Below are positions 1-64,000 of a stretch of 64,000 nt of DNA, piece after piece (the first letter of the stretch is position 1; the number at the start of each line of letters is the position of its first letter). Under the pieces are notes generated by a model. That model had not been told where the DNA came from and searched no databases. It worked only from the letters and a program-made list of their open reading frames with translations. This DNA comes from Citricoccus sp. SGAir0253 (GTDB lineage Bacteria; Actinomycetota; Actinomycetes; Actinomycetales; Micrococcaceae). The stretch lies in assembly GCF_005877055.1 (NCBI RefSeq), contig NZ_CP039425.1, positions 1-64,000 on the forward strand, given 5' to 3'. The translations under genes and the position numbers were made by a program.

Positions 1-1386
1 GTGGCGGCACTATCGCTTCAGCGGGCACAGCAGACTTTCACCGAACGGTTCGCCGTCTCCGGACGGATGGCTGCGGAGAGCCGCCGGTCCGTGCCGGGCG
101 GCTACAGCCGGAACTCCTTCAACTTCGGCCCTCATGCGGTGTTCGTGACCAAGGGGGAGGGAGCTTACATCGAGACGGTTGACGGGCACCGCCTCCTGGA
201 CCTGAACAACAACTACACCGTCAATGTCCTGGGGCACGATCACCCTGCCCTGACATCTGCCCTGGTGGAGGCCATTCCAGCGGGGGTCTCCTTCGGCAAT
301 CCGGGCGCCCAGGAGGGCGAACTGGCCCGAATGCTCATCGAGCGGATCCCCTCGGTCGAGAAGGTGCAGTTCTCCTGCTCCGCCACCGAGTCCTGCATGA
401 CGGCCGTCCGACTGGCACGGGCGACCACGGGGCGTACCCGGATCGCCAAGTTCGAAGGCGGATATCACGGCTTCAGCGATGTCCTGCAGATCTCCGCCCA
501 CCCCACACCGGAGAACGGCGGCTCGCCCGAGGCTCCGGTGGCCGTGCCGGACAGCGGTGGCATCCCCGCCGCGACGACGGACCAGGTCCTGGTGCTGACC
601 CAGAACGACCTGCCCGGCACGGAAGCCCTCTTGCGGGCTCACGGCGGAGAGCTGGCCTGCCTGATCATGGAGCTGCAGAGCGGGGCCGGTGGCATGGTGG
701 CGCTGGATCAGGACTTTGTGCAGATGCTGCGTGATGTCACCCGGGAACTGGGGATCGTGCTGATCTTCGACGAGACCATCAGCCTGCGGGCCGGTTACCA
801 GGGGCTGCAGGGACTCTACGGGATCACCCCCGACCTGACCGTGATGGGCAAGATCATCGGTGGTGGCCTGCCGCTTGGCGCGGTGGGCGGCAGTGCCGAG
901 ATCATGAATGCCCTGGAGGACGGGCGGGTCTCCGTCTCGGGGACCCACCATGGGCACAAGCTCTCCGTAGTGGCCGGGGCCGCGTGCCTGGGCGAGCTCA
1001 CGGAGGATGCCTATGCCACGCTCAACGGACATGCCCAGCGGATCGCCGCGGAGCTCAACGAGTGGAGCCAGGCACGCAACAGCCCGTTCCGGATCCACGG
1101 CCGGGGCTTCTCCCACCTGGGCTACGCCTACATGACCTCACCCGGCGAGGCCGTGCGGACTCACCGTGACTACTGGCGCATCGTCGACGGCGATACGACG
1201 CAGACGATCTCCCTCGAACTGGCCAACCGGGGGTACTTCCCCGTCCACCGGGGAGAGATGTCATTGTCCTTGGCCATGACCGCGCAGGACATCACCGGAC
1301 TGATCGAGACCCTGAAGTCCATCGTCAGGGACATTGAATCTGAGGGTGCGATGACAGCCGACCTACCGGTCGCCCAGACTGTCTAA
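1..1386 (+). CDS. Class III PLP aminotransferase (glutamate-1-semialdehyde aminomutase-like)
   Basis: Fold-type I PLP enzyme of aminotransferase class III, closest in pattern to glutamate-1-semialdehyde 2,1-aminomutases and related omega-aminotransferases. The PLP lysine is K284 in the motif MGKIIGGGLPLGAVGG. The cofactor-binding Asp of the DET motif (IFDETIS) lies about 25 residues earlier. The 461 residues fit a full-length member, and the N-terminus resembles those of the family. The frame opens with GTG at the first base of the window, so the true start may lie upstream. A block of recombination debris follows directly, so the operon partners are probably upstream. Haem-pathway HemL is unlikely in a catabolic setting; a catabolic amino-group transferase is more plausible. 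The substrate is unknown. Confidence 0.85.
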   Translation: MAALSLQRAQQTFTERFAVSGRMAAESRRSVPGGYSRNSFNFGPHAVFVTKGEGAYIETVDGHRLLDLNNNYTVNVLGHDHPALTSALVEAIPAGVSFGNPGAQEGELARMLIERIPSVEKVQFSCSATESCMTAVRLARATTGRTRIAKFEGGYHGFSDVLQISAHPTPENGGSPEAPVAVPDSGGIPAATTDQVLVLTQNDLPGTEALLRAHGGELACLIMELQSGAGGMVALDQDFVQMLRDVTRELGIVLIFDETISLRAGYQGLQGLYGITPDLTVMGKIIGGGLPLGAVGGSAEIMNALEDGRVSVSGTHHGHKLSVVAGAACLGELTEDAYATLNGHAQRIAAELNEWSQARNSPFRIHGRGFSHLGYAYMTSPGEAVRTHRDYWRIVDGDTTQTISLELANRGYFPVHRGEMSLSLAMTAQDITGLIETLKSIVRDIESEGAMTADLPVAQTV

Positions 1387-1445
1387 GCCTCGATCGGGAC
1401 CATCTTGCAGGATCTCCAACATGCCTCATCAAGGCACAGTTTCAT

Positions 1446-1586
1446 GAGACACCGGTCGGGGCGGTTGGCGTCCCGGCCGGAAACCTTGTCAGTGAAGACT
1501 CGGTCCAGGGCCTGGTCCTCGAGCTGGCGCTGTTCGTTCTACTCCAGCGTGCTGACCCGCACATACCCGATCCGCTGACCCGCCAC
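1446..1586 (-). pseudogene. Remnant of serine resolvase, N-terminal 47 codons with internal stop
   Basis: Read on the minus strand from a GTG at 1586, preceded by GGAGG, the sequence gives the start of a Tn3-type/Pin-type serine resolvase. It includes the catalytic-serine motif GYVRVSTLE, then QRQLEDQALDRVFTDK and VSGRDANRP. The glutamine codon expected after STLE is TAG (1539-1541), a nonsense mutation. Homology ends near 1446, so the rest of the catalytic domain and the DNA-binding domain are missing. It is clearly dead. It matches the family of the C-terminal fragments at 21562-23105 and 26732-27121, so several copies have been broken in this replicon. Confidence 0.8.
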
Positions 1587-1698
1587 CGGGACCTCCAACC
1601 CTGGAACTGTCAGGTTGAAATCTGAGACCCGGGGCCCAAGGTGTCAAGTAATGCAAAATCAGACCCTATCTTGACGCGGGTCGAAATGGTCGCCTGAC

Positions 1699-1726
1699 GT
1701 CAGGTTGGGGTGTACCCCAACCTGAC
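1699..1726. repeat. 28-bp perfect palindrome upstream of resolvase remnant
   Basis: GTCAGGTTGGGGT and its exact reverse complement are separated by 2 bp. It sits about 110 bp upstream of the dead resolvase start, so it could be part of an old recombination (res) site or a hairpin terminator. Neither role is proven. Confidence 0.6.
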
Positions 1727-1740
1727 TTTCATTGTCGCTC

Positions 1741-1806
1741 TCAGAAGTCGACGGCACGGATGTCAGAAGAGTGTGAATCGCAGCGCTAATTGGCCGTGTT
1801 CTGACA
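1741..1806. repeat. Res-like recombinase half-sites
   Basis: TCAGAAGTCGACGGCAC (1741-1757) belongs to a motif family that recurs at 16619-16761, 23112-23129 and 26713-26729, always close to a serine-recombinase gene or fragment. It is followed by an inverted pair TGTCAGAA (1761-1768) / TTCTGACA (1799-1806). Read on the minus strand, the arrangement is upstream of a resolvase start, which is the usual position of a res site. The res assignment is inferred. Confidence 0.5.
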
Positions 1807-1856
1807 GCGCTATTTGTCACCTACTGATGCCCGTAAGTCGATCATTCGCGAATTGT

Positions 1857-2606
1857 CTATTTCAACGGCGTCCAGCCCACGGGTAGCGGGCCGTCGAGCA
1901 TTGCACGCTGACGGTCGGCGCGCTCCGACCACCCCTGTCCGCCGTCGGCGAGTTCGTGCTCAGCTACAGCTCCGCGAGCTACACGAAAGCCGACATCGTC
2001 CACTGTGGCATCCGGTGCATTCCCTCTGCGAACACCCACCCGGCAACTCCATTGTGGGTCTGCCCAACCGCCGCCTTTGAGTACTCTGTAGTCGCCGTAT
2101 CGTGCAGGGTCGAGGCGGTCCCAGCACCACTCCCAGACGTTGCCGAGCGTGTCGAAGAGTCCGTATGCATTAGCGTCTTTGCTTGCAGAAGGCTGCGGGC
2201 CGGTCGTGCCGTCCTCCTCTGTCCAAGCGATCTGATCGAGCGGACCGTGGCGGGGCCCTATAGAGCCGCCCATGCTGCCGTGAACCCATTCGGCTTCGGT
2301 GGGCAGCCGATACCCCTCGGCCCGCGGATTCCAGTGAACAGTGTCACTGCCGATGAGGTAGGCGGGCTGCAATCCCTCGTGCTTGGATACACTGTTGCAC
2401 CATGCGACGGCCTCTCGCCACGTCACACCGGACGCGGGCAAAGAGCGATCGTCGGGAGCTGTTTCTGTGTTCCGTCCAGCCATGAGATCGGTCTCGCTGA
2501 CAGCAACTGTGCTCAGCCAGAATGAGACGAGGGCGACGTGCCTCTCGGTCCCGCGTCGCGCGTCTGTGAGACGAACCTGACCGCCGGGGATATGAGAGAA
2601 CCGCAC
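1857..2606 (-). CDS. Formylglycine-generating-enzyme family (SUMF1/FGE-sulfatase domain) protein
   Basis: A 249-residue single-domain protein. FGE-sulfatase landmarks appear in order: IPGG near the N-terminus, RLPTEAEW, GNVWEWCWD, RVLKGGGW and GFRVAR at the end. True FGEs oxidise a sulfatase cysteine to formylglycine using two cysteines in the GGSYMC...SYC region. Aligning by the GG motif, only the second cysteine is kept here (GGGWADPQWSC) and the first position is Asp. It may therefore act in another FGE-fold role, for example as a non-haem-iron sulfoxide synthase relative or a binding protein. The start is GTG. No sulfatase lies nearby. It stands alone between recombination scars, which suggests passage on a mobile element. 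Confidence 0.75.
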   Translation of the reverse strand: MRFSHIPGGQVRLTDARRGTERHVALVSFWLSTVAVSETDLMAGRNTETAPDDRSLPASGVTWREAVAWCNSVSKHEGLQPAYLIGSDTVHWNPRAEGYRLPTEAEWVHGSMGGSIGPRHGPLDQIAWTEEDGTTGPQPSASKDANAYGLFDTLGNVWEWCWDRLDPARYGDYRVLKGGGWADPQWSCRVGVRRGNAPDATVDDVGFRVARGAVAEHELADGGQGWSERADRQRAMLDGPLPVGWTPLK

Positions 2607-3038
2607 AGAATGAGCCTAGGTCAGGTCTTCATGCGATTCCAGGCGTCAGCGGGCGAAGGTTAGCTACGCGAGTAAAAGAGCGGAACATCGTGACATCTAT
2701 CATCTGTGCATTGCAGCGACAAGTGGCGATGTTCTGGCGGAGCTAAATGACGGCATCGAAGTCATGTGGCTCGATCGAGGTTGTCGGGTCGGTCAGGCTC
2801 CGGGTGATCGACGGGTTGACCGGTCTCGGGTGGGTGTTCCACTTCCTTGGAACTGGAACCTTGCCCCAAGGCAATGTCCGAGTGTGGCTTTCGAGAGACG
2901 GCGGCATTCTTGCAGATCTCGTTGGGCGGCACCCCTATCCACGGAGAAGTGTCCATGCGGGCCTGTAAGCCCGATTACGTCAAGTAGAGCATGACATGTT
3001 CGCAATCGGCGCGAATCTGTCTGTCCGGTCTCAGTATT
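2607..3038. other. Intergenic, no gene recognised
   Basis: Several short open frames overlap on both strands, but none has a ribosome-binding site, a recognisable motif or convincing codon use. I see no RNA gene. It may be part of the same recombination scar as the flanking repeats. Confidence 0.5.
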
Positions 3039-3039
3039 G

Positions 3040-3262
3040 TTGGCAAGAATCTCAATAGACATGGCAATTGGTGGATTCCTGGCCTCTGTCTCACCGCACT
3101 TGGCAACGCTATTGGTTGAGTCGCCTTGGGTGCAGCGGACAGAGGCATCTCACGACGAACTGACATGTACGGGTTTGCCAACTCAAATGAGACGGTTGGA
3201 GCGCAATTTGTCGCAATGAGATTGGCAAATCCCCTGGTCGACGTTGCCAACCTCATTGAGAC
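3040..3262. repeat. Cluster of TTGCCAAyCTCATTGAGAC repeats, res-like
   Basis: Five related elements in 220 bp: 3040-3060 and 3099-3120 (looser), 3174-3193 (TTTGCCAACTCAAATGAGAC), 3214-3230 in inverted orientation (CAATGAGATTGGCAAAT) and 3243-3262 (GTTGCCAACCTCATTGAGAC). The 3174 and 3214 copies form an inverted pair about 20 bp apart, and a direct copy follows. Spaced dyads in mixed orientation resemble the subsites of a serine-resolvase res locus. No matching intact resolvase is adjacent. The motif differs from the TCAGAAG family found elsewhere in the window. Confidence 0.55.
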
Positions 3263-3551
3263 CGGACACTGCCAGCCAGGACGACTCCCCGTGATGGAGG
3301 CCGTGCATCCGGTTTCCGAGGACGCCCTCGATCGTCCATGGCGGCCGGGCTCTGCACGAGTCGACATCAGACCCCGCCCCGACCTGGACTGGCTTGATGT
3401 TCTCACCGGCATTCGCGTCCCTTGCGAAGTTTTCGCAGATTATGCGAACGGCACTGCCGGAGCCGGAAGCCTTTGACCAGCCCCGCAGCCGGATAGCCAG
3501 CGGAATACGCCGGTCCCGAATACGCCAGGCCAACAGTAGAGATGAACGCGC

Positions 3552-3792
3552 TTGAGGGGCGTCATCTGGGGGATGGGCCTGGTTCTGATGGGTACCATCG
3601 CCACCACTGAAGGCTTCTTCGGCCCATGGTCATGGACTCCGCTGAGCAGGCCACTGGGGAGTCATTGAACGGACCGTGATTGCCACCGCCCCCCTCACGG
3701 TGGGTCTGATTGCTGTGCCCTTACTGGACCTCGGGGGGCTCCAGAGCCAGTCGACTGCGCCTGAGGCGCCATTTGACGAGATGGGTCAGTAG
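3552..3792 (+). pseudogene. Possible remnant of a membrane permease C-terminus
   Basis: Two short, non-overlapping stretches encode hydrophobic peptides: one reads GMGLVLMGTIATTEGFFG before a stop, the other TVIATAPLTVGLIAVPLLDL ending in TAG at 3790-3792. They look like one to two transmembrane segments, faintly like the C-terminus of a fused TRAP-type permease. No start or ribosome-binding site is visible. The call is tentative and the segment may be noncoding. Confidence 0.25.
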
Positions 3793-3806
3793 ATTTCGAG
3801 GAGAGC

Positions 3807-4841
3807 ATGATGCAGGCCCTTGTTCGGATTTCCCACGCTCCGCGCGACGTCGAAGTCGTGGACGTGCGCGAGCGGCAGCCCGGCCCGGGAGAGGTCCGGG
3901 TGGCCGTGTCGCTGTGCGGTCTGTGCGGCTCGGATGCGCACGTCTACCGCGCCGATGCAGGTTATGAATGGGTTGCGCCGGCCACCGTACTCGGGCATGA
4001 GGCGGTGGGCGTCGTCACCGCGGTCGGCAGCGGAACACCTGACTGGCTGGCAGCGGGTCTGCGGGTGGTGCCGATGTCTTTGACCGGTTGCGGCGCCTGC
4101 AGCACCTGCGCAGGCGGGCTGCCGCAGGTCTGCCCGCAGCGCCGGACGCTGGGTCTGAGCGTGCCCGGGGCGGCCGCGGGCAGTTGCATCGTTCCTTGGC
4201 ACTGCCTGGTTCCAGTTCCCGATGCACTGCCGGATGCGACGGCGGTCCTGACCGAACCTGCGTCGGTCGCGTGGCGCGCGGCGGTCAGCATTGGAAGCGC
4301 CGGTCAGGACGATCGCGTGGTCGTGTCCGGCACCGGCGCCATCGGGTTGCTCGCGGCCCTGGCCGCGCAGCACCAGGGCGCGGACGTGACGTTACTGGGC
4401 CGCGCCGGCCCTTCAGCCGCAGCCAAAATGGCATTGGCAGACCGGCTGGGCCTGTCCATTACTTCATCCCGGCCGGCCCCGCAATCGGTGGACCTTTGGA
4501 TCGAAGCATCCGGCTCATCTGCCCAATTGGACGCTGGAGTCGAGGCTCTGCGACCCGGTGGCAGGCTCGTCCCCGTTGCCCTGTATGCGCAGCATCCGGA
4601 CTTCGATGTCAACCGGGCCGTGCGCAAGGAAATCGCTGTGCTGTTCAGCTATGCCTCCACACGCACGGACTACGAACAGACTCTGCGGTTCCTCGTATCC
4701 CGGCAGCTATTGGGCGAGGAACTCGTCAGCGTCTTTCGTATGTCCGAGGCGACCGAAGCACTCCGGCTCACTGCAGAGGGAGGTCGGACGTCTGACGGTC
4801 GTCCCCTGATCAAGGCTGCCATCGCCCCCGCACTCCCCTGA
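3807..4841 (+). CDS. Zinc-dependent medium-chain alcohol/polyol dehydrogenase
   Basis: MDR-superfamily dehydrogenase of 344 residues. The N-terminal GroES-like domain carries catalytic-zinc ligands in LCGLCGSD and GHE, and structural-zinc cysteines in the GCGACSTCAG...C cluster. The NAD(P)-binding Rossmann fold has GTGAIGL. It resembles threonine/sorbitol dehydrogenase relatives; the substrate is probably a secondary alcohol. GAGGAG at 3798-3803 is too close to the first ATG (3807) and better spaced for the second (3810), which is the likelier start. It is separated from the next gene by 430 bp and is probably monocistronic. Confidence 0.85.
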   Translation: MMQALVRISHAPRDVEVVDVRERQPGPGEVRVAVSLCGLCGSDAHVYRADAGYEWVAPATVLGHEAVGVVTAVGSGTPDWLAAGLRVVPMSLTGCGACSTCAGGLPQVCPQRRTLGLSVPGAAAGSCIVPWHCLVPVPDALPDATAVLTEPASVAWRAAVSIGSAGQDDRVVVSGTGAIGLLAALAAQHQGADVTLLGRAGPSAAAKMALADRLGLSITSSRPAPQSVDLWIEASGSSAQLDAGVEALRPGGRLVPVALYAQHPDFDVNRAVRKEIAVLFSYASTRTDYEQTLRFLVSRQLLGEELVSVFRMSEATEALRLTAEGGRTSDGRPLIKAAIAPALP

Positions 4842-5273
4842 CCCTCCAATGGTCCGGTAACGCGCCGGGTGCCCGCTGGCGGGGCCACCCAGTAGCGGCT
4901 CATCAGTGGCGACAGATCATGCCCTGGCGGTGGCCTCTGGAACATTGGTTCGGCCCCTGGAGGCGCCGTGAGGCGCTGGGAACAATTGGGGACGATTCTG
5001 CCTGGGGGGCGTCCGGTTCATCGCCCCCTCGTGCGGGTCCCCTCCCTGGCTGCCGGTTGGCTTGATCGACGCTTCCGCTTTACCCCCGACTCCAGGTCGA
5101 CGAGGTCAATCGCGGCGTACCTTCGAGCGGCCTTCCCCAGCGTTTCCAGACGAATGGATCCCAAATAGGGGGTATATGGCCATAAAATCGAATTTGGACT
5201 TGCCATTGGATCCAACTGGTGTCACGCTGTTGTGATACATCTCACCGAGCAGACTCGAGTCTGAGGGGAACCC
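4842..5273. other. Promoter/leader region before MHS transporter
   Basis: No convincing gene. The last 120 bp are AT-richer and contain a candidate GntR operator (5205-5216). The rest shows no recognisable RNA or repeat. Confidence 0.45.
5205..5216. promoter_or_regulatory. Candidate GntR operator ATTGGATCCAAC
   Basis: Contains the palindrome TTGGATCCAA 58 bp upstream of the transporter start. The same core, extended to ATTGGATCCAAT, lies at 8089-8100 between the GntR gene and the E1 gene. Two copies, each before a metabolic transcription unit beside a GntR regulator, suggest a common operator. Confidence 0.5.
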
Positions 5274-6689
5274 ATGAGCTATCAAGCGCCGGATACGGCC
5301 GTCGTCGCGAGTGCGTCCAAGAAGAAGTCAATGATTGCCGCCACGGCGGGCAACATTCTGGAGTGGTACGAGTGGAGCGCCTACGCGGTGTTCGCCCCGT
5401 TCATTGCCCAGGTGGTCTTCGAGCCGAGTTCCACGGCCGCCGGAATCTTGGCCACCTTCGGTGTCTTCGCCGTCAGTTTCCTTTTCCGTCCCCTCGGCGG
5501 CATCCTCTTCGGTTGGCTGGCAGATCGTAAGGGGCGTAAGTTCGTCCTGATCTTTACGATGCTGATGATGTCTGCTGGCAGTCTCATCATCGGGATCATG
5601 CCGACTTACCACGCCGTTGGTGTGTGGTCGGCCGTGATCTTGTTGGCGGCCCGGGTCATTCAGGGATTCGCCCATGGCGGGGAGTCGGCCACCTCGACCA
5701 CCTACGTGGCGGAGATCGCCCCGAGCGCGCGTCGAGGGCTGTGGTCCTCCGTGGTGCATATCGCGATCGTCGGCGGCTCGGTCCTGGCGTACGGGCTCGG
5801 GGCGGTGATCACCACCACCTTCGGTGATCAGGCCGTGCTCGACTGGGCCTGGCGTGTTCCGTTCCTGATTGGTGCCGTGGCTGCACTGGGAGTGCTCTAC
5901 CTGCGCAGGCACATGGATGAATCAGATGTCTTCGAGGAAGATGCCGCCGTCAGCAAGACCTCCGCAGATCCGGGCTCCGAAGCCGTGGCCTCGATGGGGT
6001 CCGCTCCGGTCGCGGCCGCCGTTCCCGTCTGGGGCCGGTGGCGCACCATTCGTGTGGCCGTGCGCATGATCCTCTTTACCGCCGGGATCACCGCCGTGCA
6101 CTACACGTGGAGCAGCTACATCTCCACCTACGCCATCTCCTCCCAGGGCATGGATCCCAGCACGGCCTACTGGGTGAGCCTGGTGGCCCAGTGCATCGTC
6201 CTGGTCAGCCTGCCGCTGTTCGGCATGCTCTCCGACCGCATCGGACGCCGGCCCCAGATACTCTTCTTTGCCGTGGCCTCGGCCATCCTGGTGATGCCAC
6301 TGACCGCGATGGTCGGTGATGTCTGGTGGACCCTGCTGGTACCTCAAACCGTGGCGCTGTGCCTGTGGGCGTTGGCGTCGTCGATCTTCGCTGCCATGCA
6401 GGCGGAGAACTTCCCGACCCACATGCGCACCCGGGGCATCGGCTTCGCCTACTCGATGGGCGTAGCGGTCTTCGGTGGCACAGCCCCCTATCTGAACCAG
6501 TTGTTCGTGGGCTGGGGCACCGAATGGGTCTTCCACGTCTACATCATGGTGCTCTGCCTGTTCACCCTCATCACCACCTTGATGATGCGAGAGACCCGCG
6601 GCATCGACCTGCGCGACGTCGATGCCGTGCCGGCAAACCACGCGCCGGCGCCTGCGGGAACCGAGCGGGAGATCGACCTCAGCGTCTGA
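5274..6689 (+). CDS. MFS transporter, metabolite:H+ symporter (MHS) family
   Basis: A 471-residue inner-membrane permease. It has the MHS-type opening GNILEWYEWSAYAVFAP in helix 1, the MFS loop 2-3 motif GWLADRKGRK and the later copy LSDRIGRRPQ, with about 12 hydrophobic helices. MHS members import organic acids, osmolytes or aromatic acids with protons. A charged loop of about 50 residues separates the two halves. A candidate GntR site lies upstream and a strong hairpin follows the stop, so the gene is probably monocistronic but co-regulated with the E1-E2 operon. It likely imports the growth substrate of block A. Confidence 0.85.
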   Translation: MSYQAPDTAVVASASKKKSMIAATAGNILEWYEWSAYAVFAPFIAQVVFEPSSTAAGILATFGVFAVSFLFRPLGGILFGWLADRKGRKFVLIFTMLMMSAGSLIIGIMPTYHAVGVWSAVILLAARVIQGFAHGGESATSTTYVAEIAPSARRGLWSSVVHIAIVGGSVLAYGLGAVITTTFGDQAVLDWAWRVPFLIGAVAALGVLYLRRHMDESDVFEEDAAVSKTSADPGSEAVASMGSAPVAAAVPVWGRWRTIRVAVRMILFTAGITAVHYTWSSYISTYAISSQGMDPSTAYWVSLVAQCIVLVSLPLFGMLSDRIGRRPQILFFAVASAILVMPLTAMVGDVWWTLLVPQTVALCLWALASSIFAAMQAENFPTHMRTRGIGFAYSMGVAVFGGTAPYLNQLFVGWGTEWVFHVYIMVLCLFTLITTLMMRETRGIDLRDVDAVPANHAPAPAGTEREIDLSV

Positions 6690-6694
6690 GCCCG

Positions 6695-6742
6695 GCACGA
6701 AAGCGGGGCGGGGACCGATCGGTCCCCGCCCCGCTTTCGTGC
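6695..6742. terminator. 48-bp perfect palindrome, bidirectional terminator
   Basis: A 24-bp arm beginning GCACGAAAGCGGGGCGGGGA is followed directly by its exact reverse complement. It lies between the convergent stops of the transporter and the VOC gene, so it can end transcription from both sides. No T-tract follows, as is common in high-GC actinobacteria. Confidence 0.75.
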
Positions 6743-6763
6743 TTCCGGGTGTGCCTCGGGCCT

Positions 6764-7312
6764 CTACGGCTTCCAGAGCAACACCGCAGCGTCTGCCTCG
6801 TAGGCCTTGCCCTGCGGAAAGGACACCAGCTCGAACTGCATGCCCCACGGGGAGAGGAAGTACACCCACCGCTGCCCGGCGCTGGCCCCCGAGCTGGCGG
6901 TCGGCTCTCCCAGGACCTGGATGCCACGGTCCTTCAGGTACGCCACGGCCTCCTCGAGGTCCTCGACGTAGAAGGCGATGTGATGGCCGCCGACGTCACT
7001 GTTGCGCGGCTGCTCGAGGCGCTGGTCGGGGGCCTCGTAGTGGAACACCTCGAAGTTGGCCCCGTTGAAACACCGGTAGAAGCGGATTTGCTGCATCACC
7101 GCCTCCGGGTGAAGGTTGAGCTTCGTGCTCATCAGCTCCGGATTCCGGGGATAGGGCCCCAGGGAGTAGACGTGGTCGCAACCGATGACCTCGACCAGGA
7201 ACTCGTGGGCCTGGTCGATGTCGGGCACGGTGAAACCGATGTGGTCCGTGCCGGTGATGCCCGGTAGGCCGCGCCGCATCGTCTGCGCTGGCGTGTGGGT
7301 CGTCTCGCTCAT
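6764..7312 (-). CDS. VOC-family (glyoxalase/extradiol dioxygenase fold) protein
   Basis: 182 residues with paired betaalphabetabetabeta modules. TDHIGFTVPD begins the first module, GHHIAFYVEDL the second, and MQFELVSFP closes it. The His residues of DHIGF and HHIAF and the Glu of FELV are the usual metal ligands of this superfamily. Members include lyases, isomerases and dioxygenases; this one cannot be assigned a reaction. GGAGG is well placed before the ATG. It is transcribed in the same direction as the GntR gene and 24 bp downstream of it, probably as an operon with the regulator. Confidence 0.8.
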   Translation of the reverse strand: MSETTHTPAQTMRRGLPGITGTDHIGFTVPDIDQAHEFLVEVIGCDHVYSLGPYPRNPELMSTKLNLHPEAVMQQIRFYRCFNGANFEVFHYEAPDQRLEQPRNSDVGGHHIAFYVEDLEEAVAYLKDRGIQVLGEPTASSGASAGQRWVYFLSPWGMQFELVSFPQGKAYEADAAVLLWKP

Positions 7313-7336
7313 GGTCTGTCCTCCATCGAGGTGGGC

Positions 7337-8008
7337 TTAGCGGTCAAAGATTTCGGGGTGGTTGAGCAAGGACAGCCGGGTCTTGCGGATGTGCATCCCC
7401 AACAGCTCCTCGGCGGACCTACGGTCTCGATGCTGGATGGTGGCCACCAACAGGCGGTGCTCGAGGTGGGTCTCCCCCAGCCCTTCGGACCCGATCAACT
7501 GGACGTAGGCGCGGCGGTAGTGCTGAGTGGTGTTCCACAGCCGCTCGACCATCTCCAGCAAGGTGGACATGCCGGCAGCCTGAAAGCTGAGCAGGTGGAA
7601 CTGGCGGTCCAGTTCAACAAAATCATCCACCGCCTCCGCGCTCTCCATCTGGATGGTCAACGCGCCCAGCTGCTCGATGGTCTCCGGAGTGATCTGCTCG
7701 ATGGCCTGACCCAAGGCCAGGGGCTCAACCCGTTCACGGATCAAGTAGGTCTCCTGGCACTCGGCCAAGTTCATCGAGCTCACCCACGCACCAGTGGAGG
7801 CCACCAGCGTCACCAGACCGTGGGATTCCAGGATGCGCAGCGCCTCCCGGATCGGCAGCCGGCTCACGCCGAACTCCTCGGCGATCTGCTCCTGACGGAT
7901 CCGTGTCCCCGGTGCGAGCTCCCCGGCCAGCACGCGCCGCCTCAACTCATCGGCGATGCGCTGGCTGGCCGCACCGGACTTCTTCAACATCACAGCTCCT
8001 GTCGTCAT
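7337..8008 (-). CDS. GntR-family regulator, FadR-type (FCD domain)
   Basis: 223 residues from the ATG at 8008, which has GGAGG 6 bp upstream; the open frame extends further but lacks features there. The N-terminal winged helix holds EEFGVSRLPIREALRILES (about residues 43-61). The C-terminal FCD domain is all-helical with conserved D and H metal/ligand positions (LDRQFHLLSF, and H in ETHLEHR). It is divergent from the E1-E2 operon with a perfect palindrome ATTGGATCCAAT in the gap. It is likely a repressor of that operon, and perhaps of the transporter at 5274, released by a carboxylic-acid ligand. Confidence 0.88.
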   Translation of the reverse strand: MTTGAVMLKKSGAASQRIADELRRRVLAGELAPGTRIRQEQIAEEFGVSRLPIREALRILESHGLVTLVASTGAWVSSMNLAECQETYLIRERVEPLALGQAIEQITPETIEQLGALTIQMESAEAVDDFVELDRQFHLLSFQAAGMSTLLEMVERLWNTTQHYRRAYVQLIGSEGLGETHLEHRLLVATIQHRDRRSAEELLGMHIRKTRLSLLNHPEIFDR

Positions 8009-8088
8009 GGATCCCTCCAGCATAGAAACGCACCGAATGGATCCTTTCGCGAGAGAAACGACGCGTTTACCGCGCCTTCCGGCTTGTA

Positions 8089-8100
8089 TTGGATCCAATC
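8089..8100. promoter_or_regulatory. Candidate GntR operator ATTGGATCCAAT
   Basis: A 12-bp perfect palindrome between the divergent GntR and E1 genes, 64 bp before the E1 start. A near-copy lies at 5205-5216. Looser ATGGATCC half-matches occur near 8006 and 8037. Confidence 0.55.
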
Positions 8101-8163
8101 TACCAGTAGTGTGAGGCGAAGCACATCCATTTCCACCACTTTTACGCGCCACGGGGAGCCCCT

Positions 8164-10380
8164 ATGTCCACGAGCACGCCACTGACCTACTCGACGGAGT
8201 GCACCGAGCTGCGCACGACGCGGGATGATTGGGACGCCGCGGCGCCCGAACTGCTCGAATCCATGCTGGTGCAGATGCACACGGTGCGGATCTTCGAGGA
8301 GGTCGTGTTGCAGTTGGCCGGGGAAGGGGTGGTCCACGGACCGGCCCACTCCAGCATCGGCCAGGAGGCAGCGGCGGTCGGCTCCGTGCTGGCCCTGCGC
8401 GCGGCCGACGGGGTCAACGGCACCCACCGCGGCCATCACCAGTTCCTGGCCAAGGGCCTGTCCTTCCTGCGCCCGGAGGGCATGAGCATCGTGGACGGCG
8501 TCAAGGACGATCAGATCGTCGAGTTCATCCACCGCACCATGTCCGAGATCCTGGGACTGAAGGCCGGGTTCAGCGGAGGTCGCGGCGGGTCGATGCACCT
8601 GCAGTGGCTGGAGGCCGGGGCGCTGGGCACCAATGCCATCGTGGGCGGAGGGGTGCCCCTGGCGGCGGGCAACGCCTGGGCCCAGCGCCATGACGCCGAA
8701 GTCGTCAAGGGCTCCGGGGCTGCGCAGGACATGGGGGTGACGGTCACCTACTTCGGGGACGGGGCCTCCAATATCGGCTCCACCCTGGAGACCTTCAACC
8801 TGGCGGCGGCCTGGGATCTGCCGCTGTGCTTCTTCATCGAGAACAACCTCTACGCGGTGTCCACCCACGTCTCCGACGTCACCGGCGATCCCCGGCTGGC
8901 CGCCCGCGGCCCCGGCTTCGGAATCCGCTCCTGGCGGGTGGACGGCATGGACCCGCTGGCGGTGTACCTGGCGCAGCGGGCGGCCGTGGAGCACATGCGC
9001 GCCGGCAAGGGCGCCACCCTCATCGAGGCCGAGACCTACCGCTACTTCCACCAGAACGGCCCCTTCCCCGGCAGCGCTTTCGGCTACCGCAGCAAGGAAG
9101 AGGAGAAGCAGTGGCGTGATCGGGATCCGCTGCGCAAGGTCGCCGAGGAGATGATGCGTCGGGAGCTGCTCACCGAGGACCAGCTGGAGGACCTGCGCGC
9201 CCGGATCACCGCGGTCATCACCCAGGTCGTCGAGGGCATCACCGAGAAGGACCCGGCCAGCGCCAAGGGGGCCCGCCGCATCCGTCCGGCACTGTGGCCG
9301 GACCCGGCCACCGTCGATGAGGGCCTGCGGATGGATCCGGTCCTCTGCGGGGATGTCCTCGAGGACAGCGCCCAACCCGCCACGACGCAGCGCCGCTTCG
9401 TCGATGCCATCGCCGATGTCCTGGACCGCCGGATGGCCACCGACCCGGGCGTCGTGATCCTCGGAGAGGACGTGCACCGGCTCAAGGGCGGCACCAACGG
9501 CGCCACCCGCGGGCTCAAGGATTCCTACCCCGACCGGGTGCTCGGCACCCCGATCAGCGAGAACGCCTTCGCGGGCCTGGGCGGCGGGCTGTCCATGACC
9601 GGACGCTACAAGCCGATCGTGGAGTTCATGTACTCGGACTTCCTGTGGGTGGCCGCCGACCAGATCTTCAACCAGATCGGCAAGGCCCGCCACATGTTCG
9701 GAGGCCAGTCCGGCATGCCCGTGGTGCTGCGCTCCAAGGTCGCCATGGGTGCCGGCTACGGTTCCCAGCACTCCATGGACCCGGCCGGGATCTTCGCCAC
9801 CAACCCGGGATGGCGCATCGTCGCCCCCGCCACCCCGCGGGACTACATCGGGCTGATGAACACCGCCCTGGACCTGCAGGACCCCGTCTTGGTGCTCGAG
9901 CACGTGGACCTCTACGCGGTCAAGGGCGAGATCCCCGCGGAGGACCTGGACTACCGGCTACCCGTCGGCAAGGCCGCCGTGCGTCGCGCCGGTGAGGACG
10001 TCACCGTGCTGAGCTACCTCAACATGGTGGACCTCTCGCTGCAGGCCGCCGAGCAGCGCGCCGACCTGGATGCCGAGGTCATCGACCTGCGTTGGCTCGA
10101 CCGGGCCTCCCTGGACTGGGACACCATTGGCGCCTCGATCACCAAGACCAACAACGTCCTGATCGTGGAGCAGGGCGCCTCGGGAACCTCCTACGGCGGG
10201 TGGCTGGCCGATGAGATCCAGCGCCGGTACTTCGACCACCTCGACCAGCCGATCCAGCGCGTCACCGGACACGAGGCCGCCCCCAGCATCTCCAAGGTCC
10301 TGGAGGCCGCGGCCAACGCCGACCTGGACGACGTCCTGGCCGGCTTCGACGAAGTCGCCCGCCACCTCGGCCTTTCCTGA
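8164..10380 (+). CDS. Fused alpha-beta E1 of a 2-oxoacid/acetoin-type dehydrogenase complex (TPP)
   Basis: 738 residues with two domains normally made as separate subunits. Residues about 20-345 are E1-alpha, with the TPP/Mg motif GDGASN at about 198 and a downstream NN (IENNLYAVS). Residues about 410-738 are E1-beta (ILGEDVHRLKGG near 433; GTPISENAFAGLGGG). The complex decarboxylates a 2-oxoacid or cleaves an acetoin-like diketone/ketol and passes the acyl group to lipoyl-E2. The E2 gene follows after 29 bp, and two SDRs follow that. No E3 (dihydrolipoyl dehydrogenase) is in the window, so a housekeeping E3 must serve. The natural substrate, whether acetoin, a branched 2-oxoacid or another, cannot be decided from sequence. 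Confidence 0.85.
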   Translation: MSTSTPLTYSTECTELRTTRDDWDAAAPELLESMLVQMHTVRIFEEVVLQLAGEGVVHGPAHSSIGQEAAAVGSVLALRAADGVNGTHRGHHQFLAKGLSFLRPEGMSIVDGVKDDQIVEFIHRTMSEILGLKAGFSGGRGGSMHLQWLEAGALGTNAIVGGGVPLAAGNAWAQRHDAEVVKGSGAAQDMGVTVTYFGDGASNIGSTLETFNLAAAWDLPLCFFIENNLYAVSTHVSDVTGDPRLAARGPGFGIRSWRVDGMDPLAVYLAQRAAVEHMRAGKGATLIEAETYRYFHQNGPFPGSAFGYRSKEEEKQWRDRDPLRKVAEEMMRRELLTEDQLEDLRARITAVITQVVEGITEKDPASAKGARRIRPALWPDPATVDEGLRMDPVLCGDVLEDSAQPATTQRRFVDAIADVLDRRMATDPGVVILGEDVHRLKGGTNGATRGLKDSYPDRVLGTPISENAFAGLGGGLSMTGRYKPIVEFMYSDFLWVAADQIFNQIGKARHMFGGQSGMPVVLRSKVAMGAGYGSQHSMDPAGIFATNPGWRIVAPATPRDYIGLMNTALDLQDPVLVLEHVDLYAVKGEIPAEDLDYRLPVGKAAVRRAGEDVTVLSYLNMVDLSLQAAEQRADLDAEVIDLRWLDRASLDWDTIGASITKTNNVLIVEQGASGTSYGGWLADEIQRRYFDHLDQPIQRVTGHEAAPSISKVLEAAANADLDDVLAGFDEVARHLGLS

Positions 10381-10409
10381 CCCCGCCCCCGCGAAGGACG
10401 AAACCCACC

Positions 10410-11738
10410 ATGGCAACCCTCATCACCATGCCGGCCGTCGTGGCCGACGCCACTGAAGCCGCCCTGCAGAACTGGCTGGTCTCCGTCGGGGACCTCATCG
10501 CCTCCGGTCAGCCCATCGCCGAGATCGAGACCGAGAAGGCCACCGTGGAGCTGGAGGCCGAAGCCGCCGGTACCGTCGGTCGGCTGCTCATCGACCCGGG
10601 CACCTCCGTGGCGGTCGGTGAACCCATCGCCGTGCTCGTCGACCCCGGCGAGGACGAGGCGGCCATCGATCGGCAGATCGCCTCCGCGGGCGGCGCCGCG
10701 GACAGCGCCGCCCAGCAGCCGGTACCCCAGGACACCGAGGCCCCCACCACCCACCGTGACACCCGCGACCAGGCCGTGGACAGCACCGCCAACCCGGCCC
10801 CCACCCCGGCATCCGGGGCTCGGGTCTTCAGCTCCCCGTTGGCACGCAAGCTGGCCAAGGACCTCGGCGTCGAAGTCACCGCCCTGAACGGCTCCGGGCC
10901 CAACGGGCGGATTCTGCGTCGGGACGTCGAAGCCGCCGCCGACCGGCAGGGTGCCCCCGACGTTCCGGCCACCGCCCCAGGCCCGGCCACGGGGGCGGCT
11001 GCCCCGGCCCCGACGCCCTCCCCCGTTCCGCCGGCGATCCCGGCCGAGGCAGACTTCCAGGATCTCCCGCTGTCCGGGATGCGCCGGGCCATCGCCCGCC
11101 GACTGACCGAGTCCAAGACCACGGTCCCCCACTTCTACGTCTCCATCGACGTGGAGATGGACGCCCTGCTGGCCCTGCGGCGCCAGGTCAACGACGCCCT
11201 GGCCGCGACCGAGCAGAAGGCCACCGTCAACGACCTGCTCCTCAAGGCCCTCGGCGGGGCGCTGGCCGAAGTGCCCGCGGCCAACGCGACCTGGCAGGGC
11301 GAGAGCATTCGCCGCTACACCAGCGTGGACGTCTCCGTGGCCATCGCCACCGAGGACGGGCTGCTGACCCCCGTGGTCCGCGGGCTTCAGAGTCTCTCCC
11401 TCAGCTCCCTGTGCCGGACCATGACCGACTACAAGGAACGGGCCGGCACCGGCCAGATCCGGCAACGGGAACTGGAAGGAGGCGCGTTCAGCCTGACCAA
11501 CCTGGGCATGTACGGCACCCGGGAGTTCTCCGCGATCCTCAACCCACCCCAGGCCGGGATCCTGGCCGTCGGCGCCGCCGAACCCCGCCCGGTGGTTCGC
11601 GCCGGAGAACTGGCCGTGGCCACCGTCATGAGCTGCACGCTCTCGGCCGATCACCGCGTGATCGACGGAGCCGTGGCCGCCCAGCTGCTGGCCGCCTTCA
11701 AACGGCGCATCGAACACCCCCTGAGCATCCTGCTCTGA
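10410..11738 (+). CDS. Dihydrolipoamide acyltransferase (E2)
   Basis: 442 residues. A single lipoyl domain carries the lipoylation lysine K43 in ETEKATVEL. A Pro/Ala/Thr-rich linker leads to the E3/E1-binding domain (SSPLARKLAKDLGV to NGRILRRDVEAA, about 137-175). A second linker leads to the acyltransferase core (about 215-442) with the catalytic motif H415-RVI-D419-G. It accepts the acyl group from E1 and transfers it to CoA. It lies 29 bp after the E1 gene and is clearly the same operon and complex. All key residues are present. Confidence 0.9.
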   Translation: MATLITMPAVVADATEAALQNWLVSVGDLIASGQPIAEIETEKATVELEAEAAGTVGRLLIDPGTSVAVGEPIAVLVDPGEDEAAIDRQIASAGGAADSAAQQPVPQDTEAPTTHRDTRDQAVDSTANPAPTPASGARVFSSPLARKLAKDLGVEVTALNGSGPNGRILRRDVEAAADRQGAPDVPATAPGPATGAAAPAPTPSPVPPAIPAEADFQDLPLSGMRRAIARRLTESKTTVPHFYVSIDVEMDALLALRRQVNDALAATEQKATVNDLLLKALGGALAEVPAANATWQGESIRRYTSVDVSVAIATEDGLLTPVVRGLQSLSLSSLCRTMTDYKERAGTGQIRQRELEGGAFSLTNLGMYGTREFSAILNPPQAGILAVGAAEPRPVVRAGELAVATVMSCTLSADHRVIDGAVAAQLLAAFKRRIEHPLSILL

Positions 11739-11797
11739 CCCGCGGCGGTCTTGCCCGCAGCTAACCGTTCACACCATGTGATCCCCAGGAGAGAACA

Positions 11798-12562
11798 ATG
11801 ACTGTCACCGAGAACCGACCCGTCATGGCCATCACCGGAGGCGCCTCCGGCATCGGTTTCGCCACGGCCCGGCTGTGGGTAGAACGCGGCGGAACCGCCG
11901 TGCTGCTGGACTTCAACGAGGCCGTACTGCAGGCGGGCCTGGAACAACTTGGTGAGCACGCCCGGGGCGTGGTCACCAACGTGACCGACCGGTCCAGCGT
12001 GGACGCCGCCTTCACCTCCATCCAGGAAACCGAGGGCCGGCTCGATGCCCTGGTCAACTGTGCCGGCAACTCCCGTCCGGTGCCCAGCGCGACCATGACC
12101 GACGAGGACTGGGAGGCGCTGATCGCCGTGCACCTGTCCGGGTCGATGCGTACCTGCCGGGCCGCCTATCCCCTGTTGGCCGCCCAGGACACCGGGGCGA
12201 TCGTCAACCTGTCCTCGGTCGCCGGTAAGACCGGCATGCCCCAGCGCGCCAGCTACACCACCGCCAAGGCGGGATTGGACGGCCTCACCCGGACCCTGGC
12301 CGTGGAATGGGCCCAGGACGGTATCCGGGTCAATTCCGTCGGCCCCGGCTATACCCGCACACCGTTCACCGACCAGCTCATCACCGAAGGCAAGCTCGAC
12401 CCCGCCCCCATCGAGGCGCGCGTGCCGATGCGGCGCTTCGCCGAACCGCAGGAGATCGCCGAGGCCATCGTGTTCCTGTGCGCTCCGGGCTCCTCCTACA
12501 TCACCGGCCACACCCTCATGGTCGACGGTGGTATGACCGTCGACGGCAACTGGTACCAGTGA
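11798..12562 (+). CDS. Short-chain dehydrogenase/reductase
   Basis: Classical SDR of 254 residues. It has TGGASGIG near residue 14, NCAGN in place of NNAG, and the catalytic Ser in LSSVAG with Y153-x3-K157 (SYTTAKAG). It oxidises or reduces an alcohol/ketone with NAD(P). AGGAG lies 8 bp upstream of the ATG. It is third in the E1-E2 operon. Paired with the next SDR, it could interconvert stereoisomeric hydroxy intermediates (as diol or acetoin reductases do), but the substrate is not visible. Confidence 0.85.
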   Translation: MTVTENRPVMAITGGASGIGFATARLWVERGGTAVLLDFNEAVLQAGLEQLGEHARGVVTNVTDRSSVDAAFTSIQETEGRLDALVNCAGNSRPVPSATMTDEDWEALIAVHLSGSMRTCRAAYPLLAAQDTGAIVNLSSVAGKTGMPQRASYTTAKAGLDGLTRTLAVEWAQDGIRVNSVGPGYTRTPFTDQLITEGKLDPAPIEARVPMRRFAEPQEIAEAIVFLCAPGSSYITGHTLMVDGGMTVDGNWYQ

Positions 12563-12599
12563 AGAACCACCACCCCTGGCCCACGGAAAACGAGACCTC

Positions 12600-13340
12600 A
12601 TGACTTACGACTTCTCGAACAAGACTGTGCTCATCACCGGCGCCGCCGGCGGCATCGGCAAAGAATGCGCCCGGCTGTTCTTCGGCGATGGCGCCCAGCT
12701 GATCCTCGTGGACCTGGACCCGAACGCACTGTGCGAAGTCGCGGACGCTCTGGGCGGACCCGAGCGGATCACGACCGTGGCCGGTGACCTCACCGACCAC
12801 AACGTGCTCAACGAGGTGCGCGCCACCGTGGAAATCGCCGGCGGGCTGGACGCCCTGGTGCCGGCCGCCGGGATCTACCGGGACCGCGACGTCGAAAGCA
12901 TGAGCTTGCAGGAATGGCGACAGACGATGTCGATCAATCTCGACTCCGTCTTCCAGCTCACCCAAGCAGTCTTGCCCCACCTGCACGATCACGGGGCCAT
13001 CGTGAACTTCGCCTCCCTGGCCGGATCCCGCGGCAGCCGCAACCACGCCCACTACGCCGCCACCAAGGCCGCCCTGGTGGCCTTTGGCCGCAGCCTCGCC
13101 CTGGAGATCGGGCATCGCGGCATCCGCGTCAACGCCGTGGCCCCAGGCATCATCCGCACCCAGATGACCGACACCCTCGTGACGACCAACGGCGAACTCC
13201 TCCTGCAGCAGACCCCGCTGGGACGGCACGGAACGGCCCGGGAGGTAGCCACCGTCGTGACCTTCCTGTGCTCGGACGCAGCGTCCTTCGTCAACGGGGA
13301 ACTGATCCAGGTCAACGGCGGCCTCTACATGGCCGGCTGA
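12600..13340 (+). CDS. Short-chain dehydrogenase/reductase
   Basis: Classical SDR of 246 residues. It has TGAAGGIGKE at about 14-23, PAAGIYRD where NNAG is usual, and Y152-x3-K156 (HYAATKAA). The C-terminal substrate loop ends ELIQVNGGLYMAG, like 3-oxoacyl-ACP-reductase relatives. It lies 37 bp behind the other SDR and is the last enzyme of the operon. The two SDRs are clearly diverged and are not a recent duplication. Confidence 0.85.
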   Translation: MTYDFSNKTVLITGAAGGIGKECARLFFGDGAQLILVDLDPNALCEVADALGGPERITTVAGDLTDHNVLNEVRATVEIAGGLDALVPAAGIYRDRDVESMSLQEWRQTMSINLDSVFQLTQAVLPHLHDHGAIVNFASLAGSRGSRNHAHYAATKAALVAFGRSLALEIGHRGIRVNAVAPGIIRTQMTDTLVTTNGELLLQQTPLGRHGTAREVATVVTFLCSDAASFVNGELIQVNGGLYMAG

Positions 13341-13496
13341 CGACCATCCATCTCGGTAGCCACGCTCGACAACGGGGTCACAACTCCTCGAACACCCCCG
13401 CAGCCTGGGCCCTCACCCCACACCCCCGAGAAAGGCCGAAGCTAACACTGAAACGCCTCAGTACCTGCGGCAGTGACTGCATTCTCGCAACCCGTA

Positions 13497-13514
13497 TTGA
13501 TCATCTTGATCATC
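13497..13514. repeat. Tandem TTGATCATC repeat before transporter
   Basis: TTGATCATC occurs twice head-to-tail, each copy containing the palindrome TGATCA, 28 bp before the transporter start. A regulatory role is possible but unproven. Confidence 0.35.
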
Positions 13515-13541
13515 ACCGACGCTCTTCACGAAAGGATCGTC

Positions 13542-14885
13542 ATGACCTCACAGACCCCAGCTGCGCCCCCCGCAGCCCTCGCGCCAGAGGCGGGACAACT
13601 CAAAAACGCCCGCAATGCCGCTGCCTCGGGCTTTGTCGGCACCACGCTCGAGTACTACGACTTCTACATCTTCGCGACGGCAGCCGCACTGTACCTGCAG
13701 CCGCTCTTCTTCCCCGCTGAAGGTGGCGCCGGCCAGATCCTTGCCCTCGCCACGGTCGGTGTTTCCTACGTCACGCGTCCTCTCGGCGCGATCATGTGGG
13801 GATGGCTCGGCGATGTGGTCGGCCGTAAGAAGGCGCTGATGGCATGCATCGTGCTCATGGGCGTGGCAACGTTCATCATCGGCCTTGTCCCCACCTACGA
13901 AACCATCGGGCTCTGGGCCCCGATCATCATTGTCCTGATGCGCCTGTTCCAGGGCCTTTCGGCAGGTGGTGAATCGCCGGGCTCGGCCTCGCTATCGATG
14001 GAGACAGCCCCAGATCACCGGCGTGGCTTCTACGCCAGCTGGACGATCGCAGGCGCCACCGCTGGCCTCGTGCTCTCCTCGGCCATCTTCATCCCACTGA
14101 ACCTGTTGCCCGAAGAATTCATGATGAGCTTCGGCTGGCGTATCCCCTTCCTGCTCAGCATCCTCGTGACCGTCGTAACGGTCTTCATGCGGGCACGACT
14201 ACAAGAGCCTGAGGTCTTCGAAGAAGTCAAGGAACATCGTGAGACTGTCAAGGTCCCGCTTTTCTACCTGTTGAAGAACTACCCGTTGCAGATGCTGCGA
14301 GTGGCCGGCATGGCACTGTTCCTGCTGATGGTGGGCCTGTTCAGCACTTTCTCCCTTGCCTACGGCACCCAGGTCGCGGGCATCTCCAACAGCGAGATGC
14401 TCGCCCTGATCACGGTGTCCAACTTGGGCACTCTCGTGATGGTTCCCATCCTTGGACATCTCTCCGACAAGGTTGGACGCAAGCCAGTGTTCATCAGCGG
14501 TTGTATCGGGATGATCGTGTTAGTCATCGCGTATTTCGGGGCGCTTGCCCATGCCGGACCCGGCAACACCTGGCTGGTGTGGATCCTGGGCATTCTGCTG
14601 ATGTCCTTCGCATACGCCGCAGCGAACGGCATCTATCCGGTCTACTTCCCGGAGCAGTTCCCCGCTCAGGTCAGGTACAGCGGGATGGCGATCAGCCTCA
14701 TGCTCGGCCTGGTGATCGCAGGTTTCTCGCCCGCCATCGCCCAGACGATCAACGGAGAGACGAACAACTGGATCGGTGTCTCTCTCTTCGCAGCCGGAGG
14801 TATAGCCATCTCGGCCCTGTGTGCGCTGTTCAGCCCCGAGACCGCGAAGATTCCAACCGCCGATCTCGGAGCGAAGAAGAAGTAA
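13542..14885 (+). CDS. MFS transporter, metabolite:H+ symporter (MHS) family
   Basis: 447 residues from the ATG at 13542, preceded by GAAAGGA. It opens GFVGTTLEYYDFYIFATAA, typical of the shikimate/proline/dicarboxylate-type MHS branch. The loop motif GWLGDVVGRKKA and its second-half copy LSDKVGRKP are present. There are about 12 transmembrane segments and no insertion. It is only distantly similar to the transporter at 5274. It lies 200 bp downstream of the SDRs and may have its own promoter; it is likely a second importer for block A substrates. Confidence 0.85.
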   Translation: MTSQTPAAPPAALAPEAGQLKNARNAAASGFVGTTLEYYDFYIFATAAALYLQPLFFPAEGGAGQILALATVGVSYVTRPLGAIMWGWLGDVVGRKKALMACIVLMGVATFIIGLVPTYETIGLWAPIIIVLMRLFQGLSAGGESPGSASLSMETAPDHRRGFYASWTIAGATAGLVLSSAIFIPLNLLPEEFMMSFGWRIPFLLSILVTVVTVFMRARLQEPEVFEEVKEHRETVKVPLFYLLKNYPLQMLRVAGMALFLLMVGLFSTFSLAYGTQVAGISNSEMLALITVSNLGTLVMVPILGHLSDKVGRKPVFISGCIGMIVLVIAYFGALAHAGPGNTWLVWILGILLMSFAYAAANGIYPVYFPEQFPAQVRYSGMAISLMLGLVIAGFSPAIAQTINGETNNWIGVSLFAAGGIAISALCALFSPETAKIPTADLGAKKK

Positions 14886-15083
14886 CAGCGTCAAGGGACA
14901 CCAGAATCCTTGCCCACATAGATCCGGCTGGCCACCGCGATCGGGCTCATCGCCCACGCAGCAAGCGCCGGCGCCCCCGTGCCGGATGAGATCAAGACAG
15001 GATGTTAATAATCTGCAGTCCCTCACCGCATGGCATTGCCCCTGACGTGGAGCGGGTCTCATGGGGGTGCAGGCGATGACAGA

Positions 15084-15113
15084 GGGCCCCAGCCACCGCC
15101 TCGGCTGGGGCCC
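15084..15113. terminator. GGGCCCCAGCC hairpin, candidate terminator
   Basis: An 11-bp perfect stem (GGGCCCCAGCC / GGCTGGGGCCC) with an 8-nt loop, 200 bp after the transporter stop. It probably ends that transcript. Its presence argues that the next gene starts downstream of it rather than at the ATG at 15030. Confidence 0.55.
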
Positions 15114-15191
15114 CGGCCGCATTCACAGCGGGATGGGCGCCCGTGGACTGGCAGACTGGCAGGGGCGCCCTCAGTACCGAAGGAGTCCGCC

Positions 15192-16499
15192 ACGAACCGC
15201 TCGCCAGCACTGCGCCCCGCCCTGCCCTGGGTCATCGCGGGCATCGTCGTCCTCGCCCTGAACCTGCGCGCCCCGATCATCGCGCCGACCGCGGTGCTCG
15301 GGCCGATCCAGGCCGACACCTCGCTCAACGCCATCGGCGCCGGCCTGCTGACCGGCCTGCCGGTCCTGCTCTTCGCCCTGGCCACTCCGCTGGCCACCGG
15401 GTGGATCCGCCGCTTCGGCCCCGAGACGGTCGTGGTGCTGTGCCTGTCCGGCGTGCTCGCGGGCACCGTCATCCGGTCCACCGGACCGGCCTGGGTGGTG
15501 CTGGCCGGGACGGCGGTCATCGGCGTGGCGATCGCCCTGGGCAACATCGCCGTGCCGGTGATCATCCGACGGGACGTGCCCTGGCGCCAGGTGTCCCTGG
15601 CCACCGGCGCGTACTCGGCGGCCATGAACGTCGGTTCCATGATCACCCTGGTGGTCACCGCGCCGCTGGCCGAGGCCGTGGGCTGGCGCTGGGCGATCGC
15701 AGCCTGGGCAGTCGTCACCGCCGGCGGGCTGGCCTACTGGCTGTGGTGGTCCCGCCGCCTGCGCGCCCGCGCCAGCGCCGCCCCGGAACCCGGCCTCACC
15801 GACGACTCCCCGGACAGCTCCGCGGGCACCTGCGCGGACGGCGCCCAGGACACTCCGACGCCGGCAGGCACCTCCGCCACCGGTCCCGCCCCGGCCCCGG
15901 GGGCGGTTCCGGGCCCGGACCGCGGCCGGTCCCGCTTCCGGCTGATCATCGTCCTGCTTACCGTGGCCTTCTGCGGGCAGTCCGGGGCCTACTACGCCAC
16001 CACGACCTGGCTGCCGACTCTGCTGAGCGATGCCATGGGGCTGGCGGCGGGAGCCTCGGGTGCCACGGCTTCGCTGTTCCAGGTCGCGGCGATCGTGGGG
16101 GCTTTCGGCCTGCCGGTGCTCTCGCTCCGGGCCCGCAGGCCCTGGGTCCCGGTGGCCGTGATGGGAGTGCTCTGGATCATCCTGCCGCTGGGCCTGCTGC
16201 TAGCCCCGGAGGCCTACGTGCTGTGGTCCATCATCGGCGGCATCGCCCAGGGCGGCGGGTTCACCGCCATCTTCTCCATCATCGCCCGGGTGGCCATCAC
16301 CGACGCACAGGCCGCCTCCGGTTCGGCGTGGGTGCAGACCGGCGGCTACCTGGTCGCCACAATCACCCCGCCCCTGGCCGGTTGGCTGAACGCGACCTCC
16401 GGTGACTGGACCGCTCCCCTGCTGCTGGTGCTGGTCTTGGCCCTCATGTTCTGCACCGGCGGCCTCCTGGCCGCCCGGCTGGCCCAGCGACCAACGTGA
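15192..16499 (+). CDS. CynX/NimT-type MFS transporter
   Basis: About 435 residues and 12 helices. It has the CynX-family start LNLRAPIIAPTAVLGPIQAD and GNIAVPVIIRRDVP in the first half, with a Pro/Ala-rich central loop. CynX relatives include cyanate and 2-nitroimidazole transporters; the substrate here is unknown. The start is uncertain. GAAGGAG (15179-15185) is ideally spaced for codon 15192, but that codon is ACG. An in-frame ATG exists at 15030, but it would add 54 low-complexity residues and place a terminator-like hairpin inside the gene. A rare ACG start, or a T-to-C change or error in an ATG, fits best. Confidence 0.75.
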   Translation, partial: TNRSPALRPALPWVIAGIVVLALNLRAPIIAPTAVLGPIQADTSLNAIGAGLLTGLPVLLFALATPLATGWIRRFGPETVVVLCLSGVLAGTVIRSTGPAWVVLAGTAVIGVAIALGNIAVPVIIRRDVPWRQVSLATGAYSAAMNVGSMITLVVTAPLAEAVGWRWAIAAWAVVTAGGLAYWLWWSRRLRARASAAPEPGLTDDSPDSSAGTCADGAQDTPTPAGTSATGPAPAPGAVPGPDRGRSRFRLIIVLLTVAFCGQSGAYYATTTWLPTLLSDAMGLAAGASGATASLFQVAAIVGAFGLPVLSLRARRPWVPVAVMGVLWIILPLGLLLAPEAYVLWSIIGGIAQGGGFTAIFSIIARVAITDAQAASGSAWVQTGGYLVATITPPLAGWLNATSGDWTAPLLLVLVLALMFCTGGLLAARLAQRPT

Positions 16500-16618
16500 G
16501 CCCGCCCGGCACGGGGCCTCAATGAGGGTGCTCGCCTGTGCGAGTGACTACTAGATCGGGCCGAGAGGACAGTCACAGGGCTCCCCGCGTCAAAGTCCAC
16601 GGACGCCTCCTGAGTTCC

Positions 16619-16761
16619 GTGCCGCCGACTTTTGACCGACAGCGACCGTCCCGGTTCCTTGGAATTGGGACACTCCCCCACGTCGCGGACCGATGTCAGT
16701 TTCAGAAGCCGACGGCACTCCCAGGCCAGTGATCTTGCGGGTAGTGCCGTCGACTTCTGAA
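16619..16761. repeat. TCAGAAGyCGACGGCAC dyad cluster (res-like)
   Basis: TTCAGAAGCCGACGGCAC (16701-16718) and GTGCCGTCGACTTCTGAA (16744-16761) form a 17/18 inverted repeat around a 25-bp spacer. A looser copy GTGCCGCCGACTTTTGA lies at 16619-16635. The same motif occurs at 1741, 23112 and 26713. It is likely a recombinase binding site or a mobile-element end. Confidence 0.55.
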
Positions 16762-16932
16762 CTCCGCCTGCTCAATAGTCCTATGCACTAACCGAGTTCT
16801 TGCTCAGCACTCCTGCTCTCGAAAGGGAGGCAGAAGCTATCGAGGCTGTCCACCAATTCCGGGACGAATCGTGAGGACCCTACGTCCCTGGGATTCCTTG
16901 TCACATTGACTAACCGCCTACCCCTCTAGGAG

Positions 16933-17003
16933 ACGTAGAATAGATGACGGGTTATGTGACAACTTTCGTGAATTTCGGACAGTGCGGGTCTTCTGTCACG
17001 TAA
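16933..17003. repeat. Candidate recombination site upstream of serine recombinase
   Basis: TTATGTGACA (16952-16961) and TGTCACGTAA (16994-17003) form a 9/10 inverted repeat just before the recombinase gene. A 28-bp segment (16933-16960) recurs with four mismatches at 25161-25188. Position and symmetry fit a res site bound by the adjacent recombinase. Confidence 0.45.
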
Positions 17004-17034
17004 ACGTTCGAATAAATGACAGCGGAGGTGCACG

Positions 17035-17652
17035 GTGCTGGTCGGGTACATGCGAGTCTCGAAAGCGGACGGGTCCCAGGCCACGGACCTGCAACGCGAT
17101 GCCCTGCTCGCCGCCGGCGTGAAGCCCAAGGCCCTGTACGAGGACAAGGCCTCCGGCAAGAGCGACGACCGGCCCCACCTGGCCGCCTGCCTGAAGGCGC
17201 TGCGGGACGGGGACACGCTGCTGGTGTGGAAGCTGGACCGGCTCGGCCGGGACCTGCGCCATCTGGTCAACGTCGTCCACGACCTGACCGAGCGGGGTGT
17301 GGGCCTGAAGGTGCTCACCGGCCAAGGCGCGGCCATCGACACCACCACCGCCTCCGGCAAGCTAGTCTTCGGGATCTTCGCCGCGTTGGCCGAGTTCGAA
17401 CGCGAGCTGATCTCCGAACGCACCAAGGCCGGCCTGGCCGCGGCCCGGGCGCGGGGCCGCAAGGGCGGGCGGCCCTACAAGATGACCCCGGCCAAGATCC
17501 GCCTGGCGATGGCCTCGATGGGGAACAAGGACACCAACGTCAGCGCCCTGTGCAAGGAGCTGGGCATCACCCGGCAGACGCTCTATCGCCACGTCTCACC
17601 CACCGGTGAACTCCGCGAGGCCGGACAAAAGGTGTTGGCTCAGCGCCGATGA
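17035..17652 (+). CDS. Serine recombinase (resolvase/invertase family)
   Basis: 205 residues, full length and apparently intact. The catalytic serine is S9 in GYMRVSKADG. The supporting arginines are in WKLDRLGRDL, the regulatory region has FAALAEFERELISERT, and the C-terminal Hin-type helix-turn-helix ends KELGITRQTLYRHV. It makes staggered cuts at a short dyad and resolves cointegrates or inverts DNA. The start is GTG with GGAGG 5 bp upstream (GCGGAGGTGCACGGTG). Dyads immediately upstream are its probable target. No Tn3 transposase accompanies it, so it is either a stand-alone plasmid resolvase or the survivor of a decayed transposon. Confidence 0.9.
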   Translation: MLVGYMRVSKADGSQATDLQRDALLAAGVKPKALYEDKASGKSDDRPHLAACLKALRDGDTLLVWKLDRLGRDLRHLVNVVHDLTERGVGLKVLTGQGAAIDTTTASGKLVFGIFAALAEFERELISERTKAGLAAARARGRKGGRPYKMTPAKIRLAMASMGNKDTNVSALCKELGITRQTLYRHVSPTGELREAGQKVLAQRR

Positions 17653-17924
17653 CCACCGCGGAACACAGGCGGGAGGCCTGCCACGGGTGTTCCGTATGTC
17701 GCACCGTCGCGGGACGAAGCACTGGATGGCTCCTACGGGATGCCCCGCCAGACGTGCTTGAGTGTGCGCAGGTCAGAGGCGGGGTGTCCGGTGGGGGTTC
17801 CCCATACGGAAACGTCCCAGCCTATGGTCGAGGCCGCCATCAACCGATCGCAGCAGACTGCCATTTCGCGATCAGATCCACAGGGTAGAACGCCTTGCAG
17901 GGGACGTCGCTGTCCTGTGGATTC

Positions 17925-18863
17925 CTAGTGAAGTGCCGCGTCAGTGGGAGTCCAGCGTGCTGGAGGATGGCCGTAGGTGCGGGTGAATGCCCGGGTGAAG
18001 GTGGAGGCATCGCTGAAGCCGCTGTCACGGGCGATGGTGGCGATGGTCTGACCGGTGATGGTCCGATTGGCCAGCATTCGGGTGGCGTGATCGAGGCGGG
18101 CCTGCCGGAGGTAGGCCCCAGGGGTGATGCCGGCCGCAGTGAAGAGGGAGTGGAGCTTGCGCAGCGAGATGTGGTGAGTAGCGGCGAGTCGCTCCACGGA
18201 AAGGGCTGGGTCGGCCAAGTGAATTCGGATGTGCGCCTTGAGTCTTTCTAACAGCACTTGGTCGGCGTCCTGTCCTGTGGGGTACTGGGCGGCGAAGGAT
18301 CGCAGGATCGTCGTGAGCAATTCCGTGCTGAAGGTGGCTAGGTCAGCTCGGACGGCTGGGGCCAGGGGGGTGTGCTCTTCGGCCAGTCCGCGGGCGTAGC
18401 CGGTGAAGGCGGGCATGCCCGGCACCGAGGGTTCGATGGTTCGTCCGAGCATCTCGGTGAGCACCCGGGGGTCCAGGTCCAGGTGTTGGCGCGATACCCG
18501 CAGCACGAGCAGGTCTTGATCGGGGTGCAGGTGGTCCAGTACGTAAGGGCGGTTGGTCTCATACAACGCGGCGCTGCCGGGTGTGAGGTGGGCAGTGCGC
18601 CCGTGCTGGTGGACCTGCCCGGTGGAGTGCAGTTGCAGGGACAGCAGCAGGTCGTCATGCTCGCTGCGGCGGGCCAGCTCCTCAGTGCGCTCGACGCGGA
18701 CCGGGCCGGAACGGACCCGAGCGAATGAGACCTCCGGGGAGAGAGGCACAGCGTGTAGCGAGGCGCTGAAGTGCGGACCCTCGCTTAGGCATTTCAACGG
18801 GACGAAGGCCTCACTGGCCGCGGCCTGCCAGTCCCGCACGTCGGTGACGGCTACCTCGGTCAT
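17925..18863 (-). CDS. AraC-family transcriptional regulator
   Basis: 312 residues. The N-terminal AraC-binding-like domain is about residues 30-190, and the C-terminal double helix-turn-helix about 205-310 (LSVERLAATHHISLRKLHSLF, shortened here to its core, then IARDSGFSDASTFTRAF). It is divergent from the nitrilase, 158 bp apart. Known nitrilase loci in Rhodococcus are activated by an AraC-type regulator (NitR), so this is the probable nitrile-responsive activator of the nitrilase. Two direct half-sites (18915 and 18936) in the gap fit AraC binding. Confidence 0.85.
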   Translation of the reverse strand: MTEVAVTDVRDWQAAASEAFVPLKCLSEGPHFSASLHAVPLSPEVSFARVRSGPVRVERTEELARRSEHDDLLLSLQLHSTGQVHQHGRTAHLTPGSAALYETNRPYVLDHLHPDQDLLVLRVSRQHLDLDPRVLTEMLGRTIEPSVPGMPAFTGYARGLAEEHTPLAPAVRADLATFSTELLTTILRSFAAQYPTGQDADQVLLERLKAHIRIHLADPALSVERLAATHHISLRKLHSLFTAAGITPGAYLRQARLDHATRMLANRTITGQTIATIARDSGFSDASTFTRAFTRTYGHPPARWTPTDAALH

Positions 18864-18914
18864 CGCGTCCTTTCAACACCTCGCCCATTGCCTTCGGAGG
18901 GGCGTTGGGCAGGA

Positions 18915-18947
18915 GTGCAGGAATCGTAACGCGGTGTGCAGAAAACG
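18915..18947. promoter_or_regulatory. Candidate AraC operator, two direct half-sites
   Basis: GTGCAGGAATCG (18915-18926) and GTGCAGAAAACG (18936-18947) are direct repeats 21 bp apart, two helical turns, between the AraC and nitrilase genes. This is the classic AraC-family arrangement. Confidence 0.45.
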
Positions 18948-19022
18948 CCAACACATTCGTGTGACGCGCGCCATAACGTGGAGGGCATCTTCTTCAGATC
19001 CCGGTGTACATAAGGAGCAATC

Positions 19023-20069
19023 ATGGGCGAGACAGTGCGTGTGGCAGCCGTTCAGGCTGAACCGGTCTGGTTGGACATGGAGGCCACGACGGATAAGACC
19101 ATCCGCCTGATCGCCGAGGCTGCAACCGGCGGGGCGGACCTGATCGCCTTCCCGGAGACATGGATCCCGGGTTACCCGGTGTTCCTGTGGTCCTACCCGG
19201 TCTACGAGCAGATGCAGTTCGTGGCCCGGTACCACGCGAACTCTCCGGCCATCGACGGGCCACAGATCGCACGGATCCGTGAGGCCGCCCAGCAGCACTC
19301 GATCACCGTGGTGGTGGGCTTCAGCGAGAAGGACGCCGGGTCGCTGTACATGTCCCAGGCTGTCATCGGTCCCGGCGGAGACCTGGTCCTGCATCGCCGG
19401 AAGCTCAAGCCCACCCATGCCGAACGCACGCTCTTCGGTGAGGGCGACGGCAGTGACATCAAGGTCATCGACACCCCCCTGGGCCGGGTGGGGGCCCTGC
19501 AATGCTTCGAGCACCTCCAGCCGCTGACGAAGTACGCCATGTACGCCCAGAACGAGCAGATCCACGTGGCCGGCTGGCCCTGCCTGGGGATCCTGGGCAA
19601 CGTACCGGCCCTGAGCCCGGAGTCGATCATGGCCTGCACCCAGACCTACGCCCTCGAAGGCAGTGCCTTCGTCGTCGCCGCCACCCAGATCATGTCCGAC
19701 GACGGCGCCCGCAAGTTCCCGACCGCGGACGGCGGCCCCACCCCGGTCTACACCGGTGGAGGTGGTTATGCCCGCGTGTACGGTCCTCACTCCGCCATGA
19801 TCACCCAGCCCCTGGATCCCACGGAAGAAGGCATCGTCTACGCCGACCTCGACTTGTCGGACATCGACCTGGCCAAGAACACCGTCGACCCCGCCGGTCA
19901 CTACGCTCGGCCCGACGTCACGCGCCTGGTGTTCGATGACCGCCCCCGCAAACCGGTCATCACCCCCCGGGAGCAGGCCGCCGTCGAACTCGACAGCCTC
20001 GACTTCAATGGCCCAGTTGAGCTGGAGCCACAGGACCGTCTCCGGGAACCTGCACCCACCCAGCTTTAG
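19023..20069 (+). CDS. Nitrilase
   Basis: 348-residue carbon-nitrogen hydrolase that converts a nitrile directly to its carboxylic acid and ammonia. The catalytic triad is complete: E45 in AFPETWIPGYP, K127 in HRRKLKPTHAER and C161 in GALQCFEHLQPL. These extended motifs mark a true nitrilase branch (aliphatic/arylacetonitrile/cyanide-hydratase group) rather than an amidase. AAGGAG lies 5 bp before the ATG. It is divergent from an AraC regulator and followed by a secreted metallo-hydrolase. Substrate preference cannot be read from the sequence. Confidence 0.93.
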   Translation: MGETVRVAAVQAEPVWLDMEATTDKTIRLIAEAATGGADLIAFPETWIPGYPVFLWSYPVYEQMQFVARYHANSPAIDGPQIARIREAAQQHSITVVVGFSEKDAGSLYMSQAVIGPGGDLVLHRRKLKPTHAERTLFGEGDGSDIKVIDTPLGRVGALQCFEHLQPLTKYAMYAQNEQIHVAGWPCLGILGNVPALSPESIMACTQTYALEGSAFVVAATQIMSDDGARKFPTADGGPTPVYTGGGGYARVYGPHSAMITQPLDPTEEGIVYADLDLSDIDLAKNTVDPAGHYARPDVTRLVFDDRPRKPVITPREQAAVELDSLDFNGPVELEPQDRLREPAPTQL

Positions 20070-20231
20070 ACACGACCCTCCGGCCCCGCCCCGTGCCCTC
20101 GCACGACCTCTTGCCCGATGGCCAGCAGCGTCCGACACCCCACGGGGAAGCCTCATCGAGCTGCCCCTCATGCGTCAGGACCCCGACTGCTCTACGGCCC
20201 TCCGCTAGCTCCGCGAAAAGGACCCTCGCAT

Positions 20232-21353
20232 ATGTGCACTGACCACCCCAAGCCCGGCCTTGCCCCCTCCCGTCGGCAGACCCTGTTGGGCGGACTGGCC
20301 ACCACCGCAGTCGCCGCCACCGCCCTGGCCACTGCTCCGGCCACCTCCGCTGCCCCTCGCAGCAAGAAGCGGGACATGGATTTCGCCCTGGTGCCGCTGG
20401 GCATCCAGGGTGGGCCGCCCCCGCACCCCAACCAGGCCGGAATCTCGACCGCCCTGGTGGTCAATGGAGACGTCTACCTCATTGACTGTGGCCGGGCCTC
20501 GCTGAGCCAGTTCGTCAATGCCGGGTTGCCGGTCCCGCGCCTACGGTCGATCTTCTTGACCCACCTGCACGCCGATCACTGCATCGACTTCGCCACGTAC
20601 ACACAACTGGCCGCCCAATTCCCAACGCAGTACACCTACAAGAACCCCATTCACGCCTACGGCCCCGGAACAGCCGGCAAGCCCACCGGGAAGCTCAAGG
20701 ACGGTGACCAGTGGGCCAACGCAGGACAAGCCACCCCCGGCACCCGGGAGATGCTCGAGTTGCTCAATAATGCCTTCAGCGGATCGGCGAACTTTTTCTT
20801 GAAGGAACACTTCATCGGCGACCCCGCCAAGATGATCATCGCCCACGACATTGAGATACCCGCCGAGCTCAACGCTTCAGCCGATAACACCGCCCCGTCC
20901 GCACAGCCCTTCGAGGTCATGGCCGATGAGAACGTGCGTGTCACCGCCACCCTCGTGCCGCACGGAGCCGTCTACCCGGCCCTGGCCTACCGATTCGACA
21001 CCGAGCACGGATCCGTGGTCTTCTCCGGGGACACCGCTCCCTCGGACAACCTCATCAGGCTTGCTCGCAACTGCGACATTCTTGTCCACGAGGCGGTAGA
21101 GCTAGAAGCCTCTGCGTCCCGCATGGGGTGGAACGAGACCACGATGAAGCACATGCGTGACGTCCATACCGACGTCAACGAGATTGGCCGGATAGCCAAG
21201 GAAGCCAACGCCGGCCACATTGTGCTGAGTCACCTCGTGCCGGACACCCTCTCCCACCAGGAATGGCAAGCTGCCCTGCGCAAGTCCGTCCGCCGCGCCA
21301 GCTACACCGGAAGGACTACTGTGGCCCAGGAACTCCGAGACGTCCCCCTCTGA
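20232..21353 (+). CDS. Tat-exported MBL-fold metallo-hydrolase
   Basis: 373 residues from the ATG at 20232 (AAAGGA upstream). The N-terminus has a twin-arginine signal: SRRQTLLGG followed by an Ala-rich hydrophobic stretch ending TSAAPRS. The metallo-beta-lactamase core has THLHADH as first metal motif, then HGAVYP, SGDTAPSD and a late LSHLVP. The fold is close to RNase Z/arylsulfatase-type MBL enzymes acting on esters or phosphodiesters. It lies 162 bp after the nitrilase and is co-directional. Export before metal loading in the cell is typical of Tat substrates. Its role may be hydrolysis of an extracellular ester or lactone linked to nitrile use. Confidence 0.8.
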   Translation: MCTDHPKPGLAPSRRQTLLGGLATTAVAATALATAPATSAAPRSKKRDMDFALVPLGIQGGPPPHPNQAGISTALVVNGDVYLIDCGRASLSQFVNAGLPVPRLRSIFLTHLHADHCIDFATYTQLAAQFPTQYTYKNPIHAYGPGTAGKPTGKLKDGDQWANAGQATPGTREMLELLNNAFSGSANFFLKEHFIGDPAKMIIAHDIEIPAELNASADNTAPSAQPFEVMADENVRVTATLVPHGAVYPALAYRFDTEHGSVVFSGDTAPSDNLIRLARNCDILVHEAVELEASASRMGWNETTMKHMRDVHTDVNEIGRIAKEANAGHIVLSHLVPDTLSHQEWQAALRKSVRRASYTGRTTVAQELRDVPL

Positions 21354-21649
21354 CCGGCCAGCGTTCTCATAGGACGGCGCTCAGCGTCCCCAGGTGTGGG
21401 CCAATTCTTTGATTCACGGACAGCGGCCTGCGGCAAATCCCACAGCCCATCCTGACAGGTTCAGCAGGCGGGACCGGTGGTGAAGCCCGCGTGATTCACA
21501 GGGTTGAAACGACGCTGTAGCGAGTGTGCCTGACCTGTCGACCAGCGGGTTATGAATCCACCTAGGCGACAGCGCACCTCAAGGCCGCGTAAAGCGTCTG
21601 ACGGGACACGCCAAACCGCGCGGACACCTCCTCCGTGGGCAGGCTCAGG

Positions 21650-23028
21650 GGGACTGTAAGAAAAACGGTGTGTGAGGGTCCGGCCTGATCCGAAAGGAGA
21701 CGGCCGTGACTGACACGACCGAGGCAACAGAGGCGATGATCGATCCCGTGACCGGAGAGATCATCGATCAGAAACAACTCGCCGAACAACTGCTCGCCCA
21801 GGCCAAGGAGCAAGGCGTGAGCCTGGTCGGCCCCGGCGGGCTGCTCAACCAGCTGACGAAGAACGTGCTGGAAACGGCGCTCGAGGCGGAGCTGACTGAG
21901 CACCTCGGCCACGAGCATGGTGAGGTGCCGATCGCGGAGAATATGCGCAACGGCACGAGATCGAAGACGGTGTTGACCGAGATCGGCCCCGTGCAGATCG
22001 AGGTGCCGCGGGATCGGGAGGGGTCCTTCGAGCCGGTGATCGTGCCCAAGCGCAAACGGCGCCTGGACGGGATCGACCAGATCGTGCTGTCCCTCTCGGC
22101 TCGGGGTTTGACGACCGGGGAGATCGCCGCGCACTTCGAGGAGGTCTACGGAGCCACCGTCTCCAAGGACACCATCTCCAGGATCACCGAGAAGGTCGCC
22201 GGGGAACTCGCGGAGTGGTCCGCCCGGCCGCTGGACTCGCTCTACCCGGTGATCTTCGTCGACGCCATTGTGGTCAAGGTCCGGGACGGTCAGGTGCGCA
22301 ACACCCCGTTCTACGTGGTCATGGGCGTCACCACCAATGGAGAACGCGACATCCTCGGGATCTGGGCCGGTGACGGCGCCGAGGGCGCCCGGTTCTGGCT
22401 GCAGGTCTTCTCCGAACTGAAGAACCGGGGCGTGGAGGATGTGCTCATCGCCGTGTGCGATGGGCTCAAGGGCCTGCCGGAGGCGATCACGACCACCTGG
22501 GAGCGGACGGTGGTCCAGCAGTGCATCGTGCATCTGATCCGCAACAGCTTCCGCTACGCCGGCCGACAGCACCGCGACGGGATCGTCAAGGCCCTCAAGC
22601 CGGTCTACACCGCCCCGAGCGAGCAAGCGGCGAAGGACCGCTTCGCCGAGTTCAGGGACGAGTGGGGTCAGCGGTATCCGGCGATCGTGCAGCTCTGGGA
22701 GTCCTCGTGGGCGGAGTTCGTGCCGTTCCTGGAGTACGACGTGGAGATCCGCCGGGTGATCTGCACGACCAACGCGATCGAGTCGATCAACGCCCGCTAC
22801 CGCCGGGCGGTCCGCGCCCGGGGCCACTTCCCGAACGAGGCAGCCGCCCTGAAGTGTCTGTATCTCGTCACCCGGTCCCTTGATCCCACCGGCGGCGGGA
22901 GGGCACGCTGGGTGATGAGGTGGAAGCCGGCGCTCAACGCCTTCGCGATCACCTTCGCCGGACGGTTCGAGAGAACCACTCACTGATGAAAACCGCCGGA
23001 CCCCACACACCCTTTATCGGACAGTCCC
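21650..23028 (+). mobile_element. IS256-family insertion sequence, complete
   Basis: A 1379-bp element. Imperfect terminal inverted repeats of about 33 bp begin GGGACTGT on both ends and end in GGGTCCGG. An exact 8-bp target duplication GGCTCAGG flanks it (21642-21649 and 23029-23036), as expected for IS256-family transposition, which indicates a recent or undisturbed insertion. It carries one transposase gene and sits inside a resolvase remnant. Confidence 0.92.
21706..22986 (+). CDS. IS256-family (mutator-type) transposase
   Basis: 426 residues, a normal length for the family. DDE residues lie in IFVDAIVVKVRDG, AVCDGLKGLPEA and TTNAIESINARYR. The mutator-type signature VVQQCIVHLIRNS is also present. 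It cuts and joins the ends of the 21650-23028 element. GAAAGGAGACGGCC precedes the GTG at 21706. No frameshift or missing catalytic residue is visible, so it is probably active. Confidence 0.93.
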   Translation: MTDTTEATEAMIDPVTGEIIDQKQLAEQLLAQAKEQGVSLVGPGGLLNQLTKNVLETALEAELTEHLGHEHGEVPIAENMRNGTRSKTVLTEIGPVQIEVPRDREGSFEPVIVPKRKRRLDGIDQIVLSLSARGLTTGEIAAHFEEVYGATVSKDTISRITEKVAGELAEWSARPLDSLYPVIFVDAIVVKVRDGQVRNTPFYVVMGVTTNGERDILGIWAGDGAEGARFWLQVFSELKNRGVEDVLIAVCDGLKGLPEAITTTWERTVVQQCIVHLIRNSFRYAGRQHRDGIVKALKPVYTAPSEQAAKDRFAEFRDEWGQRYPAIVQLWESSWAEFVPFLEYDVEIRRVICTTNAIESINARYRRAVRARGHFPNEAAALKCLYLVTRSLDPTGGGRARWVMRWKPALNAFAITFAGRFERTTH

Positions 23029-23111
23029 GGCTCAGGTCAATCATGGTCTGGGCCTGCCCACGTCGGCCGCGCTGAGCTTGGGAGCCTGCACATACTTGCC
23101 CTTGTGTCGAT

Positions 23112-23129
23112 TTCAATACTCGACGGCAC
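23112..23129. repeat. Copy of the TCAGAAG..CGACGGCAC motif
   Basis: TTCAATACTCGACGGCAC differs at 3 of 18 positions from the 16744-16761 copy read in reverse. It directly adjoins the truncated end of the recombinase fragment at 23105. Confidence 0.45.
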
Positions 23130-23372
23130 GGAGGCCAGTAGTGCACTTCGCTGCCCGCACAGGTGGCGTGGACGCTGCGCCGTAAGGGGATCGGCAAGTG
23201 ACCATCTTCGGTGAGATGCCGCGCATTTCGCCCAGCATGATCGGCTGACACGCGATGGTGGACCGGGGGCCGGGCGCGAGGAGCGTCACTGGGACGGTGA
23301 CGGACTCTGGTCATCTTCACCTATAACGCGTCCTGGGAACGGACTGGCGCTCCGCGTACCTGCACTAGACCT
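23130..23372. other. Intergenic, nothing recognised
   Basis: Short random frames only. No hairpin or repeat of note was seen. Confidence 0.4.
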
Positions 23373-24032
23373 TCAAGGTCGCCAAACGAGGATGTCGAGC
23401 AGTCTCAGATCGGTTAGCCGTGTCATGTCGCGGACGCGGTGCTGGACGGCTGGCTCGTGGTGTTCGTACCGGGCCAGGGCGTCGCGCAATCTCTCGATGG
23501 CACCGGATGAACGGGCAGCGAGTAGGTCGTCGCGCACTGCGATCCACCTGAGCTGGCTCTGTCGTAGCTCTGGGTGTCGAGCTGAGTGGGCACGGGCGGC
23601 CGCCCGGTACGCCTTCCACAGGCGAGAGTCCAAGAGCGGGAACACGGCGGGAAACTTCAGGTGTAGGACCTTAGAGACCTTCGCGAAGGAGATCCCGCGC
23701 GGCGCCGTCCGGGCGAAGTGCCAGTACAGGGCTGACATGTCGTCAAAGAGCTCACCGCGCGCTTCCGGGTCCGCGTCGGCTAGATCCGCATCTGTCGGGA
23801 TCCAAGGGGCATCCGTGGCCCGAGTGATGAAATAGTCACCTTCGACGTGGGAAATCCTCGAGCTGACGTACCGAGTCCGCCTGATCTCCTCACGGGTGAT
23901 CGTGCCGTGGTCACCGCGCGGCGGGTAGTCGAACCTGGCGGGCGTCTTGCGCGGATAGTCCGCGAAACGGTCGAGCGCTTGATCGATTCCATACTCGGTC
24001 TCTGCGACAGTGAAGACGGCAGTAATGGCCAT
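23373..24032 (-). CDS. DUF6308-family protein
   Basis: 219 residues, predicted cytosolic and soluble. The pattern fits actinobacterial DUF6308 proteins: FADYPRKTPARFDYPP near residue 25, EEIRRTRYVSSRIS, a middle block ISFAKVSKVLHLKFPAVFPL followed by LDSRLWKAYR, and the closing LTDLRLLDILVW. The SKVLHLKRP-then-D block resembles DNA-repair-glycosylase-like helical folds, but no catalytic assignment is justified. Function is unknown; members are often found in accessory DNA. No partner genes are evident on either side, and it is bounded by an IS element and a lower-GC stretch. Confidence 0.7.
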   Translation of the reverse strand: MAITAVFTVAETEYGIDQALDRFADYPRKTPARFDYPPRGDHGTITREEIRRTRYVSSRISHVEGDYFITRATDAPWIPTDADLADADPEARGELFDDMSALYWHFARTAPRGISFAKVSKVLHLKFPAVFPLLDSRLWKAYRAAARAHSARHPELRQSQLRWIAVRDDLLAARSSGAIERLRDALARYEHHEPAVQHRVRDMTRLTDLRLLDILVWRP

Positions 24033-24375
24033 GCCCGGACAGTATCAGGGGCCATGGTTAGGGGCTCCGGCTGCGGACGTCCGTTGTCACAAGACGTTTC
24101 TTGGGCTGCTTCCGGTCACCGCTGCTGATTCGGGCGGAGCCTGCGGTGGGTGCATGCCGTAAGCCGTACCGGTACAACACTCACCGATGCCACTCCGCGA
24201 TCGGCAACATCTCGCCCAACGCCTCCGAGGCGACCAGGTCCGCTACCCTCGCGGAAGCGGCATAACCGAAATGACACCGTCCACGATTCGGGGCCAAGGC
24301 CCCAATCGAAGAGTTTCTAAGTTTGCATCAATAGCCGGCTGCGACTCGCAATGGACGGCTGAGGCGTGCGTCGCC
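24033..24375. other. Intergenic, nothing recognised
   Basis: 343 bp of lower-GC sequence without convincing coding signal, RNA or repeat. Confidence 0.4.
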
Positions 24376-24942
24376 CTATCGCACGTTGAGCGCCAATTCG
24401 GCGTTCTCTGTAGCGCCCCACTCAGTCGAGATGTGGGCGACGACTCTCATCGTCCCTCGCTCCACTTCCAGGTGCGAGGGCCAGAAAGTCTCACTGAAGC
24501 TGGGTTCTTTCTCGCAGCGGGTGTCATCCGTATGAACGAGCTGGGAATTCACATATACCTCCCAGTTGACGTAGCAGCCGTCATCTCGTCCCAAGCGACC
24601 GTCCGCAGTGAATACGTAGGGTTCGAAGCCTGGACTTCTTCCGGCATCGATAGTGCCCGGGGCGATCAAGTCCGAAGTGTCACTGATTTCGATCCTCGCC
24701 TCGGTAATTTCCTGAAAGCCTCCTTCGGGCGAAGGCTCTCCAGTAGACGGTTCCGTCGTCGAGGACGCGTCCGTATTCACCGGCGGCTCAGATTGACCCC
24801 CTGAGTTGTCGGTCAATTGCTTTACCACACCGGGTCCTTGGATTGCGATGACCACAGTCACGAGAATGCCGAGCAAAGTGAGCAATGCTATGGTTCGCCG
24901 ATTCCAATGGGGCGCGTCTGACTTCCACCATCTCGATGACAT
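24376..24942 (-). CDS. Membrane-anchored hypothetical protein
   Basis: 188 residues from the ATG at 24942. A short basic N-terminus (SSRWWKSDAPHWNRR) is followed by one transmembrane segment at about 16-37 (TIALLTLLGILVTVVIAIQG). A Ser/Thr/Pro/Gly-rich linker of about 35 residues leads to an extracytoplasmic domain of about 110 residues. That domain has two cysteines (GCYVNWEV and DTRCEKE) that could form a disulfide. I do not recognise the family. Base composition is visibly lower in GC than in the catabolic blocks, which suggests separate acquisition. The start is chosen because the upstream extension lacks features. Confidence 0.6.
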   Translation of the reverse strand: MSSRWWKSDAPHWNRRTIALLTLLGILVTVVIAIQGPGVVKQLTDNSGGQSEPPVNTDASSTTEPSTGEPSPEGGFQEITEARIEISDTSDLIAPGTIDAGRSPGFEPYVFTADGRLGRDDGCYVNWEVYVNSQLVHTDDTRCEKEPSFSETFWPSHLEVERGTMRVVAHISTEWGATENAELALNVR

Positions 24943-25160
24943 GGCGTCATTGTCTGCCGTTTTAGGCCGGGTCGCCAAGCACTGAAGCCACCCTTGCTCC
25001 ATTCAAGAAAGGAACCGGTAGGGGCATTTCTCCCGCAGACTTGAGGGAGGGAGCATACGGGGCCTCCCTGGCCGCGGGCGGGCGCACACGGCAGGGATAG
25101 GAGCGATCCAGTCCCGCCCCAGATAGCCTTTCACTTTGCCGGCTGGCCAAAGTCTGCGCC
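24943..25160. other. Intergenic before recombination half-site
   Basis: No gene or RNA recognised. The segment leads into the repeat at 25161. Confidence 0.35.
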
Positions 25161-25188
25161 ACGTAGTATCGATGACGGGTTACGTGGC
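25161..25188. repeat. Diverged copy of the 16933-16960 recombination element
   Basis: 28 bp beginning ACGTAGTATCGATGACGGGT with 24/28 identity to 16933-16960. It marks a second potential recombinase target, 104 bp before the IS3-family element. Confidence 0.45.
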
Positions 25189-25349
25189 ATGTAGGGCGCC
25201 CTTCTGAGTGTGGCTTTGACCGCTAAGTGGCGGCCTTCTTTGTCGACTTGTGGCGGTCCCGGCCACAGACCCAGGCATGTCCGTTAAGGATCTGAACCGT
25301 CCCCGGTTTGATGCCGCTTCCTTTCGAGTCTGGAAGGAAGATAGAGAGC

Positions 25350-25661
25350 ATGCCGAAGAGGATTCCGGAGGAGACCAAACAGCGGGCCACCCGCCTGGTG
25401 CTGGACCATCTCGATGAGTACCCCACCCTGACCGCGGCCTGTCAGTCCGTCGGTGACCGGCTGGGCATCGGGAAGGAGTCCCTGCGCCGCTGGGTGCGCC
25501 AGGCCCAGGTCGATGCCGGAGAACGCGAGGGAGTGCCCTCCAGCGAGAACGAGCGCATCAAGCAGCTCGAGCGGGAGAACCGCGAGCTGCGCGAGGCCAA
25601 CGCGATCCTGAAGGACGCCGCGGTTTTCTTCGCCGGGGAACTCGACCCCCGACGCCGGTGA
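25350..25661 (+). CDS. IS3-family transposase OrfA (helix-turn-helix subunit)
   Basis: 103 residues from the ATG at 25350, which is preceded by GGAAGGAAG. The N-terminal HTH_Tnp_1-type domain starts MPKRIPEETKQRATRLVLDH and runs to ESLRRWVRQAQ. It ends in a leucine-zipper-like coiled coil (ERIKQLERENRELREANAIL) used for dimerisation. It binds the IS ends. Its TGA overlaps the GTG of orfB in GTGA, giving coupled translation or frameshifting to OrfAB. Confidence 0.88.
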   Translation: MPKRIPEETKQRATRLVLDHLDEYPTLTAACQSVGDRLGIGKESLRRWVRQAQVDAGEREGVPSSENERIKQLERENRELREANAILKDAAVFFAGELDPRRR

Positions 25662-26624
25662 TCCTCGGGTTCATCGAGGACCAGCGTGCCCAGGGCCGCT
25701 CGGTCGGGTCGATCTGCACGGTCCTGCGCGAGCAGGGCGTGCGGGTCGCCGAGCGGACCTACCGGGCGTGGAAACGCGCCCAACCCAGCACCCGCGACCT
25801 CACCGACGCGGTGATCATCGATGCCATCCTCGCCGCCCGGGTGGACGCGCACGGCGGTGCTTCACCGGAGTCGATGTACGGACGACGGAAGATGACCGCG
25901 CTGCTCCGGCGCCAGGGCCACGAGGTGTCCACGCGCCGGGTGGATCGGCTGATGCGCCAGCTCGGGGTCAACGGCCTGGTGCGCGGCAAGGGTGTGCGAA
26001 CCACGGTCCCGGATCGCAACGCGGCCCGGGCCCCGGACCTGCTGGACTTAGGACTTCACCGCGCCGGTGCCGAACCAACGCTGGGTCGCGGACTTCACCT
26101 ACACCCGTACCTGGGCCGGATTCGTCTACGTCGCGTTCGTGATCGACTGCTACTCGCGCGCGATCGTGGGCTGGCATGTCGCGACCACGAAGACGACCCC
26201 GTTGGTCACCACCGCGCTGCGGATGGGGCTGTGGCGGCGCGACCGCGCCGGACACACGGTCCAGGACGGGCTGGTCCATCACAGCGACGCCGGATCCCAA
26301 TTCACGTCTGTGGCCTTCGCTGAAACCTTGGCGCTGGAGGGCATCGCCGCCTCGATCGGATCCATCGGCGACGCCTATGACAACGCCCTGGCCGAGTCCA
26401 CGATCGGGCTGTTCAAGAACGAGGCAATCCGCGACGGCTCCCCCTTCCGAGCCGGGCCGCTGCGCACCATCGACGACGTGGAATGGGTCACCGCCGGCTG
26501 GGTCGACTGGTACAACAACCGGCGCCTGCACTCCACCCTCGGCGACATCCCACCCGAGGAGTACGAGGCCGAGTACTACGCTGGCCTCACCACGCCAACA
26601 CACCCGGTGCTGGCACCCGCATAG
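25658..26624 (+). pseudogene. IS3-family transposase OrfB, frameshifted
   Basis: The first part, from GTG 25658, reads like an OrfB N-terminus (TERTYRAWKR-type HTH region, SPESMYGRRKM). Around 26045-26055 the frame must shift by one to regain FTAPVPNQRWVADFTY. The rve core then follows in the new frame with all three acidic residues: D in VADFTY, D in HHSDAGSQF and E in NALAESTIGLFKNE. The end is WYNNRRLHSTLGD...PPEEYEAEYY. Only the frame break prevents a full product, so this is either a very recent mutation or a base-call error. Confidence 0.8.
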
Positions 26625-26712
26625 GAGCGGCAGAGAACCGGGGACGGTTCAATCCCCTTACGGCGCATCGTCTGCGTTCTCGGCCGATCAGTGAAGACCA
26701 CTTCTGATATCA

Positions 26713-26729
26713 GTGCCGTCGGCTTCTGA
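26713..26729. repeat. GTGCCGTCGGCTTCTGA motif abutting truncated recombinase
   Basis: Same family as 1741-1757, 16701-16761 and 23112-23129. The truncated recombinase frame begins 3 bp after it, so it coincides with the breakpoint. Confidence 0.5.
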
Positions 26730-26731
26730 CA

Positions 26732-27121
26732 TTGACAACCCGAGACTTGTTCAATCTGGTGGACGAAATCGCTGCCAAGGGCGCCGCGGTGGAGTTCGTC
26801 AAGGAGCGCATCGCCGTGGACAAGAATGGATCGTCCCCGTTGGAGGCGCTGATGCTCGGTGTCATGGCCTCCTTTGCAGAGTTCGAGCGGAGCCTCATCC
26901 GTGAACGTCAGGCCGAGGGGATTGCGCTGGCCAAGGCAAAGGGAAAGTATGCCCAGGCGCCGAAGCTCACTGCGGAGGACGTCGCCCAAGCGCAGGCGAT
27001 GGTGGAACTAGGTATGCCGAAGACTCAAATCGCAGCCACGTTCAAGGTTTCCCGTCAGACCCTTTACGCGGCCCTCAGGAAAGCACGGTTCGCATCCGAA
27101 TCCACGGGACTGACCGATTGA
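26732..27121 (+). pseudogene. Serine recombinase, N-terminally truncated
   Basis: 129 codons from a TTG. The sequence begins in the middle of the resolvase catalytic domain (TRDLFNLVDEIAAKGAAVEF), continues through MASFAEFERSLIRERQAEGI, and ends in the Hin-type helix-turn-helix (KTQIAATFKVSRQTLYAALR). The catalytic Ser motif and the first 65-70 residues are missing, so it cannot recombine DNA. The surviving part might still bind DNA if expressed. It may be the counterpart class of the N-terminal remnant at 1446-1586. Confidence 0.82.
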
Positions 27122-27161
27122 GCCCCCGAGGGGGCGCGGCGCTCTAAAAGAGGCCCTCCTT

Positions 27162-27187
27162 CGCCTCGTCAAGACGTAGGCGAGGCG
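27162..27187. terminator. CGCCTCG hairpin, possible terminator
   Basis: CGCCTCG (27162-27168) and CGAGGCG (27181-27187) form a 7-bp stem with a 12-nt loop between the recombinase fragment and the methyltransferase. The support is weak. Confidence 0.3.
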
Positions 27188-27243
27188 CCGCATACGATGT
27201 TTAGAACGTCCACGTCGGGCGACAAAGGCGGCAAGGTAGGTAG

Positions 27244-29028
27244 ATGAAGCGCACTCCGAAGGGGCGGCTAGAGCTCACCTGGATGGGCAAGGACTCGGCA
27301 TTAATCCCCGCCGAGAACGGGAAGTACGACTATGCCTGGGTCGAGCCGTACGATCCGCGCGCTCTCGAAGTTAAGTCCATTGAGCTCGTCGATACGGTCG
27401 GAACCACCGAAGGATTGAATGGGGCTAATGACAATCTGCTGATTGTGGGCGACTCAGGAGATGCGCTTCGATCTTTAGGCACCATCCCCGAGTACGCAGA
27501 GAAGTATCTAGGCCAGGTGAAGCTGGTCTACATCGATCCACCCTTCAACACCGAGCAAACCTTCGAGCACTATGCGGACCAGCTCGAACATTCGGTATGG
27601 CTGACAATGATGCGCGACCGGATCCGAGACATTAAACCGCTTCTCGCCCCCGACGCCTCTGTCTGGGTGCACCTCGATGACGCCGAAGTACACCGAATGC
27701 GGGTATTGATGGACGAGGAGTTTGGGGCGGAATGCTTCATCGCATCTGTCGTCTGGAGGTCAGCCGATACCGGAAACTACGACGACTCGCGCTTCTCTAA
27801 TGACCACAATACGATCTTGGTCTACGGCCTGAATCCTGGGTGGGTGGCAAACGGGTTGCCGCGGAGTGCAAAGCAGTCCAGGCACTACCGGAACCCGGAC
27901 AATGATCCGCGCGGACCGTGGTTCGATGGGAATCCTTTAGGTTCACCCAATCCCCGCGAGAATCTCATGTACGACGTTGTCTCTCCCCAGGGGCACTCCA
28001 TCCCCAGTCCGCCTCATGGCTGGAGATGGCAGAAGAGCACGATGGACCGCATGATTTCGGAAGGCTCAATTCGATTCAACGACGCTGGTACGCGAATCGT
28101 TTACCGCACGTATCTACGGGAGCAGGGTGATCTGCCTCCGTCCAATTTGTGGGACAGCGTGGAGGAGACGGGCAGCAACCGGAAGGCCAAGAATGAACTC
28201 AAGGCCCTTTTCGGCCTACCAGCCAAACAGGTTTTCGACACCCCCAAGCCTGAATCGCTTATTAAACGCATACTGACTATCGGCACAGACGAAGGCGACT
28301 TAGTGTTGGACTGCTTCGGTGGGTCCGGGACAACCGCAGCCGTCGCCCACAAAATGGGACGGCGGTGGGCAACAGTGGAGTTGCAGCAGACCACTGTTGA
28401 TCGCTTTCTGAGTCCGAGGCTCCGCAAGGTCGTTGAAGGTGCGGATGATGGTGGGGTCTCTCAAACGGTGGAGCGCGTGCCCACAAAATCCGAAGCACTT
28501 CCTGGAGGCCTCTCTCCCCAAGAGGCAGCTGACTTCGCCACACGCCTGAAGAAGGTTGCAGGCGACCTAGTGGGACTGGACGCTGAGACGATCCGGATCT
28601 TGAGTCAAGCGGTGCGAACAAAGAATCAGACGACTACGCATTGGACTGGTGGGGGAGGTTTCACCATTGCTCGGATGGGGCCGTCTATGTATGACGTCGA
28701 CGACACCGACGGGGAGGTTTACCTGTCCGCAGCGGCGACGAACGGAGCGTGGTCTAAGGCGGTGGCTGGCCAGTTGAAGTTCACTCTTACTCCAATGGAC
28801 CCGGTGTTCTGCGGCGTGAGGAATCGTCAGCGGCTGGCGGTGATCGACGGTGTGGCTGATGCAACGGTCGTGCGGACCATCGTCGAGCACCTAGGCGAGA
28901 AGGAGAAAGCCGTCATCGTGGCCAAGGGCATCCTGCCCGAGGCCGAAGCGTTGCTCGCCGACCTCTCTCCCGGGTCGCGGATCAAGAAGGCGCCGACCGA
29001 CATGTTCCCGAAGGGGACGGTGAAGTGA
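27244..29028 (+). CDS. Type III restriction-modification methyltransferase subunit (Mod)
   Basis: 594-residue site-specific DNA methyltransferase. Motif IV is DPPFN at 98-102 and the SAM-binding motif I is DCFGGSGTT near 356-364. The order IV, recognition region, then I is the beta class typical of type III Mod proteins, and DPP(F/Y)N-type motifs usually methylate adenine N6. The middle 200 residues, which include the recognition domain, have lower GC than the flanks, suggesting exchange of specificity. The start ATG has AAGGTAGGTAG upstream. The stop overlaps the start of the Res gene, so they form an operon. It protects host DNA and supplies sequence recognition to Res. Confidence 0.9.
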   Translation: MKRTPKGRLELTWMGKDSALIPAENGKYDYAWVEPYDPRALEVKSIELVDTVGTTEGLNGANDNLLIVGDSGDALRSLGTIPEYAEKYLGQVKLVYIDPPFNTEQTFEHYADQLEHSVWLTMMRDRIRDIKPLLAPDASVWVHLDDAEVHRMRVLMDEEFGAECFIASVVWRSADTGNYDDSRFSNDHNTILVYGLNPGWVANGLPRSAKQSRHYRNPDNDPRGPWFDGNPLGSPNPRENLMYDVVSPQGHSIPSPPHGWRWQKSTMDRMISEGSIRFNDAGTRIVYRTYLREQGDLPPSNLWDSVEETGSNRKAKNELKALFGLPAKQVFDTPKPESLIKRILTIGTDEGDLVLDCFGGSGTTAAVAHKMGRRWATVELQQTTVDRFLSPRLRKVVEGADDGGVSQTVERVPTKSEALPGGLSPQEAADFATRLKKVAGDLVGLDAETIRILSQAVRTKNQTTTHWTGGGGFTIARMGPSMYDVDDTDGEVYLSAAATNGAWSKAVAGQLKFTLTPMDPVFCGVRNRQRLAVIDGVADATVVRTIVEHLGEKEKAVIVAKGILPEAEALLADLSPGSRIKKAPTDMFPKGTVK

Positions 29029-31558
29029 AGATGAGCGTGGACATCACCTACGACGAAGCCTTGATCGAGGAGATCGCCGCTCGGTTCGACCTGCGCGACC
29101 CGAATAAGCGCGCCCTGTCCGCTCTGGTCGACCGGATCTCCCAGAGCGCCGGCTACCAGGAATTGGTGGCCGACCTAGCGACCGGTGTGGGCAAGACCTA
29201 TCTGATGTCGGCACTGATCGACTACCTCGCCATCCAAGGGGTCCGGCACGTCCTGGTCGTCACCCCAGGATCTACGATCCAGCGCAAGACGCTGGCGAAC
29301 TTCGATGAGGCCTCGGCGAAATTCGTAGCCGGTGCAGAACATGTCCCCTTCGTTGTTACCCCGGAGAACTTCCAAGCGGCGAACGTCGGGGCGGTGCTGA
29401 GGGATCCTCGACAGTTGAAGGTGTTCGTCTTCAATGTGCAGCAATTGATCCGTCCCTCGGACAAGGTCTCCCGGAAGGTGCGCTCCGAAGACGAGAACCT
29501 CGGTGATGCCCTGTACTCCCACTTGGAGGCCGCAGAAGACTTGTTCGTCATCGCCGACGAGCACCACGTCTACCACGAGAAGGCCAAGGCATTCTCAGCC
29601 GGAATTCGAGACCTTAACCCGGTCGCCCTGGTGGGCTTGACCGCTACCCCCGCCAAAGCGGACCTGCCGAAGGTCGCCTTCGAGTACACCTTGGGGGAGG
29701 CCATTGCCGATGGCCACGTCAAGGTACCGGTAATCGTCTACCGCAAGGACGGCACCAAGGACGAACGCACCCAATTGGCCGATGCCTGCCGGCTGTTGGC
29801 CAACAAGGAGGAGTCCTATCGAGTCTTCCGGCAGACAAACCCGGATGCGCCCGCAGTAAAACCGTGCCTGTTCGTGGTCTGTCAGACCATCGACCACGCC
29901 GCCGAAGTCGCCCAGATGCTGGCTGGCCCGGGATTCATTGGTGATGGCTCCCAAGTCCTCCAAGTCACTTCCCATTCCTCCGATGAGGCGCTGGAAGCCC
30001 TGGCTTCGGTGGAAGCCCCGGACTCCCCGATTCGGGCGATCGTGAGCGTGAATATGCTGCGCGAGGGCTGGGACGTGAAGAACATCGCGGTCATCGTCGC
30101 GCTGCGCAAGCTGGCCTCGCAAACCCTTACCGAGCAGATTCTCGGTCGGGGGCTGCGCTTGCCCTTCGCCCGGCGCACCGGTGTTCCGGACGTGGATCAG
30201 GTCGATCTGGTCGCCCACGATTCCTACGCCCAACTTTTGGCCCAGAAGGACGTGCTTCGGCAGCGGATCCAGCTGCCCTCCTCGAAGGTCGAGGTGGACG
30301 AGAACGGGGCGGCTACGACTGCGACGGTGGACTTGACCCAGCCATTGGACCCAGCCGGCGCGACCACCAGTCCCGGAGGGCAGCAGTCCATCCTTCCGGT
30401 GGATTCCCCGGTTCCTGGTCAGTGGTCGCTGTTCGACAATGACCTCTCGCAGGGACGGACCGGCCCTCACGGGGCTGGTGTCCCGACTGCCATCGGTGAA
30501 GGCGGGGCGGTCGGGCCGGCCGCAGCGTTGGGGTTCCAGGAGACTGACTCGCGGCTCCAGACGAAAGCTCCCAAATCGGTCAACCGAACCCAGGGGGCGC
30601 CCCAGGTCATCTTCCCGCGATTGGAGTCCCGGCTGACCCACGCCCCGTTCTCCCTGTCGGATATCTCCAACGCGGAGGCTGAACGGGCCGGGGCCGCCTT
30701 CGCCGATGAAGTCCCCACATTCATGTTCCGCGACGCGCTGGAAGCCACCCGCCAAGGCGACGACGTCACGATCAAGGTCACCCCCAAGGGCGTACCGAAG
30801 CCGGCCAACGCTTCGAGGGACTTGACGTCGTCTACGACTCCCTCGTGAAGCTCATCATGCAGCAGCCCGAGGTGCCCGCCGAACTAGGCAGCAAGAACGC
30901 CGCCCGCCGTCTCGTCCACGCCTTCTTGCGAGGTGCTGGCGCAGTGGAAAGCGAAGACCACGTCGAGTCCTGGGGGCAGAAGCGGCGCGAGCAGGCCGTG
31001 GACGGGATGCGCCGGATGATCCGGGACAAGATCGCCAGCCGCACTCCCCAGACTCAATATGAGATCGTCCCCGTCGAGCTGCCGGTTGAACCTGTGTTGG
31101 TTTCGGCCACAGCGGTGGACGCCTACGACGGCCAGAAATTCGCCCGAGGCGTGCAATATATCGGGTGGCAGAAGAACATCATGCCGGTTGCCTCGTTCGA
31201 TGCCGGCACCACCGAGTGGGAACTGGCCATGCTGATGGACCGCGACCCGGACATCGAATGGTGGACCCGCGTGTACGTCCATGGCGAGGCATTTATCCCC
31301 ACCAACAACGGAAGGTACTACCCCGACTTCATCGCCCTGGACAAGGAGGGCCAGTACTGGCTTCTCGAGGGCAAAGCTGACTCCGAAGCCTTGGATGAAG
31401 GCGTCGCCGCCAAGAAGAAGGCCGCTGAGAACTGGGCCCGCAGGGTCAGCGATGACGGGCAGTTCGGCCCATGGCACTATCTCTTCGCCACTGAAACCGA
31501 CATCGCCAAGGCCGGTGCCTCGTGGAAGGTCTTGGTGAATATCACCAAGCCCGAATAA
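29025..31558 (+). pseudogene. Type III restriction subunit (Res), single frameshift
   Basis: The first frame (29025 to about 30800) is a superfamily 2 translocase: Walker A ATGVGKTY (K57), D178-EHH, and later REGWDVKNI and GRGLRLPF. The second frame, taken up near 30795-30806, continues without loss as QRFEGLDVVYDSLVKLIMQQ. It contains the nuclease domain with PDF (D161 counted from 30845), E175 and K177 of a PD-(D/E)xK site. The break uncouples helicase from nuclease. A GTG at 30845 overlapping the first stop (GTGA) could allow coupled synthesis of a separate nuclease polypeptide, but homology across the junction shows one ancestral gene of about 844 codons. With Res split, the host may be left with an orphan methyltransferase. 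Confidence 0.85.
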
Positions 31559-31589
31559 CCCTTCACCGCACCCTGCCGAACCGCTGCGG

Positions 31590-32687
31590 CTACCGGTCCA
31601 TGTGCCGCCAGGCGCCGGGGTGGCGCTGGGGCTGTTGCCAGGGTCCGCCTGCTGGTCGGGTGGGCGCCCGGGGGTCGGGGTTGTGCTGGGTGGGGAAGTT
31701 GCTGGCGACGTGGCTGCGGTAGAGGTGTCGGTCGGCCATGGCCAGGCGGGTCCGTAGCGTGCCGCGGTCCATGGAGTCGATGAGCGGTTGGGGGTCCAGG
31801 CCGAGTTGGGCGGCTTGGTCGGCCTTGCGTCCGAGTTCCCGGGTGGTGTGCCGGCGGAGGGCTTCGATGACGATGGACCCGCCGTGGTTGATGTACTGCG
31901 CGGCGGCGGCGAGGGCGGCCAGCTCGGGCCGGCGGGCGTTGTCGGTGCGGCGGAAGGCGTCCACGAGGCGGTCGGCCTTGACCTTGTCCCCGATGGTGTC
32001 GGCCAAGAGGTTGTCGCGGATGTGGACGCTGGCCTCGGTGGCGTGGGCGATGACGGCGACCTGTTCGTCGGTGAGTCCGGTCTTGGCCCCAGCCCCCTCG
32101 GTGAGAGCGCGGGACGCCCACTCGTACTGGGCCGTGGGGGCCAGGGTGGCGAACCGCTGGGCGGTGTCCGGGTCGAGGTGGGCCTGCTCGTGCTCGGGCA
32201 CCGGGGCGTAGCGGCGGATGAGTTCCTCGCGCGAGCCAGCCGGCCACCGGCCGGAGGCCATGGCGTAGGCGGTGGCGGCGGTGTCCTCGAGGGGACCCTG
32301 TCGGGTCCACCCGTGCCCGGGGGTGAAGGTGGCCAGCTGGTCCTCGTGCACCGCCCAGGCGTGGGTCGGGCGTCCGGTGCGGGTGGCGATCGCATCCTGG
32401 ACCATCAGGGCCCGGTCCGGGCCCTCGGGCCCGTACCCGAGGACCCGGTACTCATCGGCCCGGGTGCCGAAGCCCCGGTCCACGTGCCCGGCGGCCTCGG
32501 CCGCGTGGGCCGGGCCGTCGCCGAGGTCCGCGGTCCAGGTCTGCACGGCGATGCCGATGAAGTTCGAATCCTTGAAGCCCAGGACGGCGAGCTGGTGCTC
32601 GGTGGGCTGGTAACCGGCCATGGCGGGCACGGCCCCGGCCAGGGCATTGGGCGTGGTGATCGGGGCCATGGGCAGGTCCTGGTCCAT
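31590..32687 (-). CDS. DUF4192-family protein
   Basis: 365 residues. The N-terminal DUF4192 signature ALAGAVPAMAGYQPTEHQLA leads into AVLGF. The family is common in actinobacterial chromosomes and plasmids and has no established function. The C-terminus is Pro/Gln/Arg-rich and probably disordered. It is the last gene of a minus-strand plasmid operon and starts 3 bp after the 40-residue gene upstream (TGAGCCATG arrangement). No catalytic motif is recognised. Role in plasmid maintenance is possible only by association. Confidence 0.75.
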   Translation of the reverse strand: MDQDLPMAPITTPNALAGAVPAMAGYQPTEHQLAVLGFKDSNFIGIAVQTWTADLGDGPAHAAEAAGHVDRGFGTRADEYRVLGYGPEGPDRALMVQDAIATRTGRPTHAWAVHEDQLATFTPGHGWTRQGPLEDTAATAYAMASGRWPAGSREELIRRYAPVPEHEQAHLDPDTAQRFATLAPTAQYEWASRALTEGAGAKTGLTDEQVAVIAHATEASVHIRDNLLADTIGDKVKADRLVDAFRRTDNARRPELAALAAAAQYINHGGSIVIEALRRHTTRELGRKADQAAQLGLDPQPLIDSMDRGTLRTRLAMADRHLYRSHVASNFPTQHNPDPRAPTRPAGGPWQQPQRHPGAWRHMDR

Positions 32688-32690
32688 GGC

Positions 32691-32813
32691 TCAGTGCCCG
32701 GGCGCGTAGGTGACGGTGACCGGGGCGTGGTGCAGCTGCATGTCCACGACGGCCGCTTGGGGCGGGGCGGTGGCGAGCATCTCGGCCAGCTTGTCGGTGA
32801 TGGTCGATTCCAT
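32691..32813 (-). CDS. Small plasmid protein, 40 residues
   Basis: MESTITDKLAEMLATAPPQA is followed by a 20-residue tail ending TYAPGH. The ribosome-binding site GAAAGGA is 8 bp before the ATG. It is tightly packed between the 500-residue gene and the DUF4192 gene, which supports real translation. It may act as a small partner of either neighbour. I do not recognise the family. Confidence 0.55.
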   Translation of the reverse strand: MESTITDKLAEMLATAPPQAAVVDMQLHHAPVTVTYAPGH

Positions 32814-32848
32814 GTTGGGGGTCCTTTCGGGTCGGTGCCGGTGTGGGG

Positions 32849-34351
32849 TCAGCGGTCCAGGCCGGCGGCCGCCGGGCGGGTGCTGGCCCGCCCGGCACGC
32901 GGGATTTGCAGGGTGCCGGCGGTGTGGGTGTGGGTGCCGCGTCGGGTGGGGGCGTCCAGGCGCAGGGTGCCGGTGGCCTGCGTGGAGTGCTCGGCGGCCC
33001 GGGCGAGGGTGCCGGCGGTGTCGAGGAGGGTTTGCACGCGGGCGTCGGTGGAGGTGACCGGGGCCCAGGTGGTGCGCCCGACCCGGCCGGGCAGGTGCCC
33101 GGCGGTGCGGGCGGTGGCGGGGGCCAGCAGCTGGCCGGAGTCGGCGAGGCGGCCGGCGAGCCGGTGGTGGGCGAAGGCGACCCGGTCCAGGGTGGCGTCG
33201 AGGTGCTGGACCAGGGCGATGGTCCGTTGCAGGTCCCGCGGGGTGCCGGTCATCGCGGCCAGGGTGTCCGGGTTCCCCTCGGCGATGGGGCGCAGGACGG
33301 TGTTCAGGGCCCGGGTGGCGGCCAGGGTTCCCTCGAGGTGGTGCCGGCCGGTGGTCGGTCCGGCGCCGGGGATCTTCACGGTGGCGTCCCAGTGCCCGGC
33401 GGTGGTGGCCCACGCCTTGCCGGCCCGGTTCATGGCCTGCAGGGCGCCGGTGGCCTCGGGGCCGGTGAGGTGGGCGTGGTCGTGGGCGGCCTTGACCAGC
33501 TGCATGCCGGCCCGGTTGACCAGTAGGGCGGTCTGGGTGATGCCGCGCAGTAGGTAGGAGCTGCCGCGGGCGTCGAACTGGGCGGGCTTGGTGTTCGAGG
33601 AGGTGGGGATGCGCTGCCGGGAGGTGTCCCAATCGAGGGTGGTGGTGGCTCCGGTGAGGTTCTCGGGTCGGGTTCCGAGGGCGGGGGCGGCCTCGGTGAG
33701 CCATCGGGCCAGGGCGGCGTGCACGGTGGCGCTGCGCGCGGGGGCCACGGCCAGTTCGGTGATTTGGCGCAGGTCGGGGTCGGCGGGCAGGTCGCGCAGC
33801 TGCGCGGCGCCGGTGAGCACCGCGTCCAGTCCCTGGAGCAGGGCGGTGGGGGCGAGGGTGCGGGTGGCGGGGCGCAGCTTGTCGTGCAGGGCCCCGGTGA
33901 GGGTGTGCAGGATGTCGGCGTACTCGCCCAGGGCGGTGTCCACGGCCTGGGCGCGGGTGCCGTCGGCGTCGATCGCGGCGTAGGGCATGGTGGTGCGCAC
34001 CAGGTCCGCGCCGACGTTGAGGTACCGGCACGCGGCGGCGACCTCGGGCACCGGGGTGCCGGCGGCGCGCAGGGGCAGGTTCTGCAGGGCGGCCTCGAGC
34101 CGGTCCAGGCGGTGGCGGAACCCGGTCAGCTGGGCGGCCCCAGCCCCGGTGGCGTAGAGCAGGTAGGTCTTGGTGGTGTACCGCAGGCTCGCGGTGAGCC
34201 GGGGCAGGGCGGCGACGATGTCCGCGGCGTGCACGGGGTCCCCGTAGGGGCGCTTGATGCGGGCGTCGTGCAGGGGCCGGCGGCTGAAGGCGTACGCATG
34301 GGACCGGGCCAGGTCGTACATGTCCTGGACGGTGGTGGGCTCGTGGTTCAT
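32849..34351 (-). CDS. Helical plasmid protein of unknown function
   Basis: 500 residues beginning MNHEPTTVQDMYDLARSHAY. It is Ala/Leu/Thr-rich and almost entirely predicted helical, with no transmembrane segment or signal. The ATG overlaps the TGA of the upstream gene (ATGA, 34348-34351), which fixes the start; a longer open frame upstream is only a GC-rich shadow. The GC-rich third positions are those of a real gene. I recognise no domain. The position beside DUF4192, small HTH genes and mobilisation genes points to a plasmid-specific role such as replication, partition or conjugation accessory. Confidence 0.65.
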   Translation of the reverse strand: MNHEPTTVQDMYDLARSHAYAFSRRPLHDARIKRPYGDPVHAADIVAALPRLTASLRYTTKTYLLYATGAGAAQLTGFRHRLDRLEAALQNLPLRAAGTPVPEVAAACRYLNVGADLVRTTMPYAAIDADGTRAQAVDTALGEYADILHTLTGALHDKLRPATRTLAPTALLQGLDAVLTGAAQLRDLPADPDLRQITELAVAPARSATVHAALARWLTEAAPALGTRPENLTGATTTLDWDTSRQRIPTSSNTKPAQFDARGSSYLLRGITQTALLVNRAGMQLVKAAHDHAHLTGPEATGALQAMNRAGKAWATTAGHWDATVKIPGAGPTTGRHHLEGTLAATRALNTVLRPIAEGNPDTLAAMTGTPRDLQRTIALVQHLDATLDRVAFAHHRLAGRLADSGQLLAPATARTAGHLPGRVGRTTWAPVTSTDARVQTLLDTAGTLARAAEHSTQATGTLRLDAPTRRGTHTHTAGTLQIPRAGRASTRPAAAGLDR

Positions 34352-34680
34352 GCCACGTCCCCGGCCCAGTCGGCGGCGCGGGTGAGCACCACGTGCACGG
34401 CGTGCAGGGCGGCCCGGTCGGACTCGGGCAGGGTGTCCATCAGGTCCAGGGCCTCGCCGAGCAGCACGGCGGGGCGATCGGTGACCAGCACGTCGAGGGC
34501 GTCCTGGTGGGCCGGGTCCAGGTGCAGGCGCACCTGGCCTTCGGCCACGTGCAGGTCCAGCAGGTCTGGGGCCCGGTCGAGGGCGACGGGGTGGTCCAGC
34601 AGCTGGGTGGACGTGGCGCTGATCAGCGCGCGGATCTGCTGGAGCTTGTCCTGGGTCTCGGGGGATGTTGTGGTGGTCAT
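34348..34680 (-). CDS. Small plasmid protein, 110 residues
   Basis: Starts MTTTTSPETQDKLQQIRALI at 34680, with CAGGAG 7 bp upstream. It is acidic, Leu/Asp-rich and probably helical. The stop overlaps the next start by ATGA, so translation of the 500-residue protein is coupled to it. No known domain. Confidence 0.6.
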   Translation of the reverse strand: MTTTTSPETQDKLQQIRALISATSTQLLDHPVALDRAPDLLDLHVAEGQVRLHLDPAHQDALDVLVTDRPAVLLGEALDLMDTLPESDRAALHAVHVVLTRAADWAGDVA

Positions 34681-34799
34681 GGCGGTCTCCTGGGTGGGTC
34701 GGTCTGGGTGGTTCGACGGTGGCACGTGCCCGCCGGTGGACGGGCACGTGCCGGGTGGAACTGTGGACAACCCGCGCAGGGTCTCGCCTGTGTAGGGCG

Positions 34800-35090
34800 C
34801 TACTGTCCCGGGGTGGGGGCGGTGCCTGCGGGCGGGGTCGGGGCGGTGTCGGTCTTGGGGGTCCGGCGGGTGCGCTTGGTCGGGCGGAGCTTGTCGAGTT
34901 CGGTCTTGGTCCAGCCCTTGCGCTCGGCGTCCTTGAAGGCCTTGCGCTCGGCGGCCTGGGCCTGGGCCAGGGCGTGTTCGGCGTCGACGCGGGCCTGGAC
35001 GGCGGCGGCGATCTCGCGGGCCGCGGACAGGCGCTGGTCGTTGAGCTTGCGGGCCTGGTCAATGAAGGATTCGGTGATGTTCTCGCTCAT
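34800..35090 (-). CDS. Coiled-coil plasmid protein, 96 residues
   Basis: Begins MSENITESFIDQARKLNDQR at 35090. A charged helical stretch (about residues 10-60) rich in Ala, Glu, Arg and Gln is probably a coiled coil. A basic middle (KLRPTKRTRRTPK) and a Pro/Thr tail follow. The basic segment could bind DNA. The start lies 5 bp downstream of a 15-bp element shared with the neighbouring HTH gene. No family recognised. Confidence 0.6.
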   Translation of the reverse strand: MSENITESFIDQARKLNDQRLSAAREIAAAVQARVDAEHALAQAQAAERKAFKDAERKGWTKTELDKLRPTKRTRRTPKTDTAPTPPAGTAPTPGQ

Positions 35091-35095
35091 GGTCC

Positions 35096-35340
35096 TCACC
35101 CTAGGGCGGGCCCGGTTCACGTGCTGCGCTGGGCCAGGAATTCGGCCACATCCTCGCGCCGGTAGCGGCGGATGGACGCCCCGATTTCGAGGGCGCGTAG
35201 CGACCTGTTTCCGGTGAGGGTGAGCGCTCCGGCCAGGTCGGTGCCGAGCAGGCCGGCGACCTCCTCGAGGGTGAGTAGTTCGGGGTAGTCGGTGAGCTGG
35301 TCGGCGGTGTCATCGCTCATGCCGTTCACGCTAGGGCGGG
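35096..35340. repeat. Pair of CCCGCCCTAGsGTGA elements before two start codons
   Basis: On the minus strand, CCCGCCCTAGGGTGA (35110-35096) and CCCGCCCTAGCGTGA (35340-35326) each end exactly 5 bp before an ATGAGC start (35090 and 35320). Identical spacing suggests a shared operator or translational control element, possibly bound by the small HTH proteins encoded here. The second copy also contains the TGA stop of the upstream gene. Confidence 0.5.
35117..35320 (-). CDS. Small helix-turn-helix (excisionase-like) protein
   Basis: 67 residues. MSDDTADQLTDYPELLTLEE leads into VAGLLGTDLAGALTLTGNRS and ends SIRRYRREDVAEFLAQRST. The layout (LTLEEVA...L, then a basic IRRYRREDV) is that of MerR-like excisionase/DNA-binding domains. 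It is a paralogue of the product of 35326-35634, sharing ATIRRYRR/SIRRYRR and the D-V tail. It is probably a local regulator or a recombination directionality factor. Confidence 0.65.
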   Translation of the reverse strand: MSDDTADQLTDYPELLTLEEVAGLLGTDLAGALTLTGNRSLRALEIGASIRRYRREDVAEFLAQRST

Positions 35341-35634
35341 GGCGGATTTCTCGCTGCGAAAGCGCAGGTAGTCGTGGACGTCCTGGCGCCGGTACCGGCG
35401 GATGGTGGCGCCGATCTCGATGGCCGGCAGGGCGTCGGCGCCGGTCACGGCGAGCACGCCGGCGGCGTCGGTGCCGAGCACCTGGGCGGTCTCGGCCACG
35501 GTGAGCAGCGCCGGGTAGCCGGCGAGCTGCTCGGCCGGGCGGTGGGTGGCCGCGTAGGCCAGCACCTGGGCGCCGGTATCGGCACCGAGGAAGTCCTCCA
35601 GGGCGGTCTGGAAACCGGTGGTGGTGAGATGCAT
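35326..35634 (-). CDS. Small helix-turn-helix (excisionase-like) protein, paralogue
   Basis: 102 residues. The C-terminal half (LLTVAETAQVLGTDAAGVLA, then IEIGATIRRYRRQDVHDYLR) repeats the architecture of the 67-residue neighbour. The N-terminal 35 residues are extra. CAGGAGAG precedes the ATG. The stop lies 5 bp before the start of the downstream paralogue, so the two are co-transcribed. A tandem duplication followed by divergence is likely. Confidence 0.65.
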   Translation of the reverse strand: MHLTTTGFQTALEDFLGADTGAQVLAYAATHRPAEQLAGYPALLTVAETAQVLGTDAAGVLAVTGADALPAIEIGATIRRYRRQDVHDYLRFRSEKSAPALA

Positions 35635-35931
35635 GGGGAACTCTCCTGTCGCTCAACTCTCGCTGCCGTTCCTTTCGGCGAAGACCGAAATACTCGGGCC
35701 GCCAGGTTCGGTCCAGCCGGAGGGGCCGGTCGTGGAATACCGGAGCGAGCGAGGAACGAGCGAGTGAGGATATGCCGCGAAAGCCGGCCCTGGAGGCTTG
35801 ACCGGTTCTGGCGGACCAGTACCCTCCACGGCCGAAAGGAACGCTCGCGTTCCCCGGTCCAGAGCCGGGCGGGCGCGGCCCGCCACTACTCCCGCCCCAG
35901 CGGGACCGGCGGAGCCGGAGCAAGCTATACA
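35635..35931. other. Intergenic region with inverted and direct repeats
   Basis: A perfect 13-bp inverted repeat (CGTTCCTTTCGGC at 35667-35679; GCCGAAAGGAACG at 35831-35843) brackets about 150 bp. Between the arms, GAGCGAGCGAGGAACGAGCG (from 35743) is a short iterated GCGAG tract. Such repeats are common near plasmid transfer or replication origins. No gene seen. Confidence 0.45.
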
Positions 35932-35962
35932 GTTAGGTGCCCTAACCTGCTTGCGCCCTTGC
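35932..35962. other. Candidate origin of transfer (oriT) with nic-like sequence
   Basis: GTTAGGTGCCCTAAC (35932-35946) is a 6-bp-stem hairpin. It is followed 4 bp later by TTGCGCCCTTGC (35951-35962). A small hairpin just before GTGCGCCCTT is the layout of IncQ/MOBQ-type nic regions (RSF1010 has AAGTGCGCCCTTA). It lies about 100 bp before mobC and relaxase, the expected position. Confidence 0.5.
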
Positions 35963-36052
35963 GCTGGCGCGCCGGTCGATGGGACACTCACGGGTGAGCG
36001 GCGTTGCACTGGGCTGGAGGTCCAAAGCAGCAAGTCAGCGAACGGATGGGCG

Positions 36053-36445
36053 GTGGTCACGGTGGCGGAGCGCAAGCGTCAGTCCAACGTGGTCGGTGGC
36101 CGTCCAGCCCGCCGGGTGGTCAAGCTCTCGGCCTCCGAGGATGCCGCCCTGTCCCTGGCCGCCGTGGAGCAGGGCGTGACCGTTCCCCGGCTGTTGAAGG
36201 AGTCCGCTCTGGCGGTCTCGGCCGGGGAGACGGCGACGGATCGCCGGCGGGTGCTGACCGCGCTGAACGTGCTCACCGGGCAGCTGGCCCGGGTCGGGAA
36301 CAACCTCAACCAGATCGCCCGGGGGCTGAACACGGACGGGGAACTGCACGGGGACGTGCGGGGCTCCCTGGACGAGCTGCGCGGGGTGCTGCGCGACGTC
36401 GATGAGGTCATCGAAACCCTGGCCCTGGATCGGGGCGCGCCATGA
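36053..36445 (+). CDS. MobC-type mobilisation accessory protein
   Basis: About 130 residues. The start is GTG at 36053 or 36062; the latter gives MAERKRQSNVVGGRPARR. The N-terminal half is a ribbon-helix-helix-like DNA-binding region (VVKLSASEDAALSLAAVEQG). The C-terminal half carries the MobC motif VLTGQLARVGNNLNQIARGL. It binds oriT DNA and helps the relaxase open the strands. Its TGA overlaps the relaxase ATG (ATGA), so the two are translationally coupled. Confidence 0.85.
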   Translation: MVTVAERKRQSNVVGGRPARRVVKLSASEDAALSLAAVEQGVTVPRLLKESALAVSAGETATDRRRVLTALNVLTGQLARVGNNLNQIARGLNTDGELHGDVRGSLDELRGVLRDVDEVIETLALDRGAP

Positions 36446-37887
36446 TGCCGAACGTGGTCCGCGGGGGACGGATGGTGGGTTTGATGAGCTACCTCGTCGG
36501 CCCGGGCCGGTCCAACGAGCACACCGCCCCGATGGTCGTCTCCGGTGATGACCGGGTGCTGATCGAGTTCGACCCCGGGCAGGAGCTATCGGTGGCGGAC
36601 GGCCAGCGCATCGGGGCCATTCTGGACGCACCTCGGCGCGTCCACGGCACCGAGGTCAAGGCCCCCGTCTACGGATGGGACGAGGCCGCCCAGCGCAAGG
36701 TCAAGGTAGCGGAGAAGGACGGGCACGTCTGGCACTGCTCGCTGTCCCTGGCGAAGGGCGACCGAGAGGTGTCCCGCGAGGAGTGGGGAACGATCGCCCA
36801 GGAGTTTGTGGAGCGGATGGGATTCATCGACCCGGACGGGGCGAAGTCCTCCCGCTGGGTGGCCATCCACCACGGCACCTCGACGGCCGGCAACGACCAC
36901 ATCCACCTGGCCGTGCAGCTGGTCCGCGAGGACGGCACCAAGGCCAACATCCACCACGACTACCACCGCGCCCAGCAGGTGTGCGGAGAGCTGGAGAAGG
37001 AACACGGGCTGGCCGTGCTGGAGTCCCGGCAGGTTGCCCGCGGACTGTCCGGGGACAAGCCCGCCGAGGTCGCCCGCGCACAGTCAGAGAACTACCCGCA
37101 GGCACCGCGGCCGGAGCTGCGCCGCAGGATGCGCACCGCCCTGGCCACTGCGTCCAGTCCAGCGCAGTACATCGAGCACTTGCGGGACCTGGACGTGCGC
37201 GTGGCCCCGTCTTTCGCCAAGGGCTCGACCACCCAGGTGCGGGGCTACAAGGTCGCCCTGGCCGGGGGTGCGGACACCATCTGGTATTCGCCCTCGAAGT
37301 TGGATGCCACCCTGGGCTGGCCGAACGTGCTGCGCCGCTTCGGCGGGGCCGGGAAGGAGCAGGCCGAGTCCCTGTTGGCGTCCTGGCACAACAGCGCCCG
37401 CCCCGAGGCTGGCACGCTGAAGGTGCACCGCTTCGATGCCGCGAAGATCGAGACGCTGCTCAGTGGCAAGACCGGCACCGGCCCGGACGACCTGGCCAGC
37501 ATCTACGCCCGGGTGTCCATGCAACTGGAGCAGGGTCGGCCCGGTGCGTTCTCCCGCCTGTCGGACGAGTACGCGCGGGCCGCCCAGGGCGGCGGCAACG
37601 CCCGCCACATGGTCCGCCTCGGGGCACGGTTCGCGGCCAAGGACTCCACCCGCGGTTGGCTGGCCGTGCTCAAGCAGGCCAACCGGCTCTCACGGGCGAT
37701 GACCATGCACACCCTGACCGCCCAGCGACCCCAGCTGGCCGAGCGCACCACCGCGCTGATGCACACCGTCTCCTCCATCACCCGATCCCAAGAACCGACC
37801 CGACCGACCACGCCCCAGACACCCCGGTCCGGGACCCTGGCGAACAGGTACACCCGGCCCGGACCCGACACCGGCATCGACCGATAG
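36442..37887 (+). CDS. Relaxase (MobA/VirD2-like)
   Basis: 481 residues. The N-terminal 200 residues are the nuclease: candidate catalytic Y17 in MSYLVGPGR and the metal-binding histidines H143-H144, H153 and H155 in AIHHGTSTAGNDHIH. It nicks oriT and leads the strand into a recipient. The rest is helical with no helicase or primase motif. Coupling to mobC and a nic-like sequence 500 bp upstream complete a mobilisation cassette. No type IV secretion genes accompany it, apart from a coupling-protein fragment at 62.5 kb, so transfer would need a helper. Confidence 0.88.
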   Translation: MMPNVVRGGRMVGLMSYLVGPGRSNEHTAPMVVSGDDRVLIEFDPGQELSVADGQRIGAILDAPRRVHGTEVKAPVYGWDEAAQRKVKVAEKDGHVWHCSLSLAKGDREVSREEWGTIAQEFVERMGFIDPDGAKSSRWVAIHHGTSTAGNDHIHLAVQLVREDGTKANIHHDYHRAQQVCGELEKEHGLAVLESRQVARGLSGDKPAEVARAQSENYPQAPRPELRRRMRTALATASSPAQYIEHLRDLDVRVAPSFAKGSTTQVRGYKVALAGGADTIWYSPSKLDATLGWPNVLRRFGGAGKEQAESLLASWHNSARPEAGTLKVHRFDAAKIETLLSGKTGTGPDDLASIYARVSMQLEQGRPGAFSRLSDEYARAAQGGGNARHMVRLGARFAAKDSTRGWLAVLKQANRLSRAMTMHTLTAQRPQLAERTTALMHTVSSITRSQEPTRPTTPQTPRSGTLANRYTRPGPDTGIDR

Positions 37888-37898
37888 GAGAGGCCGTC

Positions 37899-38815
37899 AT
37901 GGCTGAGAACGAAGAAGAAGCCGAGATGGCCGCCCAGTTCGGCAACCTGCTGCGCGTGGCCATGGGATCGGGGATGCAGATCCGCGAAGCCCAGGCCCGC
38001 CGCGCACAGATGCAGGCCGCCGAACGCGCCGCCGAAGCCGACCGACAGACCCGCACCGAGGCCACCATCGCCGCGATGGTGAACCGCGAGGTGTACCACC
38101 CGGAGTTCTGGCGCACCGCGGGCTCCGAATCCATCGCGGACCGAGTCACCGTGGCCGCGCACCTGGCCGGCACCCACGCCGAAGCCCGGGGGCGTGGATA
38201 CACGCCGCCGACGTGCTGCGCAACGACTACGGCATCAACCTGGAGCGGATGAACAAGGACCACCCGACCTCCCTGGTGGACCGGCACGCCGCCCTGCGCG
38301 ACGCCCTGGATGACTACTTCGCCCGGCAACGCCTGGAGGCCGAGGCCGACCAGGCCCTCGCTCCCAGGTCGGAGCAGGACCAAGACGCCACTGCCGACCG
38401 CGAGAACACGTCCCTGCCGGACACCACCGCGCAGACCACCGAGGCGGACCAAGCCGCCAGTCAGAAGGCCGAGAAGCAGGCTGATGCCAAGGCCGTGGAC
38501 GAGGGCGCCCACCAGGTGCTGGCCGGCCGGTACGGTGCCGAGGCGCAGCAGGACCAGGTGAACGCCCAGACCGCAGAGCAGACCGGCGGACGGGACCCGG
38601 GCCAGTACCAGCGGGTCACCGACGCCCAGCTGGCCCAGATCGAACGGCACGCCAACGCCCCCCAGCTGGCCCTGGTCCGGGCCCGACAGGCCGCCGGGTT
38701 CCCGCAGCCCACCGCCGACCGGATCGCCGCCGGCGCGAAGAGCATCAAGGCCACCAAGCCGGTCGCCGCAGGACGCGGCCTCGGCCAGGGCCAGGAAGCA
38801 GGGCTGAGCCGATGA
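37899..38815 (+). pseudogene. Plasmid protein of unknown function, frameshifted
   Basis: The ATG at 37899 (GGAG upstream) starts MAENEEEAEMAAQFGNLLRV. An Ala/Gln/Arg coiled coil and REVYHPEFWRTA follow. Near 38190-38197, at a GGGGG run, the frame must change by one. The new frame then reads WIHAADVLRNDYGINLERMN without interruption and continues as an acidic, Gln/Ala-rich tail to 38815. This layout (coiled coil, conserved middle, disordered tail) suggests a single protein of about 305 residues encoded after relaxase genes. Without the shift, only the first 97 residues or so are correct. The stop overlaps the DUF4913 start. Confidence 0.65.
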
Positions 38816-39243
38816 GCGACACCTACGAGTTCGACGACGACCCCACCACCGAGCCCGTCAGCCCCATCGACACCGAGCAGCCGGCCGAAGCGGACGCCGC
38901 CGAAGGCGGAGACCGCCCGCTGTACTTCCCCAACGCCGAACAGTGGGTGCAGAACTGGCTCCTCCCCCACTACCGGCGCAAGCTGAGTGGCGGCCGCCGC
39001 TGGGACCCCCAGTGGTGGCGCTACGAGGAAGCCGGCACCATCCTGGAGGCCCTGTGGGAGTCGTGGGAGCAGATGCGCTGGGAAGACGCCATGACCGCCG
39101 TGGCCTGGTACCGCGACTACTTCTGGCCCGTCATGGACCGCCTCACCGCCGAAGACGGACCCTTCTGGGACTACGACCCACCCCGAAACACCGACGTACC
39201 ACAGCAATGGGAGACAGTCCCCGCTCCTCCGGGCTGGTTCTGA
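38812..39243 (+). CDS. DUF4913-domain protein
   Basis: 143 residues. The N-terminus is acidic and disordered. From about residue 35 the DUF4913 pattern appears: LYFPNAEQWVQNWLLPHYRR, WDPQWWRYEEA, the Trp-rich helix LWESWEQMRW, and WYRDYFWPVMDRLT. The family is confined largely to actinobacterial plasmids and integrative elements next to relaxases and is of unknown function. The ATGA overlap with the preceding gene places it at the end of the mobilisation operon. Confidence 0.8.
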   Translation: MSDTYEFDDDPTTEPVSPIDTEQPAEADAAEGGDRPLYFPNAEQWVQNWLLPHYRRKLSGGRRWDPQWWRYEEAGTILEALWESWEQMRWEDAMTAVAWYRDYFWPVMDRLTAEDGPFWDYDPPRNTDVPQQWETVPAPPGWF

Positions 39244-39310
39244 ACCAAGAGTGTCCAGGTGTGGACGAAGCAAACCGTGAGGGCAGCACGGTAGGTGATC
39301 GCAGGCTGGT

Positions 39311-40480
39311 CTACTGTTCGGCGTGTGCTGCCAGGCTTTCCTCAGGGCTGGTCAGTATGGGCGTGGGTTCAGACATCGCGGACTCCATTGTGATCACGAG
39401 ACGGGCGACCTTTCCGTCACGGACGCGCTGGTAGCCCTCGTTGATCTCGTCCAACCCGATGGTCTCGGTCACGAGCTCGTTCAGATGTAGGAGCCCGCGG
39501 GAGGCCAGCCCGGCGAAGAAGGGAACGTCTACCTTGAGGTTCGCCGATCCCATGTAGACGCTTTCGATGCGGTTTCGATTCCGCATGAAGGTCATGGCGT
39601 CCAAGGTGATGGGAACATCCTTGCCACCGATCCCCACCAGGTACAGCCCACCACCGTAGGACAGCATCTCCAGTCCCTGCTGGGCTACTTGCTGGGATCC
39701 CACGAAGTCGAAGACATAGTCGGCGCCTTCCGGTAGGTGCTGCCGCAGTGCCGTCACGGGGTCCTCCTCGCTGCCGTTGATGGTGTGCGTCGCTCCAAAC
39801 GTCCGGGCGTGGGCCAGCTTTTCGTCGGAGACGTCGATGGCGACGATCTCCGAGGCGCCGGCCAGCACGGAGCTGCTGATGGCGTTCAACCCGACGCCAC
39901 CTGTTCCCACGATGACGACGCTTTCGCCCCGGCCGACCTGGGCCGTGTTGAGCACGGCACCGGCGCCCGTAATCACGCCGCACCCCAGCAGGGCCGCCTG
40001 TTCGAACGGCAGGTCCTGGGGAATCCGGGCCAGTTGGTTCTCGTGGACCAGCGCCTTCTCCGCGAAGCCGCCGAGGCCGAATGCTTGATTCACGGGTTCA
40101 CGGTCCGAACTCAGACGCGGTGGGTCCCCGGCGGGTCGTTCGGTTCGCTGTGTGTTTCGACAGTAGTACGACCGGCCGGACAGGCAGCGTGGACAATCGC
40201 CACAGTAGCGAATCAGGGCGCCGACTACGTGGTCCCCCTCGTGGAGGGACCGGACGCCGGGGCCGACGCGCTCGACCACCCCGGCGACTTCATGACCGAA
40301 CACGGCAGGCATGGGGAACCCGAGATCGGCACTGGCCATGGTGAGGTCCGACAGGCACAGGCCGACGGCCTTGACCTTGACGAGGACCTCGTTCGCCTGG
40401 GGCTCGCCCACGGTGATGTCTTCAATCGAGAATCCGGCGCCCGGTGCGTGGACAACGGCCGCCTTGATGGTGTGCCCCAC
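39311..40480 (-). CDS. Zinc-dependent alcohol dehydrogenase (MDR family)
   Basis: About 389 residues from the GTG at 40480, which has GAGAGGA well spaced upstream and places KAAVVHAPG at the usual N-terminal position. An ATG at 40555 overlapping the aldehyde dehydrogenase stop (ATGA) would add 25 residues and is an alternative. Zinc ligands are in LCLSDLT (Cys), GHE, and the CGDCPRCLSGRSYYC cluster. The Rossmann motif is GTGGVGL. This class III-like branch oxidises primary alcohols to aldehydes. With the upstream aldehyde dehydrogenase it forms an alcohol-to-acid pair in the TRAP/HtaA gene set. Confidence 0.87.
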   Translation of the reverse strand: MGHTIKAAVVHAPGAGFSIEDITVGEPQANEVLVKVKAVGLCLSDLTMASADLGFPMPAVFGHEVAGVVERVGPGVRSLHEGDHVVGALIRYCGDCPRCLSGRSYYCRNTQRTERPAGDPPRLSSDREPVNQAFGLGGFAEKALVHENQLARIPQDLPFEQAALLGCGVITGAGAVLNTAQVGRGESVVIVGTGGVGLNAISSSVLAGASEIVAIDVSDEKLAHARTFGATHTINGSEEDPVTALRQHLPEGADYVFDFVGSQQVAQQGLEMLSYGGGLYLVGIGGKDVPITLDAMTFMRNRNRIESVYMGSANLKVDVPFFAGLASRGLLHLNELVTETIGLDEINEGYQRVRDGKVARLVITMESAMSEPTPILTSPEESLAAHAEQ

Positions 40481-40551
40481 GTTTGTTCCTCTCCCTGTGG
40501 TTGATTCTTCCCCAGTGGCACCGGGCCGGTCTGGTGTGGTCGGCGTGGTGG

Positions 40552-42009
40552 TCATGACTGGTTGGGGCGGTTCAGGAAGATCGACTTGGGCACCTGATAG
40601 TGGCCCAGCCCCTCCGGGCCGAGCTCCCGGCCGAGGCCGCTCATCTTCACGCCTCCGAAGGGCGCCACCGGATCCGTGGCGTAGCCGTTGAGACCGATCG
40701 TCCCGGTACGGACCTGGCGCGCTACACGGAGACCGCGATCCTGGTCGGTGGTCCACACGCTGCCGGCCAATCCGTAGTCGGAATCGTTGGCGATGTTGAT
40801 GGCGTCCTGTTCGTCGGTGTACGGGATCACCCCGAGAACGGGACCAAAGATTTCCTGCTGGGCTATCACGTCCTTGCGGTCGAGGTCGGCGAAGACCGTG
40901 GGCTGGACGTACCACCCTCGGTCAAGGCCTGTGGGCCGCCCCCCTCCCGTGGTGACGCGCCCGCCTTGGGCCACCCCCTGACGGATGAGTCCCTCCACCC
41001 GTTCGCGATGCCGTTCGGACACCAAGGGGCCGACCTGCGTTTCCGGCGTCAGGGGATCCCCCACCGCCAGTCCAGCGACCAAGTTCGTGACGATCTCGAC
41101 GGTCTGCTCGTAACGGTTTCGTGGCGCCAGGATGCGGGTGGACAGCCAGCAGACCTGTCCGTTGTTCGACATCGTGGTGGACAGGAACGCCTCGAGGCTG
41201 GATTCGAGGTCGGCATCGTCCAGGACGATGGCGGCTGATTTTCCCCCGAGTTCCAGTGTGACCGGCCTCAGCATTCGGCCACAGACCTCCCCGATCGCCT
41301 TACCGACACCCGGGGAGCCGGTGAAGGAGACCTTGTCGACGTGTGGGTGGCTGACCAAGTATGCCCCGGTGGGTCCGCCGGCTGGGACGATGTTGAGGAC
41401 CCCACCCGGCAGACCGACTGCCATCGCCGCCTCGGCGACCACCATGGCGTCCAGGACGGTTTCGGGGGCAGGCTTGAGGACGATCGTGCACCCGGCGGCC
41501 AGAGCCGGTGCGAGCTTGAGGAAGGTGATGCTCTGGGGGACGTTCCACGGGACGATGGCGGCCACGACGCCGATCGGGTCATGCGTCACGAGAGCCTGCT
41601 TGCCCTTGAGCCCGGGCCGTAGGTCATCGACCTGGCCCACCACCAGGTCGCTGAAGTACCGCAAGAGCATGGCCGGGTTCGAGGTTTCCCATTTCTGGGA
41701 GAGGGCAATGGGCATGCCATTCTGCATCGTCACGCGCCGGGCGGTTTCCGACCCCCGGCCCTCCAACTCGTCGGCGAAGCGGCGCAGCACCTCGGCCCGT
41801 TGTGCGGCCGTCCACTGCGACCATCCCTGCGGGTCATCGAAGGCCGCGCGGGCGGCCTGGACGGCCCGGTCGATGTCCTGTTCCGTCCCTTCGGGCACCT
41901 GCCCGATGTATGCCTCCGTGGCGGGTGAATGGACTTCGATGCTGGAGGCCCCGTGCGGGGCCGTCCACTCCCCTCCGATGTAGAGCCGGTCGTATTCCAT
42001 GGTTGCCAT
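40552..42009 (-). CDS. Aldehyde dehydrogenase (NAD(P)+)
   Basis: 485 residues from the ATG at 42009 (GAGGAAGAAG upstream). The ALDH landmarks are complete: PWNVPQ, LKPAPETVLDA, GSPGVGKAIG, the glutamate motif LELGGKS, the nucleophile in NNGQVCW, and EIFGPVLGVI. It oxidises an aldehyde to a carboxylic acid and most resembles the fatty/aromatic aldehyde branch. A CTGTA direct repeat 17 bp upstream may be its operator. It is followed by the alcohol dehydrogenase. Confidence 0.92.
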   Translation of the reverse strand: MATMEYDRLYIGGEWTAPHGASSIEVHSPATEAYIGQVPEGTEQDIDRAVQAARAAFDDPQGWSQWTAAQRAEVLRRFADELEGRGSETARRVTMQNGMPIALSQKWETSNPAMLLRYFSDLVVGQVDDLRPGLKGKQALVTHDPIGVVAAIVPWNVPQSITFLKLAPALAAGCTIVLKPAPETVLDAMVVAEAAMAVGLPGGVLNIVPAGGPTGAYLVSHPHVDKVSFTGSPGVGKAIGEVCGRMLRPVTLELGGKSAAIVLDDADLESSLEAFLSTTMSNNGQVCWLSTRILAPRNRYEQTVEIVTNLVAGLAVGDPLTPETQVGPLVSERHRERVEGLIRQGVAQGGRVTTGGGRPTGLDRGWYVQPTVFADLDRKDVIAQQEIFGPVLGVIPYTDEQDAINIANDSDYGLAGSVWTTDQDRGLRVARQVRTGTIGLNGYATDPVAPFGGVKMSGLGRELGPEGLGHYQVPKSIFLNRPNQS

Positions 42010-42025
42010 CAAGACTTCTTCCTCT

Positions 42026-42042
42026 CTGTATAGCTGTACAGC
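42026..42042. promoter_or_regulatory. Candidate operator CTGTATAGCTGTACAGC
   Basis: CTGTA repeats 8 bp apart and contains the palindrome GCTGTACAGC, just before the aldehyde dehydrogenase. The reverse strand at 51976-51989 reads CTGTAGAGCTGTAG before the GntR gene, sharing CTGTAnAGCTGTA. Inferred target of that regulator. Confidence 0.45.
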
Positions 42043-42128
42043 GCAGTGGCGCACGGTCTGGGCAGACCGCCAGGCGGGCGGTCACGGCGATACCCACAGG
42101 AGATGGACCTCGAGGTGCCGGTCGCGCG

Positions 42129-42680
42129 CTATTCGGCTCCCGGATCCGGGTCCGGCCTGCCGCCTGCGTGGACGCAGACGGGATCCAAGGGATCACCGGC
42201 GAAGTAACTGCCCATGAAGAGGAATTGCCCCTCTTCGGCCAACACGGCAGCCCATTGCCATCGCGGCGCAGGGTCGCCTTCAGGACTACCGTCGAGGGAC
42301 AGCCGGGCAACCTCCATGCGCACCGGGGCATCGCCGTGCTCGTCGACCACGGCCGTCAGGATTCCCTGGCCGTCGTCACCGATGACGATCTCCGGGTCGG
42401 CGATGAGGACCGAGAGTGCCCCGAAATGTGCGCTCATCTGGACGCGGCCCCGGCAGCGGATGACCCCGGGACGGCCCGGTGCGGCTCCGGCCTGCGCGTG
42501 GCCGGGAAACACGAACTGTCCCTGTTCGCTGAGACCTGCACCGCCGCTGAGCCTGTACTCGTGGTCCGCCAGCCGTTCGAAGTACTCGCGGAATGACGTC
42601 CGAAGGCCCCACCGCACCACGACCGGACCTGCCAGGTTTGTGACCGCGGGGACGGGCTGGTGCATAACGTGTCTAGTCAT
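42129..42680 (-). CDS. HtaA-domain protein without signal peptide
   Basis: 183 residues. One HtaA domain (about residues 18-115): VRWGLRTSFREYFERLAD, SGGAGL, FVFPG, the core GRVQMSAHFGALSVLIADPE, then IVIG. In corynebacterial haem-uptake HtaA proteins, this domain binds haem through a conserved Tyr and His. Here Y33 and H85 occupy those positions. Unlike HtaA, there is no signal peptide and no membrane anchor, so it should be cytosolic. It starts 5 bp after the TRAP large-permease stop, within the transporter operon. A second such protein is at 50728-51240. Possible roles are haem delivery to the P450s or binding of the imported substrate. Confidence 0.75.
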   Translation of the reverse strand: MTRHVMHQPVPAVTNLAGPVVVRWGLRTSFREYFERLADHEYRLSGGAGLSEQGQFVFPGHAQAGAAPGRPGVIRCRGRVQMSAHFGALSVLIADPEIVIGDDGQGILTAVVDEHGDAPVRMEVARLSLDGSPEGDPAPRWQWAAVLAEEGQFLFMGSYFAGDPLDPVCVHAGGRPDPDPGAE

Positions 42681-42685
42681 CTCGC

Positions 42686-44245
42686 CTACTCGCTCGTGGA
42701 GAGTTGCCCGGGCAACCAAGTGACCAGGTCGGGGACGAAGATGAGCAACACCACAAAGCCCAGCGCAACGAGCGCAAACGGTGTCACGCCGGCGAAGATC
42801 GTCACCAGCGAGATGTTCTTGCCCTGGTTCACCTCGCGTTCCTGGGCGATGCGGTGGAGGACGAAGGCGAGGATCCCCAGCGGCGGGGTCACCATGCCGA
42901 TTTCCACCATGATCACCAAGAACACGCCGAACCAGATCATGTCCACGCCCATTTCCATCAAGGGCAGTGCCAGGATCGGCACGGTGAGGAGGATGATGGC
43001 CATGGTGTCCATGAACATGCCCAGGAGCAGGTAGAGCAGGACCAGCACCAGCAGGACCGCGGTCGTGCTCAGCCCCAGCCCGACGATCTGGTCCGTTAGT
43101 CCATTGGCCAGCCGGCTCAGCGTCACCACTCGTGTCAGGGCGTGGACGCCGATCAGCAGCAGGAAGATCCCGGCGGTGGAGATCGCTGACACGCCGACCA
43201 CGTCGATGCAGTAACGGTAGAACGATCTCCACGTCCTCGGCTCTCCCGGCCGGGTCGCCCAGCCGAGGACGATGGCAACAATGGCCCCGACCGCCGCCGA
43301 CTCGGTCGGCGTGAACACGCCGGAGGCAATGCCACCGATGACAATCACCGCCACCACGGCCAGGGGAATGGCCCGCGAGAGCGCCTTGAACTTTTCCGAC
43401 CAGGACACGGTCAGCCCGGTCCGGGGGGCAATGTCCGGGCGAATGATACCTACCAGGAAGATGTAGAGGCAGAAAGCCACGGCCAAGGCGATGCCGGGGA
43501 TGATTCCGGCCATCAGCTGCGCTCCGACCGAGGTCTGGGCCGCCCCGGCGTAGACAACCAGCAGGACACTGGGGGGAATGATCTGGCCGAGGGTGCCGGC
43601 CATCGCGGTCGACCCGATAGCAAATCCTGGTCGATACCCCGCACGGATCATCTCCGGGACCGAGACCCGGCCCAGGGCATGTGTCAAAGCGATGGTCGAG
43701 CCACTCGACGCGGCCAGGCCGGCTCCAGAAACCGTGGTGGTCAAAGCCAGACCTCCCGGGACGTTGCCCAGCCAGGCCTTGGCCGCCTCGAAAGCCCGCC
43801 CGGTCATCCCCGACTTCCAGAGGGCGGTGCCCATGAGGATGAAGGTCGGGATGACGCTCAGCTGCCATGAGGCTGTGGGCTCATAAACGGACTGCTCCAA
43901 GGTGGAGGCCACCGCCGAGATCCCGCCCAGGGCATACAGGCCCAGCGCGCCGGCGCCGAGCATCGCCAGCCCGATGTGCACCCCTGCCAGCATCAGCACG
44001 AGCATCAGCAGGACCGTGAGGAGCCCGACCGTTTCCCGTTCCAGCCCCCCGAACAGCAGGGCACCAGCAATGGCCAGCGCACCTGCATACAACAGGGCCA
44101 CCCAGATCCAGGAGCGGCTCCGCCCAGGAGTTGCGCCCCCGCCGGATCGCGATGTCGGGAGGGCATCCGCCGGTACGGTCCCGCCGCCCGCTGCAGGTCG
44201 CGCCGGGCCGGTTTCAAGCTGGGGTGAGGTGACATTCTCAAGCAT
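42686..44245 (-). CDS. TRAP transporter large permease (DctM type)
   Basis: 519-residue, about 12-13-helix membrane protein. Family signatures include FILMGTALWKSG, the repeat GSTIALTHALG/AGTLGQIIPPSVLLVVYAG, SGVFTPTESAAVGA and GMFMDTMAIILLTVPI. It drives Na+- or H+-coupled uptake of a substrate delivered by the periplasmic-type binding protein. It is about 90 residues longer than typical DctM: a disordered 45-residue N-terminus and an extra helix (WIWVALLYAGALAIAGALLF) precede the core. It overlaps the DctQ gene by 8 bp. Confidence 0.92.
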   Translation of the reverse strand: MLENVTSPQLETGPARPAAGGGTVPADALPTSRSGGGATPGRSRSWIWVALLYAGALAIAGALLFGGLERETVGLLTVLLMLVLMLAGVHIGLAMLGAGALGLYALGGISAVASTLEQSVYEPTASWQLSVIPTFILMGTALWKSGMTGRAFEAAKAWLGNVPGGLALTTTVSGAGLAASSGSTIALTHALGRVSVPEMIRAGYRPGFAIGSTAMAGTLGQIIPPSVLLVVYAGAAQTSVGAQLMAGIIPGIALAVAFCLYIFLVGIIRPDIAPRTGLTVSWSEKFKALSRAIPLAVVAVIVIGGIASGVFTPTESAAVGAIVAIVLGWATRPGEPRTWRSFYRYCIDVVGVSAISTAGIFLLLIGVHALTRVVTLSRLANGLTDQIVGLGLSTTAVLLVLVLLYLLLGMFMDTMAIILLTVPILALPLMEMGVDMIWFGVFLVIMVEIGMVTPPLGILAFVLHRIAQEREVNQGKNISLVTIFAGVTPFALVALGFVVLLIFVPDLVTWLPGQLSTSE

Positions 44246-44828
44246 GAATACTGCCTTCCATTGCGGTCCGGTGCGAATCGCCGTCTCCCAGGTCCTCGGT
44301 CACGGCCTCGTCCGTGAGTGCGAGCTGGAGAAGGCGCGCCAGCGACTGGACGGTCAGCCACGCCCACGCCACCACGATCGCAACCTTGATCGGCCACACG
44401 GCCAGCAGGCCCGAGCCCATGGGCACGGCCTCGCGCATCGCCGCGGAATCCACGGCCAGCAGCACGGAGCTCCAGGTCATCACCGCGGAGATCACGACCA
44501 CCAGCACTTGAGCGCCGACGACCTGCACCTTCCAGGGACGACCCGACAGGCCGTCCTCGACCAGCGTCACCCGCATGTGCTCATTGCGCCGCTCGGTGAT
44601 CGCCATGGCGAAGAGCACCGTCAGCGGCATCATCCACCCGCTCACGTACTCCGTCACACCGACCAGCGCGGTCCCGACAGTGTTTCTCAGGACGACATCG
44701 AGGGCGACCAACACCATCATGGCCACCAGGGCGACACTGGACACCACGAGCAGCGCGCGGCTTCCCCGCCCGACCGCCTCGGCCAACTTGACCACCGAGC
44801 CACCTCGGAGTGCTTGTCGTTTCATCAT
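44238..44828 (-). CDS. TRAP transporter small permease (DctQ type)
   Basis: 196 residues from the ATG at 44828, with four hydrophobic helices. It has the DctQ pattern: VVLRNTVGTALVGVTEYVSG in helix 2-3, AITERRNEHMRVTLVEDGL in the loop. It joins the binding protein to the large permease. It lies 28 bp after the DctP stop and overlaps DctM, so all three TRAP genes are one operon. The longer upstream frame is Arg/Pro-rich and not needed. Confidence 0.88.
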   Translation of the reverse strand: MMKRQALRGGSVVKLAEAVGRGSRALLVVSSVALVAMMVLVALDVVLRNTVGTALVGVTEYVSGWMMPLTVLFAMAITERRNEHMRVTLVEDGLSGRPWKVQVVGAQVLVVVISAVMTWSSVLLAVDSAAMREAVPMGSGLLAVWPIKVAIVVAWAWLTVQSLARLLQLALTDEAVTEDLGDGDSHRTAMEGSIHA

Positions 44829-44856
44829 CGCTCCGTTCCGCCGTGGGGCCGTCGGC

Positions 44857-46065
44857 CTACGACGAGGCGCCGTTCGACCCAATGACACCGGTCAGCTCTT
44901 CATGCCAGGCCGGGAAATCCTCAACGGACTCGGTGGCGACCTCACCGGCGTCGGCCAGGGCCACGTCCTGCTCGACTAGGTCGGCCCACTTCGCCATGGC
45001 GGCGTCCAGGTCCTTCCCCAGCGCCTGGGGCTCCGCGACACCCTGCGGGGCCCGCTCGGTCCAGGAGCCACTGTGCTCTTCCTGGAATTCGCCCAGCGCC
45101 TGGTTCATCTCGGTGACGTCATGGGTGGTGATCCCCAGTTCCTCCCGCCGGTCGAAGAACTCCTGCTGTGCCTGGATGTCTGCCTGCGTCCGGTTGACCG
45201 TGTAGTCCGTCATGCTGGTCTGGAGGGCGTCCTGGGCCTCCGTCGGCAGGTCCTTCCACGTGTCCAGATCCATGAGCACCACCAGTCCCATGTTGGCGCT
45301 GAAGGACGCCGGGTAGTACTCCTTGGCGACTTCGTTGAGCCCGTAGTCGTTGTACATGAAGGGGGCGCCGATCTGGCAGTCGATCACGCCGCGCTGAAGG
45401 GCCTCATAGGTCTCGCCCTGGGCGACATTGACGACCGTCATGCCGAGGGCTTCGGCTTCGGCGGCCCACACCGGACCGGGGGCCCGGACGCGGATGCCCT
45501 GCAGATTGGTCTGCGAGTCGAGTTCCCTGCTGCAGAGCATGTCGTACTTGCCGGCCACGGAGGTAGAGGCTAGGAATTTGACGCCCTGGGCTTCGAATTC
45601 CTTCTGGGCAGCTTCGCTGTTGAACATTTCGTTCATCACGCCGACAACCTGCAGCTGGTTGTGCGGGTAGGAGTCCAGGGGCGCAGACCCCTTCTCGTTT
45701 ATCCAGTTCGCCACCGGCAGGGCCTGCGGCTGGTAGGTCACCACGGTGTAGGTCACGTCCGAGACCCCGTCAGCCGTGCCAGCCAGGGCATCGTCGCTCG
45801 TCAGAAGCGAGCTGGTCCAGTAGGGCTCCACAACGAGCTTGCCGCCGGTTTGCTCGTCGAGGCTGGAGATCCATTCCTGAACGGACTTGCCAGCCGGCGA
45901 GGCGGCGGAGGTCAGGTCGCTGTAGGTCAACGTTTCGGCCGGCATGTCCTCCAGGGACTGGGCCGGCTGACCGGCCCCGGCACCCGCGGAGCCGCAGGAA
46001 GTCAGGGCGAGAAGGCCTAGGGCGGCACCGGAGGCGACCAGGTGGCGGGTGATATTGCGGGGCAT
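44857..46065 (-). CDS. TRAP transporter solute-binding lipoprotein (DctP type)
   Basis: 402 residues from the ATG at 46065. The N-terminus is a lipoprotein signal: RNITRHLVASGAALGLLALT then SC at the lipobox (LTSC), giving membrane attachment through Cys. The DctP fold has the family arginine motif LQGIRVRAPGPVWAAEAEAL, which usually clamps a substrate carboxylate, and NVAQGETYEALQRGVIDCQI. The substrate is therefore probably an organic acid. It is the first gene of the TRAP-HtaA-ALDH-ADH operon and is divergent from a P450 gene. Confidence 0.92.
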   Translation of the reverse strand: MPRNITRHLVASGAALGLLALTSCGSAGAGAGQPAQSLEDMPAETLTYSDLTSAASPAGKSVQEWISSLDEQTGGKLVVEPYWTSSLLTSDDALAGTADGVSDVTYTVVTYQPQALPVANWINEKGSAPLDSYPHNQLQVVGVMNEMFNSEAAQKEFEAQGVKFLASTSVAGKYDMLCSRELDSQTNLQGIRVRAPGPVWAAEAEALGMTVVNVAQGETYEALQRGVIDCQIGAPFMYNDYGLNEVAKEYYPASFSANMGLVVLMDLDTWKDLPTEAQDALQTSMTDYTVNRTQADIQAQQEFFDRREELGITTHDVTEMNQALGEFQEEHSGSWTERAPQGVAEPQALGKDLDAAMAKWADLVEQDVALADAGEVATESVEDFPAWHEELTGVIGSNGASS

Positions 46066-46137
46066 GGGGTCCTCGAATCGATGGGGGAACCGGTTCACAA
46101 CGGGCCGACGAGCACTCGGCCTTGCCAAGAAAAGTGT

Positions 46138-46163
46138 GTCACAGTAGAACTGTTGCTTGTGAC
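46138..46163. promoter_or_regulatory. GTCACA...TGTGAC dyad between divergent promoters
   Basis: An inverted pair GTCACA / TGTGAC with a 14-bp centre lies between the TRAP operon and the P450 gene. It could control both directions. ACAGTAGA inside it is also found at 51986-51993. Confidence 0.4.
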
Positions 46164-46274
46164 TCGAGACACAATACACACGGGCCATGGGCGAATCAAC
46201 AGCTTGCCGGGGACTCCGGGGCGACAGCAGTACGCCCGACCTGGCTTCCACCTGACACAGAACGAGGAGGAGTT

Positions 46275-47602
46275 GTGACCGCAACTCAGACCGAGCAGTT
46301 GGCCATCATCCCGGACGAGATCGCCCGCCGGATCGTCTTGCCGGCAGGACACCTGGATGAGCAGGCCCTCTTCGATGCGTACGCTTGGCTCCGGCGCGAA
46401 GCACCCCTGGGCAAGGCGGAGGTGGACGGCTATGACCCCCTGTGGCTGGTCACCAAGCACGCCGACATCCTCGAGATCGAACGCCAGCCCGAGCTCTTCA
46501 CCAACGGCGGCGGCCCCGACGCCCCCGGCACGCACAACCCGATCCTCAATACCAAGGCGGGTGACGCGTGGACCATGAAGGTCAATGGCAACCTGCGCCC
46601 CCTGGAGTCCCTGCAGATGATGGACCCGCCGGAGCACACCATCATCCGGGACATCGCCCAAGGTTGGTTCCGTCCGGTGGAGCTCAAGAAGTGGAACGAC
46701 CGCATCCGGCAACTCGCCACCAAGGTGATCTCCCGGCACCTGTCCCGGGCACCAACGAGATCGACTTCTCCCGAGACTTCGCCTGGTACTACCCCCTGCA
46801 CGTCATCATGACGCTGTTCGGGGTCCGCGAGGAAGATGAGCCGCTGATCATGCGACTGGCCCATGAGCGCTTCGGGGTCAACGACCCGGAGAACCGCCCG
46901 GCGGGACAGTCCGTGGACCCGGCCACCCTGGCCGCTCGGCTGAACGTGGCGAACATCAAGGAATTCGAGGCGTACTACACCGGCCTGGTCAACAGTCTCC
47001 GGGAAGAGCCGCAGGACAACTTGGCCAGTCTCATCGCGAACGCCCGCCAGCCCGACGGCGAGTACTACCCCATGAAGACCTGCATCGGTTACTACATCGC
47101 CATCTCCGGGGCCGGGCACGACACAACGTCGACGACCGCGGCAACGATCTTCGAACAGCTGGCCAAGCACCCCGAACAGCTCCGGGCCGTCCAGGACGAC
47201 CCCTCCCTGATCCCCACGCTCATCCAGGAAGGCCTGCGATGGACGTCGCCGGTGAAGCACTTCGTCCATCAAGCGGCCGTCGACTACACCCTGCGCGGTG
47301 CCGAGATCAAGAAGGGCGACCGGCTCATGCTGCTGTTCCAGTCGGCCAACCGCGACGAGGAGGTCTTCGAGGCACCCGACGAATTCCGCCACGACCGCAA
47401 GCCCAACCCGCACATCGCCTTCGGCAGTGGACCCCATTCGTGCCTCGGGCAGCCCCTGGCGCGTCTGGAACTGCGGATCCTGCTCGAAGAGCTCCTGCCC
47501 AGGGTCCGCAACATCGAGCTGCTCGAGGGCCGCAAGGTGCTCCAGACCAACTTCGTCGGCGGCGTGAAATCCCTGCCGGTCCGCTTCGAACTCGTCGACT
47601 GA
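46275..47602 (+). pseudogene. Cytochrome P450 with single frameshift
   Basis: From the GTG at 46275 (GAGGAGGAG upstream) the frame reads a P450 N-terminus with DPPEHTIIRDIAQGWF (C-helix). Near 46740-46756, at TCCCGGG, it must shift by one to continue as GTNEIDFSRDFAWYYPLHVI. The second frame holds the I-helix oxygen motif AGHDTTST, the ExxR helix EGLRW and the haem loop FGSGPHSCLGQPLARLE with its cysteine. A repaired product would be about 442 residues and a complete class I bacterial P450. The rest shows no other damage, so this is either a very recent lesion or an assembly indel. It likely hydroxylates the imported substrate. Confidence 0.87.
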
Positions 47603-47612
47603 GTCGGCGGTC

Positions 47613-49013
47613 TTGGCCGTGGGGGTCCCCGTCCGCGCTCACGAATGGAATGCCACTGCGGCCCTGGTTTTCACCTGCCTGCTCGGTGCCCTGGTGCAGA
47701 CCATCATCGTTTCCGTCCAGGCGGACCTGCCCCGGCTCCTCGATGCCAGTCGCGAGGAAACCGCCTGGGCGATCACGGCCACCATCACGACGGGGTGCGC
47801 CGTTGCCCCCGTGGCCGGACGGCTCGGTGACCTCTACGGGCATCGCCGAGTGATCGTGTCGCTTCTGGGCGTTTTCGTGGTGGGCTCAGTGGTCTGTGGG
47901 GTGGCGGAGTCGGTCTGGTCACTGATCGTCGGGCGCGCGCTGCAGGGCGCGGCGGTCGGGGTGATCCCGGTGGCTACGTCCATGCTGCGAAATGTGGTGT
48001 CCGGCCCGCGCCTGCCGTTGGCCTTCGCCGTGGTGGCGGGAACCATGGGCGTCGGTTCTGCCTTCGGTATCCCCCTCGGCGCTGTGCTGGCCACCCATGT
48101 CGACTGGAGGGTCATGTTCTGGCTCTGCTGTGTCCTCGGGTTGGGGTGCGTGGTGTGGATCCGATGGGGAGTGCCCGTCGATGGGCCCCGGCCTGACGGC
48201 CGCTTCGACGTGGTGGGCGCCGCGGGAAGCAGCCTGGGCGCCGTGGCCGTGTTGGTGGGCTTGTCCGGGCTGCTGGTGCAGGGCTGGGATGCGCCATCGA
48301 CCGTGGTGCCGGCAGCGGTAGGCCTGGCGGTGCTAGGGCTGACCGGCGTGCATCTCTGGTATCACCGGGCACCCCTCATCAACGTTCGACTGGCATTGCG
48401 CCCCCGGCTGTTGCTGACAAACGTTGCGTCCGCTGCGGTCAACTTCGGCATGATGAGCATGCTGGTGTTCTTCCCGCAACTGCTGGTCCTGCCACCGGTG
48501 GTTGGCGGTCTGGGGCTTGGGGCCGGAGCGGCCAGTGCGATCATGGCGGCCAGTGGACTGGCTCAACTGTGCGTCACCCCGCTCTCGGCACGGTTGAGCC
48601 GGTCGCTGGACCCGGGGCGAATCCTGGCCCTGGCGGCCCTGCTTCTGACGCTGGCACTCGTGCTGGGGGTCGCGGCCGGAGCTCAGCTGTGGGCCGTTGT
48701 CCTGGTGCTGATCGCCGGTGGGGCGGCCATCGGCATCGCCCTCGCCGCCGTCCCGTTGGTGATCCATGACGCGGTGTCCCCCTCGGACATCGCGACGGCT
48801 CACGGGCTCAACGCCCAGATCCGCATGTTCGGCACGGCCGCTGCCGCGGCCGCCATCGGTGCCGTCCTGGCATCCCAGACGATCGCGGGTGCGCCGACCC
48901 CGGCCGGCTTCATCTGGGCCGGGCTCACCGCCGCGGCTGCCACCGGGGTCGGGGCCGGCCTCGGGTTCCTGATCCCGCGCCAAGCTCCGGAAAAATTGCC
49001 CCACGCCTCTTGA
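47613..49013 (+). CDS. MFS transporter, DHA2-type (14-helix) permease
   Basis: 466 residues with about 13-14 hydrophobic helices. Loop motif GRLGDLYGHRRV, motif C-like GTMGVGSAFGIPLGAV and the opening FTCLLGALVQTIIVSVQADL are typical of EmrB/QacA-like drug:H+ antiporters. The start is TTG at 47613 or GTG at 47619; it begins 10-16 bp after the P450 stop, so they are co-transcribed. It likely exports a toxic substrate or intermediate of the P450 pathway, although some DHA2 members import. Confidence 0.82.
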   Translation: MAVGVPVRAHEWNATAALVFTCLLGALVQTIIVSVQADLPRLLDASREETAWAITATITTGCAVAPVAGRLGDLYGHRRVIVSLLGVFVVGSVVCGVAESVWSLIVGRALQGAAVGVIPVATSMLRNVVSGPRLPLAFAVVAGTMGVGSAFGIPLGAVLATHVDWRVMFWLCCVLGLGCVVWIRWGVPVDGPRPDGRFDVVGAAGSSLGAVAVLVGLSGLLVQGWDAPSTVVPAAVGLAVLGLTGVHLWYHRAPLINVRLALRPRLLLTNVASAAVNFGMMSMLVFFPQLLVLPPVVGGLGLGAGAASAIMAASGLAQLCVTPLSARLSRSLDPGRILALAALLLTLALVLGVAAGAQLWAVVLVLIAGGAAIGIALAAVPLVIHDAVSPSDIATAHGLNAQIRMFGTAAAAAAIGAVLASQTIAGAPTPAGFIWAGLTAAAATGVGAGLGFLIPRQAPEKLPHAS

Positions 49014-49044
49014 ACAACTGTCTATAAAAGGCCAGCATAGTGAT

Positions 49045-49063
49045 CTGTGGAACACTTCCACAG
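49045..49063. promoter_or_regulatory. CTGTGGAA/TTCCACAG dyad before aldehyde dehydrogenase
   Basis: A perfect 8-bp inverted repeat with a 3-bp centre, 68 bp upstream of the ATG at 49131. It is a candidate operator for a dimeric regulator. Confidence 0.45.
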
Positions 49064-49130
49064 TTTCGGCGTCGCGGTCTTGCATCCCTTGGTACGCCCG
49101 AGATTTCCTGTGACATGGAAGGACCTATTC

Positions 49131-50639
49131 ATGACCACTCCCACTCTCTTCTCCCCAACGGGAGAAGCCGCCGCGGACCTGCGGCGGTATGGGTCCTACA
49201 TCGACGGTGCGTGGACCACCGCCGAGGACCGCGACCTGGTGGACGTCACCAATCCGGCCACCGAAGAGGCCATCGCTCAAGTGGGCGTGGCTAGCGTGGA
49301 GGACGTGGACCGGGCCGTGCTGGCCGCCCGCCGGGCCCATGACGTGGACGGCTGGGGGCAGACCACGCCGGCCGAGCGGAAGGCCGTTCTCGTCCGGTTC
49401 GCAGAGATCATGGAACGGCGCAAGCACGAACTGGTCGACTTGAACATCGCCGAGTGCGGCTCGGTGCGGTGGTTCGCCGAGGCCGGCCAGGTGGGTGGGG
49501 CCATCGCCCACCTGCGATCCACCATCGATGCCATGGACACGTTCGACTGGGAGCGGTCCTCTCAGGTTCACTTCGGCAATGGCATCGGCCAGGGGCAGAT
49601 CGTTCGGGAGAGCTACGGTGTTGCGGCCCTGATCAGTGCCTACAACTTCCCCCTGTGGCTCAACATGACGAAGCTGGCCCCGGCCCTGGCGGCTGGCTGC
49701 TCGGTCATCCTCAAGCCGGCCACCGTCACTCCGCTGGAGGGCCTCATCCTGGCCGAGATCGGCGAGGAGGCCGGTCTTCCGGCAGGGGCCCTCAACGTCA
49801 TCGTCGGCGGGCGCGTCCCGACGCAAGCCCTGACGACCCATGACGGCGTGGACATGGTCAGCTTCACCGGCTCGGACGCGGTCGGCTCGGAGATCTACCA
49901 GCAGGCGGCCGCCTCCATCAAGAAGGTCGTGCTCGAGCTGGGCGGCAAGAGCGCGAACATCGTGCTCGAGGACGCCGACCTGGACGCCGTGGCCGCCCAG
50001 GTGGTGACCCACACCATCATCCAGGCAGGCCAGGGATGTTCGTTGCTGATGCGGACGCTGGTCCACCGGTCCCGGTACGACGAGCTGGTGGAGAAGGTCG
50101 CCGCCGGCCTGGCCGCCGTCACGGTCGGTGACCCCACGGATCCGGCCACCCAGATGGGCCCTTTGATCTCGGCGGCGCAACGGGACAAGGTGGAGAGCCT
50201 CATCGCCGACGGCGTCGCCTCCGGGGCTCGACTGGTCACCGGCGGGGGCCGCCCCGCCCGCCTGGACCGCGGGTACTTCGTGGAACCGACACTGTTCGCC
50301 GACGTGGACAACAGCATGCGCATCGCTCGGGAAGAGATCTTCGGTCCCGTGAATGTCGTGATCGGCTTCGACACGGACGACGAGGCCGTCAGCATCGCCA
50401 ACGACAGCCCCTATGGGCTCTCGGGGGCCGTCAACACGGCCGATCCCCGGCGCGCCTATGACATCGCCCGTCGGCTGCGTACCGGCGCCGTGGTCCTCAA
50501 CGGCGGCGGCGGGGCCTTCCCGGATATCAGCATGCCGTTCGGCGGCTACAAGGCGAGCGGCATCGGCCGCGAGTACGGCGAATGGGGGCTGGAGGAGTAC
50601 CTGCAGACCAAGTCCATCGGCTGGGCAGCGGCGCGCTGA
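49131..50639 (+). CDS. Aldehyde dehydrogenase (NAD(P)+)
   Basis: 502 residues from the ATG at 49131 (GAAGGA 8 bp upstream). The domain order is complete: YNFPLWLNMTKLAPALAAGC, LKPATVTPLEG, GSDAVGSEIYQQ, VLELGGKSANIV with the general-base Glu, the nucleophile in GQGCS, and EEIFGPVNVVIGF. It is paralogous to the enzyme at 40552-42009 but clearly diverged. It follows the P450 and exporter genes and ends at a strong hairpin. It should oxidise an aldehyde produced downstream of P450 and alcohol-oxidase steps. Confidence 0.92.
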   Translation: MTTPTLFSPTGEAAADLRRYGSYIDGAWTTAEDRDLVDVTNPATEEAIAQVGVASVEDVDRAVLAARRAHDVDGWGQTTPAERKAVLVRFAEIMERRKHELVDLNIAECGSVRWFAEAGQVGGAIAHLRSTIDAMDTFDWERSSQVHFGNGIGQGQIVRESYGVAALISAYNFPLWLNMTKLAPALAAGCSVILKPATVTPLEGLILAEIGEEAGLPAGALNVIVGGRVPTQALTTHDGVDMVSFTGSDAVGSEIYQQAAASIKKVVLELGGKSANIVLEDADLDAVAAQVVTHTIIQAGQGCSLLMRTLVHRSRYDELVEKVAAGLAAVTVGDPTDPATQMGPLISAAQRDKVESLIADGVASGARLVTGGGRPARLDRGYFVEPTLFADVDNSMRIAREEIFGPVNVVIGFDTDDEAVSIANDSPYGLSGAVNTADPRRAYDIARRLRTGAVVLNGGGGAFPDISMPFGGYKASGIGREYGEWGLEEYLQTKSIGWAAAR

Positions 50640-50667
50640 TCCTGGTGGTACAGCCGTAGGCCGGCGA

Positions 50668-50717
50668 CCTCGCCCGGGTGCGGCGAGACCGAAAGGTCTC
50701 GCCGCACCCGGGCGAGG
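50668..50717. terminator. 50-bp hairpin terminator between convergent genes
   Basis: A 23-bp stem (CCTCGCCCGGGTGCGGCGAG and 3 more) with a GAAA tetraloop and a perfect complement. It sits between the convergent aldehyde dehydrogenase and HtaA genes. Confidence 0.8.
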
Positions 50718-50727
50718 CGCCGACCGC

Positions 50728-51240
50728 CTACGGCCAGAGCGTGGAGAACCGCGCCGGGGCGAGATCGGTGCCGGCCGGGTAGACGCCGTTGAACATCTCG
50801 ACCCCGCTGTCGGCCAATTGCAGAGGCACCTCCACCAGCTCCCGGCCGGCCGCTAGCGGGCGCTCGGCTGACCACCCGATGAGCTCTCGACGGGTGGTGT
50901 CGGGCCAAGACATCAGGTCGACGACACTGAGTTCCGTACCCGCGGCGCTGAGCTCCAGCCATGGATCCATGAGGATCAACAGCAGCATTCCGCCGTGGGC
51001 CTTCAAGCGCACCTGCCCGCCGAACTTGAGTCGGACACCGCCCTGGAGAAGGGCCTCGCGGGCCGTGAGGGGAAAGAGGAATGACCGCGAACCCGTATCG
51101 TGTCGCGCGCCGTCCCGGGCATCAATCGAAAAGTCCTCGATAGTGTCCAAGTACTGCAGGAAGCTGGCCTTGATGCTCCAACTGAGGCACTGGGCCGATT
51201 CCTCGGCAAGGGCGTCCTGCCTCGCGGTGGTGTTGGTCAT
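50728..51240 (-). CDS. HtaA-domain protein without signal peptide
   Basis: 170 residues. The HtaA pattern is CLSWSIKASFLQYLDTIEDF, SFLFPL, GGQVRLKAHGGMLLLILMDP, then LELSAAG and a C-terminal beta-rich part. Y30 and H82 match the haem-ligand positions of HtaA and are 52 residues apart, exactly as in the protein at 42129-42680. No signal peptide or anchor is present. Its ATG overlaps the GntR stop (ATGA), which couples its synthesis to a catabolic regulator. That is unusual for a haem-uptake domain and suggests a role in the pathway itself, such as haem supply to P450 or ligand presentation. Confidence 0.72.
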   Translation of the reverse strand: MTNTTARQDALAEESAQCLSWSIKASFLQYLDTIEDFSIDARDGARHDTGSRSFLFPLTAREALLQGGVRLKFGGQVRLKAHGGMLLLILMDPWLELSAAGTELSVVDLMSWPDTTRRELIGWSAERPLAAGRELVEVPLQLADSGVEMFNGVYPAGTDLAPARFSTLWP

Positions 51241-51932
51241 GGCGTCGCGGCGTCCAGCTGGCGCAACCGGGGCGTCTTCCACGGATCGCTCGAGAAGTGG
51301 TCGCTGGACTGCTCCACCGCTTCGACGTCCCCCTGCCGCAGCGCATCGATCAGCGCCCGATGCTTGGTCTTCCACGTGTCCAGTGGTAGCTGCTCGAGCC
51401 AGTCCAGGGACTGGAGCCGGCACAGGCGGAACTCGTCGAGCATGTCAGCGAAGGCCTTGCTCAACCGGGGGCTGCCGGCCATGTCGACTACGGCTTGGTG
51501 GAAGTCGCAGTCCGCTTGGATCCGCACGGACCACGGTTCACCCTCGGGCATGCTCAGGATGCGTTCGATCGCCTCGTCGACGGCGGGCCCGGGCTTGGTC
51601 CCCGCCTTGAGGGCCGCCCGATAGGCCGATGCTTCCAGGCTCTCGCGGAGCAAGAGGATGTCGGTGTACTCCTCCCGGTCGAAGACCGGGACGGACCACC
51701 CCCGGTTCTCCCGGTACCGGAGCAGTCCCACGTTCTCCAGCCGCGACATCGCCGCACGAAGGGTATGCCTGGACACCTCCAGCTTTTTGGCCAGCGGAGC
51801 TTCCTTGATCCTCTCCCCCGGCGGAATGCTCCCGGCGAAAATGTCCTCCCGCAACCGGGCCTCGAGGGCGTCGACGACCGAGACGGTGTGGAGCCTCCCG
51901 GCATCCCGTACCGGTGTCCGCTCGATGGTCAT
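51237..51932 (-). CDS. GntR-family regulator, FadR-type (FCD domain)
   Basis: 231 residues from the ATG at 51932; a GTG at 51956 is an alternative. The winged helix (KKLEVSRHTLRAAMSRLENV, about residues 48-67) and FCD ligand domain (ADCDFHQAVVDMAGS with D and H) are clear. It is transcribed with the downstream HtaA gene by ATGA overlap and may be the distal end of the P450-ferredoxin operon. It probably controls that operon and, through a shared CTGTAnAGCTGTA element, the aldehyde/alcohol dehydrogenase genes at 42 kb. Confidence 0.87.
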   Translation of the reverse strand: MTIERTPVRDAGRLHTVSVVDALEARLREDIFAGSIPPGERIKEAPLAKKLEVSRHTLRAAMSRLENVGLLRYRENRGWSVPVFDREEYTDILLLRESLEASAYRAALKAGTKPGPAVDEAIERILSMPEGEPWSVRIQADCDFHQAVVDMAGSPRLSKAFADMLDEFRLCRLQSLDWLEQLPLDTWKTKHRALIDALRQGDVEAVEQSSDHFSSDPWKTPRLRQLDAATP

Positions 51933-51975
51933 AGTGGCCCCCGCCCCGCTCGACACTGCTCAATGCTTTCTTGTG

Positions 51976-51989
51976 CTACAGCTCTACAG
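51976..51989. promoter_or_regulatory. Candidate GntR operator CTACAGCTCTACAG
   Basis: A direct repeat CTACAG-CT-CTACAG, 44 bp upstream of the GntR ATG. Its complement matches 42026-42038 in CTGTAnAGCTGTA. Autoregulation is plausible. Confidence 0.45.
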
Positions 51990-52044
51990 TAGACCCCGCA
52001 GGGCATCTCAGTCAGGTTGGCGGGTTCCGCGATCGCAAGCCGCC

Positions 52045-52860
52045 TCACTCTCGGTCCTCCCGGAGCGCACTGATCCGGGCGCCCAGCGATTGAAGGACGA
52101 GCCGCCGGTCGCTGACGGCATTCACCACCCGAGCACCCGCCCCGATCCACCGGTCGAAGTCCTGACGCGCGTCCTCCAGGGTGGAGCCACGGTAGAGGGT
52201 GGCGAAGAGCGGTACCGAAGCCCTGCGGGCCGCGTCGACGATCCGGTCGATCTCCCGGGCCACTTCCGGGGCGCTATTGTCCCCGAAATGCCCCATCTCG
52301 TGGGCCAAGTCGAAGCTGCCCAGGAAAAGTGCATCGATGCCCTCTACGGAGAGGATCTCTTCCAGTGCGTCGACGCCCTCCTGGCTCTCCACGGCCACGG
52401 CCACGAACACGTTCTCGTCGGACCACTGCGCGAATTCCCGCCAGTCCGCGGTGAGGTGCCCGGCCGCGCGCACGCTCGGGCAGGCGCCCCGAGCCCCCTG
52501 CCCGCGGTTGCGCGTGTAGCGGGCCGCGCTCACGGCGGCGCGTGCCTGCCCGGGCGTGGCGACATGCGGCACGACGATGCCCAGGGCGCCGGCATCGAGG
52601 ACCCGCTTGATCCATACCTCCTCGTTGGCCGGCACCCGCACCAGCGGCGTCAGGCCCACGGCCTCGGCCGCACGGATCATCGACACCACGGCATCGGTTC
52701 CGAAGGAGCCGTGCTCCCAGTCGATCATGACGTGGTCATAACCGGCCAGGCCCACCATCTCCACCAGTTCCGGGCTATTGGTCTGCACGTTCACCCCCAC
52801 GGACGTCCCACCCTGGCGCAGGGCCCGCAACACGGCATTGGTTCGGCCCCGCTCACGCAT
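52045..52860 (-). CDS. HpcH/HpaI-family class II aldolase
   Basis: 271 residues from the ATG at 52860. It has the metal-dependent (beta/alpha)8 aldolase pattern of HpaI/DDGA aldolases: MIDWEHGSFG, VRVPANEEVWIKRVLDAGAL, GIVVPHVATPGQARAAVSAA, VAVESQEGVDAL with the metal Glu, and LFLGSFDLAHEMG with the metal Asp. These cleave 4-hydroxy-2-oxoacids to pyruvate and an aldehyde. The aldehyde would feed the aldehyde dehydrogenases encoded nearby. The start overlaps the flavoprotein stop by 8 bp. Confidence 0.88.
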   Translation of the reverse strand: MRERGRTNAVLRALRQGGTSVGVNVQTNSPELVEMVGLAGYDHVMIDWEHGSFGTDAVVSMIRAAEAVGLTPLVRVPANEEVWIKRVLDAGALGIVVPHVATPGQARAAVSAARYTRNRGQGARGACPSVRAAGHLTADWREFAQWSDENVFVAVAVESQEGVDALEEILSVEGIDALFLGSFDLAHEMGHFGDNSAPEVAREIDRIVDAARRASVPLFATLYRGSTLEDARQDFDRWIGAGARVVNAVSDRRLVLQSLGARISALREDRE

Positions 52861-54256
52861 GACCGACCCCCACGGCGTGGGCGCGTCGACGGGAGGCAAT
52901 GCGGTGGGCCACAATCCGGCCGAACACCGCGCCCTTACCCAGGGAGGTACCCGTCATGTACGCGGCCCCGTGGAATCCCCCCGTCACCTCCCCGACGGCG
53001 TAGAGGCCCTCGATGACCTCGCCGGCGACGTCCGTGACCTCGCCATGGGGGGTGATGGTCAGCCCTCCGTAGGTAGTCGTCATCAGCGTCTTGGATGGGT
53101 AGGCGTAGAAGGGTGCCTTCGCCACGGGCACCAGGGCACCGACGCCATTGCACAGGTGCGTCCGCCCCACCTCATCGGGACGGCCATCGGCAATGCCGCC
53201 GTTGTACCGAGCGACGGTGTCCAGCAGTGCCTCCGGTGGAATGGACGCCATGCCCGCCAGGTCCTCCAGTGTGTCGGCCCTCCACAAGTGCCCGAGCTCT
53301 TCCAGCGTGTCCATGTCCTTCAGGGCAACACCCCGGTGCGATTTGGCCCGGACCTCCGCATCGAAGATCTGGAAGGCCACGGAACCGGGTTGGGCGAGCA
53401 CGGCAGAGCCCAGGGTCTTGTAATCCAGCGACTCGTCGATGAAGCGCTGGCCGTGGGCGTTGACGATGATGCCGCCCATATAGAAGGACGTCAGCAGTTC
53501 CTGCCGGTCGTCCCGCGTGTCGGGATGGGAACCGAAGGTGCCGGAGATCGAAGACATGTCCGCCAGGCCGGCGCCCAACCGCCAGCCCATGAGGAGCCCG
53601 TCGCCGGTGTTGCCCAAGCCGCCGTAGGGGATGCCGTCCAATTGCTCGGGAGCGAAGACCCGGAGCAACTCGCGAGAACGCGAGAACCCGCCGGCGGCGA
53701 TGACAATGCCCTCCCGGGCATCGAGCAAGAAGTGCCCCTCCGGTCCTTCAACCTCGACGGCGCTCACCCGCTGCGACTCATCGCGCCGTAGCCATCGAGC
53801 CCGGTGGCCGAACAGGGCCCGGCCGCCAGCGTCCAGGAAACTGGCGTACAGCCCCTCGAGGACCTCCCGGATCCTGGTGCTGTGGCCGCGTTGGACCGAC
53901 TGGCCCGAGCTGATCTCGACCTCACCGAATTCGACCCCGTGATCCTTCAACCAGTCGTAGGTGGACAACTGGTGCTCCAGATAGGCGTCCACCAGGCGCG
54001 GGTCGTTGCGGTGCGCGCCGACGTTCATCAGGTCCTGGCGGAACTGGTCGAGTGAGTCCGCCACACCCTCCGCCTCCTGCTCCTGGGTTCCGGCGAAGGC
54101 GAACCATCCGCCGCTCATGGCGGAGGACCCGCCGATGGCGTCCATCTTCTCGAGGAGCACGACGTCCAGCCCCGATTCCGCAGCCGCGGTCGCGGCGGTG
54201 AGACCGGCGATGCCCGCCCCGATGACCACCAGGTCACACTCGTGGTTCACAGTCAT
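52853..54256 (-). CDS. FAD-dependent dehydrogenase (fumarate reductase/KstD-like flavoprotein)
   Basis: 467 residues. The FAD ADP-binding motif VVIGAGIAGLTAATAAAESG and GGSSAMSGGWFAF are at the N-terminus. The middle cap domain and the C-terminal EGLYAVGEVTGGFHGAAYMT and GTSLGKGAVFGRI complete the fold of flavocytochrome-c/tricarballylate/ketosteroid dehydrogenase relatives. Such enzymes introduce or reduce a C=C next to a carbonyl or carboxylate. It is placed between an MFS gene and an aldolase, fitting dehydrogenation before hydration and aldol cleavage. Confidence 0.85.
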   Translation of the reverse strand: MTVNHECDLVVIGAGIAGLTAATAAAESGLDVVLLEKMDAIGGSSAMSGGWFAFAGTQEQEAEGVADSLDQFRQDLMNVGAHRNDPRLVDAYLEHQLSTYDWLKDHGVEFGEVEISSGQSVQRGHSTRIREVLEGLYASFLDAGGRALFGHRARWLRRDESQRVSAVEVEGPEGHFLLDAREGIVIAAGGFSRSRELLRVFAPEQLDGIPYGGLGNTGDGLLMGWRLGAGLADMSSISGTFGSHPDTRDDRQELLTSFYMGGIIVNAHGQRFIDESLDYKTLGSAVLAQPGSVAFQIFDAEVRAKSHRGVALKDMDTLEELGHLWRADTLEDLAGMASIPPEALLDTVARYNGGIADGRPDEVGRTHLCNGVGALVPVAKAPFYAYPSKTLMTTTYGGLTITPHGEVTDVAGEVIEGLYAVGEVTGGFHGAAYMTGTSLGKGAVFGRIVAHRIASRRRAHAVGVGHA

Positions 54257-54321
54257 GGCTTCTAGACATCCTTTCTGAAGGGTACGGGGAACTGGGCGCC
54301 CCACCGTGGGGCACCCCGGGT

Positions 54322-55565
54322 TCAGGGGGCCGGCGCTCCTCTGGGGCGCCGTCGCACTGAGAACACGAGGGGGATGAGGGAGGACAGCAGGCCTGCCACC
54401 AGCAGACCCCACCAAGCGGCGGGGTAACCGAGCTCGTCGACCGTCGCACCGAAGAGGACAGGTCCCCCGGCGAATCCGAGGAACGTGCTGGCGGTGACCA
54501 CCCCGGAGACGAGGCCTACCCGTTCGGGTGGGAAGTACCGCAGAACGGCCGAGGACAGTACTACGGGCACCAAAGCGAACCCGGCACCGCAAAGCACCGC
54601 ACCCGCCCAATAGGCCCACAAGGAATGGGCGCCCATGGACAGCAAAACCGCCCCACTGCTGGCCGCCAGGGCCAGGCCCAGCGCGACCATGAGGGTGAGC
54701 AGGTTGGTAAACCGATCGGCAACGAATCCCCAGCCGAACCGCGCGGCGAATCCAGCCACCCCCAAGGCCATGACGGCCAGCGATGCGACCGGAAGATCCA
54801 GCCCCAGCTCCTCAAGCCCGGTGGGCGGCAGGCCGAAGAGAACGGCCTGGAAACACACCCCGGTGAGCATTCCGTAGCCAAACATCATGGGTGTGAGGTG
54901 ACGGGGACGGGCTGTGGCGGTCGCGCCGACAGAAGAGCGGGCCGGCCTGGTGGCGTCGGCGAGCGGACCGGTCGCCGTGCGCAGTGCCAGTACTGACGGC
55001 ACCAGGAGCACCAAGACCCCCAGCGCGCCCGCCAACATGCCCTGGCGCCACCCCACGGAGGCTGCGGCCAGGGGTAAGGCCAGCCCCGCAGCCATCTGGG
55101 CGACCTGAACGCCTATCTGTTTGGTGGCGATCAAGCGTCCGCGGTGATCCACGTGGACGTAACGGGCCACTAGACCATTGGTGACCGAGGTGGACAGGGC
55201 CAATGCCGCGCCGCCGGTCGCCGCCGCCAGCAACAGTCCCGCCATGGACTGCGAGAGTCCTACCCCGCCAGCCCCAGCGCCGCGCAACCGTAGGTCGCGG
55301 CCACTCCCGTCTCGGGCGTCATGCGGTCCGCCAACCGACCGAGCGGTACGGAGCCCGCCGCCGTCGACAGGAAGACCGCCACCGCGAAGAGCCCGAGCCC
55401 GGCCATGGAGAGGCCGAGGTCGGCCCGGATGAGCGGGCCCAACGCGCTGACCCCGGAGGTCATCAACGCGGCCACCCCCATGGCGGACATCAGGGCGGCA
55501 GGGAAGGTGGCGCCGTGGAAGGACCACTGTCGCCGTCCGAAGCGGCCCTGGCCGGGAGAGCTCAA
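54322..55565 (-). pseudogene. MFS transporter with single frameshift
   Basis: The N-terminal frame, from a TTG near 55565, reads GVSALGPLIRADLGLSMAGL, FLSTAAGSVPLGRLADRM and ends CAALGLAG before a stop at about 55260. The remainder is in another frame from VGLSQSMAGLLLAAATGGAA through ten further helices to 54322, including GFVADRFTN. The break is near 55258-55275. Together they make about 413 residues, a normal 12-helix MFS permease. No other defect is seen. The start closely follows the SDR stop, in operon order. Confidence 0.8.
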
Positions 55566-55566
55566 G

Positions 55567-56352
55567 TCAGCCGAACACCCCGCCATTGACATCAATGACC
55601 GCGCCGGTGATGAAGCTCGAGTCATCGGACGCCAAGAACGAGATGGTCGAGGCGAGTTCCTCCGGTCGACCCACACGGCGCAGCGGCACCGACTGGGCAA
55701 AGGCCTCGTGCAGATTCTGGGACGAGTCCAGCCCACTGACGTCAGACAATGGCGTCCGGATGCGTCCCGGGGCCACGGTGTTGGCTGTCACCCCCTCAGG
55801 CCCGCACTCACCGGCCAGGGTGCGGGTGAAGGCGATGACGGCGGCCTTGCTCGCCGAATAATGGGCACCGCTGATCGGCATGTACATCCGACCCGCGCGG
55901 GAGGCGACGTTGACAATCCTGCCCCATCCGCGCGCCCTCATGGGGCCCATGGCCCACTGGGACAGCAGGAAGGTCGCCGTGAGGTTCACGGCCATGACCT
56001 GGTTCCACTGCTCCAACGAAATCTCGTCGATGGGGACGTGGCTGCCGTCGGGGCGTTTGGGATGGATGCCGGCGTTGTTGACCAGGATGTCGACGGAGTC
56101 GTAGGTTTCCGCCATCCGGCGAGTGACACGTCCGATGTCGTCCATCGAGCTCAGGTCGGCGATCTCGGCATAGACGGGGGCCTCACCGGTGGACAGGTCC
56201 CGGGCGATATCCCCAGCCTGATCCGAACGATCGAGGATGACCACGGCGTGCCCATCTTGGTGCAATCGCTGGACGGTCGCCAGGCCAATGCCGCTGGCCC
56301 CGCCGGTCACCACGGCGGTCTTCCCGGTCCGCGGTCCGGTTATCTCCATCAT
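55567..56352 (-). CDS. Short-chain dehydrogenase/reductase
   Basis: About 261 residues from the ATG at 56352 or 56349 (GAGGAAC upstream); a GTG at 56385 overlapping the ferredoxin stop (GTGA) would add 11 residues. The classical SDR motifs are VVTGGASGIGLATVQ, LVNNAGIHP, and the catalytic Ser in NVASRAG with Y-x3-K in HYSASKAA. It oxidises a secondary alcohol, probably the product of the P450, to a ketone, or the reverse. Confidence 0.88.
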   Translation of the reverse strand: MMEITGPRTGKTAVVTGGASGIGLATVQRLHQDGHAVVILDRSDQAGDIARDLSTGEAPVYAEIADLSSMDDIGRVTRRMAETYDSVDILVNNAGIHPKRPDGSHVPIDEISLEQWNQVMAVNLTATFLLSQWAMGPMRARGWGRIVNVASRAGRMYMPISGAHYSASKAAVIAFTRTLAGECGPEGVTANTVAPGRIRTPLSDVSGLDSSQNLHEAFAQSVPLRRVGRPEELASTISFLASDDSSFITGAVIDVNGGVFG

Positions 56353-56381
56353 GTTCCTCAGTCCCGTCTCCCTGGCACCGG

Positions 56382-56576
56382 TCACTCGGTGACGGCGATG
56401 GCTTTGGCCGGGCAGGCGCCGACAGCGCGGCGGACAGCCTCGTGCTGGCTTGCGTCCGGACGCTCCGACAGCAGGATCACCACCCCGTCCTCGTCGCGCT
56501 GGTCAAAGACCTCCATGGCCTCCATGACGCAGGCTCCGGCGGCAATGCACTTCTCCGTATCCACGGTCACTCTCAT
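56382..56576 (-). CDS. [3Fe-4S] ferredoxin for cytochrome P450
   Basis: 64 residues. Cluster ligands are C10, C16 and C55 (CIAAGACVMEA ... ACPAKAI). The position of a fourth ligand is A13, the hallmark of three-cysteine [3Fe-4S] ferredoxins that feed actinobacterial P450s. It lies between the ferredoxin reductase and SDR genes in the operon led by the P450 at 57796-59049. It should carry electrons from the reductase to one or both P450s. Confidence 0.92.
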   Translation of the reverse strand: MRVTVDTEKCIAAGACVMEAMEVFDQRDEDGVVILLSERPDASQHEAVRRAVGACPAKAIAVTE

Positions 56577-56612
56577 GGCACTCTCCTCTGTCCTTCTGAA
56601 CTTTCTGTACTG

Positions 56613-57793
56613 TCACTGTTCGATGGTCTGGGTTTCCGCGGCCCGCAGCTCACGGCGGAACGGGATCAGGTGTTTGGCGGCGTTCTTCCCGATGACGGCG
56701 TCCAGCTTGCCGCCACGCTTCAACGTGGCCACGAGGCGGTTGGCCTCTGGGTCGTCGAGGACGATCTCCACCTCGGCGTCGGCATGGATGTAGCCGTAGG
56801 CCTGCCACTTCTCGTCGTACTGGTCGGTCCAGAAGAACGGCGGGTCCAAGGCCGGCACGGCATCTCCGGTCAGGACGGACGCCACCACCTGGGCCTGCTC
56901 CCCCGCACTGAGCCGGTGCTCGATCCGCCGGTTCTCCCCCAACCGGGGATGATGCCAATTGGACACATCGCCGACCGCGTAGACATCCTCGGCGGCCCGT
57001 CCCACGTGGTCACACACGACGCCGTTGGCGAGCTCCAGGCCCGCGCCCTCGAGCCAGCCCACCGCGGGGATGGTGCCGATGCCCACGAGGGCAGCGTCGG
57101 CACGCAGCGTCTGACCCTGCGACAGGGTCACCGAGGTGATCTCACCGTTCTCAACGTGCCATTGATCGACGACCTGGCCGAAGTGGAAGCGCACACCGCG
57201 GTCCACATGGGTGTCATGGATGCGCTCAGCCAGTTCCGCCGGGAACTTGCCCATCAGCGCGCTCGGGGCCGGTTCTACGACGTCTACGACGCAGCCCTTG
57301 GAGATGGCCGTGGCCGCGACCTCCAGGCCGATGAAGCCGGCCCCGACAACCAGCAGGTGGTTGCCGTCCACCAAGGCCCCGCGAAGTTTCAGTGCATCCT
57401 GATAGTCGCGGAGCGTGGAGACGCCACCGATCCCCTCGGCTGCGGGGAGCTGGCGTGCCTCGACACCGGTGGCGATGACCAGCGTGTCGTAAGGCACCGC
57501 CTCGCCATCGGACAGTTGGACCACCTTGTCCTGGAGGTCCAGGCCAACGGCGCGAACCCCGAGACGCAGATCGATGTTTCGCGCCGCGCAGGCATCCGCG
57601 GAGGCCAGCTCGACGAAATCGAACTCCCTGTCCCCGCCAGCAACTGCTTGGACAACGGGGGGCGGTCATACGGCGGGTGGGTCTCCGCACCCAGTAGGGT
57701 GATCTGGCCGGCCCAGTTCCGGTCGCGCAGCCCTTCCGCCACGGCGAGGCCGGCGGCGCCGGCTCCGACAATGACAATCCGGTTGTTCGTCAT
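56613..57793 (-). pseudogene. Ferredoxin reductase (FAD, NAD(P)H) with single frameshift
   Basis: From the ATG at 57793, 2 bp after the P450 stop, the frame gives RIVIVGAGAAGLAVAEGLRD (FAD motif) and YDRPPLSKQLLAG. Near 57632-57642, beside a GGGG run, one base must be restored to read GDREFDFVELASADACAARN. The remaining frame holds LVIATGVEARQLP, the NAD(P) motif VVGAGFIGLEVAATA, VYAVGDVSNW and the C-terminal interface domain. The intact product would be about 393 residues, a putidaredoxin-reductase-type enzyme. An isolated indel in an otherwise perfect gene may be a sequencing error. Confidence 0.87.
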
Positions 57794-57795
57794 GG

Positions 57796-59049
57796 TTATT
57801 CCTTCTCCAGGGTCCAGGTGACCTTCAGGGTCTTGGGTCCGCGCATCAGCATTCGCTCACGCCAATTCGCGGGCTGGTCAACGGCCTCGAAGCTCGCGAA
57901 ACGATTCAGCACCGCGTCGAGCACCTCACGGATCTCCATGCGGGCCAGCTGGTTGCCGGGGCAGGCATGGGAGCCGAAACCGAAGCGCAAGTGGGCGGGT
58001 TCGTCGCGACCGAAGTCCAGTGTGTGGGGGTCGCTGTAGACGCGCTCATCGAAGTTCGCGGGATGGACCACCGGATGGATCCCGTCGTCCTTCTTCACCA
58101 CGACGCCGCCAATCTCCACGTCCTCCGTGGCGATCCGCACCCGGGTTCCGGTGCCCGCGGGGACCACACGCAAGAACTCCTCGATGGCCCGGGGCAGCAC
58201 GTCCCGGTTCTCCTTGAGGTACCGAAAGCGCTCAGGGTCGTGGGCAAGCCAGTACAGGATGCCGCCGATGATCGACGCGGTTGAATCATGGCCGGCCGTC
58301 AGGAGCACGAAACCGACGCCGCCAAGCTCCTCGTCGTCCCAGATCCCACCGTCCATGTCGCCCAGCAACGCACTGATCAGATCTTCACCGGGCTCCGCAC
58401 GCTTACGCGCGACCAAGTGGTCGAAATACTCATTGACCTTCATGATGTGCGCATTGGCCTGCTCTTCAGTGGTGATGCGCCCGTTCATGTGGTCCAGTGC
58501 AGCCTCGAGGAAGATGTCGGTCTCGTCCTCCGGAACCCCGAGCAGCTTGGAGATCACCGCCAGGGGAACATGCTCCACGAACTGGGTGATCAAGTCCGCC
58601 CCTTGGCCCCCGGCGATGAAGTCATCAAGGAAGCCCTCGATTAGGGTCCGTGATTCATCCCGCATGCCCATGACCCGACGGGCGGAGAGGTGACGGGCCA
58701 GTACGCGTCGACGGGCGATCTGCTCCGGGCCGTCCATCTTGTCGAACGCCATCCGGAAGGGCGGCTTGTGCCCCTCATTGAACCGGAGCCGGGGGTAGTC
58801 GTTGCCGCGGTGCTTCCAGACCACGAAGCGCTCATCGCTCATGACCTGCTGAACCTCGTCGTACCCAATGGCGATCCACGCCCGTCCCTTGCCGAAGGGC
58901 ATGAGCGCCGGCACCACCGGACCGTGCTCGTGGCGCAGGGTCTCGAGGTCGGTCTCCAACTCGGAGGCCACAATCAAGTCCTGACGGGACTGCATGGGAT
59001 AGGGCACCGGGAGGGTGGTGACCTTGGTTTTGACGGCCTGGTCGGACAT
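57796..59049 (-). CDS. Cytochrome P450
   Basis: 417 residues from the ATG at 59049 (AAAGGG upstream). The I-helix is LLTAGHDSTASIIGG, the ExxR motif is EEFLR, and the haem loop FGFGSHACPGNQLARMEI has the proximal cysteine. All essential residues are present and the frame is intact. It is the first gene of an operon with reductase, ferredoxin, SDR, MFS, flavoprotein and aldolase, so it is likely the entry hydroxylase. Similarity to the P450 at 46275-47602 is low, so they probably act on different positions or substrates. The CYP family cannot be given without a search. Confidence 0.93.
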   Translation of the reverse strand: MSDQAVKTKVTTLPVPYPMQSRQDLIVASELETDLETLRHEHGPVVPALMPFGKGRAWIAIGYDEVQQVMSDERFVVWKHRGNDYPRLRFNEGHKPPFRMAFDKMDGPEQIARRRVLARHLSARRVMGMRDESRTLIEGFLDDFIAGGQGADLITQFVEHVPLAVISKLLGVPEDETDIFLEAALDHMNGRITTEEQANAHIMKVNEYFDHLVARKRAEPGEDLISALLGDMDGGIWDDEELGGVGFVLLTAGHDSTASIIGGILYWLAHDPERFRYLKENRDVLPRAIEEFLRVVPAGTGTRVRIATEDVEIGGVVVKKDDGIHPVVHPANFDERVYSDPHTLDFGRDEPAHLRFGFGSHACPGNQLARMEIREVLDAVLNRFASFEAVDQPANWRERMLMRGPKTLKVTWTLEKE

Positions 59050-59073
59050 GGTCGCCCTTTCGCTCGTGGGTTG

Positions 59074-59088
59074 AACTGTGTAACAGTT
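59074..59088. promoter_or_regulatory. AACTGTGTAACAGTT palindrome between divergent genes
   Basis: Perfect 6-bp arms with a 3-bp centre between the P450 operon and the lyase-family gene, 25 bp before the P450 ATG. It is a candidate operator. Confidence 0.45.
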
Positions 59089-59154
59089 GAGCACAGTCCT
59101 TTATGTGATGCAAGCCTCAAAGAGAAGCGCACGCCCACCGACCCAGGAGACCCC

Positions 59155-60051
59155 ATGACCACACTTCGAGAACGCCTCCGCGACGGCGGCGTCATCGCCC
59201 CGGGGGCCCACGACGCCCTGACGACCGTCCTGGCCCAGCGGGCCGGCTTCGACACCACCTACCTGTCCGGCTTCGCCTTCGAGGCGACCCAGCTGGGGGC
59301 ACCGGACATGGCCGTCGCCACGATGAGCGAACTGGTCTCTCATGTGGCTCGCATCGTGTCCGCTACCGGAGCCGACGTGATTTGCGACATCGACACCGGC
59401 TTCGGCGGACCGAACAGCCTGCACCGCTCCGTGCGGGAATTCGCGCGAGCCGGAGCCGCCGCAGTGCAGATCGAGGATCAGGCCGAGCCGAAGCGGTGTC
59501 CATTCCTGTCGGGTCGGCGGGTCGTGGGGCGTGAGGCCGCTGCGGCTCGCATCCGCATCGCCGTTGAAGCCCGACGGGGCAGCGACCTGATGATCATCGC
59601 CCGCACCGACGCCGACGAGATCTCCACCGATGAAGTCATTGAGCGCTGCCAGCGCTTTTCTGCGGAAGGGGCCGACCTGGTGCTTCCGATGGTCAGAAAT
59701 CTGGACGGGCGGCCCATCACCGGCCGGACACCGCAGGAGCGAATGGCCCTCTACGAGGACCTCGCCAGCCGGATTGGCAGCCCGATGGCCACGCTGGATC
59801 CGCCGCCGGGATTCACCGCCCAGGATCTCTTCGACGTCGGAGTCAGCCTGGTGATCCTGCCGCTGGCCTCCCTGGAGGCGGCCACGAGTGCCACGGCGGA
59901 CTATTTTGAGGCACTGCGCGCCTCCGGCTCATCGGACGGTTACGCTACGGCGCACCCGGCGCGGCTGCCGGCGAACCTGGAGATGATGGAGGCGCTAGGC
60001 GTGGAGGAGTACCTGGCCCGGGACGCCCTCGTGCCCGAAGCTCATGCCTAA
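59155..60051 (+). CDS. Isocitrate lyase/PEP mutase superfamily enzyme
   Basis: 298 residues from the ATG at 59155 (CAGGAGA upstream). The superfamily core is GVIAPGAHDALTTVLAQRAG, the metal-binding DIDTGFGG, VQIEDQAEPKRCPFLSGRRV, and IARTDADE. Methylisocitrate lyases have KRCGH at the catalytic loop. Here the sequence is KRCPF, keeping the Cys but losing Gly-His, so the reaction may differ (for example 2,3-dimethylmalate lyase-like or oxaloacetate-type cleavage). It would split a branched 2-hydroxy-diacid formed in the pathway. It is divergent from the P450 operon. Confidence 0.85.
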   Translation: MTTLRERLRDGGVIAPGAHDALTTVLAQRAGFDTTYLSGFAFEATQLGAPDMAVATMSELVSHVARIVSATGADVICDIDTGFGGPNSLHRSVREFARAGAAAVQIEDQAEPKRCPFLSGRRVVGREAAAARIRIAVEARRGSDLMIIARTDADEISTDEVIERCQRFSAEGADLVLPMVRNLDGRPITGRTPQERMALYEDLASRIGSPMATLDPPPGFTAQDLFDVGVSLVILPLASLEAATSATADYFEALRASGSSDGYATAHPARLPANLEMMEALGVEEYLARDALVPEAHA

Positions 60052-60683
60052 CGGAGCCGATACATCCACTCGGGCAACAGGTCGACGAGATGTCGGGTGA
60101 CGTCGTCCTCGCTCGCCTCGATCCGGCCCAGGACCCACTCGGAGATTAACGTGGCCCATCCCCCCGCCATGAACAGGGATGCCATTTGCGCGTTGACGCC
60201 ATCCGGGGTCTGGGCGTCGCCGACGATGTGTCGGTGCAGTTCATCCGCCAAGGCCTCCACCAGCGGGTGAGTGCTCTGCAGGGAGGTTGGTAGAGCGAAA
60301 ACCGCGGCGTAGAAGGTCCGGTATTCCGCATAGTGGGCGACCACCATCCGCATGGCCTGGGCAATGCTCTCTCGCCGGGACAAGAACGCCTCGTCGGGAT
60401 CGTGGTGTGCCCGCTCGCGTTCCCATCCGGCGATGTCGTGGACGATCGTCGTCTGCAGCTCACCGGCCAGCTCTTCGAGGCCGCTGTAGTGCGTGTAAAA
60501 GGTGCCACGGCTGATCCCGGCCTCACGCACCAGGGCGCTGACGGTGACATCGGCATCCCGCTGCGCCATCCGGCCAAGGGCGTCGATCATCCCCTGGCGG
60601 GTCCGCAACGCCCGCGCATCCGTCGAGTCACGCAGTACCACGCGCCGCGCGCTGATATTGGCGGAACCGCTCTGGGCTGTCAC
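60048..60683 (-). CDS. TetR-family regulator
   Basis: 211 residues from a GTG at 60683. The N-terminal helix-turn-helix ALVREAGISRGTFYTHYSGL (about 49-68) is of TetR type. The C-terminal ligand domain is helical and variable. It is convergent with the lyase gene (stops overlap by 4 bp) and divergent from the GMC oxidoreductase with about 90 bp between, so it most likely represses that gene and itself. Ligand unknown. Confidence 0.87.
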   Translation of the reverse strand: MTAQSGSANISARRVVLRDSTDARALRTRQGMIDALGRMAQRDADVTVSALVREAGISRGTFYTHYSGLEELAGELQTTIVHDIAGWERERAHHDPDEAFLSRRESIAQAMRMVVAHYAEYRTFYAAVFALPTSLQSTHPLVEALADELHRHIVGDAQTPDGVNAQMASLFMAGGWATLISEWVLGRIEASEDDVTRHLVDLLPEWMYRLR

Positions 60684-60776
60684 CCCTCCAGACTAGCCGC
60701 CCGGTTTGTTGACACCTGTTCATTAATGGTGGACGCTGTGACCCGAAACACGTCAACGGAAGGATGGCTGGATGCC

Positions 60777-62384
60777 ATGACCCACTTGCCACGTCAGTTC
60801 GACTTCATCGTCGTCGGGGCCGGATCCGCCGGATCCGTCGTTGCCTCCCGGCTCTCCGAGGATCCCCGCAACCAAGTCCTCCTGCTCGAGGCGGGGCCGG
60901 AGGACAAGAGCCTGTGGTCCCGGATCCCGCTGGGTTTCGCGAAGATCATCTTTAACCACCGGTACACGTCCTGGGACTATCAGACGGAGCCCGAAAAGCA
61001 CCTGAAGGGGCGCCGGTACGCGCTGCCGTACGGGCGAATGGTGGGCGGCTCCAGCGCCATCAACGGCCTGGTGCATGTGCGCGGGACGAAGAGCGACTAC
61101 CGGGCCTGGGTGGACGCGGGCGCCGACGGCTGGGCGTGGGAGGACGTCCTACCCTTCCACCGGCGCTACGAGGCCGACCACCGCGGGGAATCGGCGGTCC
61201 ACGGGGGCAACGGTCCCATCGGGATCGAGCGTGCCCGCTGGAAGAATCCTCTGGCCGACGCCTACATCGACGCAGCCTCACGGGTGCTCGGCACCGGCAA
61301 GCACGTGGACTTCAACTCGGGTGAGCCGGAAGGCTCCGGCTACTGGGACTTGGCGACCCGCCGCGGCGTCCGGACCTCGACCTCCCAGACGTTCCTGAAG
61401 GACGCGCGCAAGCGTAAGAACCTGACCGTCGTGACCGAGGCGAACGTCACCAAGGTGACGTTCGAGGGTAAGCGGGCGACCGGCGTCGTCTACCGCAAGG
61501 ACGGCCAGGAATTCAAGGTAACGGCATCCCGCGAGATCGTCCTGAGCGCGGGCGCGCTACGCACCCCGCACCTGCTGCAGCTCTCCGGTATCGGACCGGC
61601 CGCCCTGCTGAAGCAACACGGCATTGAGGTAGTGCACGAACTGAAGGGCGTGGGCGAGGGACTCATGGACCACGTCCAGGTGGGCCGCAAGTTCGTCACG
61701 AACAGCAAAGACACGTTCAACAAGGTGATGCGCAGCCCGGTGCAGCAGGGCCTCAATGGGATTCGGTATTTCGCCGGCGACCGCACCGGTCCCCTGACGA
61801 TCGGTGCCTCCCTGGCCGGTTCCTACCTCAAGACGGACGCCTCCGCCGAGGACCCCGACCTGCAATTGCACTTCCTGCCGTTCATGCCCGGGGACAAGGG
61901 GTGGGACCTGGCCGACTTCTCCGGCTTCCGGCTGGGCATGTACCAGGGACGGCCGAAGAGCCGGGGACATGTGCGATTGACGTCACCTAACCCGGAAGAC
62001 AGCCCCGAGTACGTGTTCAATCACCTCGCCGAAGAGGAAGACCGCCGCGTGCTGCTGGCGGGCATGCGGATCGCGCAGAAGATCGCCGCTGCCATGCCGG
62101 CCGAGTTTGGGGTCAAGGAAATCGCCCCCGGTCCCGAGGGTGACTCGGACGCGGGCCTGATGGACTACATCCAAGACAACGGTGACACGGCGTTCCACTA
62201 CGCCGGATCGGCCAGGATGGGCCAGGACGAATTGTCCGTGGTGGATCCCGAACTGCGCGTCCATGGGGTCCAGGGCCTGCGCGTGGTCGATGCCTCCGTG
62301 ATGCCCGGTCAGATGACGGCGAACATCCACGCCGCCGTGCTGATGATCGGTGAACGGGGGGCGGAGTTCATCAAGAACTCCTAG
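60777..62384 (+). CDS. GMC-family FAD alcohol oxidase/dehydrogenase
   Basis: 535 residues from the ATG at 60777; ATG 60726 would add 17 residues. The FAD-binding motif is FIVVGAGSAGSVVASRLSED, GMC signature 1 is GRMVGGSSAINGLVHVRG, and signature 2 is GALRTPHLLQLSGIGP. The C-terminus has HYAGSARMG and the conserved NIHA region. It oxidises a primary alcohol (choline, alkanol or similar) to an aldehyde, which suits the nearby aldehyde dehydrogenases. It has its own divergent TetR regulator and a terminator after the stop. Confidence 0.9.
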   Translation: MTHLPRQFDFIVVGAGSAGSVVASRLSEDPRNQVLLLEAGPEDKSLWSRIPLGFAKIIFNHRYTSWDYQTEPEKHLKGRRYALPYGRMVGGSSAINGLVHVRGTKSDYRAWVDAGADGWAWEDVLPFHRRYEADHRGESAVHGGNGPIGIERARWKNPLADAYIDAASRVLGTGKHVDFNSGEPEGSGYWDLATRRGVRTSTSQTFLKDARKRKNLTVVTEANVTKVTFEGKRATGVVYRKDGQEFKVTASREIVLSAGALRTPHLLQLSGIGPAALLKQHGIEVVHELKGVGEGLMDHVQVGRKFVTNSKDTFNKVMRSPVQQGLNGIRYFAGDRTGPLTIGASLAGSYLKTDASAEDPDLQLHFLPFMPGDKGWDLADFSGFRLGMYQGRPKSRGHVRLTSPNPEDSPEYVFNHLAEEEDRRVLLAGMRIAQKIAAAMPAEFGVKEIAPGPEGDSDAGLMDYIQDNGDTAFHYAGSARMGQDELSVVDPELRVHGVQGLRVVDASVMPGQMTANIHAAVLMIGERGAEFIKNS

Positions 62385-62406
62385 AGCGCCCGGACGGTCA
62401 GCAAGG

Positions 62407-62440
62407 GGCGGACCGACGCCGCGCAGCGTCGGTCCGCCCG
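62407..62440. terminator. Hairpin terminator after GMC gene
   Basis: GGGCGGACCGACGC and its perfect complement around a 6-nt loop, 22 bp after the stop. Confidence 0.8.
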
Positions 62441-62497
62441 TGGTCGCGGCAGGCATTGTTCCGCGTCTGATACCGCATCGGGGTTTTAGGCAAAGCC

Positions 62498-63397
62498 CTA
62501 CCGTGAGGCTCGCTGTTCGTAGTAGTCCATGGAGGCGGTGACGTCCTGGCCGTAGGACTGGGTGCTGTAGTGCTGGAGCTCGACCAGGGCCGGGGGCAGC
62601 CCGGACGTGGAGAGCACCGCCCGGCCCCGGGGCAGGGCGGCCAGGTCGTTGACGTCCAAGAGGCGTTCGCGCTGGATGGCGGTGGACACGGACCGGCCGC
62701 CCTTCTGGGTGGAGGTGGTGCGGCGGGTGACGTCGTGGTCGCCGATGAGCTGGGACAAGAACGGCAGGAACGCCGAGTCGGAGAGTCCGGAGCCGGCGAC
62801 GCGGATGTTCGCGGCACTCCAGAGTTTCTTCATGCCTTTCTCGCCGAAGGCTTCCAGGCCTTGGTCCCAGCCCTGGAAGAAGGAGGACAGCACGATCCCG
62901 CGGGAGCCGTAGTGGGAGTACACGTCGGGCAGCTGCCGCCACCGGACGACGTTGGCGACCTCGTCGAGGACCCCGGTCATCGGTGGGGAGAGTCGGCCGC
63001 CGGGTTGGCGGGCGGCGATTTCCTCGGCCTCGGTGAGCACGGCCACGGCCAGGGCGCCGGCGATGGCGCGGGTGGACCCGGCGCCTTCCTTGGAGATCAG
63101 GTACAGGGTGTCCGTGGAGGTGGCGAAGCGCTTGGGGTCGAACTCGGCGCGGCCGAGGACCCCGGTGTCCCGCACCCAGGGCACCACCCGGTCGTAGGAC
63201 AGCACGTTGACCCAGGGGCGCATGGTCCCGTAGACGCCGTCACGCTGCTTCGGGGTCAGCTGCTGGATCTTGGCCAGGGACGCGGCCACCGCGTCCTGGC
63301 CGTGCTCGAGCAACAGGTCCCGGGGGGTCTTGTCCTCGGGGGCCTGGGCCCAGGCGAACACGTCCGTGATGGGCCGGTCAGCGAGAGTCGCTATCTA
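62498..63397 (-). pseudogene. Conjugative coupling protein (TraG/TraD type), C-terminal fragment
   Basis: About 300 codons. They encode the C-terminal part of a type IV coupling ATPase: PITDVFAWAQAPED, the TraM-recognition/AAA region GVLDEVANVVRWRQLPDVYS, SRGIVLSSFFQGWDQG and the final sensor region. The Walker A half is absent. Homology begins right after the TAG stop of the CitE-like gene (63395-63397), in the same frame, so a recombination joint removed the 5' part. It is nonfunctional. It shows that the replicon once carried, or recombined with, a self-transmissible conjugation system. Confidence 0.8.
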
Positions 63398-64000
63398 TAG
63401 CGTCCTGGTTCGTCGGAGCACGTTTTCAGCGTGGCGGATCAGTGGATCGTCGACCATGGTCCCGCGGAAGCTTGCTGCCCCACGTGATTCGTTGACTGCT
63501 GCAAGCAGCTCGCGTGCGTACCGTATCTCCTCCGGGGTGGGCGCGTATGCTTCCCGAACGATCTCGCACTGTGTCGGGTGGATACATGCTTTGAGGGTGA
63601 AGCCGCTGCCGGAAGCGTCGCGTGCTTCTTCGGCGAGGCCTACAGTGTCGGAATAGTTCGTATAGATCGAGTCGATGCTGGCCTTTCCGCAAGCAGCGGC
63701 ATGCAACAGGACTGTGCCTCGGGCCGCCCGCGCCACATCGCGATAGCGGCCGTCCGGCAAGCGGGACGATAAGCCGCCGATGGAGGCAAGGAGGTCTTCG
63801 GCGCCCCACATCATGGCCACAACGGCGGGATGACGTGCGATGTCTAAGGACCGGGCCACTCCGGCGGCCGACTCGCAGAGTGCGACGACCGCGACTTCAG
63901 GCAGCTCAGCGATAAGGCGGTCGACATCCTCCGGGGACTCGGTTTTTGGCAACATCACTGCCCGCACGGGCGTGGATCGGAGGGTCTCCATGTCGTCGAC
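63395..64000 (-). CDS. CitE-like HpcH/HpaI-family acyl-CoA lyase, 5' end outside window
   Basis: About 200 residues of the C-terminal part. It has the CitE/Mcl-type motifs AVMLPKTESPEDV, ALCESAAGVARS, the metal-binding MMWGAEDLLASIGG, and the C-terminal KACIHPTQCEIVREAYAPTP. These bind Mg and cleave or form citramalyl-/malyl-/citryl-type CoA esters. The N-terminal strands lie beyond base 64000. The frame is open to the edge. It belongs to another catabolic unit that begins outside the window. Confidence 0.85.
   Translation of the reverse strand, partial: VDDMETLRSTPVRAVMLPKTESPEDVDRLIAELPEVAVVALCESAAGVARSLDIARHPAVVAMMWGAEDLLASIGGLSSRLPDGRYRDVARAARGTVLLHAAACGKASIDSIYTNYSDTVGLAEEARDASGSGFTLKACIHPTQCEIVREAYAPTPEEIRYARELLAAVNESRGAASFRGTMVDDPLIRHAENVLRRTRTL

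Follow-up and report, generated by a model that had tools for sequence, protein, structure and literature searches.

Why should two copies of a haem-binding domain known from the surface of corynebacteria lie without export signals inside catabolic operons? The question is raised by a stretch of 64,000 nucleotides from Citricoccus sp. SGAir0253, hereafter the window, which encodes the small proteins HtaA-1 and HtaA-2. The HtaA domain and its haem chemistry are already known, and such domains (CR domains) are described in the accessible part of the literature as exported and actinobacterial. A sequence-only reading had assigned both window proteins to HtaA and proposed for them an undescribed intracellular role tied to cytochromes P450, as haem donors or as substrate carriers.

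The assignment of the two proteins was borne out. HtaA (PF04213) is their sole Pfam match, with 76.2 bits for HtaA-1 and 63.7 bits for HtaA-2, far over the curated cut-off of 24, and their sequence matches in the PDB are C. diphtheriae HtaA CR2 and C. glutamicum HtaA. AlphaFold models were produced for window and related-locus sequences and superposed on the crystallised HtaA CR2 domains of C. glutamicum and C. diphtheriae. Both window proteins are predicted to adopt the CR beta-sandwich, with 148-153 residues aligned at Z scores of 18-20, where unrelated folds begin at Z 5 to 8 (Table 1). All clear structural matches of the models are CR-fold proteins, namely HtaA, ChtA, HtaB and HbpA. A hydropathy script detected no hydrophobic stretch at either N-terminus, and neither a signal peptide nor an anchor is present, as had been claimed. 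The Pfam scan gave no DNA-binding or signalling domain, Pfam and structural comparison gave no homology to the cytochrome-b5-like MAPR domain of Dap1/PGRMC1, and NCBIfam assigns the HtaA proteins to no family. The coordinates given earlier for the two genes were correct, both lying on the minus strand.

The genes occupy two catabolic units of the window (Table 1). HtaA-1 belongs to a minus-strand unit comprising TRAP P-Q-M, HtaA-1, ALDH and ADH, with P450 #1 divergent; it is separated from the upstream DctM gene by 5 bp (42681-42685). HtaA-2 closes a second minus-strand unit, in the order P450 #2, ferredoxin reductase, ferredoxin, SDR, MFS, FAD oxidoreductase, HpcH aldolase, GntR and HtaA-2, its last junction being a 4-bp overlap (51237-51240). 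Both junctions are those described in the sequence-only reading, which had also recognised the two P450s. In the assembly, P450 #1 carries one frameshift at ~46742-46745, its halves being 75% and 80% identical by tblastn to the intact P450 of locus L069, and the ferredoxin reductase is frameshifted near 57620-57632; these frameshifts may be real or result from sequencing error. A second genus (loci L069 and L137) is collinear with the window, with two P450s and both HtaA genes in matching slots; no plasmid copy of the window locus turned up in a near-DNA search. Among the genes scanned around HtaA-1 and HtaA-2 (TRAP, P450, ferredoxin, ferredoxin reductase, dehydrogenases, regulators), none is a haem-uptake gene of the htaBC or hmuTUV type.

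Table 1. Genes of the two HtaA-containing units of the window, with the evidence for each assignment.
Feature	Coordinates	Strand	Evidence
Zinc alcohol dehydrogenase frame, gene = C-terminal part	39311..40915	-	Pfam PF08240/PF00107; L069 68%
Aldehyde dehydrogenase, downstream of HtaA-1	40552..42054	-	Translation; L069 homologue 66%
HtaA-1 (P0001), cytosolic single-domain HtaA/CR protein, 183 aa	42129..42680	-	Pfam PF04213 5.6e-21; AlphaFold mean pLDDT 87.9; Z 19.7 vs HtaA CR2
TRAP large permease, DctM type	42686..44245	-	Translation; collinear with L069, 73% identity
TRAP small permease, DctQ type	44238..44888	-	Translation; L069 homologue 53%
TRAP substrate-binding protein DctP, frame longer than gene	44857..46284	-	Pfam PF03480 1.3e-31
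Cytochrome P450 #1, divergent from TRAP-HtaA-1 unit	46275..47602	+	Pfam PF00067 7.9e-27 on 3' half
HtaA-2 (P0002), cytosolic single-domain HtaA/CR protein, 170 aa	50728..51240	-	Pfam PF04213 4.1e-17; AlphaFold mean pLDDT 88.4; Z 18.1 vs HtaA CR2
GntR/FCD regulator	51237..51956	-	Pfam PF07729 + PF00392; ATGA overlap with HtaA-2
HpcH/HpaI aldolase	52045..52914	-	Pfam PF03328 1.4e-37
FAD_binding_2 oxidoreductase frame	52853..54619	-	Pfam PF00890 9.3e-59
MFS transporter	54322..55527	-	Pfam PF07690
Short-chain dehydrogenase	55567..56385	-	Pfam PF13561 3.5e-58
Mono-cluster ferredoxin of P450 system	56382..56576	-	Pfam PF13370 1e-10
Ferredoxin reductase, N-terminal part in another frame	56613..57793	-	Pfam PF07992/PF14759; tblastn in two frames
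Cytochrome P450 #2, first gene of HtaA-2-ending unit	57796..59094	-	Pfam PF00067 7e-24; 81% identical to L137 P450

HtaA-1 and HtaA-2 are members of a coherent subfamily of cytosolic HtaA proteins. In relatives, the PF04213 matches fall into two groups. Large exported proteins score ~125-173 bits and come mostly from long frames, whereas small single-domain proteins score ~30-90 bits, mostly from short frames; a profile built from the small proteins reverses this ranking. Genome contigs were scanned with the profile of a narrow alignment (A2). The sample of 120 distinct members covers Micrococcaceae, Rhodococcus, Mycolicibacterium, Amycolatopsis and marine gammaproteobacterial MAGs, and the genera represented include Citricoccus, Arthrobacter, Zafaria, Rhodococcus, Mycolicibacterium, Amycolatopsis and Streptacidiphilus. 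Ten marine gammaproteobacterial MAGs carry a cytosolic HtaA; two of these copies sit on contigs 4.6 and 1.0 Mb long, a size that makes contamination unlikely. Among plasmids, the family occurs on named degradative ones from Rhodococcus, Paenarthrobacter and Microbacterium. The window genome itself encodes three HtaA proteins, none with a signal peptide, and no HtaA of the exported type; it thus lacks HtaA-type uptake.

The haem pocket is complete in both window proteins. In solved CR domains, a single axial tyrosine of helix 1 holds the haem iron, a helper histidine of the beta6-beta7 loop (a tyrosine in ChtA) hydrogen-bonds this tyrosine, and the propionate is bound by a serine four residues ahead of the axial tyrosine and by a later tyrosine (PMC12494546). 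The corresponding residues are S29, Y33, H85 and Y159 in HtaA-1 and S26, Y30, H82 and Y154 in HtaA-2. The pairs Y33/H85 and Y30/H82, with their common spacing of 52 residues, had been correctly located and were taken to be haem ligands; this stands for the tyrosine, whereas the histidine is a helper to it and no second iron ligand (PMC12494546). The propionate serine and tyrosine are two further known pocket residues that the sequence-only reading had not named.

Throughout the subfamily, whose members share only ~30% identity overall, the axial and propionate tyrosines are each found in 120/120 members, and the helper is a histidine in 117 and, as in ChtA, a tyrosine in the other three. The propionate serine is kept in 100 of the 120; the clade with the closest ties to P450 fusions has lost it. 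Since it is precisely the pocket residues that stay invariant, a loss of haem binding is unlikely. Judging from these residues, HtaA-1, HtaA-2 and their relatives very likely bind haem, which would be ferric and five-coordinate if they follow other HtaA/CR domains.

The association with P450s reaches far beyond the window. Among the 64 members from genomes whose P450s were counted, 39 have a P450 within 6 kb where 2.0 were expected (34 when the FxxGxxxCxG motif is required), and 28 have one within 2 kb (23 with the motif) where 0.88 were expected, in statistics that ignore kinship; 200,000 simulations never placed more than 10 members within 6 kb of a P450. At control loci of exported HtaA proteins, no P450 was found within the same distance (0/20). 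When all HMM matches are taken in, every P450 within 1 kb lies on the HtaA strand (25/25) and P450 density drops twenty-fold by 7-8 kb from HtaA, so that a merely P450-rich region would not account for the pattern. The nearby motif-bearing P450s, 50 in number, form 18 clusters at 40% identity, and many P450 families are therefore involved. The motif-based counts were made because one P450 cluster (c0) had drawn in some PDR/VanB-type reductases by way of P450-reductase fusions; a few reductases of ~322 aa (L018, L020, L095) remain in the list of P450-HtaA gaps. On a quick tree with weak deep branches, the presence or absence of a nearby P450 changes 14 times.

Gene arrangements vary. Translationally overlapping P450-HtaA pairs occur in several genera, one arrangement having a 4-bp overlap; the order P450-HtaA-ferredoxin-reductase is found in three genera, and the order P450-ferredoxin-ferredoxin reductase-HtaA on the R. 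erythropolis plasmid pLRE138. The third HtaA copy of the window genome lies directly upstream of a P450-reductase-flavodoxin fusion, 1 bp apart, and each of the genome's three HtaA genes adjoins a P450, together three of its five clear ones.

Two other accounts of this pattern were considered and rejected: chance neighbourhood, which is contradicted by the P450 counts of whole genomes, the control loci of exported HtaA and the fall of P450 density with distance, and descent from one inherited gene pair, on the basis of the diversity of the nearby P450s (18 groups at 40% identity).

The computational evidence shows the fold, the pocket, the location in the cytosol and the tie to P450s; beyond it, we infer a delivery of haem from HtaA to apo-P450. 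HtaA-1 and HtaA-2 would be cytosolic ferric-haem carriers serving P450s, a proposal to which we give an even chance. Encoded in catabolic operons and co-produced there with P450 monooxygenase systems, each would hold ferric haem b through its axial tyrosinate (Y33 or Y30) assisted by the helper histidine (H85 or H82), while its serine and tyrosine would grip the haem propionate. The haem could then be handed to the newly made P450, allowing its efficient filling, and the same protein may shield the cell from free haem after loss or damage of the P450. A narrower version, to which we lean slightly less, would see a dedicated family of bacterial P450 haem chaperones in which an operon-borne cytosolic HtaA takes up ferric haem through its tyrosinate and loads the neighbouring P450, as an unrelated-fold functional counterpart of Dap1. 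P450s are not the sole client, because the family is also carried by two genomes without any P450 match (G455 and G478). The haem-free enzymes encoded beside some HtaA genes and the loss of the propionate serine in the fusion-linked clade also speak against the carrier proposal, as does the capacity of most bacterial P450s to acquire haem with no dedicated donor known.

These P450-free genomes, together with the 69 of 120 members that have no P450 within 6 kb (mostly from two large clades, Arthrobacter and genus g23) and a catalase-peroxidase gene (katG, another haem enzyme) adjoining HtaA at four gammaproteobacterial loci, make a general haem buffer the main rival explanation. Such a scavenger would take up labile haem upon induction or damage of haem enzymes without contacting or loading a P450; it accommodates members beside katG or near no haem enzyme, as well as a pocket fully conserved in each clade. 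By itself, however, it leaves unexplained the tight, same-strand and overlapping pairing with many P450 families, and we consider it rather unlikely, if worth serious attention. It is improbable that the proteins act instead as haem-dependent sensors or regulatory partners, their holo or apo state signalling haem or redox to the adjacent GntR, LysR or TetR regulator, or to P450 stability as PGRMC1 does. HtaA-2 does overlap a GntR gene, a LysR regulator is divergently paired with HtaA-P450 in one clade, and PGRMC1 needs no haem to stabilise P450s (PMC8591507), but different loci have regulators of different families, whereas the P450 link and the pocket persist, and HtaA has no domain for DNA binding or signalling.

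The substrate carrier of the sequence-only reading draws on the catabolic operon context, in which some HtaA neighbours are Rieske oxygenases, acyl-CoA dehydrogenases and haem-free dehydrogenases, and on HbpA, listed as a haemoglobin receptor, where the CR fold serves another task. A carrier of substrates or metabolites is nonetheless highly improbable: the axial tyrosine, helper residue and propionate tyrosine are invariant or nearly so though operon contents clearly vary, and the invariance of the iron-ligand and propionate tyrosines favours the haem donor among the two roles first proposed. Finally, since every CR protein characterised so far is exported or lies at the cell surface (PMC12494546), haem uptake through an unrecognised export route might be invoked. 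We hold this to be the least credible of all, as essentially all members have only a few to ~25 residues (34 once) ahead of the conserved tryptophan and no hydrophobic segment by the hydropathy script, and their annotated neighbours follow a catabolic gene order devoid of uptake genes.

How does a haem carrier serving P450s compare with known systems? The window proteins share with the CR domains of corynebacterial HtaA, ChtA and HtaB (PF04213) their fold (Z 16-20), axial tyrosine, helper histidine (or tyrosine) and propionate serine and tyrosine, at ~16-29% identity in structural alignments; unlike these, they are cytosolic single-domain proteins without signal peptide or anchor, linked to P450 and catabolic genes and not to haem uptake. 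HutX/ChuX and HemS/PhuS are cytosolic haem carriers of uptake systems which pass haem to another protein. They thus resemble the intracellular, predicted haem-binding HtaA in its proposed transfer of haem, but have other folds and serve haem uptake and degradation rather than P450 operons. By analogy, the closest working parallel of the proposed role is offered by Dap1/PGRMC1 (MAPR), Tyr-ligated haem proteins of eukaryotes required for or stabilising P450s (PMC9449707, PMC8591507). The comparison, of a small Tyr-ligated haem protein with P450s as partners, is functional only, the tie to P450s being here one of genetic linkage. Dap1/PGRMC1 differ by their unrelated cytochrome-b5-like fold and membrane association, and PGRMC1 acts on P450 without haem.

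The undescribed intracellular role first suggested for these proteins is now well supported by a subfamily, a full pocket, a P450 linkage across genera that is absent from exported loci, and a search of the open-access HtaA and heme literature which found no paper describing a cytosolic HtaA or an HtaA-P450 linkage. To our knowledge, the supply of haem to bacterial P450s is poorly known, no dedicated donor has been established, and most of these enzymes acquire haem without a known one. A cytosolic HtaA branch with an intact pocket and P450 operon ties, present in Gammaproteobacteria too, offers a candidate for haem delivery within the cell that can be tested directly. Its study might find use in the production of P450s for biotechnology and in the interpretation of pollutant-degradation plasmids. 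The HtaA/CR domain, so far associated with surface haem scavenging only, may be the missing carrier that gives P450s their haem.

At ten loci (L014, L063, L009, L013, L015, L057, L058, L061, L062 and L070), most of which carry a divergent LysR gene upstream, the cytosolic HtaA gene directly precedes a gene in which a P450 is fused to a pyridine-nucleotide reductase resembling adrenodoxin reductase and then to a flavodoxin (Pfam domains of the fusion checked in L014 and L063 only). To our knowledge, none of the self-sufficient P450s described has this domain order.

In this assembly, two frameshifts mark the catabolic island of the window, one in P450 #1, whereas the P450 of L069, the collinear locus of a second genus, is intact, and one in the ferredoxin reductase. 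A frameshift leaves an HtaA gene on pGD02.2.2 of Rhodococcus rhodochrous annotated in two pieces. The 138-kb contig carrying the window is probably a plasmid, and relaxase and DUF4913 genes adjoin the island.

Features discussed, with coordinates in the window or the named locus
Feature	Location	Strand	Remark
MobA/VirD2-type relaxase	window 36442-37887	+	
DUF4913 gene	window 38812-39243	+	
Cytochrome P450 #1	window 46275-47602	+	split near 46742-46745
Ferredoxin reductase	window 56613-57793	-	two frames, break near 57620-57632
P450-reductase-flavodoxin fusion	L014 4244-7906		
HtaA gene, pGD02.2.2	L019 17703-18256		

In the literature HtaA is actinobacterial, but cytosolic members also occur in marine gammaproteobacterial MAGs (L123-L131, L133), at four of these loci tail to tail with katG. 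At L033-L047, mostly from genus g23, HtaA is single-copy and holds a conserved place, without a P450, after an aminotransferase gene, an FAD-linked oxidase gene and one for a small membrane protein. Three loci of genus g20 (L028, L029, L032) place it a short way downstream of the gene for an EamA-like permease and, since two of their genomes gave no P450 match, cytosolic HtaA must have a client other than P450.
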